Shown here: in pieces, positions 1-41,863 of the stretch | Layout of the letters: every line of letters starts with the position of its first letter | Numbering within the stretch: the stretch's first letter is position 1 | Origin: a virus | IMG/VR virus record: IMGVR_UViG_3300045741_000080 | Span: 1 to 41,863 of that record | Strand: one strand, 5' to 3' | Length of the DNA: 41,863 bases | Position numbers and translations under genes: made by a program | The notes under the pieces: generated by a model | Databases searched by the model: none | What the model saw: the letters and a program-made list of their open reading frames with translations, nothing else | Told to the model about the DNA's origin: nothing

Positions 1-127
1 CATACCCGATACGAGAATAATCCCCGATAATGACTCCAGGTCCAATCTCTGAGAATGTTCCAATGTTGACATTTTCACCAATCACCGCCGTAGGGTGAAT
101 ATTACATGGTTGATATATACGGCACAT
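1..127 (-). CDS. Acetyltransferase, 5' part (continues at 41613)
   Basis: This is the first-copy start of the left-handed beta-helix acetyltransferase described at 41345-41740. It begins MCRIYQP here against MFRIYQP in the second copy and leaves the window at base 1 without a stop. A GGAG sequence lies five bases before the ATG at 127. It overlaps the last 26 bases of the upstream glycosyltransferase. It is a window-edge fragment and not a separate gene. Confidence 0.8.
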   Translation of the reverse strand, partial: MCRIYQPCNIHPTAVIGENVNIGTFSEIGPGVIIGDYSRIGY

Positions 128-250
128 CTTGCTCCGCATTATCTTGTAATAGTCCCGTGACAATAGACGCAAGCCGGTTCGCATTTCCGGTTCCGTGATT
201 TTTCTTGACAAATTCCCGGTATTCGTCAGGATCATAACTCCCCTCTGTTA
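1..250. repeat. Terminal redundancy of the contig, copy 1
   Basis: Bases 1-250 match 41614-41863 with one difference seen by eye: C at 123 against A at 41736. This is what a circular or circularly permuted phage genome gives when the assembly runs past its join; the unique length is about 41,613 bp. Two genes cross the repeat, the end of a glycosyltransferase and the start of an acetyltransferase, and both read continuously through the join. The variant is synonymous in the glycosyltransferase (Val) but changes residue 2 of the acetyltransferase from Phe (copy 2) to Cys (copy 1). A true short direct terminal repeat is possible, but a repeat cutting through two overlapping genes fits assembly overlap better. 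Confidence 0.9.
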
Positions 251-1034
251 TCTGTTTTTTAGCCTCCTTGATGCTGTCCCAAACATATTCCCCGAAAATA
301 TCTTTAGACCCAATCCAGTTATGGACAATAGGTTTTAACCCCATACTCATAGCTTCAAGCACATTCATCGGGCATCCTTCCCGATAAGAAGTAGAAAGGA
401 TATAGGTTTTGTCCTGAAGGAATCCCTTGATATCATCCACATGACCATGAAAGTTTACCCGATATTCAAGCATATTATTTTGATCTAAAAAATTCTGCAA
501 ATACCAAAGGAGTGACTCATCTTGATTAGCACCAGCAACATCCAAGGTGTAATCTTCGGGCAAAGCCTTCATAACTTGCAAAGCCAATGGAAAGTTTTTA
601 ACTGCATTGATCCTGCCGACCATTGCTATCTTCTTATTCTGTACAGGGTTATCCCGCATAAGCCATTCATCAGTATCCATCCAATTCAAAACAAGATATT
701 GTGGTACTTTCCTCAATCCAGGCCATTTGGCGTTAGCAATATCCTGAACGTGCTTAGCACAAAAGAAAACCCCTTTTATCTTATCCCAATTAATAAACCG
801 GGGAAGATCGGTAAAAACCTCATAATGACGGATATAAGTAAAAATCGGTACCCTTGGCAAATGTTCTTGGCAGTTAATCACAAACTCATTAGCCCACATG
901 GAAAAGATAATATCCGGTACTTGTGTCTTCCCTTCACCGGAACACCATTCAGTTTCCCATCCTAAAGACTCGAAAGCCTTAGAAGTGGATTCCTTCCAAC
1001 GGTTACCCCAAGATGTATAAAGAAGAACCCTCAT
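102..1034 (-). CDS. Glycosyltransferase, GT-B fold (GT4-like)
   Basis: A 310-residue protein with the layout of a GT4-type glycosyltransferase. The N-terminal strand is MRVLLYTSWG. The C-terminal donor-binding half has KIAMVGRINAVKN followed by the EGCPMNVLEAMSMG segment (around residues 220-233), matching the E-x7-E nucleotide-sugar motif of retaining GT-B enzymes. The donor and acceptor cannot be read from sequence. Its ATG overlaps the stop of the upstream glycosyltransferase (ATGA at 1031-1034), and the next gene starts inside its end, so the cassette is probably translationally coupled. It lies downstream of the coat and decoration genes, so it is probably made late and could act on virion protein or on host surface glycan. 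There is no signal peptide or membrane segment, so it should be cytoplasmic. Confidence 0.8.
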   Translation of the reverse strand: MRVLLYTSWGNRWKESTSKAFESLGWETEWCSGEGKTQVPDIIFSMWANEFVINCQEHLPRVPIFTYIRHYEVFTDLPRFINWDKIKGVFFCAKHVQDIANAKWPGLRKVPQYLVLNWMDTDEWLMRDNPVQNKKIAMVGRINAVKNFPLALQVMKALPEDYTLDVAGANQDESLLWYLQNFLDQNNMLEYRVNFHGHVDDIKGFLQDKTYILSTSYREGCPMNVLEAMSMGLKPIVHNWIGSKDIFGEYVWDSIKEAKKQITEGSYDPDEYREFVKKNHGTGNANRLASIVTGLLQDNAEQDVPYISTM

Positions 1035-2080
1035 ATAAAGTTCCTGTAAAGATTATCCAATCCACCAATATATTCTTCCATGCAATACTTATTACGCTTC
1101 TTGATTATGTTCTCACGGCATTTGAACTGTTCGTCCCACCGTTCCTTCAATTCAGATATTGTCTTGCAGGAAATACCAAATCCTGTTTCCTCCAAGAACT
1201 TATCACACTCAGCAGCATTAAAAGATACCGTTGGCAAACAAGCCCCAATATGTTCAAACATCTTATTTGGAATCGCTATGGCCCATTGGGGATGTGCCTT
1301 CGTATTCCCCACAACTCCCCAATCATGCGCTCCTATTTCCTTAATCAATCTATCAAAATAAAGAGGTTCGTGCATAATCGCCAAAGGGTTGTAAATTTCT
1401 CTCAACTTCTCATTCTTCCGTGGAGTGTAAATATGAAACGCTACTCCCTGTTCCTTTGCTTCTTTAGCCATGTGGGTATAATTAGCGTATTCAAAGAAGT
1501 CCCATTCTTCTCCTTCATCCAAAGCCCCTGGAATATCTATCCTTCCTTCATACACCATTCCACCCCACCACTTCTTGAAGTCTATTCTATAAAAGCCCAA
1601 TGGTACAGCCGAATAGAGAACAATGTTAGGAACGGTAATTTCATATTCTTCATTGACCATGGCTTGATGGGGTTCGCAAACATACACCATGCCGTCAGCC
1701 AGTTTGAAGTTGTTCCGTTCGTCAACGCTGATCCTGAATTGCCGGGTGCTGAGTTCTTCCCCCTTGATTCGTCTTGACAACATGGTGTCATGGACATCAA
1801 GGATAACCGGCTTGTCAGGGAAGGTTTCTTTGACCGTAGTGACAAAGAAGCTCGGTTCATTGTGAACGTGGAACAAATCAGCATCTGGAAATAATTTGAT
1901 CGAATCATATAAATGGTTCAAACTCGGATAAACAGTTACCGTTTTAAAAGCCCAATCCGTAAACTGTGAAATCTTCTCTGTAATAAGATGAAGGTCATAT
2001 CCTTTTTCCTTGATACACAAGGCTTCTTTGACGACACGGATTCAACAATGTCTGGCTATGAACACAACCTTTTTCGGCAT
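1031..2080 (-). CDS. Glycosyltransferase (GT-B type) interrupted by in-frame TGA
   Basis: The open part, from 2039 down to 1031, encodes a GT-B-type glycosyltransferase: a DVHDTM acceptor-domain segment, KADG-like LADGMVYV, and a C-terminal PNKMFEHIGACLPTVSF segment typical of the donor domain. The natural start is the ATG at 2080, preceded by AAAGGAG three bases away. From there the frame reads MPKKVVFIARHC, then TGA (2042-2044, codon 13), then IRVVKEALCIKEKGYDLHLI. Together this is a textbook first beta-alpha-beta unit of a GT-B enzyme. Without the first 12 residues the Rossmann strand is lost; restart at the TTG at 2020 would give 329 residues. The TGA may be a nonsense mutation, a sequence error, a switch or a readthrough site. 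The product is otherwise intact to a stop that overlaps the next gene. Confidence 0.75.
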
Positions 2081-2094
2081 AAACTCCTTTCGAT

Positions 2095-2116
2095 GGGGAG
2101 GGTGTTACCCCTCCCC
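2095..2116 (-). other. GC-rich hairpin between capsid genes and glycan cassette
   Basis: GGGGAGGG (2095-2102) and CCCTCCCC (2109-2116) form a perfect 8-bp stem with a 6-base loop in the gap between the decoration-like gene and the glycosyltransferase. There is no T tract on the minus strand, so it is not a classical intrinsic terminator. It ends 15 bases before the 2080 start codon and just upstream of the AAAGGAG ribosome site. It may stabilise the 3' end of capsid mRNA or reduce expression of the glycan genes. Confidence 0.6.
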
Positions 2117-2130
2117 GGTTAAAAGTTAGA

Positions 2131-2544
2131 CTAATAAGCCCACTTGGAACTATGGGTGCGCCGATAGTCGAAAAACAAAGCCACCGTACCGGTAGAACAG
2201 ACATTGGTGCTGGCAAGCACATTGATGTAATCGCCAGCCGCAACATCAATGTCAACCGTTTTAGAAGCGATGCTGTATTGAGCCGCCGTGGTGGAACAAA
2301 CCAGAGTAGCGGAGCGAGTGGTATTTTTGTAATACCCCAGGGATTGCTCTCCTTTACCCAAAGTGGACATAACCAGAGCACCGATCTTCAACAGTTTAAT
2401 CGGACCCTTGGGATACCACCGGGTAATAAGATTGCTCTCAGTTTCATTCCAGGTAAAGCCAGCCGCACAATCACCACCAACCTTCTTAGTGGCACCAATG
2501 ACTTTTCTTTCGATGATCCCAAATCGTTCGGATGAATACCTCAT
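2131..2544 (-). CDS. Putative capsid decoration/cement protein
   Basis: A 137-residue protein with no recognised family. It comes directly after the coat gene and has a strong ribosome site (GGAGG, 8 bases before the ATG). The sequence is rich in Thr, Val, Ser and Ala with short alternating segments (for example TVALFFDYR near the C-terminus), suggesting a small beta-sandwich such as a capsid decoration or head-stabilising protein. Its place between coat protein and glycan cassette makes it a candidate glycosylation target; this is inference. No signal peptide or membrane segment is visible. The function call rests on position and composition only. Confidence 0.6.
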   Translation of the reverse strand: MRYSSERFGIIERKVIGATKKVGGDCAAGFTWNETESNLITRWYPKGPIKLLKIGALVMSTLGKGEQSLGYYKNTTRSATLVCSTTAAQYSIASKTVDIDVAAGDYINVLASTNVCSTGTVALFFDYRRTHSSKWAY

Positions 2545-2561
2545 TTATCTATCCTCCATTC

Positions 2562-3485
2562 CTAAGCCGAATCCCACTTGATGATTCTATCATCCGGGTC
2601 AGATTGATAGATAATCTTGAAACCGCCAAGATAATACCAGCCAACAGTCAGAGACCGGCCAAGGTCTTCATCCTCAGCCCTGATCTCTTCAGGGACAACA
2701 ATAGCCTCCATGACGGCATCCTCGCCGAACACATAGGCTTCACCGGTAATACCAGATCCGGTAGTACCAGTTCCTAAGGTATTGTCCATACTGTAGGTGT
2801 CCCGAACAAACCGACACTTGTAATAGTTGCCGACTTCTCCGTTGGTAGGATACTTGGTGTACTGCCATACGGATTCCAAAGACTCATAAACACCCCGAAT
2901 CGCCGAAACCGTCCCAATGCAGAAATAAGAATCTCCATCATAAGGAGGGGCGTTCAGGAGCATCAACTTGTCTACCATGTTCCTAACATGAAACGAATTC
3001 ATGGCAGAAGTATTGGTAGTTGCAGCGGCACTATTGCTGGTAAACACCCCGCCACCGGTAGCCGTACCAACATACCGATAAGCACAAGCGTCCATCTGCG
3101 TTTCAACAGCAGCATCCAACACTTTGACCATATCATTCTTCAAAGCACGGGTTACAGGAGCTTTAACACCCCATTGAGACAGAGCATCGAGCTTACCCGT
3201 GTAAGCCATAGCGTTACCGTATTCAGTAACGGTCAAAGTCCCTTGAGTTACCGTGAAACTGGTCTTGCTGAAAGTGTTGGTTTCAACAAGGGTTCCACCA
3301 GCGGTAGCCACATTGCTAACCTTGTCGAAATTGACTGTTGCCGATTTACCTTTACCAAAAGCCTCTTTCACTACAGCAAACTGCCGAAAACGGCAAAGAG
3401 GTTGAGCCGCTTCCCTTAACTTCTTGGACAGGGTGGCATTAGCAAAATAACCACCGAGCGAAGAGGTTACCCATTCTTGACCCAT
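2562..3485 (-). CDS. Major capsid protein (HK97-fold, N4-gp56-like)
   Basis: A 307-residue protein placed immediately after the scaffold gene, as expected for the coat. The segment TVTEYGNAMAYTGKLDALSQ (about residues 83-102) and the following long helix (VTRALKNDMVKVLDAAVE) resemble the strand-turn-helix of HK97-fold coat proteins of the N4-gp56-like group; that subgroup is a recognition from memory and less certain than the coat assignment. The C-terminal part (GEAYVFGEDAVMEAIVVPEE, then YYLGGFKIIYQSDPDDRIIKW) fits the conserved end of this family. An AAAGGATG ribosome site precedes the ATG. It should form the icosahedral shell with the scaffold at 3501 and the decoration-like protein at 2131. 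Confidence 0.82.
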   Translation of the reverse strand: MGQEWVTSSLGGYFANATLSKKLREAAQPLCRFRQFAVVKEAFGKGKSATVNFDKVSNVATAGGTLVETNTFSKTSFTVTQGTLTVTEYGNAMAYTGKLDALSQWGVKAPVTRALKNDMVKVLDAAVETQMDACAYRYVGTATGGGVFTSNSAAATTNTSAMNSFHVRNMVDKLMLLNAPPYDGDSYFCIGTVSAIRGVYESLESVWQYTKYPTNGEVGNYYKCRFVRDTYSMDNTLGTGTTGSGITGEAYVFGEDAVMEAIVVPEEIRAEDEDLGRSLTVGWYYLGGFKIIYQSDPDDRIIKWDSA

Positions 3486-3500
3486 CTTATTCCATCCTTT

Positions 3501-4511
3501 CTATCGTATCCTACCGGATGTAATCCTATCTTGTTGATTCACCCGTGAGGCGATATAACTTTGTGGTGTATCAACGGCATCCGTATTATGCGTCACAACA
3601 GTTGACCCGGCTTTAGGGGAAACCACCGGACTTGCCGGTAGCCTTTCCCGTGTTACACCGGGATCACCGCCAAAGAACTTCTTTAAATCGGGTATCCTTG
3701 ACTTTACCACTTCAGCAGCCTTGTCGATCATTTCTTTAGAAGCACCAATAACATTCCCATGCCGGTTTACTACTTCCTGCACATAGTCTTTGTTCTTGGT
3801 CATCTGCTCCAACTGATCCTTGACAAATGGCTCTAAAATGGCAATGTCCTTGTGGGCCGATAGAAAGTACCCCTGACTTTCCTGCTCTGCTCGCTTAATC
3901 TGGTTTGCCTTGGCCGCATTAGACAACCGGCCTTCCAATTCCTTGAGGGTGTCCGATTTTGTTTGAGTCACCGCATAATTCACTAAACCAGTAATGAAGT
4001 TAAGCGGGTCTCGATAAAATTGGGCCTCAACCTCCTGCGGATCGACTTGTACGGTTTGCTGTGGAGGTGGTGCTTGACGTTGCTGAAGCAAATCCATCAT
4101 CCGGGCGTTTTGCTCATCCACCATTTTACGGTATTGAGCCGCCTGTTGGGTTGCTTCGTGCATCCGTTTTTCCGCTTCCTTATAAGCACGTTCAGCATCC
4201 TCATGCGTTTTGTATTTCAACTCAAAACTTGGAGGAGCAGTCTGCTCAATCGGTTGCGTGTCGACCCGTTGTTCAGGCACTTGAGCCGTGTCCATTTCAG
4301 GGGCCACCGTTGCCTGTTGTGGTTCAGAAGTCTCTATGGGTTCCGTAGTTACGGGAGTGTCCATAGTACCTTCCAAAAACTGTGCATACCGTTCTTCCAT
4401 GCGGTTCATCTGATCCAAATTATGAGGCTTTGAATCTTCAGAACTGACTTCAGGCGGTATGTCAAACTCTTTACGGCCCGTGTCCTTGCGGGGGGCATCC
4501 ATTACTGGCAT
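3501..4511 (-). CDS. Scaffolding protein
   Basis: A charged, Gln-rich, low-complexity protein of 336 residues directly before the coat gene. The middle carries a long predicted coiled coil (KTHEDAERAYKEAEKRMHEA and onward through the poly-Gln stretch). The C-terminus is basic, a common scaffold feature for coat binding. The frame is open 13 codons further upstream to an ATG at 4550, but AAGGAGG lies 5 bases before the ATG at 4511, and this decides the start. It would guide procapsid assembly and then leave the head. The call depends on position, size and composition; no catalytic motif is visible and no protease domain is fused. Confidence 0.75.
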   Translation of the reverse strand: MPVMDAPRKDTGRKEFDIPPEVSSEDSKPHNLDQMNRMEERYAQFLEGTMDTPVTTEPIETSEPQQATVAPEMDTAQVPEQRVDTQPIEQTAPPSFELKYKTHEDAERAYKEAEKRMHEATQQAAQYRKMVDEQNARMMDLLQQRQAPPPQQTVQVDPQEVEAQFYRDPLNFITGLVNYAVTQTKSDTLKELEGRLSNAAKANQIKRAEQESQGYFLSAHKDIAILEPFVKDQLEQMTKNKDYVQEVVNRHGNVIGASKEMIDKAAEVVKSRIPDLKKFFGGDPGVTRERLPASPVVSPKAGSTVVTHNTDAVDTPQSYIASRVNQQDRITSGRIR

Positions 4512-4539
4512 AAAATCCTCCTTGGTTTCTAAGTTTATT

Positions 4540-4779
4540 TTAAGAGCCATCTTCCGCTAAATCCGCTTTCAAATAATCCAATGATGCTTGAGTAGAAGCA
4601 ATATACCGTTGCAACCACTTCACTAAAGCGTATTGCCCTTGAAAGTAAACCGCATCTTCCTTTGGACAAGTCTCAAAAGTTGTCAATATCGTATGCTCCG
4701 CATCAAACAGTAAATCATTGAACGCTTCTTTAAATTTGCTTTCTTCATTTAGTATGGCATCACGTTCAGGCGTTTCCAT
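4540..4779 (-). CDS. Small hypothetical protein between portal and scaffold
   Basis: A 79-residue acidic, helical protein (METPERDAILNEESKFKEAF...). GAGGA precedes the ATG. Its start overlaps the end of the portal gene by 14 bases and its end overlaps the longer possible scaffold frame. Small helical proteins at this spot are common in podovirus head operons, sometimes as assembly chaperones. I do not recognise the family and assign no function. Confidence 0.7.
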   Translation of the reverse strand: METPERDAILNEESKFKEAFNDLLFDAEHTILTTFETCPKEDAVYFQGQYALVKWLQRYIASTQASLDYLKADLAEDGS

Positions 4780-6868
4780 ACGTCCTCATATTAGGGTTCA
4801 TATTGTTATCCATCCCAGGCATTGGCATATTGTTTATCGTCTGCTTATCACCCTGCATCCCCGGCTTTTGAGGGGTGCCTCGCCTCGGCCCCATTCCAGG
4901 TCGTTCAGAAGGAGGCCGAGACAAGGCAGGAGAACCGGGTTGAGGAATCCCTGGCAGGGGAGGACCACCAGGGGAAGGAGCACCCGGCTGAGGCATCGGC
5001 ATTATTTCCATCATCATCTTGAACATCTCAGACTTCTGTAACAATATTTCCATCTGGTCATCAATAAGCAATTCCTTGATATCGTTAAACTGAAACGAAT
5101 TAAGAATACGATCCAACAAAGTTCTAATCTTGATCCTTTGTAGAAACGGTGGGACTTTTCCGATGATCCCCAAGAAATCAAGATACTTTCTCAATTCTTC
5201 CTGCTTTTGGAAATAAGAAGATATACCCCTGACCGTTACCTTGTAATCCGTCTTAATAAACGACACCCGCTGTTCTCTGGGACCGTTGAACGGAGCACCA
5301 TACTTCGTGGCGATATCCTGCAAAACAGGATCTTCAAAGTCATCCCAGAACTGCAAAGCCAACTGTCTTGACATCTCGATAGAAGGTTCGATTAACTCTT
5401 CCTCGATGCAAGATGCAATCCCGGCAAACATGGCGTTGCTTTCACCGGACTTCTGCTGAACTTCCGTAGCCGTAGCCTTACCACCCTGTAATTGAGGATT
5501 ACCCATCAACAGGTCGGTAACCCCGGTATAATTCTGGTGGCTTCTCCTTAAACTTTCAATCTCGGCCAATGAACCTTGAGGAATATCCGAGAACTGAACT
5601 TCCTGAATAACCTGAGCGTTCCCTTTCTTCAAGATAGGCTTACCAGGGCGAAGGGTTCTTAACTGTTCAGGATACCGTAAAAGATCAGGGTCAACCTCAA
5701 TGATCTTTGCCAGTTTAAAAAGCAAACCGTCCATTGCCATATTCGACATATCATTAATCGTCTTCTGCAATGAACGAACCCCTTCAATCAAAGACCTTCC
5801 GTCCTTACGGAAAAGAACCTTGATCGGATCAGCAATAACATAGGGAATTTTACGGTGCCAGAAAGGATTGTCTATATTTTGAATGTTTAAGATATACTGC
5901 TTATTCGCCAAGACTACCCGGCAATTCTTCTTAGTAACAACACCATCCCTGTTCAACAAGTCACCCCAAAATTCATAAAGGTGAACTTGCTTGCGGAACA
6001 TATTCTGTGAATCACTCAAGCCAAGGTCTTTCAGCCTCTTTGTTTCCTGGTCATCACTACCGTAAGAAGACTTTAAATTCTCCACTTGGGCCATATCATA
6101 AATGCCCACTTCAGCCAAACGCATTACTTCAGGAAGAGTAGTCGTGCTTTCCTCAATAAAGAATGTCCGGTCCTTATCCCACCAGCACATCTTTGGATTG
6201 ACTACTGTACCCTGCAACCGGGAACTGTTCTTGGTAACCTTCTCGAAATACGCATCAATCGAAGGTTCAGCGTATCCCTTACTCCAATCCACATTCATAT
6301 CTTCCCGGTATTGAACTTCTTCTTTCTGAAAAGGTTCCCACCACCATTTGACTACGCAAAGACCCATTATAAATATAGAAAGAAAAGCCTCCTTAAATAA
6401 GCCTAAATCTTTAGCCTGTTTCAAATGGTACTGCAAAACTTCCATTTGACCCAAACGCATATTATCGGCTTCACTATTCACAATAACAGACGGAACACCA
6501 GGAGGGGCCATAACCCCTTTTCTGACTAGATCAAAATACTTATAATTCTGAACCAATATCCTTTGCATCAGAGAAGCGGCCTTCTCGGCAGCCGGTCCCG
6601 ATTCATGGATAAACAGTTTACTCTGCCAATCCTTCTTTTTACTGGTATCCTGTATCCCCCGGTATTGGTCCCAAAGTTCATCCCATATCTTGCGAATCTC
6701 ACCATAAGTGTCTTCCGACTCCTTCTGGCAAGCAAGAATATACTCTTGAATCTCAGCTTCATTCAGGTTAGAACCGGAAACATTCTCTTCCACATTCCCG
6801 CTTCCCTTGTCCAATATCTGATCGCCTGAAGCCGCTGAACTCTGGCTCAACCCAGGAGGAACATACAT
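4766..6868 (-). CDS. Portal protein
   Basis: A 700-residue protein with the size and organisation of large podovirus portals. The wing-region entry is SKLFIHESGPAAEKAASLMQ (about residues 84-103), followed by a VVKWWWEPF segment (around 173), a glycine/proline-rich PHRK-type core (IPYVIADPIKVLFRKDG), the helical stem (SLQKTINDMSNMAMDGLLFK), and the TGVTDLLMGNPQLQGGKATA motif typical of portal proteins. The C-terminal 80 residues are rich in Pro, Gly and Met, probably disordered inside the capsid. It would form the dodecameric DNA entry ring and bind the terminase encoded upstream. A GAGGAG ribosome site precedes the ATG, which overlaps the stop of the zinc-ribbon gene at 6868 (TAATG). Confidence 0.88.
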   Translation of the reverse strand: MYVPPGLSQSSAASGDQILDKGSGNVEENVSGSNLNEAEIQEYILACQKESEDTYGEIRKIWDELWDQYRGIQDTSKKKDWQSKLFIHESGPAAEKAASLMQRILVQNYKYFDLVRKGVMAPPGVPSVIVNSEADNMRLGQMEVLQYHLKQAKDLGLFKEAFLSIFIMGLCVVKWWWEPFQKEEVQYREDMNVDWSKGYAEPSIDAYFEKVTKNSSRLQGTVVNPKMCWWDKDRTFFIEESTTTLPEVMRLAEVGIYDMAQVENLKSSYGSDDQETKRLKDLGLSDSQNMFRKQVHLYEFWGDLLNRDGVVTKKNCRVVLANKQYILNIQNIDNPFWHRKIPYVIADPIKVLFRKDGRSLIEGVRSLQKTINDMSNMAMDGLLFKLAKIIEVDPDLLRYPEQLRTLRPGKPILKKGNAQVIQEVQFSDIPQGSLAEIESLRRSHQNYTGVTDLLMGNPQLQGGKATATEVQQKSGESNAMFAGIASCIEEELIEPSIEMSRQLALQFWDDFEDPVLQDIATKYGAPFNGPREQRVSFIKTDYKVTVRGISSYFQKQEELRKYLDFLGIIGKVPPFLQRIKIRTLLDRILNSFQFNDIKELLIDDQMEILLQKSEMFKMMMEIMPMPQPGAPSPGGPPLPGIPQPGSPALSRPPSERPGMGPRRGTPQKPGMQGDKQTINNMPMPGMDNNMNPNMRTYGNA

Positions 6869-7065
6869 TAGAACACTCCTCTTAACAAAGTCCGTTGCGC
6901 CCTCGGATCATGTAAATCAAACCCGATAGGATTCACCGGCCTGTCCAATACATTGTTGCACATGGTACACCGATACCGATGATATACCTTACCATCTTTC
7001 TTGGTTACCAATGTGAATTGAAACTCTGGTACACCTATTCTGCATCTATTGCATCTATCAGCCAT
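6868..7065 (-). CDS. Small zinc-ribbon protein between terminase and portal
   Basis: A 65-residue protein with two CxxC knuckles, CNRC (residues 5-8) and CTMC (33-36), separated by a short beta-hairpin; this is a zinc-ribbon layout. The C-terminal tail is RPVNPIGFDLHDPRAQRTLL. GGTGA lies just before the ATG. Its stop shares bases with the portal start, so the two are probably co-translated. It might be a packaging accessory or connector-binding protein, but only the fold can be supported. Confidence 0.75.
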   Translation of the reverse strand: MADRCNRCRIGVPEFQFTLVTKKDGKVYHRYRCTMCNNVLDRPVNPIGFDLHDPRAQRTLLRGVF

Positions 7066-7068
7066 AAA

Positions 7069-8826
7069 TCACCATGAAAAACTCTGCACAAAGTCATCGC
7101 TGACCTGTGCTAAATTAGCGTAACTCATTTGACCGTATCGGCTCTCACTCGTCTTCTCCCCGGCCAGTACCATAAAATTAAACGCCTTCCGGTAATGGTC
7201 AGCACCCAACTTGATCCATTGATACCGTATATCCCCGGTTTCTTCATCCTCTACCTTCTTACGGGCCACATTATGACAATGCTTGGCAAACTCCTGAACT
7301 ACATCACTTTTCTTCGGCAATATCACCTTGCCCATCTGCAACAATCCATGACTCGAATCCATTGCTTGAGACTGATACACCGTAAGTTTGCTCATCGTAT
7401 CGTCCCACCGTACCGCAGTACTGGCACTCTTAGTATAAAAGCAAGACCAGACCCGATACGGATGCTTCTTGCTCAACTCCCTGGCCCTGTCAGGTTCAGG
7501 CATACCATCCATCACCAATGTGGCGTTATACCGATCAAGCATCAACTCCAACCCGCCCCAATCGGTTTCCCCAATATAGATAACCCGGTATATCTCACCA
7601 TATTCCTTCCGGGCAACTACCACATGATGCTTCACCGGACCAATATCCACCCCTATGCAACATGGCTCCTTGCTGTTGTAATCCATGCCATGCGCCCCGC
7701 ATAGGCCAAGAACATGAGCAGCATCCAACCTGTTGCTTGCATCTATATACGCTTGCGCCAATCTCGAATTGTAAAAATCGGCAGGAAACTTCGTGTTCTG
7801 AAAATCTTCCCATAAGACCTCCAGATTGACATAAGGGGAGTGCAACTGGCATATCCTGAACCCTACAGCCGGTCTCCCGTTATACATCCGGTCAGGGTAA
7901 TCAGCTACCCATACCGCTGTCTTAGCGGTAAGATCCAACGGCTGCTTGCACTTCCGACATACCCTCTTAACCCCTTCAGCCGTTACACTTAAACAATCAG
8001 GAAAGTCCCTTTCAAAACAAGTGTACTTATTGCAATGCTCGCATTTGTAATACCGATACCTCTGATCCGTCAACTGAAACCAGGCATCCACCCCGAAGTC
8101 AGGTATGGTCGGAGTACTCAATACCTCAATCTCCTGAAACTCGCTATGATCCAACCTCTTCCTCGCTAAATCAACCATCTCAGGAGGTGCCTCGTCAATC
8201 TCATCAAACACCAGCTTATCCGCAGGAGCAGATTTGGCACTAATCGCACTCCTCAACCCACGGAGATACAGCATACACTTCCCAACCCTCTTGATATTGC
8301 TGGCATCCGTATCCTTAACAGCATTCTGCAACACAGGGTTCTCACTAATCAACGGAGCAAACCTGGCCTTGCTGAAATCAGTCACATCCCCCTTAGTCGG
8401 AAAATAATAAATCAACCCAGTCTTCAGTCTAAATAAACAACTATGAAACGCCTTCAATACCGCCCGTTCACTAAACCCCAACTGCGCCCCCTTCTCAAAC
8501 ACCAGCAAAGGAGCATCCACCGTGTACGGCATATCCAAATACTCATGCCCGTCTAAACTAAACGCCTTCCCAGCACTTGGTAAATATATCTGATTTGCTA
8601 AACACCAGCTTACACAGTCCCTCTTTATCAACCCCTCTATCTGTTCCTTGCTCCACTTAGGGGCGTTTGCAGCCGCCTCCTTCTTCTTCGCATACATCTC
8701 CTTGATAGCCAAAGACATCTTAGCCTTCTGCTCAGCTGTCCTCGGCCCATGCTTCTTCACTACCCGCTTGGGCTTAGTCCTTACCCTCGGCTCTGGTAAT
8801 GTGATCCCCCGTATTACTTTAGGCAT
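7069..8826 (-). CDS. Terminase large subunit (GpA-like)
   Basis: A 585-residue DNA-packaging motor. A deviant Walker A loop, EKGAQLGFSE (residues 111-120), and Walker B with catalytic acids, KLVFDEIDEA (204-213), mark the ATPase. A zinc knuckle pair, CEHC (262-265) and CRKC (290-293), follows, as in GpA-type terminases. The C-terminal RNase H-like nuclease has GVDIG (392-396) and a VMDGMPE strand with further acidic residues downstream. The first 55 residues are very basic and probably bind DNA or the small subunit. It would cut concatemers and pump DNA through the portal. A canonical small subunit is not adjacent; the HTH protein at 10589 is a candidate. The ribosome site is weak, and the gene starts right after the stop of the preceding gene. 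Confidence 0.92.
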   Translation of the reverse strand: MPKVIRGITLPEPRVRTKPKRVVKKHGPRTAEQKAKMSLAIKEMYAKKKEAAANAPKWSKEQIEGLIKRDCVSWCLANQIYLPSAGKAFSLDGHEYLDMPYTVDAPLLVFEKGAQLGFSERAVLKAFHSCLFRLKTGLIYYFPTKGDVTDFSKARFAPLISENPVLQNAVKDTDASNIKRVGKCMLYLRGLRSAISAKSAPADKLVFDEIDEAPPEMVDLARKRLDHSEFQEIEVLSTPTIPDFGVDAWFQLTDQRYRYYKCEHCNKYTCFERDFPDCLSVTAEGVKRVCRKCKQPLDLTAKTAVWVADYPDRMYNGRPAVGFRICQLHSPYVNLEVLWEDFQNTKFPADFYNSRLAQAYIDASNRLDAAHVLGLCGAHGMDYNSKEPCCIGVDIGPVKHHVVVARKEYGEIYRVIYIGETDWGGLELMLDRYNATLVMDGMPEPDRARELSKKHPYRVWSCFYTKSASTAVRWDDTMSKLTVYQSQAMDSSHGLLQMGKVILPKKSDVVQEFAKHCHNVARKKVEDEETGDIRYQWIKLGADHYRKAFNFMVLAGEKTSESRYGQMSYANLAQVSDDFVQSFSW

Positions 8827-8829
8827 CTA

Positions 8830-9858
8830 CTATCTCACTATTAAATCTTCCAAAGGTATATTCTCTGAACTATACGGTGGAGTAGTAATCCGCTGTTCAG
8901 GGGTCAAATTCATACGGGATGCAGCATCACGGGCTTCAAACTCACCGGCATCTAAAAGATAAAACCCATGCCTAGCCTTTTGATCTGTATAAATAGTATC
9001 CATTATCTTCATTTTATTCTTTTGCAATCTTTCTATTTCTTTTAAATACGGAGCAGCTTCCTTCATACTTTCAGCAGCAGAAACTTCTTTATACAACTCT
9101 CTTATCTGTTTATTTATCTGATTCTCAAACTTATTATAGGCTTCTTCTCCAGCCATAGCAGGATTTGTACCCCTCGCCAACCCACCTTGTTCTTGAAGAG
9201 CGTGTTGGAGTTCGTGGATTGTTGTTTCTTTTAGTTCTTCTCCCGTTTTACCGCTCGCAAATAATCTGCCTGGGATATATCCTCTTGACGGTTCATAATG
9301 CCCTTCACCTGTTCCATAAACAGGATCAACCGATAAACCAGCTTTCATCTCTGAAAGCTGTTTATTACCACTTAAAAGATCATCATGTTCAAAAACTTGT
9401 TTTAACCTCGGCAATTCACCCATACTTCTCTTGGGATTGTTAATAAAAGAAGACAATTCGGCTTCTTTTATTTTCGCCAAATCATCACTAATCTCAACCC
9501 TGGGCTTCTTGTCCCATAATGCGCTGAAAGCATTGCTCCCAGGTTTTATCTCCTCTGGCTTCGCAAATCTAAATAACCCGCTCTCATCAGCAAGCCTCCT
9601 TGGTGCCTCCATTACCATATTAGTAGCAACCCTCCCAACACCAGGAGCCATTTTAGCCGCCCCTAACGCCGGTCCTGCCACCCCTACCACATTGCTTATC
9701 AAATCAGCTACCCAATCAACCGTCCCCCTGTTCAACCCAAATCCACCCTCTGGCCTCTCCCCTCCAGTTATCTGCCCCATAAGCCGCTGACTCGGACCTA
9801 TCCCGCTCATCTCCTTACCAGCATCCACCAATACCTGTACTAAATTACCCCAATCCAT
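8830..9858 (-). CDS. HExxH metallopeptidase-like phage protein
   Basis: A 342-residue protein with an HELQH zinc-peptidase motif (residues 215-219, within TTIHELQHALQEQGGLARGT) and a later acidic segment DAGEFEARDAASR (around 300) that could supply a third ligand. This pattern occurs in large internal or polyvalent phage proteins, where a small metallopeptidase-like domain is embedded. The N-terminal 80 residues are Gly/Ala-rich and partly hydrophobic (LISNVVGVAGPALGAAK), like ejection proteins. A stand-alone copy upstream of the terminase is unusual. Possible roles are procapsid maturation or action on the cell after DNA entry. The start is the ATG at 9858, one base after the last possible stop of the zinc-ribbon gene. 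Confidence 0.65.
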   Translation of the reverse strand: MDWGNLVQVLVDAGKEMSGIGPSQRLMGQITGGERPEGGFGLNRGTVDWVADLISNVVGVAGPALGAAKMAPGVGRVATNMVMEAPRRLADESGLFRFAKPEEIKPGSNAFSALWDKKPRVEISDDLAKIKEAELSSFINNPKRSMGELPRLKQVFEHDDLLSGNKQLSEMKAGLSVDPVYGTGEGHYEPSRGYIPGRLFASGKTGEELKETTIHELQHALQEQGGLARGTNPAMAGEEAYNKFENQINKQIRELYKEVSAAESMKEAAPYLKEIERLQKNKMKIMDTIYTDQKARHGFYLLDAGEFEARDAASRMNLTPEQRITTPPYSSENIPLEDLIVR

Positions 9859-10035
9859 CTACCACTCTTTCCTGTGCCTGCATCTCTTGCATACCTATAC
9901 ATACCTATACTTGTCCACCCAATCCTGCTCATGCAATCTCAAATGCTCCCCCATTTCCATGTCCTGCACATTGTCCCCACATGAACATGGCATCACTTTC
10001 TCACAATCCCACTCAGCTAAACCTACCTCTCCCAT
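9859..10035 (-). CDS. Small zinc-ribbon protein interrupted by in-frame TAG
   Basis: From the ATG at 10035 (GGGAGG five bases upstream) the frame gives a 46-residue protein with CSCG (17-20), HLRLH (31-35) and DKYRYV, then TAG at 9895-9897. The same frame continues with VCKRCRHRKEW and a second TAG at 9859-9861, touching the next ATG. The full reading, C-x-C, H-x3-H, then C-x2-C, makes a complete zinc ribbon; the first stop removes the last CKRC. The interruption lies in an exact tandem 10-mer, ATACCTATAC (9891-9910), so slippage is the likely cause. It could be a functional short form, a broken gene or a sequence error. The 46-residue form ends at 9895. Confidence 0.65.
9891..9910. repeat. 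Tandem 10-bp direct repeat ATACCTATAC
   Basis: Two adjacent exact copies of ATACCTATAC sit at the point where the zinc-ribbon reading frame meets an in-frame TAG. It looks like a replication-slippage or assembly-prone site. Confidence 0.85.
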
Positions 10036-10093
10036 TATCGCCTCCCGCTTTTCCGTTTTTTAAGCAAACCTCTAACCCGTTAAAAAAAACATT

Positions 10094-10341
10094 TTATCTC
10101 TCACAAGCATTGTCGGGACCACCCGGCATATCCGTTGTTCCCTTAGTCACCTCGGCCCGGTTATGCTCTGTTGCCGAGAACCTTGCCACTTCTTACTGCG
10201 TGGCCCGGAACAGTTTAAAAACTATATCTCTATAGCTATCCCGTTTTGTCTATTACCCCAGCTTCCCTGGGCAATTAGTGCGCCGGGTATCTCAGCGCAC
10301 TCGTGAGTTTCCGTTACTCTGATTCGATTTTTGTCCCCACT
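10094..10341 (-). ncRNA. Hairpin-rich leader or structured RNA candidate
   Basis: Between the terminator at 10342 and the zinc-ribbon gene the minus strand holds a series of exact stems: GTGCGC/GCGCAC (10278-10300), CCCAG/CTGGG (10257-10271), CTATA/TATAG closed by a GAGA tetraloop when read on the minus strand (10222-10235), CTCGGC/GCCGAG (10151-10178) and CGGG/CCCG (10114-10125). A T8 run follows at 10082-10089, then the ribosome site of the zinc-ribbon gene. No known RNA family is recognised; group I intron core elements were sought and not found in order. A 31-codon GTG-started frame (10094-10189) is also possible. It may be the 5' leader of the packaging/structural transcript or a free RNA. 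Confidence 0.4.
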
Positions 10342-10375
10342 AAAAAAAATGCCTAATCCTTTGTCTGGATTAGGC
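10342..10375 (-). terminator. Rho-independent terminator
   Basis: On the minus strand, GCCTAATCC (complement of 10367-10375) pairs with GGATTAGGC (complement of 10351-10359) in a perfect 9-bp stem with a 7-base loop, followed by one A and eight T (10349-10342). It lies about 210 bases after the HTH gene and would end the replication-module transcript before the packaging genes. The stretch from 10376 to 10588 contains no gene I can support. Confidence 0.88.
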
Positions 10376-10588
10376 TTTGTTCCTTGTACCCCTTCTGATG
10401 CTGTGAAAGGGTGTTGTATGTTGGAGTTAATATACGAAAGCGATACGGGGGGAATGGGCTGTCTCATCGGGTACCCCTTCTTGTAATCTTCCCACCCACC
10501 CATTGTTATCATCCTAAAAATCTCCAGCTAAAACTTTGTATCGATCCCATAATAATTATCCAGTTTACATAATGGTTCTTATCGGCAC

Positions 10589-11038
10589 CTATGCGTTTTG
10601 CTTATCTGGTGTAATATCAATAACTTGATCTTTTGGTGTAAGATTAGATGAAGAGGATATTTCCAGTCTGGCCTGGATTACGTTGATCACCTGGGTAGGA
10701 ACCACCTCGTTGATGGAAGTGGATTGACCACGTACTAGGCGGGCCTTATCGGTTAATATGGCAATATCGGTAACTCCTCGTCTTTCCAACATTTTACTTC
10801 TGTGTTCATCATCTATCTTCGTTATTAACCTATACGCCTCTAAATCAAACCAGGCATCCGGTCTTTTATGATAAACGCAAAATTCTTCAATATTAATATC
10901 TGGATATCTATTTAATAATATTTTATGAACATTCTGTGGCGTGGTATCAAATATTTTAGCTATCTCGGAATAACTATTGCCAATAGCCTTTAATTCAAGG
11001 GCTTTTGAGGCATCAACTGTGGTAGATCCAAGACGCAT
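10589..11038 (-). CDS. HTH DNA-binding protein (regulator or candidate small terminase)
   Basis: A 149-residue protein whose N-terminus holds a helix-turn-helix, NSYSEIAKIFDTTPQNVHKI (residues 21-40). The second half is helical with ILTDKARLVRGQSTSINE, a segment I associate with small phage DNA-binding proteins annotated as HTH or small terminase subunits. It is the last gene before the terminator at 10342 and the nearest HTH protein to the large terminase. Its upstream region is AT-rich and holds three GTTCAA-type palindromes overlapping a good promoter, so self-regulation is plausible. No strong ribosome site is seen at the ATG. The two roles cannot be separated by reading. Confidence 0.65.
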   Translation of the reverse strand: MRLGSTTVDASKALELKAIGNSYSEIAKIFDTTPQNVHKILLNRYPDINIEEFCVYHKRPDAWFDLEAYRLITKIDDEHRSKMLERRGVTDIAILTDKARLVRGQSTSINEVVPTQVINVIQARLEISSSSNLTPKDQVIDITPDKQNA

Positions 11039-11097
11039 GGTTTAACACTATGCATATATTGCAAAAAAAGTCAAGAATAATCCATAAACTGACTATT

Positions 11098-11113
11098 GTT
11101 CAAAACTTTGAAC
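11098..11113. promoter_or_regulatory. Operator-like palindrome O1
   Basis: GTTCAAA-AC-TTTGAAC, perfect 7-base arms. It is 60 bases upstream of the HTH start codon and exactly 21 bases from O2, placing the two on the same face of the helix. Confidence 0.7.
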
Positions 11114-11118
11114 AAGCT

Positions 11119-11134
11119 GTTCAAATATTTGAAC
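11119..11134. promoter_or_regulatory. Operator-like palindrome O2
   Basis: GTTCAAATATTTGAAC, a perfect 16-base palindrome, the best of three related sites upstream of the HTH gene. Confidence 0.72.
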
Positions 11135-11175
11135 ATATCATATATATAGTTATAATGTATAGTTACATAATATAT

Positions 11176-11203
11176 AGTATATATTATCAATAATATGGTT
11201 CAA
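11176..11203 (-). promoter_or_regulatory. Sigma70-type promoter overlapping operator O3
   Basis: On the minus strand TTGAAC (complement of 11198-11203), 16 bases, then TATACT (complement of 11176-11181). The -35 box is part of palindrome O3, so a protein bound there would block it. Expected product: the HTH gene. Confidence 0.5.
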
Positions 11204-11213
11204 AAAATTGAAC
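11198..11213. promoter_or_regulatory. Operator-like palindrome O3
   Basis: GTTCAA-AAAA-TTGAAC, 6-base arms, exactly 100 bases from O1 and overlapping a candidate -35 box. Confidence 0.65.
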
Positions 11214-11251
11214 AAACTGAATATACTATACATATAACCTATTGCAAGAAT

Positions 11252-11280
11252 AGAATATAGCAATATTTAGATAAAGTCAA
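11252..11280 (-). promoter_or_regulatory. Sigma70-type promoter candidate
   Basis: TTGACT (complement of 11275-11280), a 17-base spacer, then TATTCT (complement of 11252-11257) on the minus strand, just after the helicase stop. It would drive the HTH gene across the operator region. The rest of 11039-11287 is AT-rich and holds no gene. Confidence 0.45.
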
Positions 11281-11287
11281 TAAATTT

Positions 11288-12853
11288 TTATAGCTCCAAT
11301 GACTCCCGCCACCAAGCCGGGAACAAATTAGGATGTTCCGATATTAATTTATCAATCTGGGCATCAAGGAGGTAAATAGTGCAAGTGTCGGACTCGGAAC
11401 GGATACCTCTGCCGGACCCTTGGATGATAGTCTGAGCGGCAAGGGACTTATACCAATATGGGCCGATAGGGGAACCATATAGCCGGGAGGATACCATTTT
11501 ATCGGCTAAAGATTCATAAGGGCATTTGGCCCAAATGACAAATCTGCATTGGTCTTCAGGGAGATTGACCCCCCGTTCCATACTTGGGGATAATAATATC
11601 AATGGTTTAGGCGATTGCTGGAAGGATTCTAATACCTCCTGGCGGTTTTGACCATTGTGAACGACTATCCTTGGGGATATTGGTTTTATTAAATCTGCTA
11701 GTTTATAAGATACCGAATGTATTAAACCTTTTTCATTTGGATGGAGGGAAATTATATGTTCGATGTTTTGTATTAGCTTAGGGGCTTCAATTTCGATGGT
11801 TTTGTGGGTGATATTGGCTACCGGGTGGATGATGATTCTACGGTTTTCAGCGGGGAAGGTCGAGGGGATCTCGATAAAGTCAATGTCCCCTATAGGTATC
11901 CCGGTTAGTTCTGAGAGAATCATAGGCGGGGGAAGGGTTGCGGATAGGATTAAGAAGCGGTCTGCATGGCGTAATAGATAGTCCTGGGTAGCCCTCTTAG
12001 GCGGGTAAAGTGGTTTGAACTCCCAGGTATTGCCGTATGGCTTTTGGATTTCGTTGAGTATCCAGGTGGAATCAACATGGGCCTTGAATCGTTGGAGGGA
12101 AGTGTTCAGGTCATTAAGCTGGCGTAGCTCGTCTAGGGTTTCATCCTCATGGTCCTCAAAGGCATCGTATTGCTTAGCTTCAGCTTCAAGGATCGATATG
12201 TATTTTGCTACCGAAGGGAGAGCGGTAGAATCAACCCATTCCTGCCAATCGGCCAAACCGTATTTAGAAGTTTTATACTTGGGCATCTTGATCTTGAGCT
12301 TCTTTAATCTGGATTCGGATATTCTCAATGTGATCCAGTTAGACAATATCCCTTCCAATAAATCCCCCTCGTCTAAGACTATCATCGGCTGGTTTGAAAA
12401 TTTCCCGACGTAATTGCACTCGGCCAGAAGGTAAGCATAGTTTAGAATCTTATAATCAGCCGCTAAACATTTCGCCTTGGCTATCTCATATTTGCAGGCC
12501 GGTTTGTCCGGGCATCTCCAGGTCCGACTGTTAGGGCATTTGTCCGAAGTAAGTTTATTTAAATGCACACAAGGATAGTTTGCCTTCCCCTTGAGAATCT
12601 TACTCTCAGGAAAATCATGGGCAATCTGGTCTTGGAGGGATTTGCTATGTACGACATATATACCTTCCTTCATCCCGGCAAGAACACTCATCCCGATAAG
12701 GCTCTTCCCTGATCCTGTTGGAGCATTGACCACCACCACCCTTTTCTTTGATTTTAGTACCCGCTCGATGGCCTCACTTTGGTATTTTCGGAAGTCTACA
12801 CCTCGGAAAGTCCGAAAACAGTTTTTTAAGCTCTCAAGGTCTATTTTACCCAT
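11288..12853 (-). CDS. SF2 helicase, XPD/DinG-type with Fe-S cluster
   Basis: A 521-residue ATP-dependent DNA helicase. Walker A is APTGSGKS (44-51) and the DEAH-type box is DEGD (161-164). Between them lies a cysteine cluster (C95, C106, C114, C120 and perhaps C129) in the position of the Fe-S domain of DinG/XPD helicases. Motif V/VI is visible in LLSPSMERGVNLPE and QGSGRGIRSESD near the C-terminus. It would unwind duplex DNA 5' to 3' during replication or recombination. It is the last gene of the replication operon, preceded by a 262-base non-coding stretch with the GTTC array. GGGGGG lies before the ATG. Confidence 0.88.
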   Translation of the reverse strand: MGKIDLESLKNCFRTFRGVDFRKYQSEAIERVLKSKKRVVVVNAPTGSGKSLIGMSVLAGMKEGIYVVHSKSLQDQIAHDFPESKILKGKANYPCVHLNKLTSDKCPNSRTWRCPDKPACKYEIAKAKCLAADYKILNYAYLLAECNYVGKFSNQPMIVLDEGDLLEGILSNWITLRISESRLKKLKIKMPKYKTSKYGLADWQEWVDSTALPSVAKYISILEAEAKQYDAFEDHEDETLDELRQLNDLNTSLQRFKAHVDSTWILNEIQKPYGNTWEFKPLYPPKRATQDYLLRHADRFLILSATLPPPMILSELTGIPIGDIDFIEIPSTFPAENRRIIIHPVANITHKTIEIEAPKLIQNIEHIISLHPNEKGLIHSVSYKLADLIKPISPRIVVHNGQNRQEVLESFQQSPKPLILLSPSMERGVNLPEDQCRFVIWAKCPYESLADKMVSSRLYGSPIGPYWYKSLAAQTIIQGSGRGIRSESDTCTIYLLDAQIDKLISEHPNLFPAWWRESLEL

Positions 12854-13026
12854 TTTATCCCCCCCATACCCCCTATATTATTGTGGGAACACTTTTTTTT
12901 CATTTCGGAGGGACCTGGAACCGGGGAACCTATACCTATATATAATAAGGCTATAACCTATTGATATTACTATAAAAACACACACTTTTTTGTTCTTTTT
13001 AAGTTATTTGGTGGGTAGGTTATCAG

Positions 13027-13096
13027 GTTCTTAGTTCTCAAGTTCCAAGTTCCTTGGTTCATAGGTTCTTAGGTTCATAAGTTCTTATGTTCCCAG
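13027..13096. repeat. Tandem GTTC octamer array, origin candidate
   Basis: Nine copies of a unit headed by GTTC begin at 13027, 13034, 13042, 13049, 13057, 13065, 13073, 13081 and 13089; spacing is 7, 8, 7, then 8 in most later steps. Units include GTTCTTAG, GTTCATAG, GTTCATAA and GTTCTTAT. The array is not coding, because 8-base steps meet stops in all minus frames tried. It sits in the only long gap inside the replication module (12854-13115), together with AT-rich DNA (12941-12990). This is what an iteron-type origin or a clustered protein-binding site looks like. The GTTC head is shared with the operator palindromes at 11098-11213. Confidence 0.7.
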
Positions 13097-13102
13097 GAGG
13101 TA

Positions 13103-13119
13103 ATGACAAAAATTGTCAT
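13103..13119. other. Palindrome beside the octamer array
   Basis: ATGACAA-AAA-TTGTCAT, 7-base arms and 3-base centre, overlapping the stop codon of the 13116-13712 gene. It could be a binding site or a short mRNA 3' hairpin. Confidence 0.55.
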
Positions 13120-13712
13120 ATTGGTTTTAGGTGTCTTTTCGATAGGTTATAAGATTGGTATAGGTCTTTTTGGCGGCTCTGGTAAATTAATTCCTTTGTG
13201 AACTCTTCTAAAGGTTGCTGAATTTTTATGGGACACGACTCTATAATACCGCTAATTTTGCCTAAAATATCGTCTTCTTCAAGTATTTTCATAGTTACGT
13301 TATTCACTAAAATTTTGATCCTTTCTTGGGCCATTTCATAAATTTTTGAATAAGAAAGTTCCTCTTCCATCTCTTTAAAGACTTTATAAAGCTGTTTTTC
13401 GTACCCGTTTTGTCCCCCTAAAATATAGAGGTAAAATTGGATCACTGTTCCCCAAATATGGGCATTTCGGTAAACATCGGCGGTCGATTTGAACTTGTCT
13501 TTGTTGTGCTGAAAAATGGATTCGTTTATCTGCGTAACGTAGTTGTGCTGCTTAAAACTGATCTTTGTGGAGTTGTTCAGGTTGAGTGGAATCTTGTACG
13601 AAGGGATTTCTACACCCCTCAATCTCTCTGCCGCTTCCTTCCCCCATCCTTCAAAACGGTCGTTTAAGGTTAAACTTTGGGCTTCGGTTTGGAATCTTTT
13701 CTTCCTGGGCAT
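13116..13712 (-). CDS. Hypothetical protein of the replication module
   Basis: A 198-residue protein, no family recognised. The N-terminus is basic (MPRKKRFQTEAQ) and the rest mostly helical and charged, with KLYKVFKEMEEELSYSKIYE around residue 105-125. The frame is open further upstream, but AAAGGAG eight bases before the ATG at 13712 decides the start. It lies between an ERCC4-type nuclease and a helicase, and directly before the octamer array, so a role in origin recognition or replication is a reasonable guess by position only. A DNA-binding motif of known type is not evident, though the central STADVYRNAHIWGTVIQFYL stretch is reminiscent of short helical DNA-binding or oligomerising domains. 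Confidence 0.6.
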   Translation of the reverse strand: MPRKKRFQTEAQSLTLNDRFEGWGKEAAERLRGVEIPSYKIPLNLNNSTKISFKQHNYVTQINESIFQHNKDKFKSTADVYRNAHIWGTVIQFYLYILGGQNGYEKQLYKVFKEMEEELSYSKIYEMAQERIKILVNNVTMKILEEDDILGKISGIIESCPIKIQQPLEEFTKELIYQSRQKDLYQSYNLSKRHLKPI

Positions 13713-13716
13713 GGGC

Positions 13717-13914
13717 TTATACTCCTTTAAGATAGTCTGAATTTTGATTGATATTGAGCTTCTCTTCAATGGTTCCGATGGCCTTCCATATCTCATTATG
13801 GACTTCAATATCCATCCCTTCATCTGCCGTGCGGGTTAATAATTCCTCTATACCCTTGAATTGTAGTAGCAAAAATTGGTAATATTCACGTTCTTCATCG
13901 GTTAGTTTGTGCAT
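13717..13914 (-). CDS. Small acidic helical protein
   Basis: A 65-residue, wholly helical protein (MHKLTDEEREYYQFLLLQFK...). AAAAGGAGG precedes the ATG. Its stop lies inside the ribosome site of the next gene, implying coupling. Family not recognised. Confidence 0.65.
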   Translation of the reverse strand: MHKLTDEEREYYQFLLLQFKGIEELLTRTADEGMDIEVHNEIWKAIGTIEEKLNINQNSDYLKGV

Positions 13915-13928
13915 AAATAAACCTCCTT

Positions 13929-14438
13929 TTATTTAATATTCCTCTTTAGTTTATAATACTTAATCGCATGGTCTAATATAAACCTTTCAAGATCGGATCT
14001 ATCCCGTGAGAAATATACGTGTAAATTATATCTTATGCGGAAGGAACAGATGGATTGACGCACAGTTTCCGGGGTTAGCTTGGAATAAAGTTGAGGGGAC
14101 AGGAGGTCCCATTCAGACGCTTCGATGATGAGAGCGGCAAAGTCGTAAGAGGATAATCGGGATAATTTGTCCTGGGTCTTGAGGCGTTCCTTGCCAATGT
14201 AGGACATAAAATCGGAGGTCTGTTTACGCTCAATGAAGAACTTATCCTCAAACCCTTGGATACTGTAATCTCCGTTCTGGAGGCACCTGGAGGTTATTGT
14301 GAGGCCGCTGGGCGGGCGGCGGAACAGTGGGGCTTGTTCTCGGGTGTCCATGACCAGGATGAAGCCCTCTGGGAAGGTGTAAGGGCGTAGAGGGGTGTTG
14401 GGGATAGTCTTGACGGTGAATCTGGACGATGGAGGCAT
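13929..14438 (-). CDS. ERCC4-family nuclease
   Basis: A 169-residue XPF/Mus81-type nuclease domain. It shows VMDTREQAPLF with the first acid at D31, NGDYSI (55-60) and the signature ERKQTSD (70-76, the ERKxxxD motif) followed by a helix rich in basic residues. The family cuts branched DNA or 3' flaps next to duplex. There is no helix-hairpin-helix domain, so specificity may come from the partner SSB-like protein or helicase. It lies in one operon with the RecA-like ATPase and the helicase. The ribosome site is weak; a hairpin at 14450-14474 lies 12 bases before the start and may limit translation. Confidence 0.85.
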   Translation of the reverse strand: MPPSSRFTVKTIPNTPLRPYTFPEGFILVMDTREQAPLFRRPPSGLTITSRCLQNGDYSIQGFEDKFFIERKQTSDFMSYIGKERLKTQDKLSRLSSYDFAALIIEASEWDLLSPQLYSKLTPETVRQSICSFRIRYNLHVYFSRDRSDLERFILDHAIKYYKLKRNIK

Positions 14439-14449
14439 TAATAAACCAT

Positions 14450-14474
14450 AGCCCGATATTGTTACCCTCGGGCT
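14450..14474 (-). other. Stem-loop ahead of the ERCC4 nuclease start
   Basis: AGCCCGA (14450-14456) and TCGGGCT (14468-14474) form a perfect 7-bp stem with an 11-base loop in the 85-base gap between the SSB-like gene and the nuclease. There is no T tract, so it is not a terminator. It could stabilise upstream mRNA or tune nuclease translation. Confidence 0.5.
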
Positions 14475-14523
14475 TCGGGGTGTCTAAGTGATTGCTTTAC
14501 AAATTAAAATACTACTTAGAATA

Positions 14524-15078
14524 TCACCATCCATCCTCATCGGTAGGAGGTTGGGAAGCAGCCGGGGCGGAAGGTTTGGGTGTAGTGGATTGAACTTTGC
14601 CCTTACCCTTGTTATCAGCAATCAGCTTACTCCGGTTGTCCGGGTGATAGATGGAAACGATATTAACCCGCTTATCCTTCTCTTCCAGTTTGACAATAAG
14701 CATCTTGCCAACGAGCTTCTTGTTCAACCCGGCAATGAAGTCGGGGGCTGAAATTGGGGTATCGGGGTACTTAGCGTCAAAAGCCGATGCGAGTTTGGTA
14801 TAGGACAGGATATGGGCTAACTGCTTCTCCCCAAAGGCTATGGAGGTTTCTTTAGGTCCGCAGGGAATGAACTGGCTGACCTTCTTCCCTATTGATTCTT
14901 CATCCCCTGGTACAACCACCGATTCCAGTTCAAAGGGGATAATCATGGACTGGTTGCCGGTCTTCTCATTAGAATACATCTTGATCCCCTCAGCAACTAT
15001 GGCTGTGTAAATACCAGGGATCGGGACATCATACCCTCCCATGTTGAGTTCTTTTTCTTCGGTCTCGAATCGTGACAT
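14524..15078 (-). CDS. SSB-like DUF669-type protein
   Basis: A 184-residue protein with a compact N-terminal domain (residues 1-140, GGYDVPIPGIYTAIVAEGIK at 14-33) resembling phage DUF669-type proteins, followed by a Pro/Ser/Lys linker and an acidic tail ending PPTDEDGW. Such acidic tails are the partner-docking peptides of single-strand binding proteins. Direct neighbourhood with a RecA-like annealing-type ATPase is the usual setting of this family. It probably coats single-stranded DNA and recruits the ATPase, nuclease or helicase. A clear AAAGGAG site lies before the ATG. Confidence 0.72.
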   Translation of the reverse strand: MSRFETEEKELNMGGYDVPIPGIYTAIVAEGIKMYSNEKTGNQSMIIPFELESVVVPGDEESIGKKVSQFIPCGPKETSIAFGEKQLAHILSYTKLASAFDAKYPDTPISAPDFIAGLNKKLVGKMLIVKLEEKDKRVNIVSIYHPDNRSKLIADNKGKGKVQSTTPKPSAPAASQPPTDEDGW

Positions 15079-15153
15079 ACGGTAATACTCCTTTCTTTTG
15101 TTTGGATGATTAGATTAGATAATAGATAATATCGGTTTGGCTTCCTCCCTTTA

Positions 15154-15924
15154 TCACACCTCCTTTATCTTTAGTAACTTCATAATATTAAGCGGTCCAC
15201 GCAGGGTTTTATTGCTTGGCCTGGGTCCGGTCCACTTGCATAGGAAATCGTTTGATGGACTCTCAAATGATACCATTGGAGGGTAGACTATAGCTGGATT
15301 ACCGGATTCGTCCACCTTGGAACGGGACTCCACCAGACCGATAATATCAAGGAATCCTGGTAATACAAGGGGAAATTCTTTACCCTTGAGGGCTGGTCCG
15401 GCGGATAATTCCCGGTCCCATTTGGGGTTTTCGACCAGCCGGGCTGTGACTATGACAATCTTACCCGAGAAAGCTAAGGCTTGGAGCATCTTGGTTATCC
15501 TTACCATCTGCCCGGATAACCCACCGTAACCTTCAAGGGATAGCTTGGTCTCGGCTATGAGCTTCTTACGCTTGAACTTGTCCTCCAGGGAATCGAATAC
15601 CTCATCTTCTATTTCATTGGATAGGTCCACGGCCATGAGGTGAGTGTAGGAGTCTAAACAAACGGTGGAATACCTAGTGAAGTTGTCGAGCTTGGATATG
15701 GTTTGCTTTAAATCTTCAATGTCATTGTACCGGAATACGTCCATATCCAAATCAGGCCTGTTAGCGGCATCAATGTTAGATTGAAGGTCTCTCAGTTCCG
15801 CAGCGATATAGGCTATCGGGTTAGGTGCGGATTGAATGATGGATGTGGTCTTGCCTTTGCCGGAATCACCGTAGAGCATGATGAACTTGCCTTTGGATAA
15901 CTGGTCTTTTGATAAGATGTTCAT
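15154..15924 (-). CDS. RecA-like ATPase, Sak4/AAA_24 type
   Basis: A 256-residue P-loop protein with Walker A GDSGKGKTT (19-27), a Walker B-like strand YSTVCLDSYTHL, and a downstream sensor segment GKIVIVTARL. The short RecA core without other domains fits the phage Sak4/AAA_24 group, which promotes single-strand annealing together with an SSB. The SSB-like gene is next downstream and a Cas4-like nuclease is next upstream. The frame is open 31 codons further, but GGGAGG before the ATG at 15924 and the ATGA overlap with the upstream stop decide the start. It would act in recombination-dependent replication. Confidence 0.8.
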   Translation of the reverse strand: MNILSKDQLSKGKFIMLYGDSGKGKTTSIIQSAPNPIAYIAAELRDLQSNIDAANRPDLDMDVFRYNDIEDLKQTISKLDNFTRYSTVCLDSYTHLMAVDLSNEIEDEVFDSLEDKFKRKKLIAETKLSLEGYGGLSGQMVRITKMLQALAFSGKIVIVTARLVENPKWDRELSAGPALKGKEFPLVLPGFLDIIGLVESRSKVDESGNPAIVYPPMVSFESPSNDFLCKWTGPRPSNKTLRGPLNIMKLLKIKEV

Positions 15925-16922
15925 TTGGTTTCCTCCCTTTTTATTCCTTTCTTTTCTTTGGTTTGATATAGTTCTTCCGATACTACCCCCGTGGTGCAGA
16001 TAGGTAAAAACCAACATGGGGATAGGTTATAGCAGGACCGTTTATTCTTCCAGAACCGATCACGTTTCATGGCATCGTGCATATCTTCGATTTGATAACG
16101 GTAAAAGTTGATGAGTTCAGGGTAGTTAAACTCGGAACGGTAATACCGCCGACCAAAGGTATGGGTCTTTTTATCGTAGCCTAGAAAGTAGTGAGATGGC
16201 CGGTAAACAATATCACGGTAAACCCGTTCTTCTAACTCGATTAATGTTTCAGATTCAAATTGCTTGGAGGATGAAGGTGCCGGTAGACGGGTGATTTCGT
16301 ATGATACATACTCGGCCTTCTCTTCGGCTAATAGATATGTCCCGGCTTGGTCATGGATGTTGAATAGTTTCTCATACCATGACGGATTGCCGGATAGTTT
16401 GACCTCAATGATGTAGTCTTCATACCAACGGTCAATATAGCCGATGAATTGGGAATCAAAGTTTGATAAATGGAACTCCCGTTGGCAGATTGCCCCATTG
16501 TCCGGGGTCTTATAATCCGAGTTAATTTCAAGGTCTTTGTACGCCCGCATCAGGGCGATTAGAATAGCTGCTTGTCGGTCATCAATGTAAATATCTTCCG
16601 GTAGATCGTACCGTTGTCCTAAATGATCATATTGATGAGAAATAAAACGGTCCCATATTTTACCTAGTTTAAGCGGAGAAGGTAGTTGGTCCGGTTTAGG
16701 TTCTATCCCCTTGATACGGGATAGCCAGAAAAACCGTCGGCATTTTACCCAATCCTCAATCGCTGAGTAAGATATACGGGGTAATTTGTGGTTACAGGCT
16801 TCTATACACCTGAATTGTGTTGGTTTAACACAAAACCCCGGCTCAGTGTCATCTATCGGGCGGATATAAGATACACATGGACTTCGCCCGTTATCTGGTT
16901 TGATACGTTGGTCGCATTGCAT
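15921..16922 (-). CDS. Cas4/RecB-like PD-(D/E)XK nuclease with Fe-S cluster
   Basis: A 333-residue nuclease. The core has ISYSAIEDWVKCRRFFW (50-66), D164 in FIGYIDRW, the catalytic strand IIEVKLSG (E173, K175) and Q192 in HDQAGTYLL, matching RecB-type motifs. C61 together with C297, C303 and C309 (CYNLSPCWFLPIC) are placed as in Cas4/AddB Fe-S nucleases, where one N-terminal and three C-terminal cysteines hold 4Fe-4S. The first 45 residues carry five further cysteines (C3, C16, C31, C39, C43), possibly a small extra zinc module. It would resect DNA ends for the ATPase encoded downstream with an ATGA overlap. GGGGAGG precedes the start. Confidence 0.83.
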   Translation of the reverse strand: MQCDQRIKPDNGRSPCVSYIRPIDDTEPGFCVKPTQFRCIEACNHKLPRISYSAIEDWVKCRRFFWLSRIKGIEPKPDQLPSPLKLGKIWDRFISHQYDHLGQRYDLPEDIYIDDRQAAILIALMRAYKDLEINSDYKTPDNGAICQREFHLSNFDSQFIGYIDRWYEDYIIEVKLSGNPSWYEKLFNIHDQAGTYLLAEEKAEYVSYEITRLPAPSSSKQFESETLIELEERVYRDIVYRPSHYFLGYDKKTHTFGRRYYRSEFNYPELINFYRYQIEDMHDAMKRDRFWKNKRSCYNLSPCWFLPICTTGVVSEELYQTKEKKGIKREETK

Positions 16923-16955
16923 TGGTTAAGTCCTCCCCTAAATGATATAGATTAA

Positions 16956-17414
16956 TCATATCGCTACCCACCCATTCCAATTCTGTTTAAGGGCCAAATC
17001 CAAACATTCCCCGTATCTCGATACCGGGCAATCCAGGTGCAGCTTGCACCGCCTGGGTTCCTCCGTGCCGACGATTCGTGAGCCGCAAGGTGCAGGGATA
17101 GCTTCAGACTCATCAACCAGTCCACGGCCCTTGTGTCGCCGATAGAGCGGATCTCCGTGACGCTTTACCCGGAGATAATGTTTGTTGCACATCCCCTCAG
17201 ATTTAACGGGTTCACCGCATTCCGCCCCGTTTTCCACAACGGGGCATTTGGGGCGATACCTTAAACTTCTTTCATCACCAGACGACCAATGATTATGGGC
17301 TTTTTGGGCCTCTTCCTGGGTTGCAAACCATTTCTCAAAGCGAATCCCCCGGATTACAACCACGGCCCGCCAGGGTTTATTGGGACGTTTTTGAGGTCGG
17401 TAGAATACTGACAT
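16956..17414 (-). CDS. AP2-like and zinc-binding DNA-binding protein
   Basis: A 152-residue protein. Residues 1-45 (PNKPWRAVVVIRGIRFEKWF, then TQEEAQKAHNHW) resemble an AP2-type three-stranded DNA-binding domain. The middle holds C-x6-C-x9-C-x2-H (CPVVENGAECGE...MCNKHYLRVKRHGDP), a zinc motif often linked to HNH endonucleases and phage regulators. No complete HNH active site is visible. It may be a degenerate homing endonuclease or a DNA-binding accessory protein. It is the first gene of the replication module. Confidence 0.6.
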   Translation of the reverse strand: MSVFYRPQKRPNKPWRAVVVIRGIRFEKWFATQEEAQKAHNHWSSGDERSLRYRPKCPVVENGAECGEPVKSEGMCNKHYLRVKRHGDPLYRRHKGRGLVDESEAIPAPCGSRIVGTEEPRRCKLHLDCPVSRYGECLDLALKQNWNGWVAI

Positions 17415-17441
17415 TGTTTTATTCCATTTCCTTTCATGTTA

Positions 17442-17648
17442 TTAATCCCGATAATATCTTTTTCTTAATTCTTTTAATTCTTCATAACCACATTCTTGCC
17501 TCATTGCCATATCCCATCGTTCACGAGGAGTATATGGAACTTCCTCACCACAACCAGGACATTTACTTTGATTGTCTAATATCGCACAACCGCAACAAGT
17601 TGTGAATAATGTGCTATTTGTCCGTGAAGAAAATTTTACAGATGCCAT
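17442..17648 (-). CDS. Small zinc-ribbon protein
   Basis: A 68-residue protein with CCGC (18-21) and CPGC (30-33) knuckles forming a zinc ribbon, followed by a charged helix (TPRERWDMAMRQECGYEELK). The ribosome site is very strong (GGAGGAGGTG). Partner and role are unknown; one of several tiny zinc proteins in this phage. Confidence 0.72.
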   Translation of the reverse strand: MASVKFSSRTNSTLFTTCCGCAILDNQSKCPGCGEEVPYTPRERWDMAMRQECGYEELKELRKRYYRD

Positions 17649-17763
17649 TTATCCGCACCTCCTCCCATTCCTTAAATAATTTCTCATATAAACAATAATC
17701 CAATGGCCAATTTCTACCCTCCTCATCCCCGCCTATTGTGAAAGTAAAAAGTTTAACCTGCAA
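17614..17763 (-). CDS. Possible small protein overlapping the HNH gene end
   Basis: An open frame from a TTG at 17763 (GGTGA just upstream) gives 49 residues with protein-like composition: QVKLFTFTIGGDEEGRNWPL, then an amphipathic helix YEKLFKEWEEVR. It overlaps the last 31 bases of the HNH endonuclease gene and the first 35 of the zinc-ribbon gene. There is no ATG or GTG start. It could be the remnant of a gene whose 5' end was removed when the HNH gene inserted, or a real small gene. Confidence 0.35.
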   Translation of the reverse strand: MQVKLFTFTIGGDEEGRNWPLDYCLYEKLFKEWEEVRINGICKIFFTDK

Positions 17764-18206
17764 AATTCACCAAATAATTTTTTTGCTACTAAATCATAGC
17801 AACGCGCGGCATCATCTTCTTTTTTAAATGTACCTATTTCTATATACTTACCGTCTTTTTTAATAGCCGCCCTCCAACGATTAGATTTTTTATGAAAATG
17901 GACACCCTTATATTTTGAAGTAGTATTTCTCCGAGGAAGTCTATTCATGTGGTTCTGTTGGTGGGTGACAAATCTAAGGTTTGCCTTTCGGTTGTTTAAC
18001 GGGTTGCCGTCTATGTGGTCAATTTCTAATCCGTTTAAATAACCCAACAAAAAATGGTGCAAATATTGTTTTCTGTCATGGACTGTTCTTGCTGCATAGA
18101 ATCTCCCCGTAGCTGATAAGAAAGCGTGCCACTTGTTGTTTTTACACCTTTCATAGTCTTCATCATCAATGTAAGCAACCTGACCTTGAGTCAATGACAA
18201 TTCCAT
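17733..18206 (-). CDS. HNH homing endonuclease with AP2 domain
   Basis: A 157-residue protein of the HNH plus AP2 type. The HNH core is YLHHFLLG (H50, H51) and IDHIDGNPLNNRKANLR (62-78); the C-terminal AP2-like domain spans about 96-146 (SKYKGVHFHKKSNRWRAAI...). It would nick or cut a specific site and promote its own spread. It is not inside an obvious intron and stands free between small genes. AAAGGAT lies ahead of the ATG. Its AT-rich composition relative to neighbours and the overlap with a frame lacking a proper start suggest recent insertion. Confidence 0.85.
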   Translation of the reverse strand: MELSLTQGQVAYIDDEDYERCKNNKWHAFLSATGRFYAARTVHDRKQYLHHFLLGYLNGLEIDHIDGNPLNNRKANLRFVTHQQNHMNRLPRRNTTSKYKGVHFHKKSNRWRAAIKKDGKYIEIGTFKKEDDAARCYDLVAKKLFGEFCRLNFLLSQ

Positions 18207-18279
18207 TTTTTATCCTTTCCCGCCTATTTGCCAAAGGCTACCGGGCGGGGTTCGGTGTCTGAGGTTGTTGTTCGCTAGG

Positions 18280-18474
18280 TTAGATTTTAAAGTGCCGCTT
18301 TAGTCTATTCAGGGCATCACTTATTCCACCCCTACTAACTTCTTTATCTGGAACCCAAAACAATACAACCATTTTTTCCGCTTCCTTATAGTTCTCTGGT
18401 TCAGATGCTAAAACTGCACTAAATATTTTTTGTGACCATTTCTTTTGTTCAAGAAGTTCTAAATTATAATCCAT
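18280..18474 (-). CDS. Small hypothetical protein
   Basis: A 64-residue charged protein (MDYNLELLEQKKWSQKIFSA...) ending in a basic helix, RLKRHFKI. GAAGG lies upstream of the ATG. Family not recognised. Confidence 0.55.
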   Translation of the reverse strand: MDYNLELLEQKKWSQKIFSAVLASEPENYKEAEKMVVLFWVPDKEVSRGGISDALNRLKRHFKI

Positions 18475-18477
18475 CTT

Positions 18478-18591
18478 TTATTTACCTTCCCACCACCGCT
18501 TTTCCCTAATCCCGGTCAGCAGGGCCATGAAAACCGTTCCCAGGGCAATGCCAACCATCATCCCTAAAAAGAAATAGAAGTATTCGTTCAT
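18478..18591 (-). CDS. Tiny membrane protein
   Basis: A 37-residue protein with one membrane helix (FFLGMMVGIALGTVFMALL) and a basic C-terminus (REKRWWEGK). Its ATG overlaps the TGA of the upstream gene (ATGA). It pairs with another single-helix protein next door; the two may act together in the inner membrane. Confidence 0.6.
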   Translation of the reverse strand: MNEYFYFFLGMMVGIALGTVFMALLTGIREKRWWEGK

Positions 18592-18809
18592 CGCCGCACC
18601 AATGCGACGATGACATGGATGGCGATATAAAGCCCAATCGAAGCGAGAAACCAACCGGCTATTTTGTTACCGATGGAGGCCTTTTGTTTAGGGGCAACTT
18701 CCTGCGGGTTACGGGCCAACTTTGATTCCCGGTCCTGCGCTCTGGCAATCAAACGCACCAAGTCAGACCCATCGATATCCTTTTGATTACCTAATTTTAG
18801 AGTCATCAT
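18588..18809 (-). CDS. Small protein with C-terminal membrane anchor
   Basis: A 73-residue protein. A charged N-terminal region (about 1-45) is followed by one membrane helix (IAGWFLASIGLYIAIHVIVA) and a VRR end. GGGAGG lies six bases before the double ATG at 18809, which decides the start over a longer open frame. Topology would be N-in with a short outer tail. Family not recognised. Confidence 0.62.
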   Translation of the reverse strand: MMTLKLGNQKDIDGSDLVRLIARAQDRESKLARNPQEVAPKQKASIGNKIAGWFLASIGLYIAIHVIVALVRR

Positions 18810-19056
18810 ATTTATCCTCCCAATCTTCCGACCATCCGTATCGGAGTGTCCTGGCGTGACGTTCCCAACACCAGTCAAGAAAAGGCTGGATACCATCATC
18901 TTTAGCGATATACCGTTTAGCCCACCGAGTGAACGTTTCCTCCTCCATCATGATCTCGTCCTCAAACCTCTCCCGTTCCAGTTCAAGTGCCTCCTTGTGG
19001 TCAAGGAGTTGCTGGTACGCCCACTCCAGGTTATACTCTGCTTGTCTCTCGGTCAT
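18787..19056 (-). CDS. Small acidic helical protein
   Basis: An 89-residue protein with a long charged helix (QQLLDHKEALELERERFEDE) and a Trp-rich C-terminal part (FLDWCWERHARTLRYGWSED). The ribosome site GGGAGGTG is strong. It overlaps the upstream gene by 26 bases and the downstream by 23. Family not recognised. Confidence 0.62.
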   Translation of the reverse strand: MTERQAEYNLEWAYQQLLDHKEALELERERFEDEIMMEEETFTRWAKRYIAKDDGIQPFLDWCWERHARTLRYGWSEDWEDKYDDSKIR

Positions 19057-19216
19057 CTGTTTTCACCTCCCTTATAAGTTCTAAGTCATCATCAAAAAAA
19101 AACCGGATCCCCTGTGGCAGCGAAATCCGGTATTCGCCTATAGCCTCTATGCCCTCTACATACCCCCGGCCTTCGGGGGTTAACACTTGGTCTCCTGGTT
19201 GGAATTGTTGTTTCAT
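19031..19216 (-). CDS. Small KOW/SH3-like protein
   Basis: A 61-residue protein whose body, FQPGDQVLTPEGRGYVEGIE and EYRISLP, reads like a small SH3/KOW barrel, with an acidic loop FFDDDLELI. The ribosome site is weak. It is the first gene after the 270-base gap that holds the plus-strand RNA candidate. Confidence 0.55.
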   Translation of the reverse strand: MKQQFQPGDQVLTPEGRGYVEGIEAIGEYRISLPQGIRFFFDDDLELIREVKTDDRETSRV

Positions 19217-19357
19217 GGCTCACATACTATCTAAGGAAGATTCATAATGCAAACCGAACTACAGGCAGTTATGGACGATTACAGGTGATTTTATGGTTGA
19301 ATTGGCTTTCTACCTGATTTGTTCGTAGAAAACTTAATTATTTTGATAGGGAGGGGA

Positions 19358-19471
19358 ACCCGGACGCCAGGGATCAACCTGGATTCTGCGGCCTCCGTTG
19401 GAGGGCAGGGGCTATTTGCCTACGTCCGGGTCATGGTTAAGTATCATTAAATTATCCTAATGATACTTTTT
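19358..19471 (+). ncRNA. Cloverleaf-like RNA with plus-strand terminator-type hairpin
   Basis: ACCCGGACG (19358-19366) pairs perfectly with CGTCCGGGT (19423-19431). Inside lie three hairpins: CCAGG/CCTGG (19367-19382), CCTCC/GGAGG with GTT loop (19392-19404) and GGCA/TGCC (19404-19420, sharing one base with the previous stem). The result is a 74-nt four-way junction. Ten bases on, GTATCATTA (19441-19449) and TAATGATAC (19458-19466) form a 9-bp hairpin followed by T5 (19467-19471) on the plus strand. Read on the minus strand no T tract follows. It is tRNA-sized, but no 7-base anticodon loop can be made on either strand. A plus-strand promoter is not clear. If transcribed, it would be the only plus-strand gene found. 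Confidence 0.5.
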
Positions 19472-19486
19472 GGGGTTAAAGTATAA

Positions 19487-19591
19487 TTATTTGCCTTTCT
19501 TCCCTGCTTTCTTCTTGTTTGTAGCTTTTCCCCCGGTCACTACTGGACCCATAACTTTCTTAGGTTTGGACCCCTTTTTCTTAGCTGGCAT
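19487..19591 (-). CDS. Tiny lysine-rich basic protein
   Basis: A 34-residue peptide, starting MPAKKKGSKPKK and ending KKKAGKKGK, about one third lysine. AGGAGG lies about ten bases before the ATG. An in-frame ATG 14 codons upstream has no good ribosome site. Such peptides often bind nucleic acid; no family is recognised. It ends 16 bases from the plus-strand terminator-type hairpin. Confidence 0.6.
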   Translation of the reverse strand: MPAKKKGSKPKKVMGPVVTGGKATNKKKAGKKGK

Positions 19592-19635
19592 ATTGGATTC
19601 ACCTCCTAACTCGACTCGAATTTTGGCTATCATCA

Positions 19636-19652
19636 GGCTACAACCTGTAGCC
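19636..19652 (-). other. Perfect hairpin in small intergenic gap
   Basis: GGCTACA-ACC-TGTAGCC, a 7-bp stem with 3-base loop just after the 79-residue gene. No T tract. Likely an mRNA-stabilising element at most. Confidence 0.45.
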
Positions 19653-19663
19653 GTTTATCAACT

Positions 19664-19903
19664 TCAAGACGCACAATGCTCATCATCAATAACCACACTG
19701 GTTTGCACAGGAGGCTTCACAGGAGACTCTACAACGAACGATCTCTGGCTACCCTTAGTGTTATCCTTCCCCAAAAGATGATGCAAAGACTGATTGCTCA
19801 ATATGACCATAGCCCGATTGATAATTTCAAGGGTGTAGCCGTTTTGATTGCAAAATTCTCGAAGTTTAAGGGCCACAGGGGCCGCAGATTTAGGCTTGAT
19901 CAT
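19664..19903 (-). CDS. Small hypothetical protein
   Basis: A 79-residue protein. A first helical part (VALKLREFCNQNGYTLEIIN) is followed by a Pro/Val/Ser-rich C-terminus. The ATG at 19903 overlaps the upstream TGA (ATGA), which argues for it over a TTG seven codons upstream. Family not recognised. Confidence 0.58.
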   Translation of the reverse strand: MIKPKSAAPVALKLREFCNQNGYTLEIINRAMVILSNQSLHHLLGKDNTKGSQRSFVVESPVKPPVQTSVVIDDEHCAS

Positions 19904-20127
19904 AGTATTAATCTCATTCTGCAATTAGGGTAATCACTATCTTCAGCCAATAATCTTATACTTTCCAATTCTCTCTCATGGGAAAATCCTAAATCTCTTT
20001 TATCTAATATATCTCTTAATTTATCGTATGCCTGTGATGGATTTTCGGCTAAAACATAAGCAATCCCCCCAGGGGCAGAAGTAACATTATATTTCATACC
20101 TTTACATTCTACTAAAAATAATTTCAT
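19900..20127 (-). CDS. Small hypothetical protein
   Basis: A 75-residue protein, MKLFLVECKGMKYNVTSAPG followed by AYVLAENPSQAYDKLRDILD, resembling a small alpha/beta fold in which a first strand is followed by a helix with the ENPSQAY segment. Its ATG overlaps the upstream TGA, and GGAGGAG precedes it. A family name is not recalled with certainty. Confidence 0.6.
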   Translation of the reverse strand: MKLFLVECKGMKYNVTSAPGGIAYVLAENPSQAYDKLRDILDKRDLGFSHERELESIRLLAEDSDYPNCRMRLIL

Positions 20128-20222
20128 CTCTCCTCCGGTTGTTCCAGCCTGCAAATATCGCAGGTCCAGACCCCATTAATCAGATTCATAGGATATCCGC
20201 AGTAATAGCATAGTGGGTTCAT
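20124..20222 (-). CDS. Tiny zinc-ribbon protein (32 aa)
   Basis: A 32-residue protein with CYYC (5-8) and CDIC (21-24), a minimal zinc ribbon. It is linked by ATGA overlaps to both the upstream methylase-like gene and the downstream gene, which strongly supports translation. Confidence 0.68.
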   Translation of the reverse strand: MNPLCYYCGYPMNLINGVWTCDICRLEQPEER

Positions 20223-20770
20223 CCCCATTGCCCTGCCATAGCGTCAGCTATGCCTTGGAATGTTCTGCTTCTTTCTTTCCATCTATTATTCGAGGGTGAC
20301 ATTTTATGTATTCTGTTTTCACGACCATCAACTATATTTGTTGGTTCGAGTAAAGGTAGATTTTTCAACCAAAGACAAGTTGCTTTTGTTTCCCCATGCC
20401 CAAATTGCCACGGTTGAATAATTTGGTCAGGTTTACGATAAAAACTAGACATTATGCTTACTGGATTTTCTATGGCTATTTTTTCTATTTTAGACTTTAC
20501 CAACTTCATAAAAAAATCTATACCTTGTTTCATCCTGCCATCTGTTCTTTTCTGGCTGAACCATCTTGCCCCGCTTACAGCTAAATGAGTACATGGTGGA
20601 TGAGCTATCATTAAATCCCATCCGTCATTTAATATCTTGGTTACATCCCCTTGTATATGATTTCCCGGTATTTCTGTAGGTAAAATATCACAACTCCAAG
20701 CGTCATGTCCTTTTGCTTTGAAAGCATCACGGACTATCCCGCTAAATTCACAGGCTACTAAAACTTTCAT
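20219..20770 (-). CDS. Cytosine-methylase-like protein (phage DNA methylase type)
   Basis: A 183-residue protein of a type common in phages and usually annotated DNA (cytosine) methyltransferase. It shows a SAM-site-like start, VLVACEFSGIVRDAFKAKGH, then DLMIAHPPCTHLA (Pro-Cys catalytic-type motif) and EKIAIENPVS (ENV/ENP motif). It is about half the length of a full C5 methyltransferase, and no target-recognition domain is visible. It may modify phage DNA with a partner or act on nucleotides. The ATG at 20770 overlaps the stop of the zinc-ribbon gene upstream, which decides it over the ATG at 20785. Confidence 0.75.
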   Translation of the reverse strand: MKVLVACEFSGIVRDAFKAKGHDAWSCDILPTEIPGNHIQGDVTKILNDGWDLMIAHPPCTHLAVSGARWFSQKRTDGRMKQGIDFFMKLVKSKIEKIAIENPVSIMSSFYRKPDQIIQPWQFGHGETKATCLWLKNLPLLEPTNIVDGRENRIHKMSPSNNRWKERSRTFQGIADAMAGQWG

Positions 20771-20898
20771 AGCGTATAATCCCAATCCTCTCCAGGGAAG
20801 AAAAAACGGTCACAAACCAAACAGCGGTGGAGGTTTGTCTCTTCGTCCTCCACAATAACATCGTCTGAACCGCAAATTGGACAGCGGATTTCAGGCAT
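20767..20898 (-). CDS. Tiny zinc-ribbon protein (43 aa)
   Basis: A 43-residue protein with CPIC (6-9) and CLVC (26-29), followed by an aromatic-acidic tail (FFFPGEDWDYTL). It starts inside the end of the previous small gene and ends in an ATGA overlap with the methylase-like gene, so it may be a subunit or cofactor of that enzyme. Confidence 0.7.
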   Translation of the reverse strand: MPEIRCPICGSDDVIVEDEETNLHRCLVCDRFFFPGEDWDYTL

Positions 20899-21016
20899 TA
20901 TCCTTTGCCTTATCCAGTGCTTTCCTTAGTAATTCGGGAAACTTCCTGGCTAATTGCAGGAGGAAGGCTGATTTTTCTAAAGCTGTGGATTGATTCCAGA
21001 CTTGAATAATCGTCAT
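20891..21016 (-). CDS. Tiny helical protein (41 aa)
   Basis: A 41-residue, mostly helical protein (TALEKSAFLLQLARKFPELL). GGAGG lies ten bases before this ATG; another ATG two bases further on in a different frame (21020) gives a less protein-like 36-residue product. The overlap with the next gene favours this reading. Confidence 0.5.
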   Translation of the reverse strand: MTIIQVWNQSTALEKSAFLLQLARKFPELLRKALDKAKDNA

Positions 21017-21038
21017 CCATAAAGGCCCTCCAATTTTA

Positions 21039-21179
21039 TTAAATACAGGTGTGCTTTTCCACACCCCTCATAGAATTATCCATGTATGGGCCGCTGTCCG
21101 GGGCCTTGTAAATGTGGTTGCACTCAGGGCAGGAAATCATCGCCACGAGTCTATCCCCTTCCTTCCTGAATTTGATCAC
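21039..21179 (-). CDS. Tiny zinc-binding protein (46 aa), GTG start
   Basis: A 46-residue protein with CPEC (17-20), H22 and a C-terminal HTC (H43, C45), a possible short zinc ribbon. The GTG start at 21179 has a GGGGGG stretch seven bases upstream; a later ATG would lose the first strand. Family not recognised. Confidence 0.55.
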   Translation of the reverse strand: MIKFRKEGDRLVAMISCPECNHIYKAPDSGPYMDNSMRGVEKHTCI

Positions 21180-21194
21180 GCATAGACCCCCCTA

Positions 21195-21587
21195 TTATCC
21201 AACAGTAGACGGTAATTCATAATGACCCGGATCTCTCTTTTTCTTCGGCCAGAAATATCCGCACTCCAAACCGATTCCCCGGCCTATCTCAGCGAGTTTT
21301 TTATATTTGGGAGATTCCCATACTACTTCATCTTGTTCATCAATAAAAAATACATCCCATGCTTCACCTTTTAAATGTCTTGAATCTCGAGTCCACGTGA
21401 CTATATTCCCCGGCCTACTGCGTCCCTGTTCGTATAACCAATCTTGATATTCCTGATCCCTAAGTGTTTGGCAAACCTTCCAATCGATCCCCCATACCAA
21501 ATCAGCATCGTAGGCATGGGCATGGAATCGGTGGAACCACGATTGGGCCTCCGGTGTTAGATCAGAGATGAGGCGGGAGTTAATCAT
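21195..21587 (-). CDS. Endolysin, M15/VanY-type peptidase
   Basis: A 130-residue peptidoglycan L-alanyl-D-glutamate endopeptidase type. The zinc motif is DSRHLKGEAWDVFF (H71, D78) and the third ligand with catalytic acid is GHYEL (H122, E124), after the QTLRDQEYQDWLYEQGRSRP segment. There is no signal peptide, so it needs a holin; two candidates lie upstream. It is the last gene of the lysis group and follows the i-spanin-like protein by one base. Confidence 0.88.
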   Translation of the reverse strand: MINSRLISDLTPEAQSWFHRFHAHAYDADLVWGIDWKVCQTLRDQEYQDWLYEQGRSRPGNIVTWTRDSRHLKGEAWDVFFIDEQDEVVWESPKYKKLAEIGRGIGLECGYFWPKKKRDPGHYELPSTVG

Positions 21588-21956
21588 CTACACACCCCGT
21601 TCCGCCTTCAATCTGGCGTTTTCCTTTTCCAACACTTCCACCCTAGCGATAAGCTCCTTCTTTTCCTTCTGCAACTGCTCAATTTGAAGGGTCATCAAAG
21701 TTTGGCAGGAGGTTGTTTCCTCCGCCTTTATCTTGAGTTCCTCAACGTCGATTCTCAGTTCGAGGCACTCCGCTTGCCACCGTTTTGCCTCCTCCTGCAT
21801 ACGACAGACCTGTGAAGCCGCAGCATCCTCGATAATTTTAGCCGCTTCCGCACGACCCTTCTTGCGGGTTGAAAACGCAACAATAATACCGGCTATGCCG
21901 GACCCCCCGGCAAATAGAGACAGCACCGTTAGAAAAGTGGAGGAATCAATGGTCAT
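21588..21956 (-). CDS. i-spanin-like membrane/coiled-coil protein
   Basis: A 122-residue protein with one N-terminal membrane helix (FLTVLSLFAGGSGIAGIIVA) followed by a coiled coil to the end (QIEQLQKEKKELIARVEVLE). This is the layout of an inner-membrane spanin. Its place next to the endolysin supports a lysis role. No embedded Rz1-like gene was found; the lipoprotein at 23579 could be the outer partner, but it is separated by several genes. The start at 21956 (ATG) is chosen over a TTG four codons upstream. Confidence 0.6.
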   Translation of the reverse strand: MTIDSSTFLTVLSLFAGGSGIAGIIVAFSTRKKGRAEAAKIIEDAAASQVCRMQEEAKRWQAECLELRIDVEELKIKAEETTSCQTLMTLQIEQLQKEKKELIARVEVLEKENARLKAERGV

Positions 21957-22254
21957 TTCTGCGTCCAATACGAATGATATTTGACAGCTTGGTAGAAAGC
22001 AAAATGAATAATGCGGGCCTCACTAAATAAAGGGTTATCTCTTGCGGTGTTAGAATGTCCTTCCAGTAGGTGTCAACGAGCAAAATGGTATAAATGATAA
22101 ATACCCATAAACCGGCCAAGGCATTTATCGCCATCATCCATTTGTCCAGCTTCCTGCCTTTAAAGAATAAAAAAGTGGAGTAGGAAACAATCGCAAAAGC
22201 CATTAATAAGTTCATCCACGCAATCATGTGAAATCCACCACTTTGAACGAGCAT
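21946..22254 (-). CDS. Membrane protein, holin candidate (three helices)
   Basis: A 102-residue protein with three probable membrane helices (AWMNLLMAFAIVSYSTFLFF, INALAGLWVFIIYTILLV, YLVRPALFILLSTKLSNI) and a basic end. Topology and position before the spanin-like gene fit a class I-type holin. It begins at the end of the previous small gene. Confidence 0.6.
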   Translation of the reverse strand: MLVQSGGFHMIAWMNLLMAFAIVSYSTFLFFKGRKLDKWMMAINALAGLWVFIIYTILLVDTYWKDILTPQEITLYLVRPALFILLSTKLSNIIRIGRRNDH

Positions 22255-22255
22255 A

Positions 22256-22369
22256 TCATTGTTTCTCTTTCTTATTCTTCCATTGCCAAAAAAGCTCTCT
22301 GATCACCTGGATCCAATATCCCAATCCATGCGCTCTACAAGGCCAACTTATTTCACAATAGGATTTCAA
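22256..22369 (-). CDS. Possible tiny protein in the lysis region
   Basis: A TTG-started frame gives 37 residues with an amphipathic, Trp-rich stretch (GYWIQVIRELFWQW) and a basic end (KNKKEKQ). It fills the gap exactly between the phosphoesterase and the holin-like gene. The frame is open much further upstream within the phosphoesterase gene, so it may be only a shadow; the tight fit favours a real peptide. Confidence 0.35.
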   Translation of the reverse strand: MKSYCEISWPCRAHGLGYWIQVIRELFWQWKNKKEKQ

Positions 22370-23000
22370 GCCTCGGCTCGGATTCAGAAGTCTCAAAAAT
22401 AATAACAGATAAGTCTTTCCAAAACGCCCCAGGGTTCCAGTAGTCGTCTTTAATCCCTCGAACATGGGTATGACCGAAAACAGCCTTCTTTGTGCCGTCC
22501 TTCTCGAACGCTTCGTAGGCCGCCGTGTTGTCCCGGTGCGTACCTGAAATCTGCTCGATCTTTCGTTCAAGGCACTTCCACCGGCGGTTTGTCTTGCGGT
22601 TCAGGTAAAGCAACTGGCCCAGGAGTAACCATTCCTGAGCCGAAACATGGAACAGTCGGTGTCCATGCTCGATGTCATAACCGTTGATGTCCAGATGCTC
22701 TACACACTCCCCAGGGGCCACGGTGCGGAGGCGTTCAAGCGAGACCTCGTGGTTGCCGAGGACGAAAATGTCATCCTGCTCATACTTAGCCAAGTACCAC
22801 CAAGCATCCTTAATGCGGTCTATATCTGCCCGGAGCGTATCAAAGGTGTCTCCGATGTGTACCCATGTTCCCGGATGCGTGTGCCGATACGATTCGTACA
22901 CATCGCAAACCCGACCCAACACAGTCATGCGGGAAAAGAAATCGTCCGGTTCACCGTCAAGGCGGTGTTCGTCTCCGATGATGTAAATAGGGTAATTCAT
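22353..23000 (-). CDS. Calcineurin-like metallophosphoesterase
   Basis: A 215-residue enzyme with the complete metal-site series: GDEH (D10, H12), HIGDTFD (D51), GNHE (N83, H84), EHGH (H112, H114) and GHTH (176-179). This group includes phosphodiesterases and UDP-diacylglucosamine hydrolase-like enzymes. The substrate is not predictable. It is cytoplasmic, with no signal peptide. It is odd to find it between two holin candidates; a role in removing host nucleotide signals or lipid A precursors is only a guess. Confidence 0.87.
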   Translation of the reverse strand: MNYPIYIIGDEHRLDGEPDDFFSRMTVLGRVCDVYESYRHTHPGTWVHIGDTFDTLRADIDRIKDAWWYLAKYEQDDIFVLGNHEVSLERLRTVAPGECVEHLDINGYDIEHGHRLFHVSAQEWLLLGQLLYLNRKTNRRWKCLERKIEQISGTHRDNTAAYEAFEKDGTKKAVFGHTHVRGIKDDYWNPGAFWKDLSVIIFETSESEPRLEILL

Positions 23001-23003
23001 TTA

Positions 23004-23189
23004 TTACAACGTAACCTGTTCCTGCGTGAACCAAGTACGGATAATGAACGTCACCAACCCCGTTCCCTTTAGAATCTGAGAGGCCCACCAGGGATCAATG
23101 AAGTCCAGCATTTTTGGATCGGTCATAAAGCCCATCACCACCGTAATCAGGGCAATCCAATTCAGCTTGCTTTTCCAAAAAGGTTTCAT
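23004..23189 (-). CDS. Small holin-like membrane protein
   Basis: A 61-residue protein of a kind common in phages near lysis genes. It has a basic start MKPFWKSKLNW, a first helix (IALITVVMGFMTD) and a second helix (ILKGTGLVTFIIRTWF). A holin or antiholin role is likely by position; the three-helix protein at 21946 is the other candidate. AAAGGAG precedes the ATG. Confidence 0.62.
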   Translation of the reverse strand: MKPFWKSKLNWIALITVVMGFMTDPKMLDFIDPWWASQILKGTGLVTFIIRTWFTQEQVTL

Positions 23190-23201
23190 TTTGTTCTCCT
23201 T

Positions 23202-23411
23202 TCATTCATTTCTTGCAATAGCAGCGTTAGCCCAAAAAACAGCTTCTTCTAATTTCGTAAAAGCCAAACTCAATTCTCGGCTATCGGGACAATTCTCGTC
23301 TAAGATAGATGCAAAAATCTTAGCACTTGACCGGACCTCGATATACTTTGCAGGTTGGTCGTCTTTCGGCGCATGATAAGTAAATCTTTTAGTCATTTCT
23401 TCTTGCGTCAT
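23202..23411 (-). CDS. Acb2/Tad1-like hairpin-domain protein (candidate anti-defence)
   Basis: A 69-residue protein. The order RFTYHAPK, then KYIEVRSSAKIFA, CPDSRELSLAFTKLEEA and WANAAIARNE is one I recognise from the small phage family now described as the Acb2/Tad1 hairpin domain (formerly a DUF). Acb2 proteins sequester cyclic nucleotides of CBASS and Tad1 those of Thoeris. Whether this member binds such molecules is not known. A strong GGAGA site precedes the ATG. It overlaps the previous gene by 23 bases and stands between host-contact and lysis genes. Family recognition is from memory and needs a profile search. Confidence 0.6.
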   Translation of the reverse strand: MTQEEMTKRFTYHAPKDDQPAKYIEVRSSAKIFASILDENCPDSRELSLAFTKLEEAVFWANAAIARNE

Positions 23412-23577
23412 TTTGTTCTCCTTTCAGTTTAAAAAAGTTTTCGTATGTCAGGTTAAAAATATGATACAGCACCTTAACCAACTCGGTATACGGTATGCCG
23501 TCCTTGCCCACCTGGATAAGCTGGTGGCCTTCATTCACGTTGTCCAGCAAGTATCGGCCTTCCCCCAGGTATTCCAT
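23389..23577 (-). CDS. Small hypothetical protein
   Basis: A 62-residue protein (MEYLGEGRYLLDNVNEGHQL...). The ATG at 23577 follows the stop of the lipoprotein gene within a base and is favoured over a longer open frame. The C-terminus is basic-acidic mixed. Family not recognised. Confidence 0.55.
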   Translation of the reverse strand: MEYLGEGRYLLDNVNEGHQLIQVGKDGIPYTELVKVLYHIFNLTYENFFKLKGEQNDARRND

Positions 23578-23578
23578 A

Positions 23579-23896
23579 CTACTTCTTCTTCGGTGTCTCC
23601 ACGCACGGCTCGCACCCGTCCTCGGCAGTCCCACGAGGGGCAGCAAGAAGGGGACCGATCAAAGGAAGCAGTTCTTTCAGCACCCCGGCAAGATCATCCA
23701 TCCCGGCCATGAGTGCCTTGTTGTCCGGGCTGTAGGTGTTGCTGTGCTTGCAGGGTCCGGTCTGACGCTCCTTGATGATGTAGTTTGTTGCAGACATCAC
23801 CTTACCATCCGGGGAAAACTCAATAGTTGCACAGCCTCCCGCCACCAGGCAAAGCAGACTCAGACAAATTATGATGCGGTCCCATCTGGCTTCCAT
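23579..23896 (-). CDS. Putative lipoprotein
   Basis: A 105-residue protein with a lipoprotein signal: ICLSLLCLVAGGC, with a lipobox at VAGGC and a modified cysteine at about residue 22. The mature part has CATIEFSPDGK, then two hydrophobic Leu-rich helices and a Cys-Pro-Cys-like end (CEPCVE). The AAGGAT site decides the ATG at 23896. It would sit in the outer membrane. It might be an outer spanin partner for the 21588 protein or an entry-exclusion protein; evidence for either is thin. Confidence 0.68.
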   Translation of the reverse strand: MEARWDRIIICLSLLCLVAGGCATIEFSPDGKVMSATNYIIKERQTGPCKHSNTYSPDNKALMAGMDDLAGVLKELLPLIGPLLAAPRGTAEDGCEPCVETPKKK

Positions 23897-23900
23897 TTGG

Positions 23901-24572
23901 TTATCCTTTCGGGTTGACACCCATAAGCCTTGTAATCGGAATACAAAATTCTCCCTTTTCATGGAGTAATTTTTCAAAATCATCAAATGATAGATAGCAC
24001 ATACCATTCATTCCCCAAGATTTTCCCCAGGAGTTAAACAGCTTCACATACCGACCCTTGACGTTTACGCCAGAAACCATAATCGCATGGCCTCCCTCGA
24101 CTGTTCCAGTAGCATGAATGAATCCTTTGCTGCTGTCCGGTTTCATCATGTCGGAAGTCCAGTTTATCCCAGCTACTCCAGGGCCATGATAACCCAATGC
24201 CAATACAGCATCATCAAGACTGAACCCCCACCGATATTCCCCATACCACTTCCGCTCCACACCCGCCTTAATCCCCCCAAGCACCGAACTCCCATCGTAA
24301 AATTCCCCAGGGAACTCGTCAAGCTGTTGCGCCCGTTTGTAGACCTGTATCGCTACAGCGTTGGTCAAGTTGGGGACCGGGCATGGCTTGGCCGCAGCTT
24401 CATGGGTAATACTAAACCCAACACAAGCCGGTAAACTACCTTGATCCAAGTTGATGTTGCAAGCCCAAGTATAAGATCGTGGCTTGGCCCCTACCGGGAG
24501 CATAGTAAGGATCGGGAACTTCCTCGATCTCCGATCGAAGTGCGGAATTCGTCCGAATTTTCTCTTAACCAT
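23901..24572 (-). CDS. Papain-like (C1) cysteine peptidase
   Basis: A 223-residue C1 peptidase. The oxyanion Gln and nucleophile are DQGSLPACVGFS (Q44, C50), catalytic His in GGHAIMVSGVN (H162) and Asn in FNSWGKSWGMNG (N180), in the correct order and spacing. There is no prodomain and no signal peptide, although the neighbours downstream of it in number and upstream in transcription do carry signals. It may mature a fibre or spike, or degrade host proteins. It starts shortly after the beta-helix spike gene. Confidence 0.88.
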   Translation of the reverse strand: MVKRKFGRIPHFDRRSRKFPILTMLPVGAKPRSYTWACNINLDQGSLPACVGFSITHEAAAKPCPVPNLTNAVAIQVYKRAQQLDEFPGEFYDGSSVLGGIKAGVERKWYGEYRWGFSLDDAVLALGYHGPGVAGINWTSDMMKPDSSKGFIHATGTVEGGHAIMVSGVNVKGRYVKLFNSWGKSWGMNGMCYLSFDDFEKLLHEKGEFCIPITRLMGVNPKG

Positions 24573-24585
24573 AAATTCTCCTTTC

Positions 24586-26334
24586 TCAGTTTATTCGTCC
24601 ACCGGAGATAGTGCCACCGGTGATCATGTTGGTATTTTGACTGTATTCATTGGCTCCAATGTCAAAGGTATCTCTGGTTACTCCATTAAACGATATTGAT
24701 CCTATAAAAGACGACAAATTAGTCCCAGCATCTCTCGCAGAATAGCTAGATGTTAAAGCGGCATCATTTACGTCATAAGTCCCAGCAGGGACTTGGACCC
24801 AAAAATCCTGAGTAGTGGCCTGCTTTTCACCGGTACTCAAAGAAACGCCCAAACTTCCCGAAGGAACATAATATAGATTATATGTATGGACAACATCACT
24901 ATCAAAATTAGCACCTGTACCAGATGGAGCATAGGCAATATTGTTTTTGAAATGAACAACATCTCCTTCCCCTGGATTTACACTACCGGCATCGCTGAAC
25001 ATAGCCGTTCCACCTGATTTGGTATATAATGAATTATTGTAATAAAGATGATTCTGTACCCCATCACCAGCATACCCTAAATTGTATATCGGATTTTTAA
25101 CATTATAAATTAAATTATTGTAGACTTTTACTGTTCCACCACCACTAACAGCAGCAAATAACCCTATACCAACTGAGGAATGTTCGGAACCAGTTGTAAT
25201 AGAGTCTCTGACAACATTTGAATATATGTTAAGTCCAGTAACCGTTCCAGAATTATGCGTAATTCCTCCATCATGATTACTGGTAGAACGATGGTCAGTT
25301 TGGTTTGCAACCCCCATGAAATTAGCTAACTCATTATGGTGTATAGAACCAGAATTTATGTTTCTCAACTGTATTCCGTCAAAGAGAGTATAATCAACTA
25401 TATTGTACCGGATGATTACATCTCCATAGGTGTCTACTACATCAATTCCACAAGCTGTCCCATAAGGTTGATCGGTTATTCCAGTATAATATCCCGCCTC
25501 TTTAACATAATTCCACTCAATAACCCCACCTAAAGATCCGTCAGAATATTTTATCCCGTGGTCTAAAACTCTCTCCACGGTATTATGATAAGCCCACCCA
25601 TAATCAGCATCCTGCCAATGGATACCTCCGTCACCATTAGGATACCAATGTAACCCCGATCCCTTATCTTCATAGGTTAGATTGTTTGTATAACCATAAA
25701 TATATAGGTCTATCAGATTAACATAAGCGGTTTGGTTTGCATATCCTCCACCAACAGGAAGATCATTTGAACAAGTCTGAAACTTCATACGTTGGAGGGT
25801 TAAATATGCGTTTGTCACTCCAGATGAATTAACAATAGAAACGCAACCTGTGAATGTAGGACGTTCTTGCTTATAGCCTATCATCATATATCTTGCGGTA
25901 TTACTATTCCCATATTTACCGGCAAATTCCAATGTAGAACTAAGAGTATAAGTGCTACCATTATCCCTCACCAGAATAGTCTTGTTGCCAGCCGTTATCG
26001 CAGATAACGCATTGGTTGGTGTCGTGTAAACAGTATAAGATCCGCTACCGCAAGTTCGTGTTTCTGGATTATAATTGGTTGAACCGTTGGAGCAACCAGA
26101 TGTATTCCCATCCACAAAATAGATATAGGATGGATTAATTGTGTAAGTTGTAGTTCCCTCATCGTTAGTTATTGAATAACTGCTGCTGTTTTCGTCCACA
26201 GGGAATGGCGTAGTTGTAAAAATCCCGGCTGGCTTTCCGTCCCTATCCACCCTGGTGGCCCAATAAAAAAAGTCGGCAGCGTAAGTTGGATAAGCAAAAA
26301 AGCAAAAAAGTATAAGAAAAAATAGTTTTTTCAT
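24586..26334 (-). CDS. Beta-helix tailspike-like protein with signal peptide
   Basis: A 582-residue protein. It starts with a Sec signal, MKKLFFLILFCFFAYPTYA, cut before ADFFYW. From about residue 150 to 470 the sequence has parallel beta-helix repeats (turns such as GGVIEWNYVKEAG, YGDVIIRYNIVDYT, TGLNIYSNVVRDS, GTVKVYNNLIYN) as in polysaccharide lyases and tailspikes. The C-terminus is DIGANEYSQNTNMITGGTIS. A catalytic site is not obvious. It would bind or cut a surface polysaccharide. A signal peptide is unexpected on a virion protein. It overlaps the previous gene by four bases. Confidence 0.8.
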   Translation of the reverse strand: MKKLFFLILFCFFAYPTYAADFFYWATRVDRDGKPAGIFTTTPFPVDENSSSYSITNDEGTTTYTINPSYIYFVDGNTSGCSNGSTNYNPETRTCGSGSYTVYTTPTNALSAITAGNKTILVRDNGSTYTLSSTLEFAGKYGNSNTARYMMIGYKQERPTFTGCVSIVNSSGVTNAYLTLQRMKFQTCSNDLPVGGGYANQTAYVNLIDLYIYGYTNNLTYEDKGSGLHWYPNGDGGIHWQDADYGWAYHNTVERVLDHGIKYSDGSLGGVIEWNYVKEAGYYTGITDQPYGTACGIDVVDTYGDVIIRYNIVDYTLFDGIQLRNINSGSIHHNELANFMGVANQTDHRSTSNHDGGITHNSGTVTGLNIYSNVVRDSITTGSEHSSVGIGLFAAVSGGGTVKVYNNLIYNVKNPIYNLGYAGDGVQNHLYYNNSLYTKSGGTAMFSDAGSVNPGEGDVVHFKNNIAYAPSGTGANFDSDVVHTYNLYYVPSGSLGVSLSTGEKQATTQDFWVQVPAGTYDVNDAALTSSYSARDAGTNLSSFIGSISFNGVTRDTFDIGANEYSQNTNMITGGTISGGRIN

Positions 26335-26933
26335 TGTAAGCTATAAATTAAAATGTATGATTTTATAGTGCTGGAAACTGCGGTCACGCCACCTGTTGCG
26401 TTCCATCTACCCATGCCGCCAGAAAGAGTCCCGCCACTCGCTCGTTCCCCTAACTTAATCCAGTTAGAACTATTGATAGTATTAGCCTTTACAACCAATG
26501 AATAAGTTCCAGAAACTGTGCATCCACTAAAGTCAAAAACAATATTGTTGCCGGCTCCTGGCGCACCGGGAGAATTACTTGACGTGCAAACCGGAGATCC
26601 GTAAACAATATCATTTGTTGATGGAGTCATGACATAAGCGGTATAGGTGTATCCAGTCAATGTCCCGAATTCGGCGTGACTTCTAAATGTTAATCTACAT
26701 AATTTGGTACTTGACGAAAAATTATAATCCTTTTGACCACCATAAGTTTGGTCTGTAGAATAACCTAAATTAGTGCTATCATCACTCGTAGTTTGAGAAT
26801 CTAAAAGAGTGCAGGTTTGTGCTACCGCCGCCACACGCCCGCTCACGATCGCCGGGCTTAACCTCGCCAACTCCTGACCCCAACAAAGTGAAGGAAGCAG
26901 GAGGATTGCGATTAAAATAATGAGTTTCTTCAT
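26331..26933 (-). CDS. Secreted beta-sandwich-like protein
   Basis: A 200-residue protein with a signal peptide, MKKLIILIAILLLPSLCWG, cut before QELARL. The mature part has a jelly-roll-like pattern of short strands (KLCRLTFRSHAEFGTLTGYT, YTAYVMTP, GTYSLVVKANT, SWIKLGE-type) like carbohydrate-binding modules. It is coupled to the spike gene and the coiled-coil gene by ATGA overlaps. It may be a spike or fibre accessory that binds glycan. Confidence 0.65.
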   Translation of the reverse strand: MKKLIILIAILLLPSLCWGQELARLSPAIVSGRVAAVAQTCTLLDSQTTSDDSTNLGYSTDQTYGGQKDYNFSSSTKLCRLTFRSHAEFGTLTGYTYTAYVMTPSTNDIVYGSPVCTSSNSPGAPGAGNNIVFDFSGCTVSGTYSLVVKANTINSSNWIKLGERASGGTLSGGMGRWNATGGVTAVSSTIKSYILIYSLQ

Positions 26934-27178
26934 TTGGCTTTTTCCTTCTTCGCCTCCGCAGGTTTAGGTGCTTCGGCCTTGGGATTGGCTATTTCCTTCA
27001 GGGCGTTTTGAAGGTTCTGCTCCTCGACCTGAAGCTCCAAATAGCGTTTCTCGATCTGCACTTGTTTCAACCGTGCCTCGATCTGCTCCTTTGTTGGAGC
27101 CGGTTGTTGTTGAGCAAAGGCCGTAAGCCCAAGAGTCGGTAACAACATGATAACCAGGATAATGATAATGCGTTTCAT
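26930..27178 (-). CDS. Secreted coiled-coil protein
   Basis: An 82-residue protein with a signal peptide, MKRIIIILVIMLLPTLGLT then AFA cut before QQQPA. The mature 60 residues form a coiled coil (IEARLKQVQIEKRYLELQVE) and end in a Lys/Ala/Pro tail. AAGGAG precedes the ATG. It could be a trimerising or linker piece, or a periplasmic chaperone for the fibre. Confidence 0.68.
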   Translation of the reverse strand: MKRIIIILVIMLLPTLGLTAFAQQQPAPTKEQIEARLKQVQIEKRYLELQVEEQNLQNALKEIANPKAEAPKPAEAKKEKAK

Positions 27179-27187
27179 AAAGTCTCC

Positions 27188-30100
27188 TTAACTGTTTGAT
27201 CCAGTCCAAGTTCCCTTATTTTGATACAAAATCCAGTGCGTAGAATCTACTCCGACAAAACACGCTTTATCGCCAGCCGCACCACCAGAGGTAACTTTAC
27301 CGGTTGTTCCAGCAGCCCCATAGGCCGTACCATCAATATCGATATACTGTCCATTAGCTGAAACTGTTACCGTGATGACTCCTGTTTTCCCGGTATAGTT
27401 TCCATAACATCGTTGTTTTCCAGCGGCTGCCGTTGGTAAGGTATAACCAACCGCCGTACCAGCCGTGGCGTAATTGTTGTAAGTGTAAATACTAAGTTTC
27501 TCGGGAGACTCAACGGCATTGGTGGTTGAAGTCGTCAAGACCACGTTGGTCAGACCGTCTATTACTCCGGTAGCAGTTAACGAGGTTACGGTAGGAGCCG
27601 ATGACCAAGCCGGAGCCGTACTCGTTCCTGCCGAAACCAAGACTTGACCGGTAGCCACTGCTGCAAGGCGACTGGTTGAAACACCACTCGCACCGCCTAC
27701 AATCAAATCTCCAGCCGTGGTCATGGGGTTGGTCATAAAGCTGCCAGAGGCGTTTTCGTCACTCAGCACCCCGGCCAGTTCAGCCGAGGTTGTAGCGGCA
27801 AATTGGCTTAATTTCCCACCGGTAATAGCCATCGTCCCGGTGGTCAGAGTAGCCGTTCCTGCCGTGGGAGATTGAATAACTCCGGTTCCATTGGTCAAAG
27901 TTACTTGGTTGGTTGCCGTGGTAACGGTTGCCGTCGAGAAAGTCGGATTAGCCGAAGAACCAGCGCTGACCAGGACAGCCCCGGAAGTGGCACTTGGAGC
28001 TATTCCTGCAACGTGCGTGCTATCGGCAAACACACCAAGCTGATATTGAGCCGGAGAACCGCTATTACTTAGATTACCTCCTCCAGTTGCAGCCGCCCAA
28101 ACAGGAAGATGCGTTCCAGAGTCTATTGTCAGAACGTAATTGTCAGAGCCTTTGGCCAACCTCCCTGCGGCCCCACTTGCGCCACCAAGAATCAAATCCC
28201 CGGCGGTAGTCATGGGGTTGAGGACCAAGCCGCTTGATGCGTTTGCAGCTACTCCATTGACTGTTGGAGTGTTTGTTATCTCAAGGTCGGTAAACCATCC
28301 CTTTGTCAGTCTGGTCCCGGTAGCCCCGAGAGTAGATGTCCATTCAGGAGCAGTGGCCCCGGAGTTCATCTGAAGAGTTTGGTAAGCCGTCCCTTTGGCT
28401 AAACGGGAAAGGGTTGTTGCGGAAGCACCATAAAACAGATCACCAGCCGCTTGAGAAGCCAATCCAAGTCCTGTCGCCGTAATCGTTCCAGTTCCAGTAA
28501 CTCCTAAAGATCCACTATTCCCAATCACCAAGGCATTGGTATTCGTCCCTGCCGTTACCGCTGAGAAGGCAGGTGCGCCCGTAGAGAAGGGGCCGACAGT
28601 TGACCCGGCCACCCGAGCATAAAGACCGGAAGCCAGAATCCAGATGTCGCCATTAACCGGGCTGGAAGGATCAGCAGAGCTTTGAGTCAGGTTCAACCCT
28701 GCTGCCGTTCCGTTGGTTGCTGTAATGAGCTTACCGGTCAACGTTCCACCGGCAAAGGCCAGATAAGTAGTGTCTAAATTTATGAAGGCCATAGGATGAT
28801 AGTAAGGGTTAGTAGGAGTACCATCTCCACCAGTTGCCGTAGCGTCCCAAACCAGGGCGTTACGAGTCCCTGCACCCGTTGGACGGGCATTAGGGAACTG
28901 CCCTTCATAACTAGTATTGGCAGTCAAAGAAGCAGGACCACGAAAACCAGCGGTGTCGGTATCGGTAGAGTTAGCTTCGTAAGCCCGAAGAGCACCAGCG
29001 GTCCCCGAAACCTTTGAAGCAGTAAAACTCTTTCCAACAACATCACCATCAGCGTCAACCGTGAATCCACCAGCCCCAGCCGAGATTGCCGGTACAGTCA
29101 AGAGGCTCCCGGTCAAGGTGCTGGCAGTCGCCTGGATCGTATTGGCCGTCCCGTTGGAAGTGGTGATATAATCAGCAGAGGCTGCAAGAGACCCGCCTAT
29201 AGTTGCTGTTGAGGTTCCAAACGGGCCGACAGTCGAACCGTTGATCCGAGCATAAAGCCCACCGGTAGTAGTCCATACATCACCATTGGTAGGAGATGAA
29301 GGTGCAGTCCCATGAGGTAGTCGAATACCAGCTTGCCCGGAAGCCGTTGCCGACGTAATCAGGGTTGAGCCAGCGGTCATCGTTCCACCAGCCAAGGGGA
29401 GTTTAGCCGCATCATTCCCATTCAATTTATTAATAGCTTGAAGAATGGTATCAGTATCGGCCACCGTACCCGCACCGCTGGAATATCCGGTCAAGACAGC
29501 GGCAGTCCCGGCAGCGTTCCCATAAGTAATAAAACCTCCAGTCCCATTCGTGGCATTGCCCATTGCGGTAATTACACCGGTTCCCTCGCCTGTAACCATA
29601 CTGCCAAAGTTGGTGAGGGAAGGTGTGGTCAAGAAAGTTTGAACACCAGTTGCCGTAGAGTTAAGCAAAGTCCCAGAAGTGGGTAGGGTAACTCCGGTTG
29701 TCCCGGTGAGGGTCAAAGTCAACCCATAATCACCAGAGAAAGTGATAATATTATTTGCCGTATTCGCTACCCCGGTACCACCTTTGGTAGAAGGCAATGC
29801 TGTAGTCAAAGCAGATGCAAGATTCGCACCGGAAGGGGTTGCAATCCAGGTAGATACTCCAGTGCCGGGTACAGTGACCGAAAGGGTTCCATCACTTGAT
29901 CCGGTAGTTACAAATCCGTTACTCGTAAGAGACCCAAGTTTTTTGTTGGTCAATGATTCAGACCCTGCAAGGGTAGCCATTGTTCCAGAAGTCGGGATAG
30001 TGATACTTGCCGCACCAGCAGAAGCAATGGTTAAATTAGAATCTGGAAGAGTGACGGTACGAGCCGCTGTAGGCCCAGCAATCGAAATCGGGACATTCGC

Positions 30101-31219
30101 AGGACCGACTACCAGAGTACCGGAAGCGGCAGGAAGTGATACCGCAGTATTAGTTCCTAAAGCCCCGGTCTGAGCAGTCAAGATGATATTCCCCGAAGTA
30201 GCATTAGACCATTGCAAAGTCGTGCCAGGAACGGCTGCTGTGAAAGCTGGGCCACTTGCAATATTTCCAACCGATGTGATAGTACCTAAACCGGTAGGAG
30301 TGTCTGTGTTACAATCCACCGTTTTTCCATCTGCGTTACTAACACATATCTTCCCGTTGGTCATCGTCCCGGCATAAGCAACTGTACCAGAAGCCGCTGG
30401 GAAGGTAACAACGCTTGAATCCGTACCAGCCAAGGTCAGAGTATTGTTTACCGTGAAGGTCTTCCCATTTGCCACCGCAAGAGTACTTGAAGTAGCCGGG
30501 GCAGTGATTGCCATTTTATTAATGCTGGTTGCCGTTGCCACTCCAATGTCAGGAGTGGTCAAGGTCAATCCTGCTATGGTCTGCGCTCCAGATCCCCTAT
30601 TTATCGCAGTCGAGGTAGTGCCGATATACATGGTTTGATTGGCATTGGCTTTACCATTAAAAGTATCCCAATCAGTCCCGGTCAAAAATCCTTTGGTCCC
30701 GGTAGCCGCTGCTTGTCCGTTGGTATAGTCTATCGTAACCACACCAGAGGAAGCGTTAAAGTCATTAGCATTAAAGGTTGCAACACCCTTGATCGTACCA
30801 TCAGCAGCAGCGTTAGGTAATTGAGAAGCAGTAAGACCGGTTAGGGAAGAACCATCACCCGCAGGAGTCAACCAAACCCCTTCAGTCCCGGCACATACCG
30901 CAGGGTCACCGCTGGCATTGGTGCAGACTGGCTTTGAAGCGGTAATGTTAAATCCCTTAATATGGCTGTCATCGGTCCACCCTACCCAATAATGGTTGGC
31001 AGGAGTACCGGACTTGATGACATCACCAGTACCGGCTGCGGCATTGGCGGCACAAGTGTCCCATAATCCGGTTGAAGTGTTATAAACAACAACCTGACCG
31101 TTAGAACATCCGGTAGGAAGGGAAGACCCGCTACCCCCACTTATCGGAGATCCTACCCATTGAGCATTGGCAGAAAAAGCCGTTGCCAGAATAAACAATA
31201 TAACAATTAGTTTTTTCAT
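27188..31219 (-). CDS. Long tail fibre-like protein with signal peptide
   Basis: A 1343-residue protein, very rich in Thr, Gly, Ala, Ser and poor in charged residues, typical of fibrous phage receptor-binding proteins. It starts MKKLIVILFILATAFSANA, a clear Sec signal cut before QWVGSP. Internal repeats include two NPMTTAGDLI(L/V)GGASG blocks, two GLYAR(I/V)(N/A)GSTVGPF blocks and several RLAKG-type turns, as in T4-like fibre shafts. No intramolecular chaperone or peptidase is visible at the C-terminus, which ends WILYQNKGTWTGSNS. It probably recognises the host. A GAGGT site precedes the ATG. Confidence 0.82.
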   Translation of the reverse strand: MKKLIVILFILATAFSANAQWVGSPISGGSGSSLPTGCSNGQVVVYNTSTGLWDTCAANAAAGTGDVIKSGTPANHYWVGWTDDSHIKGFNITASKPVCTNASGDPAVCAGTEGVWLTPAGDGSSLTGLTASQLPNAAADGTIKGVATFNANDFNASSGVVTIDYTNGQAAATGTKGFLTGTDWDTFNGKANANQTMYIGTTSTAINRGSGAQTIAGLTLTTPDIGVATATSINKMAITAPATSSTLAVANGKTFTVNNTLTLAGTDSSVVTFPAASGTVAYAGTMTNGKICVSNADGKTVDCNTDTPTGLGTITSVGNIASGPAFTAAVPGTTLQWSNATSGNIILTAQTGALGTNTAVSLPAASGTLVVGPANVPISIAGPTAARTVTLPDSNLTIASAGAASITIPTSGTMATLAGSESLTNKKLGSLTSNGFVTTGSSDGTLSVTVPGTGVSTWIATPSGANLASALTTALPSTKGGTGVANTANNIITFSGDYGLTLTLTGTTGVTLPTSGTLLNSTATGVQTFLTTPSLTNFGSMVTGEGTGVITAMGNATNGTGGFITYGNAAGTAAVLTGYSSGAGTVADTDTILQAINKLNGNDAAKLPLAGGTMTAGSTLITSATASGQAGIRLPHGTAPSSPTNGDVWTTTGGLYARINGSTVGPFGTSTATIGGSLAASADYITTSNGTANTIQATASTLTGSLLTVPAISAGAGGFTVDADGDVVGKSFTASKVSGTAGALRAYEANSTDTDTAGFRGPASLTANTSYEGQFPNARPTGAGTRNALVWDATATGGDGTPTNPYYHPMAFINLDTTYLAFAGGTLTGKLITATNGTAAGLNLTQSSADPSSPVNGDIWILASGLYARVAGSTVGPFSTGAPAFSAVTAGTNTNALVIGNSGSLGVTGTGTITATGLGLASQAAGDLFYGASATTLSRLAKGTAYQTLQMNSGATAPEWTSTLGATGTRLTKGWFTDLEITNTPTVNGVAANASSGLVLNPMTTAGDLILGGASGAAGRLAKGSDNYVLTIDSGTHLPVWAAATGGGNLSNSGSPAQYQLGVFADSTHVAGIAPSATSGAVLVSAGSSANPTFSTATVTTATNQVTLTNGTGVIQSPTAGTATLTTGTMAITGGKLSQFAATTSAELAGVLSDENASGSFMTNPMTTAGDLIVGGASGVSTSRLAAVATGQVLVSAGTSTAPAWSSAPTVTSLTATGVIDGLTNVVLTTSTTNAVESPEKLSIYTYNNYATAGTAVGYTLPTAAAGKQRCYGNYTGKTGVITVTVSANGQYIDIDGTAYGAAGTTGKVTSGGAAGDKACFVGVDSTHWILYQNKGTWTGSNS

Positions 31220-31245
31220 CTTTTTCTACCTCGCTGGTCTGTTTT

Positions 31246-31629
31246 TTAATACCAATAGGTTATTTGTAAAATGGCGTTAGACCCATTCGTTTTGTTTAGA
31301 AACTTAAAACTATTTATTGCACTCAAAGAATCCAACCAAATAGAGTTTCCAGCCGGGATTACATGACCCCTTTCACTACCACCGGTTTGGACAGCGGCAT
31401 CAACAAAAGATACCCGAAGGTCATAAGTCTCAACCGTGACCAAAGCTCGTTTCGGGGTTTGCCCTGACGTAACCGTAAGAACGTTCAACAAGGACCGGCT
31501 GGTATCACTTGAAGCCACCCGTTGCGTAGCACCAGGAGACCCAAGCGTTACATGGACATCCTGCTCCGCATAAGCAATCCCGACACCCAGAAACAGACCA
31601 ACAACCAGTAGAACTAAGAACTTTCTCAT
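31246..31629 (-). CDS. Secreted protein with signal peptide
   Basis: A 127-residue protein with a signal peptide, MRKFLVLLVVGLFLGVGIAYA, cut before EQDVHV. The mature part looks like a small beta-sandwich (LVTVETYDLRVSF, HVIPAGNSIWLDSL). Because it opens the series of signal-bearing genes it may be a fibre base or a periplasmic factor. Family not recognised. Confidence 0.65.
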   Translation of the reverse strand: MRKFLVLLVVGLFLGVGIAYAEQDVHVTLGSPGATQRVASSDTSRSLLNVLTVTSGQTPKRALVTVETYDLRVSFVDAAVQTGGSERGHVIPAGNSIWLDSLSAINSFKFLNKTNGSNAILQITYWY

Positions 31630-31640
31630 TTTTAACCCTC

Positions 31641-31781
31641 CTATTTCTTTTTATCCGAGTTCCGGGTAACCGGGTTCTTCGGGTGTTTGCTGTTGTATAT
31701 CTTAGCCGCTTTTTCTTGGGCCTTATCGTATGGCATATCTTTAGAAAACTTGTCTCTCATGGATTCATAGGCTTTAGGCAT
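31641..31781 (-). CDS. Small basic phage protein (46 aa)
   Basis: A 46-residue protein, MPKAYESMRDKFSKDM with AQEKAAKIYNSKHPKNPVTR. This short MPKAYE...AAKIYN pattern is widespread in phage structural regions; its function is not known to me. AAAGGAG precedes the ATG, and the stop is TAG. Confidence 0.72.
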   Translation of the reverse strand: MPKAYESMRDKFSKDMPYDKAQEKAAKIYNSKHPKNPVTRNSDKKK

Positions 31782-31792
31782 TTTGTTCTCCT

Positions 31793-33586
31793 TTATTGTT
31801 GTTCAAATATACTTCCTTCACGACTAAGAACTTGAGTAGGCAACTGTCGTTTAGGAACAAAGTTTTTAGTTCTTGCACTATTCAATGCAAAAGCAATTCT
31901 TGAATTAATTTCCGGTTGAGCAATAATATGATTAAGTATTCCAGCCTTCAATCCGGTACTTAAACTACCGGTAGGAGCACCTACCGCTACCGTAGCCAAA
32001 ACATCTTGTAACTGTACTGCATTATGCTTCTGTATCCTCATGTAAGCTTTTTCAACAGCATCCTTTAAATTTATTAACCGTGCTTCCTTAGCATTTAAGG
32101 AATGAATGTCTGGATATTTCTCAAGAATAGCATTTGTAATATCTTCAGGAGATACTGTTTTCTTAATGCGGTCTTTAATATAATTAGCCGCATCAGTTAG
32201 CATCGGGATATTCCCTTTTTGATTTTTTAATGTATTAATTGCGGCAGATTCACCGGGGCTTAAAGTTTCTCTTGAAAAGTCTGCTTCTCTACGAATCAAC
32301 GGAGAAGGAGTTTGTTCAACAGGTTGTTGCGGTTTTTGTAGATAAACCGTCTGGTCAGCCTTCTTCGCACCAGGGGCAAAAGAAGTATCTGGAATCGTCC
32401 CTTTGTAAAAATTAGCCGGTTCTCTTGGCACATTGCCATAAGCTAACGGTTCACCTTCTACTTTACCTATTACCTGTTCTCGCCCAGGATTACGGATAAC
32501 CGGCATATCGCTATAAAGCATTTCAGATGAGATAGGAGGAACAGGTTGTGGTACTCCTTCTGCTATTGATTCTTCTATACCCTGTCTTAACCCACGGGCT
32601 TGTTGTTTGTCTGTTTCTATTTGGATACCCTTTAATTCTCCATAATTCTTCTTATGATGCAAATAAATCGCCTTCTTTGCTTCTTGAGCAATTTCTATGG
32701 GGATACCATCAGGATACGCATTACCGATCCTTTCTTTAATTCCGTTGATATGTTCCATAGCATTACTATATTCAGCAGGGTCGAGCATCTTTTTGTACAA
32801 ATCAGCAGCACTATCCATAGCTCCAACAACCGTTCTTGTAGGAACCTTTAATCCTTTGTCAGCCGCATCTGCGATTACTGTGTCTATAGCTCCGTTAATA
32901 TCATCCAGTTTGCCATAGATATTCTCAAGACCACGAGCATTGGGAACTATTCTTTCTTGTATCCCCTCTCTTGCATTTTGGTTGAATAATTCAGGATTCA
33001 TCTTCTTGGTTCTTGGTTGCTTTAAAACACTATTATACAAACCCAATTCAAGAGATTCAGGGATAACTGCACTAGTAACACCCCTTACCGCTCTACCGGC
33101 TGCATTGATAGGATTAATATTGCGTCCTATATTAGCAACCACATCACCCGCTTGTGTTAATTTTGGTGATTGAATTAATTTTCCTGTAGCAGAAGCCGCA
33201 CCACCACCTAAACCTAATAACCCAGAAAGATCCATTGCTACACCGGCAGGGTCTTGTCGAACTGTATTTTTAATATTCTCTAACCCACCATAACGCTTGG
33301 CATAAAAATCACCGATAGCATTTACCTCTTGTGGACGGCCAAGAGCAGTCATAAACAAGTTCTTTGCTGTATCTACCGGATGAGCAACCGCTTTAAGGGT
33401 ATTAGCATAAATATCAAATAAACTTTTAGGAATATTTTTTAAAGTATCTAACGCATATTCCCCAACTCCACCTTGAGGTTGAGTCGGAGGAGTAGGGACA
33501 ATACCCGCTTCTGCAAAAAGGTCTCTACCACCGCCAGCAGGAGCACCAGGGTCTATACCAGCCTCTTGAAACAAGTCTCTTGCCAT
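31793..33586 (-). CDS. Internal virion/ejection-type protein
   Basis: A 597-residue protein. The N-terminus has a duplicated motif, RDLFQEAGIDP and RDLFAEAGIVP, then a hydrophobic Gly-rich region (GVAMDLSGLLGLGGGAASAT), then a long helical body with Pro/Glu linker around 330-430. This make-up is typical of podovirus internal proteins that leave the head and form a channel through the envelope. No lytic transglycosylase motif is visible. It is coupled to the next upstream gene by a one-base overlap. Confidence 0.62.
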   Translation of the reverse strand: MARDLFQEAGIDPGAPAGGGRDLFAEAGIVPTPPTQPQGGVGEYALDTLKNIPKSLFDIYANTLKAVAHPVDTAKNLFMTALGRPQEVNAIGDFYAKRYGGLENIKNTVRQDPAGVAMDLSGLLGLGGGAASATGKLIQSPKLTQAGDVVANIGRNINPINAAGRAVRGVTSAVIPESLELGLYNSVLKQPRTKKMNPELFNQNAREGIQERIVPNARGLENIYGKLDDINGAIDTVIADAADKGLKVPTRTVVGAMDSAADLYKKMLDPAEYSNAMEHINGIKERIGNAYPDGIPIEIAQEAKKAIYLHHKKNYGELKGIQIETDKQQARGLRQGIEESIAEGVPQPVPPISSEMLYSDMPVIRNPGREQVIGKVEGEPLAYGNVPREPANFYKGTIPDTSFAPGAKKADQTVYLQKPQQPVEQTPSPLIRREADFSRETLSPGESAAINTLKNQKGNIPMLTDAANYIKDRIKKTVSPEDITNAILEKYPDIHSLNAKEARLINLKDAVEKAYMRIQKHNAVQLQDVLATVAVGAPTGSLSTGLKAGILNHIIAQPEINSRIAFALNSARTKNFVPKRQLPTQVLSREGSIFEQQ

Positions 33587-35097
33587 TATTGTATCCCCAA
33601 TTTTTGTTTAACTTGTTGAGGAGTCATCTTATATTTAATAGCCGTTGCATTAATATCAGCTTCAGTTGGTGGATTTTCAAGCTGTGGCTGTTGAACATCT
33701 GGATTCGCCACCTTAGTTTTATTAGGGTTTTGCCGTGCAAAAGCAGTACGCTCTAATGTTTTTCCATGTGATAATACAATATTTTCATAGGCTTTAGGGG
33801 CCAGCCTTGGGTCAAGAATGTCCATTGCCGCCTTATACGCCCACTCCCCACCTTGCTGGCCCATTACCCGTTGCAAGGCATCAGAAATCATAATTGTTTT
33901 CTTTTTAAGTAAGGCAGTATCGGGGTCAGATGATTCCGTACCAGCCCATTGTTGAATACCTTCTATGGTTCTAATATTGGTCGGCAATAATCCTTTGGCA
34001 TGGACTTTATTCCTGAGTTCTATCAATTCAGGTGCTTCCCGGTTATAGGTATAAGAAGCGGCAGCGGCAGCAGTCGCTTGTGCACCTCCCGTAGACCTTT
34101 CCCTGGACCGTTGCCCTGCTAATTCTACGTCAGCAGATGCAGGGATATATCTTCCAGGGTCTTTATTAATGTCAATACCCTTAACTTGTCTTGGAGTACC
34201 ACCTGGATATTTTTCACTAACATCTTGGGTATCTACTACTGAATAAAATCTTTCATTAGCATATGAAGCTCCTCTCGCTTGAGAACCGGCAACATTTATC
34301 TGTAACTTCTCCGCTGTTTTATTAGTGTAATCCCTAAAGGCATTTGCATATTCAGAAGTTCCTAATTTACCCTTAAATTGTGGATAAACAGCCTCGAATC
34401 CAGCCCGTTTGGTTTCTTCCGCATCGGAAGTAGTATCAACCCCAAGCAACTTCCTAACCGAGTGAGGAATTGAACTAAACGGGTCTGGCCCTGTTTCTCC
34501 TTGTGGTAAACCTTGGGGAAAATACTTTTCCATCAACTTTTCTTTAAAATCCTTTTCTTTAGGATTGGTATAAACAGGAACACCATTCTGAATCAAAGCC
34601 GCACCAGGAGCAACGGAATGAGCTTTAATCTTTTCCAAAAAAGCCGCCTTAGCTAATTCCCTTGCTGTTTGTTCAGGTTCATCTAACTTCTGAACTGCAC
34701 TCGTGATAAAAGGTGAAATACTGCTAACCGGCATTTTAGATTGACCTGAACTTATCGCTTGTAACGCATTAGATAAAGAATCAAGTCTCCTGTTGCCTTT
34801 CAATACGTTTTGTGAAGAATTGACACCCGCATCAACTACCTCTTGTGGAGAGGTTGAAAAATCACTTTGAGTGTCAACTGTAGGGTCAACCGGTTGTGTT
34901 TTAAGAATCTTGGACATCGCTCCACCGACACCGGGAGTATATTCGGGTTCTCTCAGACCGGTAACGTAATCCTGCAGAAACTTTGCTGTCCCTTGGTTGG
35001 ATTCTTGTTCCCTCTGAATCTGACGTTCTTCAGCAGCCCGTTGTTGAGCCAGAGTCATTACCGTCTTGAATATGTCCCAATCACCCATTATAGCCAT
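33586..35097 (-). CDS. Internal virion-type protein
   Basis: A 503-residue, helical, Gln/Ala-rich protein (TLAQQRAAEERQIQREQE near the N-terminus). It carries no recognised domain. Its position among large structural genes suggests an internal or ejection protein. AGGAGA precedes the ATG. The C-terminal ATAIKYKMTPQQVKQKLG segment may be a short helical motif also seen at the ends of such proteins. Confidence 0.6.
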   Translation of the reverse strand: MAIMGDWDIFKTVMTLAQQRAAEERQIQREQESNQGTAKFLQDYVTGLREPEYTPGVGGAMSKILKTQPVDPTVDTQSDFSTSPQEVVDAGVNSSQNVLKGNRRLDSLSNALQAISSGQSKMPVSSISPFITSAVQKLDEPEQTARELAKAAFLEKIKAHSVAPGAALIQNGVPVYTNPKEKDFKEKLMEKYFPQGLPQGETGPDPFSSIPHSVRKLLGVDTTSDAEETKRAGFEAVYPQFKGKLGTSEYANAFRDYTNKTAEKLQINVAGSQARGASYANERFYSVVDTQDVSEKYPGGTPRQVKGIDINKDPGRYIPASADVELAGQRSRERSTGGAQATAAAAASYTYNREAPELIELRNKVHAKGLLPTNIRTIEGIQQWAGTESSDPDTALLKKKTIMISDALQRVMGQQGGEWAYKAAMDILDPRLAPKAYENIVLSHGKTLERTAFARQNPNKTKVANPDVQQPQLENPPTEADINATAIKYKMTPQQVKQKLGIQ

Positions 35098-35110
35098 GAT
35101 AGTCTCCTGC

Positions 35111-36127
35111 TTACCAAGCGTTTCTTGCGGCCAACCGTTCAGCGGCGGTTGGAAGACTCATCTTATATTTATCATTCAAGTTTTTAACAATCTGCTCATT
35201 CTCCCAAATCCTACGCCCTGCATCTTCACCAAACATATCAGGGTTATTGGAATGAGTATAAAGATTCTTAGATTGTTCATCCAAAGCATTCCATTGTTCA
35301 TCAAAAGGATTAAACCCTTGCTGTGCCTTTATCGCCTGACCTGTAGGATCACTACTCAGATAATTCGGATTCCACCCACTTCCCTTATCGAAATTAGACC
35401 AATCTGGCAAGGAAGGTAATCCCATAGCTTGTGCCAATTTACCTTTTAATGGACCGAACATATCATTTATCTGATTACCGCTATATCCACTATTCCCAAC
35501 CCCACCAGTTTGATAATATTGACTCGATTCCTGCAACATCCGGTCATAGAGGTCTTTGGGAGTCCACCCACCAGGATCAAGCATCTGATTAGGGTTTTCC
35601 GAATCAAGACCGGATATTTCCCTGGATAGTTCTTTCGGCTTTATCCCGTATTGACTCTCTGAATTAGACCAATCTATATTTTTACCAGTTAAAATATCTG
35701 TAAGCATCTTCCCTGTTCTTCGGGTATCAAATGCCTTTTCCACCGGCTCATTACGTCCAGAACCAGCCTGATACCGCAAATAAGCCATAACTAACGGAGC
35801 GGCAACCGTAGCCCAAGACCCCGCCCCCATTGAAGTAGCCCCCTCTGTAGCTGCACCTTCTGCTCCTGCGCCAGCCCCTTCAATAGCCCCAGATCCTTCT
35901 ACAGCACCACCACCGGCCCCGGTAGCGGTATCTGAATACAATGGCTTGATATACTCATTCCATAACGGTTGCCCGTATTCTCTCCATCCTGCTTTGATAC
36001 CTTGCCGACCTAATATATTAGCAAGTGTACTATAAATATTCCCTCCACTACTCCCTGAAGGAGCAGATGGTTGAGCTTGCTGGCTGTTTGTTTGTACCGT
36101 ATATGGGCCAAACTTTAATAAAGCCAT
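35111..36127 (-). CDS. Virion protein with Gly/Ala-rich hydrophobic segment
   Basis: A 338-residue protein. Residues about 70-125 are dominated by Gly, Ala and Glu and end in ATVAAPLVMAYLRY, a possible membrane-inserting part. The rest is polar with Gln, Asn and Ser. By position and composition it is a likely ejection or tail-lumen protein. No enzyme motif is visible. Confidence 0.55.
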   Translation of the reverse strand: MALLKFGPYTVQTNSQQAQPSAPSGSSGGNIYSTLANILGRQGIKAGWREYGQPLWNEYIKPLYSDTATGAGGGAVEGSGAIEGAGAGAEGAATEGATSMGAGSWATVAAPLVMAYLRYQAGSGRNEPVEKAFDTRRTGKMLTDILTGKNIDWSNSESQYGIKPKELSREISGLDSENPNQMLDPGGWTPKDLYDRMLQESSQYYQTGGVGNSGYSGNQINDMFGPLKGKLAQAMGLPSLPDWSNFDKGSGWNPNYLSSDPTGQAIKAQQGFNPFDEQWNALDEQSKNLYTHSNNPDMFGEDAGRRIWENEQIVKNLNDKYKMSLPTAAERLAARNAW

Positions 36128-36131
36128 TTTA

Positions 36132-36725
36132 TCACCCGTACATTGAGTTCCAAAGGTCAGCGTCCAAAGCAGGGTCCACTACTGCATCTCCCGCTCCACC
36201 AGTTATGCCTTCCGTAGCTGTAGGTGTGAAATCCCCATAATCCATACCACCAGACCCGGAAAAACCAGCAAGCAACTGATCCAATGGACCGGCACCACTC
36301 ATTTGAGGAGTCTGATAAGGAGATATATCCCCACCCATATCAGGAGTAGGGGTAGCACCAGCAGGTACCGGAGTAGGTGTAGCTTGAGAATTTTGAGAAA
36401 ACAGCTTTTCCATAAACTTATCCCAAAACCCATTACCGGCCTGTCCCCCCTTCTGAGGGTTCATTTGACCCATGAGATTAGAAGCAAGATAATATTGCAC
36501 CAGCTTATCCATTAAGCTACCCGCTTGGTTTTGCTGGCTTCCCTGCCCTTGTGTAGCCGCTAATTGGGTATGCCACCGGTTGAAGGGCATTTCACGGCCA
36601 CCCATCTTAACCGTAGTCGGAGTCCCGGCTCTCCGATAAATATCGTTATATTGGTCATAAACCTCTTGCTGATCCGGGGTTCTTCCACCTGTGAAATACG
36701 ATGATAAATAACTTCCAACGCTCAT
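36132..36725 (-). CDS. Virion-associated hypothetical protein
   Basis: A 197-residue protein with Gln- and Gly-rich low-complexity regions and a Pro/Thr-rich middle (ATPTPVPAGATPTPDMGG). It lies in the tail/internal gene group, with its stop four bases before the next start. Family not recognised. Confidence 0.52.
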   Translation of the reverse strand: MSVGSYLSSYFTGGRTPDQQEVYDQYNDIYRRAGTPTTVKMGGREMPFNRWHTQLAATQGQGSQQNQAGSLMDKLVQYYLASNLMGQMNPQKGGQAGNGFWDKFMEKLFSQNSQATPTPVPAGATPTPDMGGDISPYQTPQMSGAGPLDQLLAGFSGSGGMDYGDFTPTATEGITGGAGDAVVDPALDADLWNSMYG

Positions 36726-36737
36726 TTCGCCACCTCC

Positions 36738-37427
36738 TTATAAGTATGGGAGCAATGAAGACCAATCCCAAGAACTACCCTGTGAATTACTTGAACTTTG
36801 ATTATGGGAACTGCCTTCTGCATATTTGGATATATCCATAACCTTCTGAAGCAAGTTTTGCTGATTACTGGAAAGCAACCCTTGATAAATAGTCGCTAAG
36901 TTACTCATTTTATCAGGTATCGCAGCTTGTTGTTGAGCCGCATAGACATTAGCCCCGGCTATGTTCTGAGCGGCCAATTCATTATTACGTTTTTGGATAT
37001 CAGATAACGCATCACCAGTAACCGAACTGTTTAAAATGCCACGGCTTGACATATTATTCATCACCGGTTGGTATGTCTGCTGAACATTCTCCATTGACTT
37101 CATGTATTGGTCTATCAATGCTTCCCGTTGCTTCTCTATGTTGGCATAAGCGTTTTGACCATTGTTACCATAAAAATTCTGGTAAATATTATCTAAATAA
37201 CCCATTCCTTTATATGCAGGATTATTTTTATCTAAAAAACCTGGGAATTGACCACTAAGCCAAGATGTAGCTCCAGATCGTAAACTAGGATCATACCCCG
37301 CATAATTATAGGAACTCCCGCTACTGGATGACTCACTGCTTTGTTCAGAACCGGAAGGAGCACCTTGAGGAAATTCGATAGTTCCCGCTGCATTTCCAAC
37401 TTGTTCATAACCATTATACCAACCCAT
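36738..37427 (-). CDS. Virion-associated protein (SSRGILNSS motif)
   Basis: A 229-residue protein. The segment MSSRGILNSSVTGDALSDIQ is one often met in phage tail-internal or needle-like proteins; the family function is unclear. Ser-rich ends flank a helical centre. AGGAGGTG four bases before the ATG at 37427 decides the start. Confidence 0.6.
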   Translation of the reverse strand: MGWYNGYEQVGNAAGTIEFPQGAPSGSEQSSESSSSGSSYNYAGYDPSLRSGATSWLSGQFPGFLDKNNPAYKGMGYLDNIYQNFYGNNGQNAYANIEKQREALIDQYMKSMENVQQTYQPVMNNMSSRGILNSSVTGDALSDIQKRNNELAAQNIAGANVYAAQQQAAIPDKMSNLATIYQGLLSSNQQNLLQKVMDISKYAEGSSHNQSSSNSQGSSWDWSSLLPYL

Positions 37428-37437
37428 ATCACACCTC

Positions 37438-39396
37438 CTAAGTGACCCTTGAAAGGATAGCACACTCCAACAAAATACGATCCAACCAATGTGAACCCCC
37501 TATAGAACTTAACCCGCTTATCATAAACTTAACTTGTTCAAACTCAAAGCTAAGATGATTTATGTTTTGGAATATGGTATAGAACTGATTCATCGTTAAG
37601 GTTTCAATAGCTGTACCGGAAAAGTTATTATAAATAGTCAAAGTATACGTTCCCGCTTGCTTACCACTAAGAACACAATCAACATAACTTGCTTTCTTAG
37701 CCATATGCGTAAAAAGATCGTGCCAACCAGTAGTTAAAGACAACGTGAAATCACGTGAATTATCTTGTGTCGCTGTCTCATTCAAATAATATAAATTTCC
37801 ATCATACATACCTAAAGCAATGGTCCCATTCATATTAGCCATAGCTGTTATTTTGTTATTATTGGCTGTTGAAGAAACATTAAAATCATATGTAGTCCAT
37901 GCCCCAATTTCTAAATCAAAAACAAATACAGAAGAACTCGGTCCAGCAATATATCCTGCTGAAAACCAATATTGACTATCTTCTAAATTATTGGTTGAAA
38001 AATTACCAGTATAAAGAGTGATATAATTATTTACCTTTTTGCTAATCATTCCCTGCTCAACATCTCCATACTTCTGCATAGTACGAAGTGAGTAAATTCC
38101 CCGTGAATCCTTAAATATTAAATCTCCACCAACAGATTGTATAGAATCTTGAGATTCAGCGGTAACACCATCAAATATCTTCTTAGCAGTATATTCAGCA
38201 GGAGTGTCACCGGTTAAGAGATAGATTGCTTTGGGGTTATCTGCAAAAATATAAATATCACCATAAAATGAAAACGCTCCATTTATTTTATAATGCCCAT
38301 CGAAGATTAAATATCCACCTCCATTGGCTGTTGACCAATCGTTAGGATCGTTAACATTACAATACCATAACCAATTAGGATGTATATTATCATTGCAATA
38401 AATTCTATTTTGTTTTTGAATAACAAAAGAAGCATAAGGAGCAGTAACAATTAATTCTATTTTAATAACAACATCATTCGTTAATAAGCTGGTCCAAAGA
38501 CCATCATAATATTTCAAATATCCATTAAGATTTGCGTTTGCCCCACTTAAATAACCTACACCTATTGTTCCATCACCACCACCACCCCAAAGAATAGCTA
38601 AATGATATGATGTTGAAGGACTTAACGCTGTTGTAAATGTAAAAGTATACGTTCTTAACATATCAGCATAAACGGATGCAGGATCTAAAGTAGTTGAACT
38701 TGTCTCAATTACCGTTGAACCATTGCTCGCATAAAGGACAGCAGTAATATTTCCTGTACAAGTTCCGGTTACGGCTCTTATTAATTTAACAGAAATAGAA
38801 GATAAAGTAGCTGTACCAGAAAATGCAGGAGTAGTAAAAAACTGCGCTACTCTACCTACCCCCCCATTAGTCATAGCAACAATATCTCCAGCTGGGTTTA
38901 AATTGTCTAAACCATCAATAAGAATATTACTAGTAGCAATCCCTATATCGGTAAGATTACCAAAACTTTGTCCATCCCAATATTTTAATATTCCACCATC
39001 TGCCACAATCAGCTTATTATTAAATCGACACATCCTACCACGAGTAGAAGATAAATCCCCTATCTTGGTAAAAGCACCAGCATTTAGATAGTTCAAGTCA
39101 GAATCAGCTACTGCCAACCAATATGCTGTTCCCGATGAAGATACAAAATGAAAAAGATCGTTAATAGAGCCGTTAGCTGGAGCATTAAGAGAAGACTTTA
39201 ATAATCCACTACGGCTTTTTAATTTAACACCCCGATTTGTCTTTTTAAACTTCCAATTAATAATAGATGAAAGTTCTGTTTCATCCAAAGCCATTAAATT
39301 AAGTTCATTAGTGTTCAATCCACCGGAAAAGTTATCCAAAACCAAAGTAACCGGCTTAGCATTGGTAGTGGGCTTACTGGAAGGGTTTATAGACAT
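37438..39396 (-). CDS. Tail hub/nozzle-like stabilisation protein
   Basis: A 652-residue beta-rich protein. It begins with LVLDNFSGGLNTNELN and a following SRSG segment (RSGLLKSS), the usual opening of podovirus stabilisation or nozzle proteins with a propeller-like core (repeated strand-turns such as IYIFADNPKAIYLLTG and DLIFKDSRGIYSLRTMQ). An insertion around residues 190-300 resembles a jelly roll (TGTCTGNITAVLYASNGS...). It would close the tail below the adaptor. TAGGAG lies before the ATG at 39396, preferred to an ATG eight codons upstream. Confidence 0.72.
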   Translation of the reverse strand: MSINPSSKPTTNAKPVTLVLDNFSGGLNTNELNLMALDETELSSIINWKFKKTNRGVKLKSRSGLLKSSLNAPANGSINDLFHFVSSSGTAYWLAVADSDLNYLNAGAFTKIGDLSSTRGRMCRFNNKLIVADGGILKYWDGQSFGNLTDIGIATSNILIDGLDNLNPAGDIVAMTNGGVGRVAQFFTTPAFSGTATLSSISVKLIRAVTGTCTGNITAVLYASNGSTVIETSSTTLDPASVYADMLRTYTFTFTTALSPSTSYHLAILWGGGGDGTIGVGYLSGANANLNGYLKYYDGLWTSLLTNDVVIKIELIVTAPYASFVIQKQNRIYCNDNIHPNWLWYCNVNDPNDWSTANGGGYLIFDGHYKINGAFSFYGDIYIFADNPKAIYLLTGDTPAEYTAKKIFDGVTAESQDSIQSVGGDLIFKDSRGIYSLRTMQKYGDVEQGMISKKVNNYITLYTGNFSTNNLEDSQYWFSAGYIAGPSSSVFVFDLEIGAWTTYDFNVSSTANNNKITAMANMNGTIALGMYDGNLYYLNETATQDNSRDFTLSLTTGWHDLFTHMAKKASYVDCVLSGKQAGTYTLTIYNNFSGTAIETLTMNQFYTIFQNINHLSFEFEQVKFMISGLSSIGGSHWLDRILLECAILSRVT

Positions 39397-39404
39397 ATCA
39401 TCTC

Positions 39405-39608
39405 CTAATGCACTACACAAATAGTATCAGGGTCAGTATTGGTTCGATACAAATCACCAGCAACAAGACCACCTGCTATAGCCGCTGCATTATTGGCATA
39501 AGCTGGTAAAGAGGTAAGTTGCAACAAAGCAACAAGGTTCCTCAATACTTCGGGAGTCTTACCCTTCTCCACTAAATCTATATTTCCAATATAATTTCGA
39601 TCAGCCAT
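39405..39608 (-). CDS. Small phage protein, GDLYRT motif
   Basis: A 67-residue protein. The C-terminus, YANNAAAIAGGLVAGDLYRT followed by DTICVVH, is a short motif found in many phage structural operons, sometimes as a fibre-tip-like peptide. The function is not established. It lies between adaptor and hub genes. Confidence 0.68.
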   Translation of the reverse strand: MADRNYIGNIDLVEKGKTPEVLRNLVALLQLTSLPAYANNAAAIAGGLVAGDLYRTNTDPDTICVVH

Positions 39609-39610
39609 TA

Positions 39611-40273
39611 CTACTCCCAGGAAAACCCATCATCAAACCCAATTTCAAATCCATCCCGACCAAATACCGTTTCCATAGCAATCCGATCAAGTTCAGCGTA
39701 TTCCATACCGTCCCGTTGAGCGGCCCCTACGTTTTCAGACCGATCCCGGCATTTGCTGATAACAAACTTTTCTATAGCCTCATCAAACTGACCATCCCAA
39801 GGTACAGGGCCACCGGTTGAGCTGATAACTTGTTTAACATAATGATAATATTTAATGTCATACTTCTTATCACCTCGTGGATGGACATAAAGCCTGTTCC
39901 CCCTTATGTACCACTCTGTAGGAGCACCAGAATTAACAGAAGTCTCCGCTTCCCAACCGTCTATAGCATCTTCATCGGCCTTACCCATTGGACTTGTGCC
40001 ATTGGTTAGGTTAAATACACGATGCTTACCATACTTATTAGCTGCCATTTTAATGAAGTTGTCCGGTAACGCCTTTGATACCGTACCAGTACCATAAGTC
40101 ACAGAAGTAGCAGACTCGGCAATCTTAGCATCCATAGCAGCCAGTTTACGAGAAAGATACGATATCGCTTTATTACCATAAACCAGTAACTCAGCATCGA
40201 CATAATCTTTCTGCGATGTATCGTGAAGCTCATAGAGCATATTCGTTTTAAGCGTCTTGTATTTCGTTGCCAT
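39611..40273 (-). CDS. Head-tail adaptor/connector protein
   Basis: A 220-residue protein. LKTNMLYELHDTSQKDYVDA at the start, a central SKALPDNFIKM strand and HPRGDKKYDIKYYHYVK, then a helical end, resemble adaptor proteins of the SU10/gp4-like group that dock under the portal. The assignment is by general resemblance and by position before the hub gene. GGAG precedes the ATG, and the gene overlaps the GT9 gene by 26 bases. Confidence 0.65.
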   Translation of the reverse strand: MATKYKTLKTNMLYELHDTSQKDYVDAELLVYGNKAISYLSRKLAAMDAKIAESATSVTYGTGTVSKALPDNFIKMAANKYGKHRVFNLTNGTSPMGKADEDAIDGWEAETSVNSGAPTEWYIRGNRLYVHPRGDKKYDIKYYHYVKQVISSTGGPVPWDGQFDEAIEKFVISKCRDRSENVGAAQRDGMEYAELDRIAMETVFGRDGFEIGFDDGFSWE

Positions 40274-41348
40274 ATTCTGCTCCGTTAAAATGAAGTTTCT
40301 GCCCTTGAGGACCGTAAAGTAATGAAGTTATACCCTTATTGATCTTGGGCCTGGTACGCCTTTTATTGTGCCACCTGAAGTATTCCGCTTCGATGATATT
40401 GTAAATATGGGCAGGATTAAAGGCCGCACAACAGGCACACATTGCCGCCCCTTCCCCTAAATCCATCAATGGACAATCCCTGTAGTTATCAACGTAAATC
40501 AACCTATGACACGGAGAACAAGGTAAATCCGCTTGCATGGAAAAATCATTACGGTAATATCTCGTCAAATTAACCTTATTGCTATGAGTAAGCATTAACA
40601 ACTTGGGAGTAGAATAACACCCAGCCGCATTACAAACACCTGTTTCAGGCCCAATCACAAAGTCAACGTGCTTGGTCATCAACAGGACTGTGCGAATATC
40701 CCACTCCGATGATTTACTCATCTGCCGTGGGTGAGACCATTCCAATAACCTGCAGAACTCGTCCCCAACCGTAATGGTCATAATATCGTCATACTTGTTA
40801 AGAAGGCTGATAGCCACTTCTTCAGCATAGGCATAAGCCTTGTGCATACCGGACCCGGACAAGGCCCAAAGGATTATAAACTTATCTTCTTTCTTCTTGC
40901 GGAAAAGGCGGCAATGAGCAGTTTCAAGCTCCGTTGGGTATAGTTCCGGTAGGGGTTTTGATTTAGACGGGTATCCTGCCACTTCCAGGGCAAAATCATA
41001 ATAGTTAGTCGATCCTGCCAGTTTTCTTCGTTCTTCAACCGGTAGATCATATTCTTTCCTCCCCGGTATAAACAAGAACTTACCTTCTAAAGTCTCCGAT
41101 AAATTTACCGTATAATCAAATCCTTTAGCTATATCTTTCCAATACGGTTCTAATTTATCTGGAGGAACTGAATTATCTTCATGTAAAATAATTTCATCTA
41201 TATAAGGGCTATTATGAACAACAGGTAAAGCTCGGTTAATACAATTTAAGGTAACATGGTAACCATCACGCTTCAATGCTTTGAATACCGGAGAAGCGAT
41301 AAGAATATCTCCAAAAGCTCCGTATCTAATTACCAGGGCCGTTTTCAT
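40248..41348 (-). CDS. GT9-family (heptosyltransferase-like) glycosyltransferase
   Basis: A 366-residue protein of the GT9/WaaF-like type. It starts ALVIRYGAFGDILIASPVF (4-22), as in ADP-heptose transferases. The donor site has IGPETGVCNAAG (around 232-243) and the following KLLMLTHSNK strand. A Cys-rich insert follows (CSPCH, then MCACCAAF). The family adds heptose or a related sugar to LPS core, but the phage version could use other donors and acceptors. It is the last gene of the glycan cassette, overlapping the acetyltransferase by four bases and the head-tail adaptor by 26. Confidence 0.85.
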   Translation of the reverse strand: MKTALVIRYGAFGDILIASPVFKALKRDGYHVTLNCINRALPVVHNSPYIDEIILHEDNSVPPDKLEPYWKDIAKGFDYTVNLSETLEGKFLFIPGRKEYDLPVEERRKLAGSTNYYDFALEVAGYPSKSKPLPELYPTELETAHCRLFRKKKEDKFIILWALSGSGMHKAYAYAEEVAISLLNKYDDIMTITVGDEFCRLLEWSHPRQMSKSSEWDIRTVLLMTKHVDFVIGPETGVCNAAGCYSTPKLLMLTHSNKVNLTRYYRNDFSMQADLPCSPCHRLIYVDNYRDCPLMDLGEGAAMCACCAAFNPAHIYNIIEAEYFRWHNKRRTRPKINKGITSLLYGPQGQKLHFNGAEYGNEIQDA

Positions 41349-41740
41349 TCATGTTTTCTCGCAGGGTTACCAAACCAACATTCTCCATCCGGTACACTCT
41401 TAGTAACAACTGACCCGGCACCAATCACCGCTTCTTCTCCTATAACGATTCCAGGGAGTATAACACTACCTCCCCCGATTCTTGCACCTCTTCGGACCAG
41501 TATTTTTTCCCAACCTCGGCCCCCGCTGGGGAAGTTCTTATCGTGGGTAAACGTAACACTTGGTCCCAGAAAGACATATCCTTCCAACTCCACTCCTTGA
41601 CATAAAAAGCAACCATACCCGATACGAGAATAATCCCCGATAATGACTCCAGGTCCAATCTCTGAGAATGTTCCAATGTTGACATTTTCACCAATCACCG
41701 CCGTAGGGTGAATATTACATGGTTGATATATACGGAACAT
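41345..41740 (-). CDS. Hexapeptide-repeat sugar acetyltransferase (WbpD-like)
   Basis: A 131-residue left-handed beta-helix acetyltransferase. Hexapeptide turns run from NIHPTAVIGENVNIG through GVIIGDYSRIG to ARIGGGSVILPGIVIG and AVIGAGSVVTKSVPDGE; the sequence ends FGNPARKHE. SVTFTHDKNFPS gives the likely catalytic loop with His (THD). Such enzymes N- or O-acetylate nucleotide-linked sugars with acetyl-CoA, usually WbpD/WlbB-like in glycan pathways. GGAG before the ATG at 41740 decides the start; an ATG at 41752 is possible. It overlaps GT9 by ATGA. It would prepare or finish a sugar for the neighbouring transferases. Confidence 0.83.
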   Translation of the reverse strand: MFRIYQPCNIHPTAVIGENVNIGTFSEIGPGVIIGDYSRIGYGCFLCQGVELEGYVFLGPSVTFTHDKNFPSGGRGWEKILVRRGARIGGGSVILPGIVIGEEAVIGAGSVVTKSVPDGECWFGNPARKHE

Positions 41741-41863
41741 CTTGCTCCGCATTATCTTGTAATAGTCCCGTGACAATAGACGCAAGCCGGTTCGCATTTC
41801 CGGTTCCGTGATTTTTCTTGACAAATTCCCGGTATTCGTCAGGATCATAACTCCCCTCTGTTA
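41614..41863. repeat. Terminal redundancy of the contig, copy 2
   Basis: This copy matches 1-250 apart from A at 41736. It contains the start of the acetyltransferase gene and the C-terminal part of the GT4-like gene, which otherwise lies at 102-1034. Confidence 0.9.
41715..41863 (-). CDS. GT4-like glycosyltransferase, 3' fragment (repeat copy)
   Basis: The last 49 codons of the gene at 102-1034, present again because the contig overlaps itself. It runs off the window end and is not an extra gene. Confidence 0.85.
   Translation of the reverse strand, partial: TEGSYDPDEYREFVKKNHGTGNANRLASIVTGLLQDNAEQDVPYISTM

Follow-up and report, generated by a model that had tools for sequence, protein, structure and literature searches.

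In the textbook account, tailed phages are assembled in the cytoplasm. The phage studied here shares a short tail with P22-type podoviruses, and its spike-like protein may be beta-helical by sequence pattern, but the beta-helical P22 tailspike, which is thought to join the particle last, carries no signal peptide (SP), folds in the cytoplasm, and docks by an N-terminal head-binding domain. Virion proteins with signal peptides, which our phage may have by analogy, are also found in inoviruses, whose coat proteins have cleaved signal peptides and whose particles are assembled in the membrane and extruded; unlike these, the present phage is of the tailed type, with lysis genes and with head and tail proteins that lack signals. 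Phage proteins of the Lom/Cor/Llp type likewise have export signals and genes near tail genes, but they act in the host outer membrane and are not fibres.

The arrangement itself recurs in Cellulophaga phages phi10:1, phi19:1, phi39:1, phi46:3, phi13:2, phi19:3, and Ingeline, a set of siphoviruses and Pachyviridae. Like the locus described below, their modules lie downstream of SP-less tail genes and hold two to five consecutive SP genes, a tail fibre and spikes among them; unlike it, their beta-helix spikes are annotated as pectate lyases and their hosts are Bacteroidota. A paper on flavophages names "signaling peptides" on lyases of Ingeline and Nekkels, uninterpreted (PMC8776804), and Lom is mentioned in PMC12309495. 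SP-bearing fibres as a class, or their route to the particle, had no description in the open-access literature that was searched, although the subscription literature may hold one. The five-gene run reported here is one more case of an arrangement already present in public genomes.

Five consecutive signal-peptide genes in a short-tailed phage

The DNA analyzed, called the window throughout, is a single IMG/VR virus record of 41,863 bases. Its source is a divergent short-tailed phage of the tailed podovirus type, with genes for a major head protein (2562-3485), a portal/connector (4766-6868), a terminase large subunit (7069-8826), and internal virion and structural proteins (37438-40273). The terminase reached a best identity of about 27% among 50,697 phage records, and no close relatives were found when IMG/VR viral contigs were searched with four window proteins. 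Upstream of the block lies a tail and internal virion module with sugar genes (31793..41848, minus strand; matches to phrog_3287 and phrog_399), which lacks SPs and served as a contrast set, and downstream lies an endolysin gene (21195-21587), so that the block sits between tail/internal virion genes and lysis genes. Adjoining it is an SP-less papain-like cysteine peptidase (23901..24572, minus strand; phrog_16701, E=5e-62). Relatives of this peptidase occur in phages; in GX15bay the papain-like peptidase neighbour sits among glycosyltransferases, which is uninformative for the block. The lipoprotein that the original prediction saw following the block is real, a predicted 105-aa product with the motif LVAGGC (23579..23896, minus strand), but it lies one gene further on, behind the peptidase, and starts at an ATG at 23896 with a Shine-Dalgarno site rather than at 24007.

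N-termini were scored with a simple, home-made SP scorer based on 23 E. coli signal sequences from textbooks, with a cut-off of 5.5. Among the 49 window genes scored, exactly five passed, all of them consecutive: 31246 (5.98), 27188 (13.8), 26930 (9.9), 26331 (5.8), and 24586 (9.95). These are the five genes that had been named as a signal-peptide run, each at its predicted coordinates, with scores of 5.8 to 13.8 against a maximum of 3.1 elsewhere in the window (a holin-like protein with one transmembrane segment) and of less than 1.3 for every gene in the contrast set. The chance that five positives among 49 genes form one unbroken run is 45/C(49,5), about 2.4e-5. Because the training E. coli SPs score 7.8 to 14.6, 31246 and 26331 are the weaker cases. 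When residues were shuffled, the observed score was reached by 3 per 1000 N-termini for 31246 and 29 per 1000 for 26331, and by none for 27188, 26930, or 24586. Across ten phage records, 14 of 573 genes scored above 5.5, several of which are fibre genes.

Wrong start codons had been named as a possible refutation. Every start has either a Shine-Dalgarno site or ATGA coupling and no better alternative: AGGAGG precedes 31629, GAGG precedes 31219, AGGAG precedes 27178, start 26933 (gene 26331) has AAGGA together with an ATGA overlap with the upstream gene, and start 26334 (gene 24586) has an ATGA overlap without a Shine-Dalgarno site. No credible in-frame downstream start that would remove the SP was found in any of the five genes. 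A common DNA origin of the five signal sequences was considered by eye and rejected, as their codons differ and look independent. All five N-termini consist of a basic n-region, a hydrophobic core, and small residues at -3/-1 ahead of a plausible cleavage site. By this tripartite n-h-c organization, the five proteins are predicted Sec/signal peptidase I precursors, which would be exported and cleaved.

All five genes lie on the minus strand; in the junctions given here, a slash marks the predicted cut. The gene at 31246..31629 encodes a 127-aa protein (MRKFLVLLVVGLFLGVGIAYA/EQ) with an SP at residues 1-21 (31567-31629) and a mature part of 106 aa, which is probably a small beta protein according to a single-sequence AlphaFold model that is mostly beta but of low confidence (pLDDT 59). 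The 1343-aa product of 27188..31219 (MKKLIVILFILATAFSANA/QW; SP residues 1-19, 31163-31219) begins its mature part with the module WVGSPIS...TGCSNGQVVVYNTSTGLWDTC. Its modules and repeats match phage virion structural and tail fibre proteins, and by these shared modules it is a fibre. Its eight Cys residues form four close pairs (38/56, 99/109, 292/303, and 1271/1320; P=0.002 for the closeness of all four), which would fit folding in an oxidising compartment. Next, 26930..27178 encodes an 82-aa protein (MKRIIIILVIMLLPTLGLTAFA/QQ; SP residues 1-22, 27113-27178) with a charged mature part of 60 aa, probably a coiled coil as judged by eye. The 200-aa product of 26331..26933 (MKKLIILIAILLLPSLCWG/QE; SP residues 1-19, 26877-26933) has four mature Cys residues and a weaker site, CWG/QE. 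The block ends with a 582-aa spike-like protein at 24586..26334 (MKKLFFLILFCFFAYPTYA/AD; SP residues 1-19, 26278-26334), a putative right-handed beta-helix by its sequence pattern, with repeated Asn ladders (HHNELAN, IYSNVVRD, VYNNLIYN, YYNNSLY, and FKNNIAY). AlphaFold without homologs gave a pLDDT of 31 for this protein, and it had no match in Pfam or PHROG. No family matches were obtained for 24586, 26331, or 31246, and tblastn of the 24586 spike and of 31246 against phages gave no match. A scan of bacterial genome contigs with an 8-residue pattern, which detects close relatives only, likewise found no relative of the spike.

Signal-bearing fibres and spikes in cultured and uncultured phages

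The Cellulophaga phages were read with their annotated start codons. In phi10:1, gp091 to gp095 form five consecutive SP-like starts, gp094 being a tail fibre and gp093 a pectate-lyase spike, and the GenBank record labels gp091 to gp094, though not gp095, as virion proteins ("annotation based on experimental MS/MS proteomics analysis"). The same label stands in the records on all four SP genes of phi19:1 (gp101 to gp104; SP in 4/4) and on both SP genes of phi39:1 (gp25 and gp26; SP in 2/2). SP runs also occur in phi46:3, phi19:3, phi13:2, and Ingeline, where several of the proteins are structural by similarity only. Signals that fell below the scorer threshold (gp095, phi46:3 gp079 and gp083, and Ingeline gp34) were called by eye. 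By contrast, phi12:1, phi38:1, phi14:2, and Bacteroides phage B124-14 lack SPs throughout the fibre module, and SP presence is nearly all-or-none within a phage. Since window and Cellulophaga module proteins gave no blastp match at E<=1e-3, the two represent the same arrangement and not the same family. Annotation of the three labelled phages suggests a virion location for proteins encoded in this arrangement, and for those of the window phage only by analogy.

Uncultured phages were surveyed by scanning viral contigs for the fibre motif GFLTxTDWxxFN, which yielded 86 stretches and 59 fibre open reading frames with a closed 5' end. No SP was present in 35 of these; six unrelated ones had an SP (L006, L010, L050, L053, L057, and L077), one was intermediate, and the other 17, all of one family, have a hydrophobic signal behind a long n-region. 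Genes next to SP fibres encode a tape measure (L050 and L034), a J-like tail tip protein (L077), terminase and portal (L053), or a major head protein (L010), and the number of SP genes per contig was two in L010 and L053, three in L034, and four, one of them weak, in L057. A further fibre pattern (TGTD...TFP) matched nothing. Signals are absent from cultured phages of the known fibre class that have repeats in common with these fibres; the SP trait is therefore not general. Cys content was rejected as a general export marker, as SP and SP-less fibres in the survey both contain 0.29 Cys per 100 aa.

When viral contigs were scanned for the module bounded by Cys residues that directly follows the 27188 SP, a single IMG/VR contig was retrieved, L123, which is podovirus-like and has a phrog_332 connector. 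Like the window, it encodes an SP fibre; the mature N-terminal modules of the two fibres are homologous, and two further SP-like genes lie behind the fibre of L123. Unlike the window, it has a terminase of a different family (phrog_2), its other SP proteins are not homologous to those of the window, and the 110-aa protein ahead of its fibre has no SP.

The original prediction had called for a search for such N-terminal signals in homologous phages, and SP fibre genes do recur in unrelated viral contigs and in cultured Cellulophaga phages. Because the arrangement is found in many phages, the description of these fibres as unexpected was too strong. Shine-Dalgarno sites precede 24 of 40 window genes (GC content 44%), compared with 1 of 18 genes in the phi10:1 module; given this near absence in Cellulophaga modules, the window host is probably not a member of the Bacteroidota. 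The SP-fibre trait probably spans host phyla.

Exchange of signals and the predicted cleavage junction

The cultured phages show one spike body joined to different N-termini. In phi10:1 gp093 this body follows SP MKKTIYILSILLLTISGVSAQ. A 93%-identical version in phi46:3 gp081 has another SP (MKHTFNIVLFFILSLGLNAQ) and another N-terminal segment in front of it, and a 49%-identical one in Ingeline gp32 has yet another SP (MKKTLLILAILATALVSAQ). The body is also present at 49% in phi17:2 gp054, where the N-terminus is SP-less and the neighbouring fibre genes also lack SPs. As one spike body occurs with three SPs or with none, the SP goes with the phage's way of assembly and not with the spike body. 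Similarly, the cores of phi10:1 gp092 and phi19:1 gp101 are 64% identical, while the N-terminal regions of the two proteins are unrelated and each has its own SP; in gp094 and gp103, it is the SP and the adjacent 30 residues that are nearly identical and the remainder that is exchanged. Of the 14 distinct fibre SPs in these records, 13 have an [AGS]Q junction, which is present in 8 of the 48 other genes with a hydrophobic N-terminus (p=3e-7).

The window and L123 fibres (MKRISLFFALCLLLSTAAHA/QFLQPGHGGGANSFPACTNGQVFVYNSTSGKWDTC in L123) align in the domain behind the cleavage site, and their signals have diverged. L034 encodes two fibres with different signals and a 55-residue domain in common, and in each fibre the first residue of this domain is exactly the first one predicted for the mature protein. 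A mature docking domain preceded by a signal that can be cut off would be expected to look like this. The n-region of the L034 fibre is unusually long, at about 50 residues. The 393-aa SP neighbour in L034 is a recognised tail fibre that matches phrog_1980 from profile position 110; the first 109 positions thus have no counterpart in L034, and the SP precedes the matched part.

Proposed route of the proteins to the particle

It had been proposed that the products of the block are exported, with late attachment to particles as one option. This proposal fits the comparative evidence best, specifically that SP fibres and spikes are labelled as MS/MS virion proteins in cultured phages and that SPs are kept despite exchange of sequences and domains, while export, cleavage, and timing are what we infer. 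We therefore lean, by a little, toward the interpretation that the window block is a distal fibre and spike module whose products would leave the cytoplasm through Sec, undergo processing, and be added to particles outside it, most simply at lysis. The five products would be made as precursors with cleavable Sec SPs and would cross the inner membrane, where the signal would be removed, and the proteins would then fold outside the cytoplasm. Heads and tail tubes would meanwhile be assembled in the cytoplasm, and the exported proteins would dock through a mature N-terminal domain, where present, the simplest occasion being the mixing of the two compartments at lysis. Late attachment of a spike is plausible by analogy to P22-type phages. 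The purpose may be to let disulfides form, or large beta proteins fold, away from the cytoplasm; alternatively, the phage may gain, as a bonus, by keeping progeny from adsorbing and by digesting surface glycans around the time of lysis.

Export could also serve a function mainly in the periplasm or on the infected-cell surface, such as receptor blocking, superinfection exclusion, glycan digestion, or progeny release, with the products not being virion parts here. SPs with a lipoprotein nearby, a beta-helix-like spike, and known receptor-blocking phage lipoproteins (T5 Llp and T1 Cor) are consistent with such a role, which we nonetheless consider unlikely, as SP runs of the same arrangement include a tail fibre and spikes with MS/MS virion labels and the window would be left with no evident receptor-binding module. 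Those same labels would also suit N-termini that are unused by Sec and retained in the virion tail as hydrophobic docking or membrane-inserting helices, as would the near-identity of the gp094 and gp103 SPs and following 30 residues ahead of exchanged sequence, and the long L034 n-region. Conserved signal-peptidase-like junctions, signals that vary freely before the same body, and homology that starts at the predicted cut argue against retention, as does the unexpected convergence of unrelated docking segments on an n-h-c architecture that it would entail, and we regard it as unlikely too.

Capture of the whole block from a host surface-protein locus, with SPs as leftovers, had been offered as a further explanation. 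The spike and small proteins do lack phage matches, and beta-helices are common among secreted bacterial proteins, but this origin is not borne out: the repeats of the fibre match both structural proteins of phages and phage fibres that lack SPs, the block occupies the normal fibre-module position from tail/internal virion to lysis genes, SPs survive repeated domain exchange in cultured phages, and the pattern scan of bacterial contigs, sensitive to close relatives only, found no host relative of the spike. We judge it quite improbable. That the signals are artefacts, from wrong starts or chance hydrophobic N-termini, is scarcely credible; the missing Shine-Dalgarno site at 26334 and the weak signal of 26331 would allow it, and it is opposed by Shine-Dalgarno/ATGA coupling, the lack of better starts, the shuffle tests, the contiguity of the run, and its recurrence.

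A broader extension of docking outside the cytoplasm, which we find possible but somewhat short of an even chance, is that a class of caudoviruses completes its particles there, with all distal fibres and spikes Sec-exported, processed, and waiting in the periplasm or on the surface until they dock, only at lysis. Such a two-compartment Caudoviricetes route would have been gained independently in podoviruses and siphoviruses of different hosts.

Overall, the arrangement of SP fibres and spikes suggests that phage tails can be built in an unstudied way. The cultured Cellulophaga phages make the question directly testable, as they offer one spike body with and without a signal. Should many environmental phages export their fibres and spikes, laboratory expression of such receptor-binding proteins must allow for the signal, and an oxidising compartment for folding, receptors blocked by a phage's own fibres, and docking at lysis would join phage biology.

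Genes flanking the fibre and spike

Immediately after the tail fibre gene of the window lies a gene (26930-27178) for a 60-residue charged peptide that is predicted to be exported and is apparently coiled-coil. It may serve in the periplasm as a chaperone of the fibre, or as a linker. A papain-like cysteine peptidase (23901-24572; phrog_16701), in which the Cys, His and Asn motifs are present, is encoded after the spike and ahead of the lysis genes, and its relatives were found in actinobacteriophages, jumbo Stenotrophomonas and Xanthomonas phages, and phage GX15bay.

Sugar-modification genes at the record ends

A sugar-modification island (102-2020 and 40248-41848), cut in two by the record ends, lies between the head and tail genes and encodes two GT4-type glycosyltransferases. 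The island further encodes a hexapeptide-repeat acyltransferase (41345-41848). At 40248-41348 it has a gene for a protein with an N-terminus that resembles a heptosyltransferase by eye; this protein had no Pfam match.

Fibre N-termini in other phages

Fibres of the L013-L087 family (e.g., 5652-9659 of the uncultured viral contig L034, which carries three consecutive signal-peptide-type genes) have a strongly conserved, 50-residue basic n-region (MEEIKAPKKERKFLKAIGNIGKVL...) ahead of the hydrophobic signal, reminiscent of the extended signal peptides of large autotransporters.

In Cellulophaga phage phi13:2 (NC_021803), gp085 (71 amino acids, without a signal) resembles a fragment split off from the gp084-type fibre, and gp084-gp085 is possibly a frameshifted or split gene. 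The signal-less fibres of phi17:2 (NC_021798, gp050-gp053) and phi14:2 (NC_021806, g085), the latter a crAss-like phage, share one putative docking N-terminus, MAEPIIK(N/K)(K/E)NI(Q/E)D(I/L)PI(T/S)KV.
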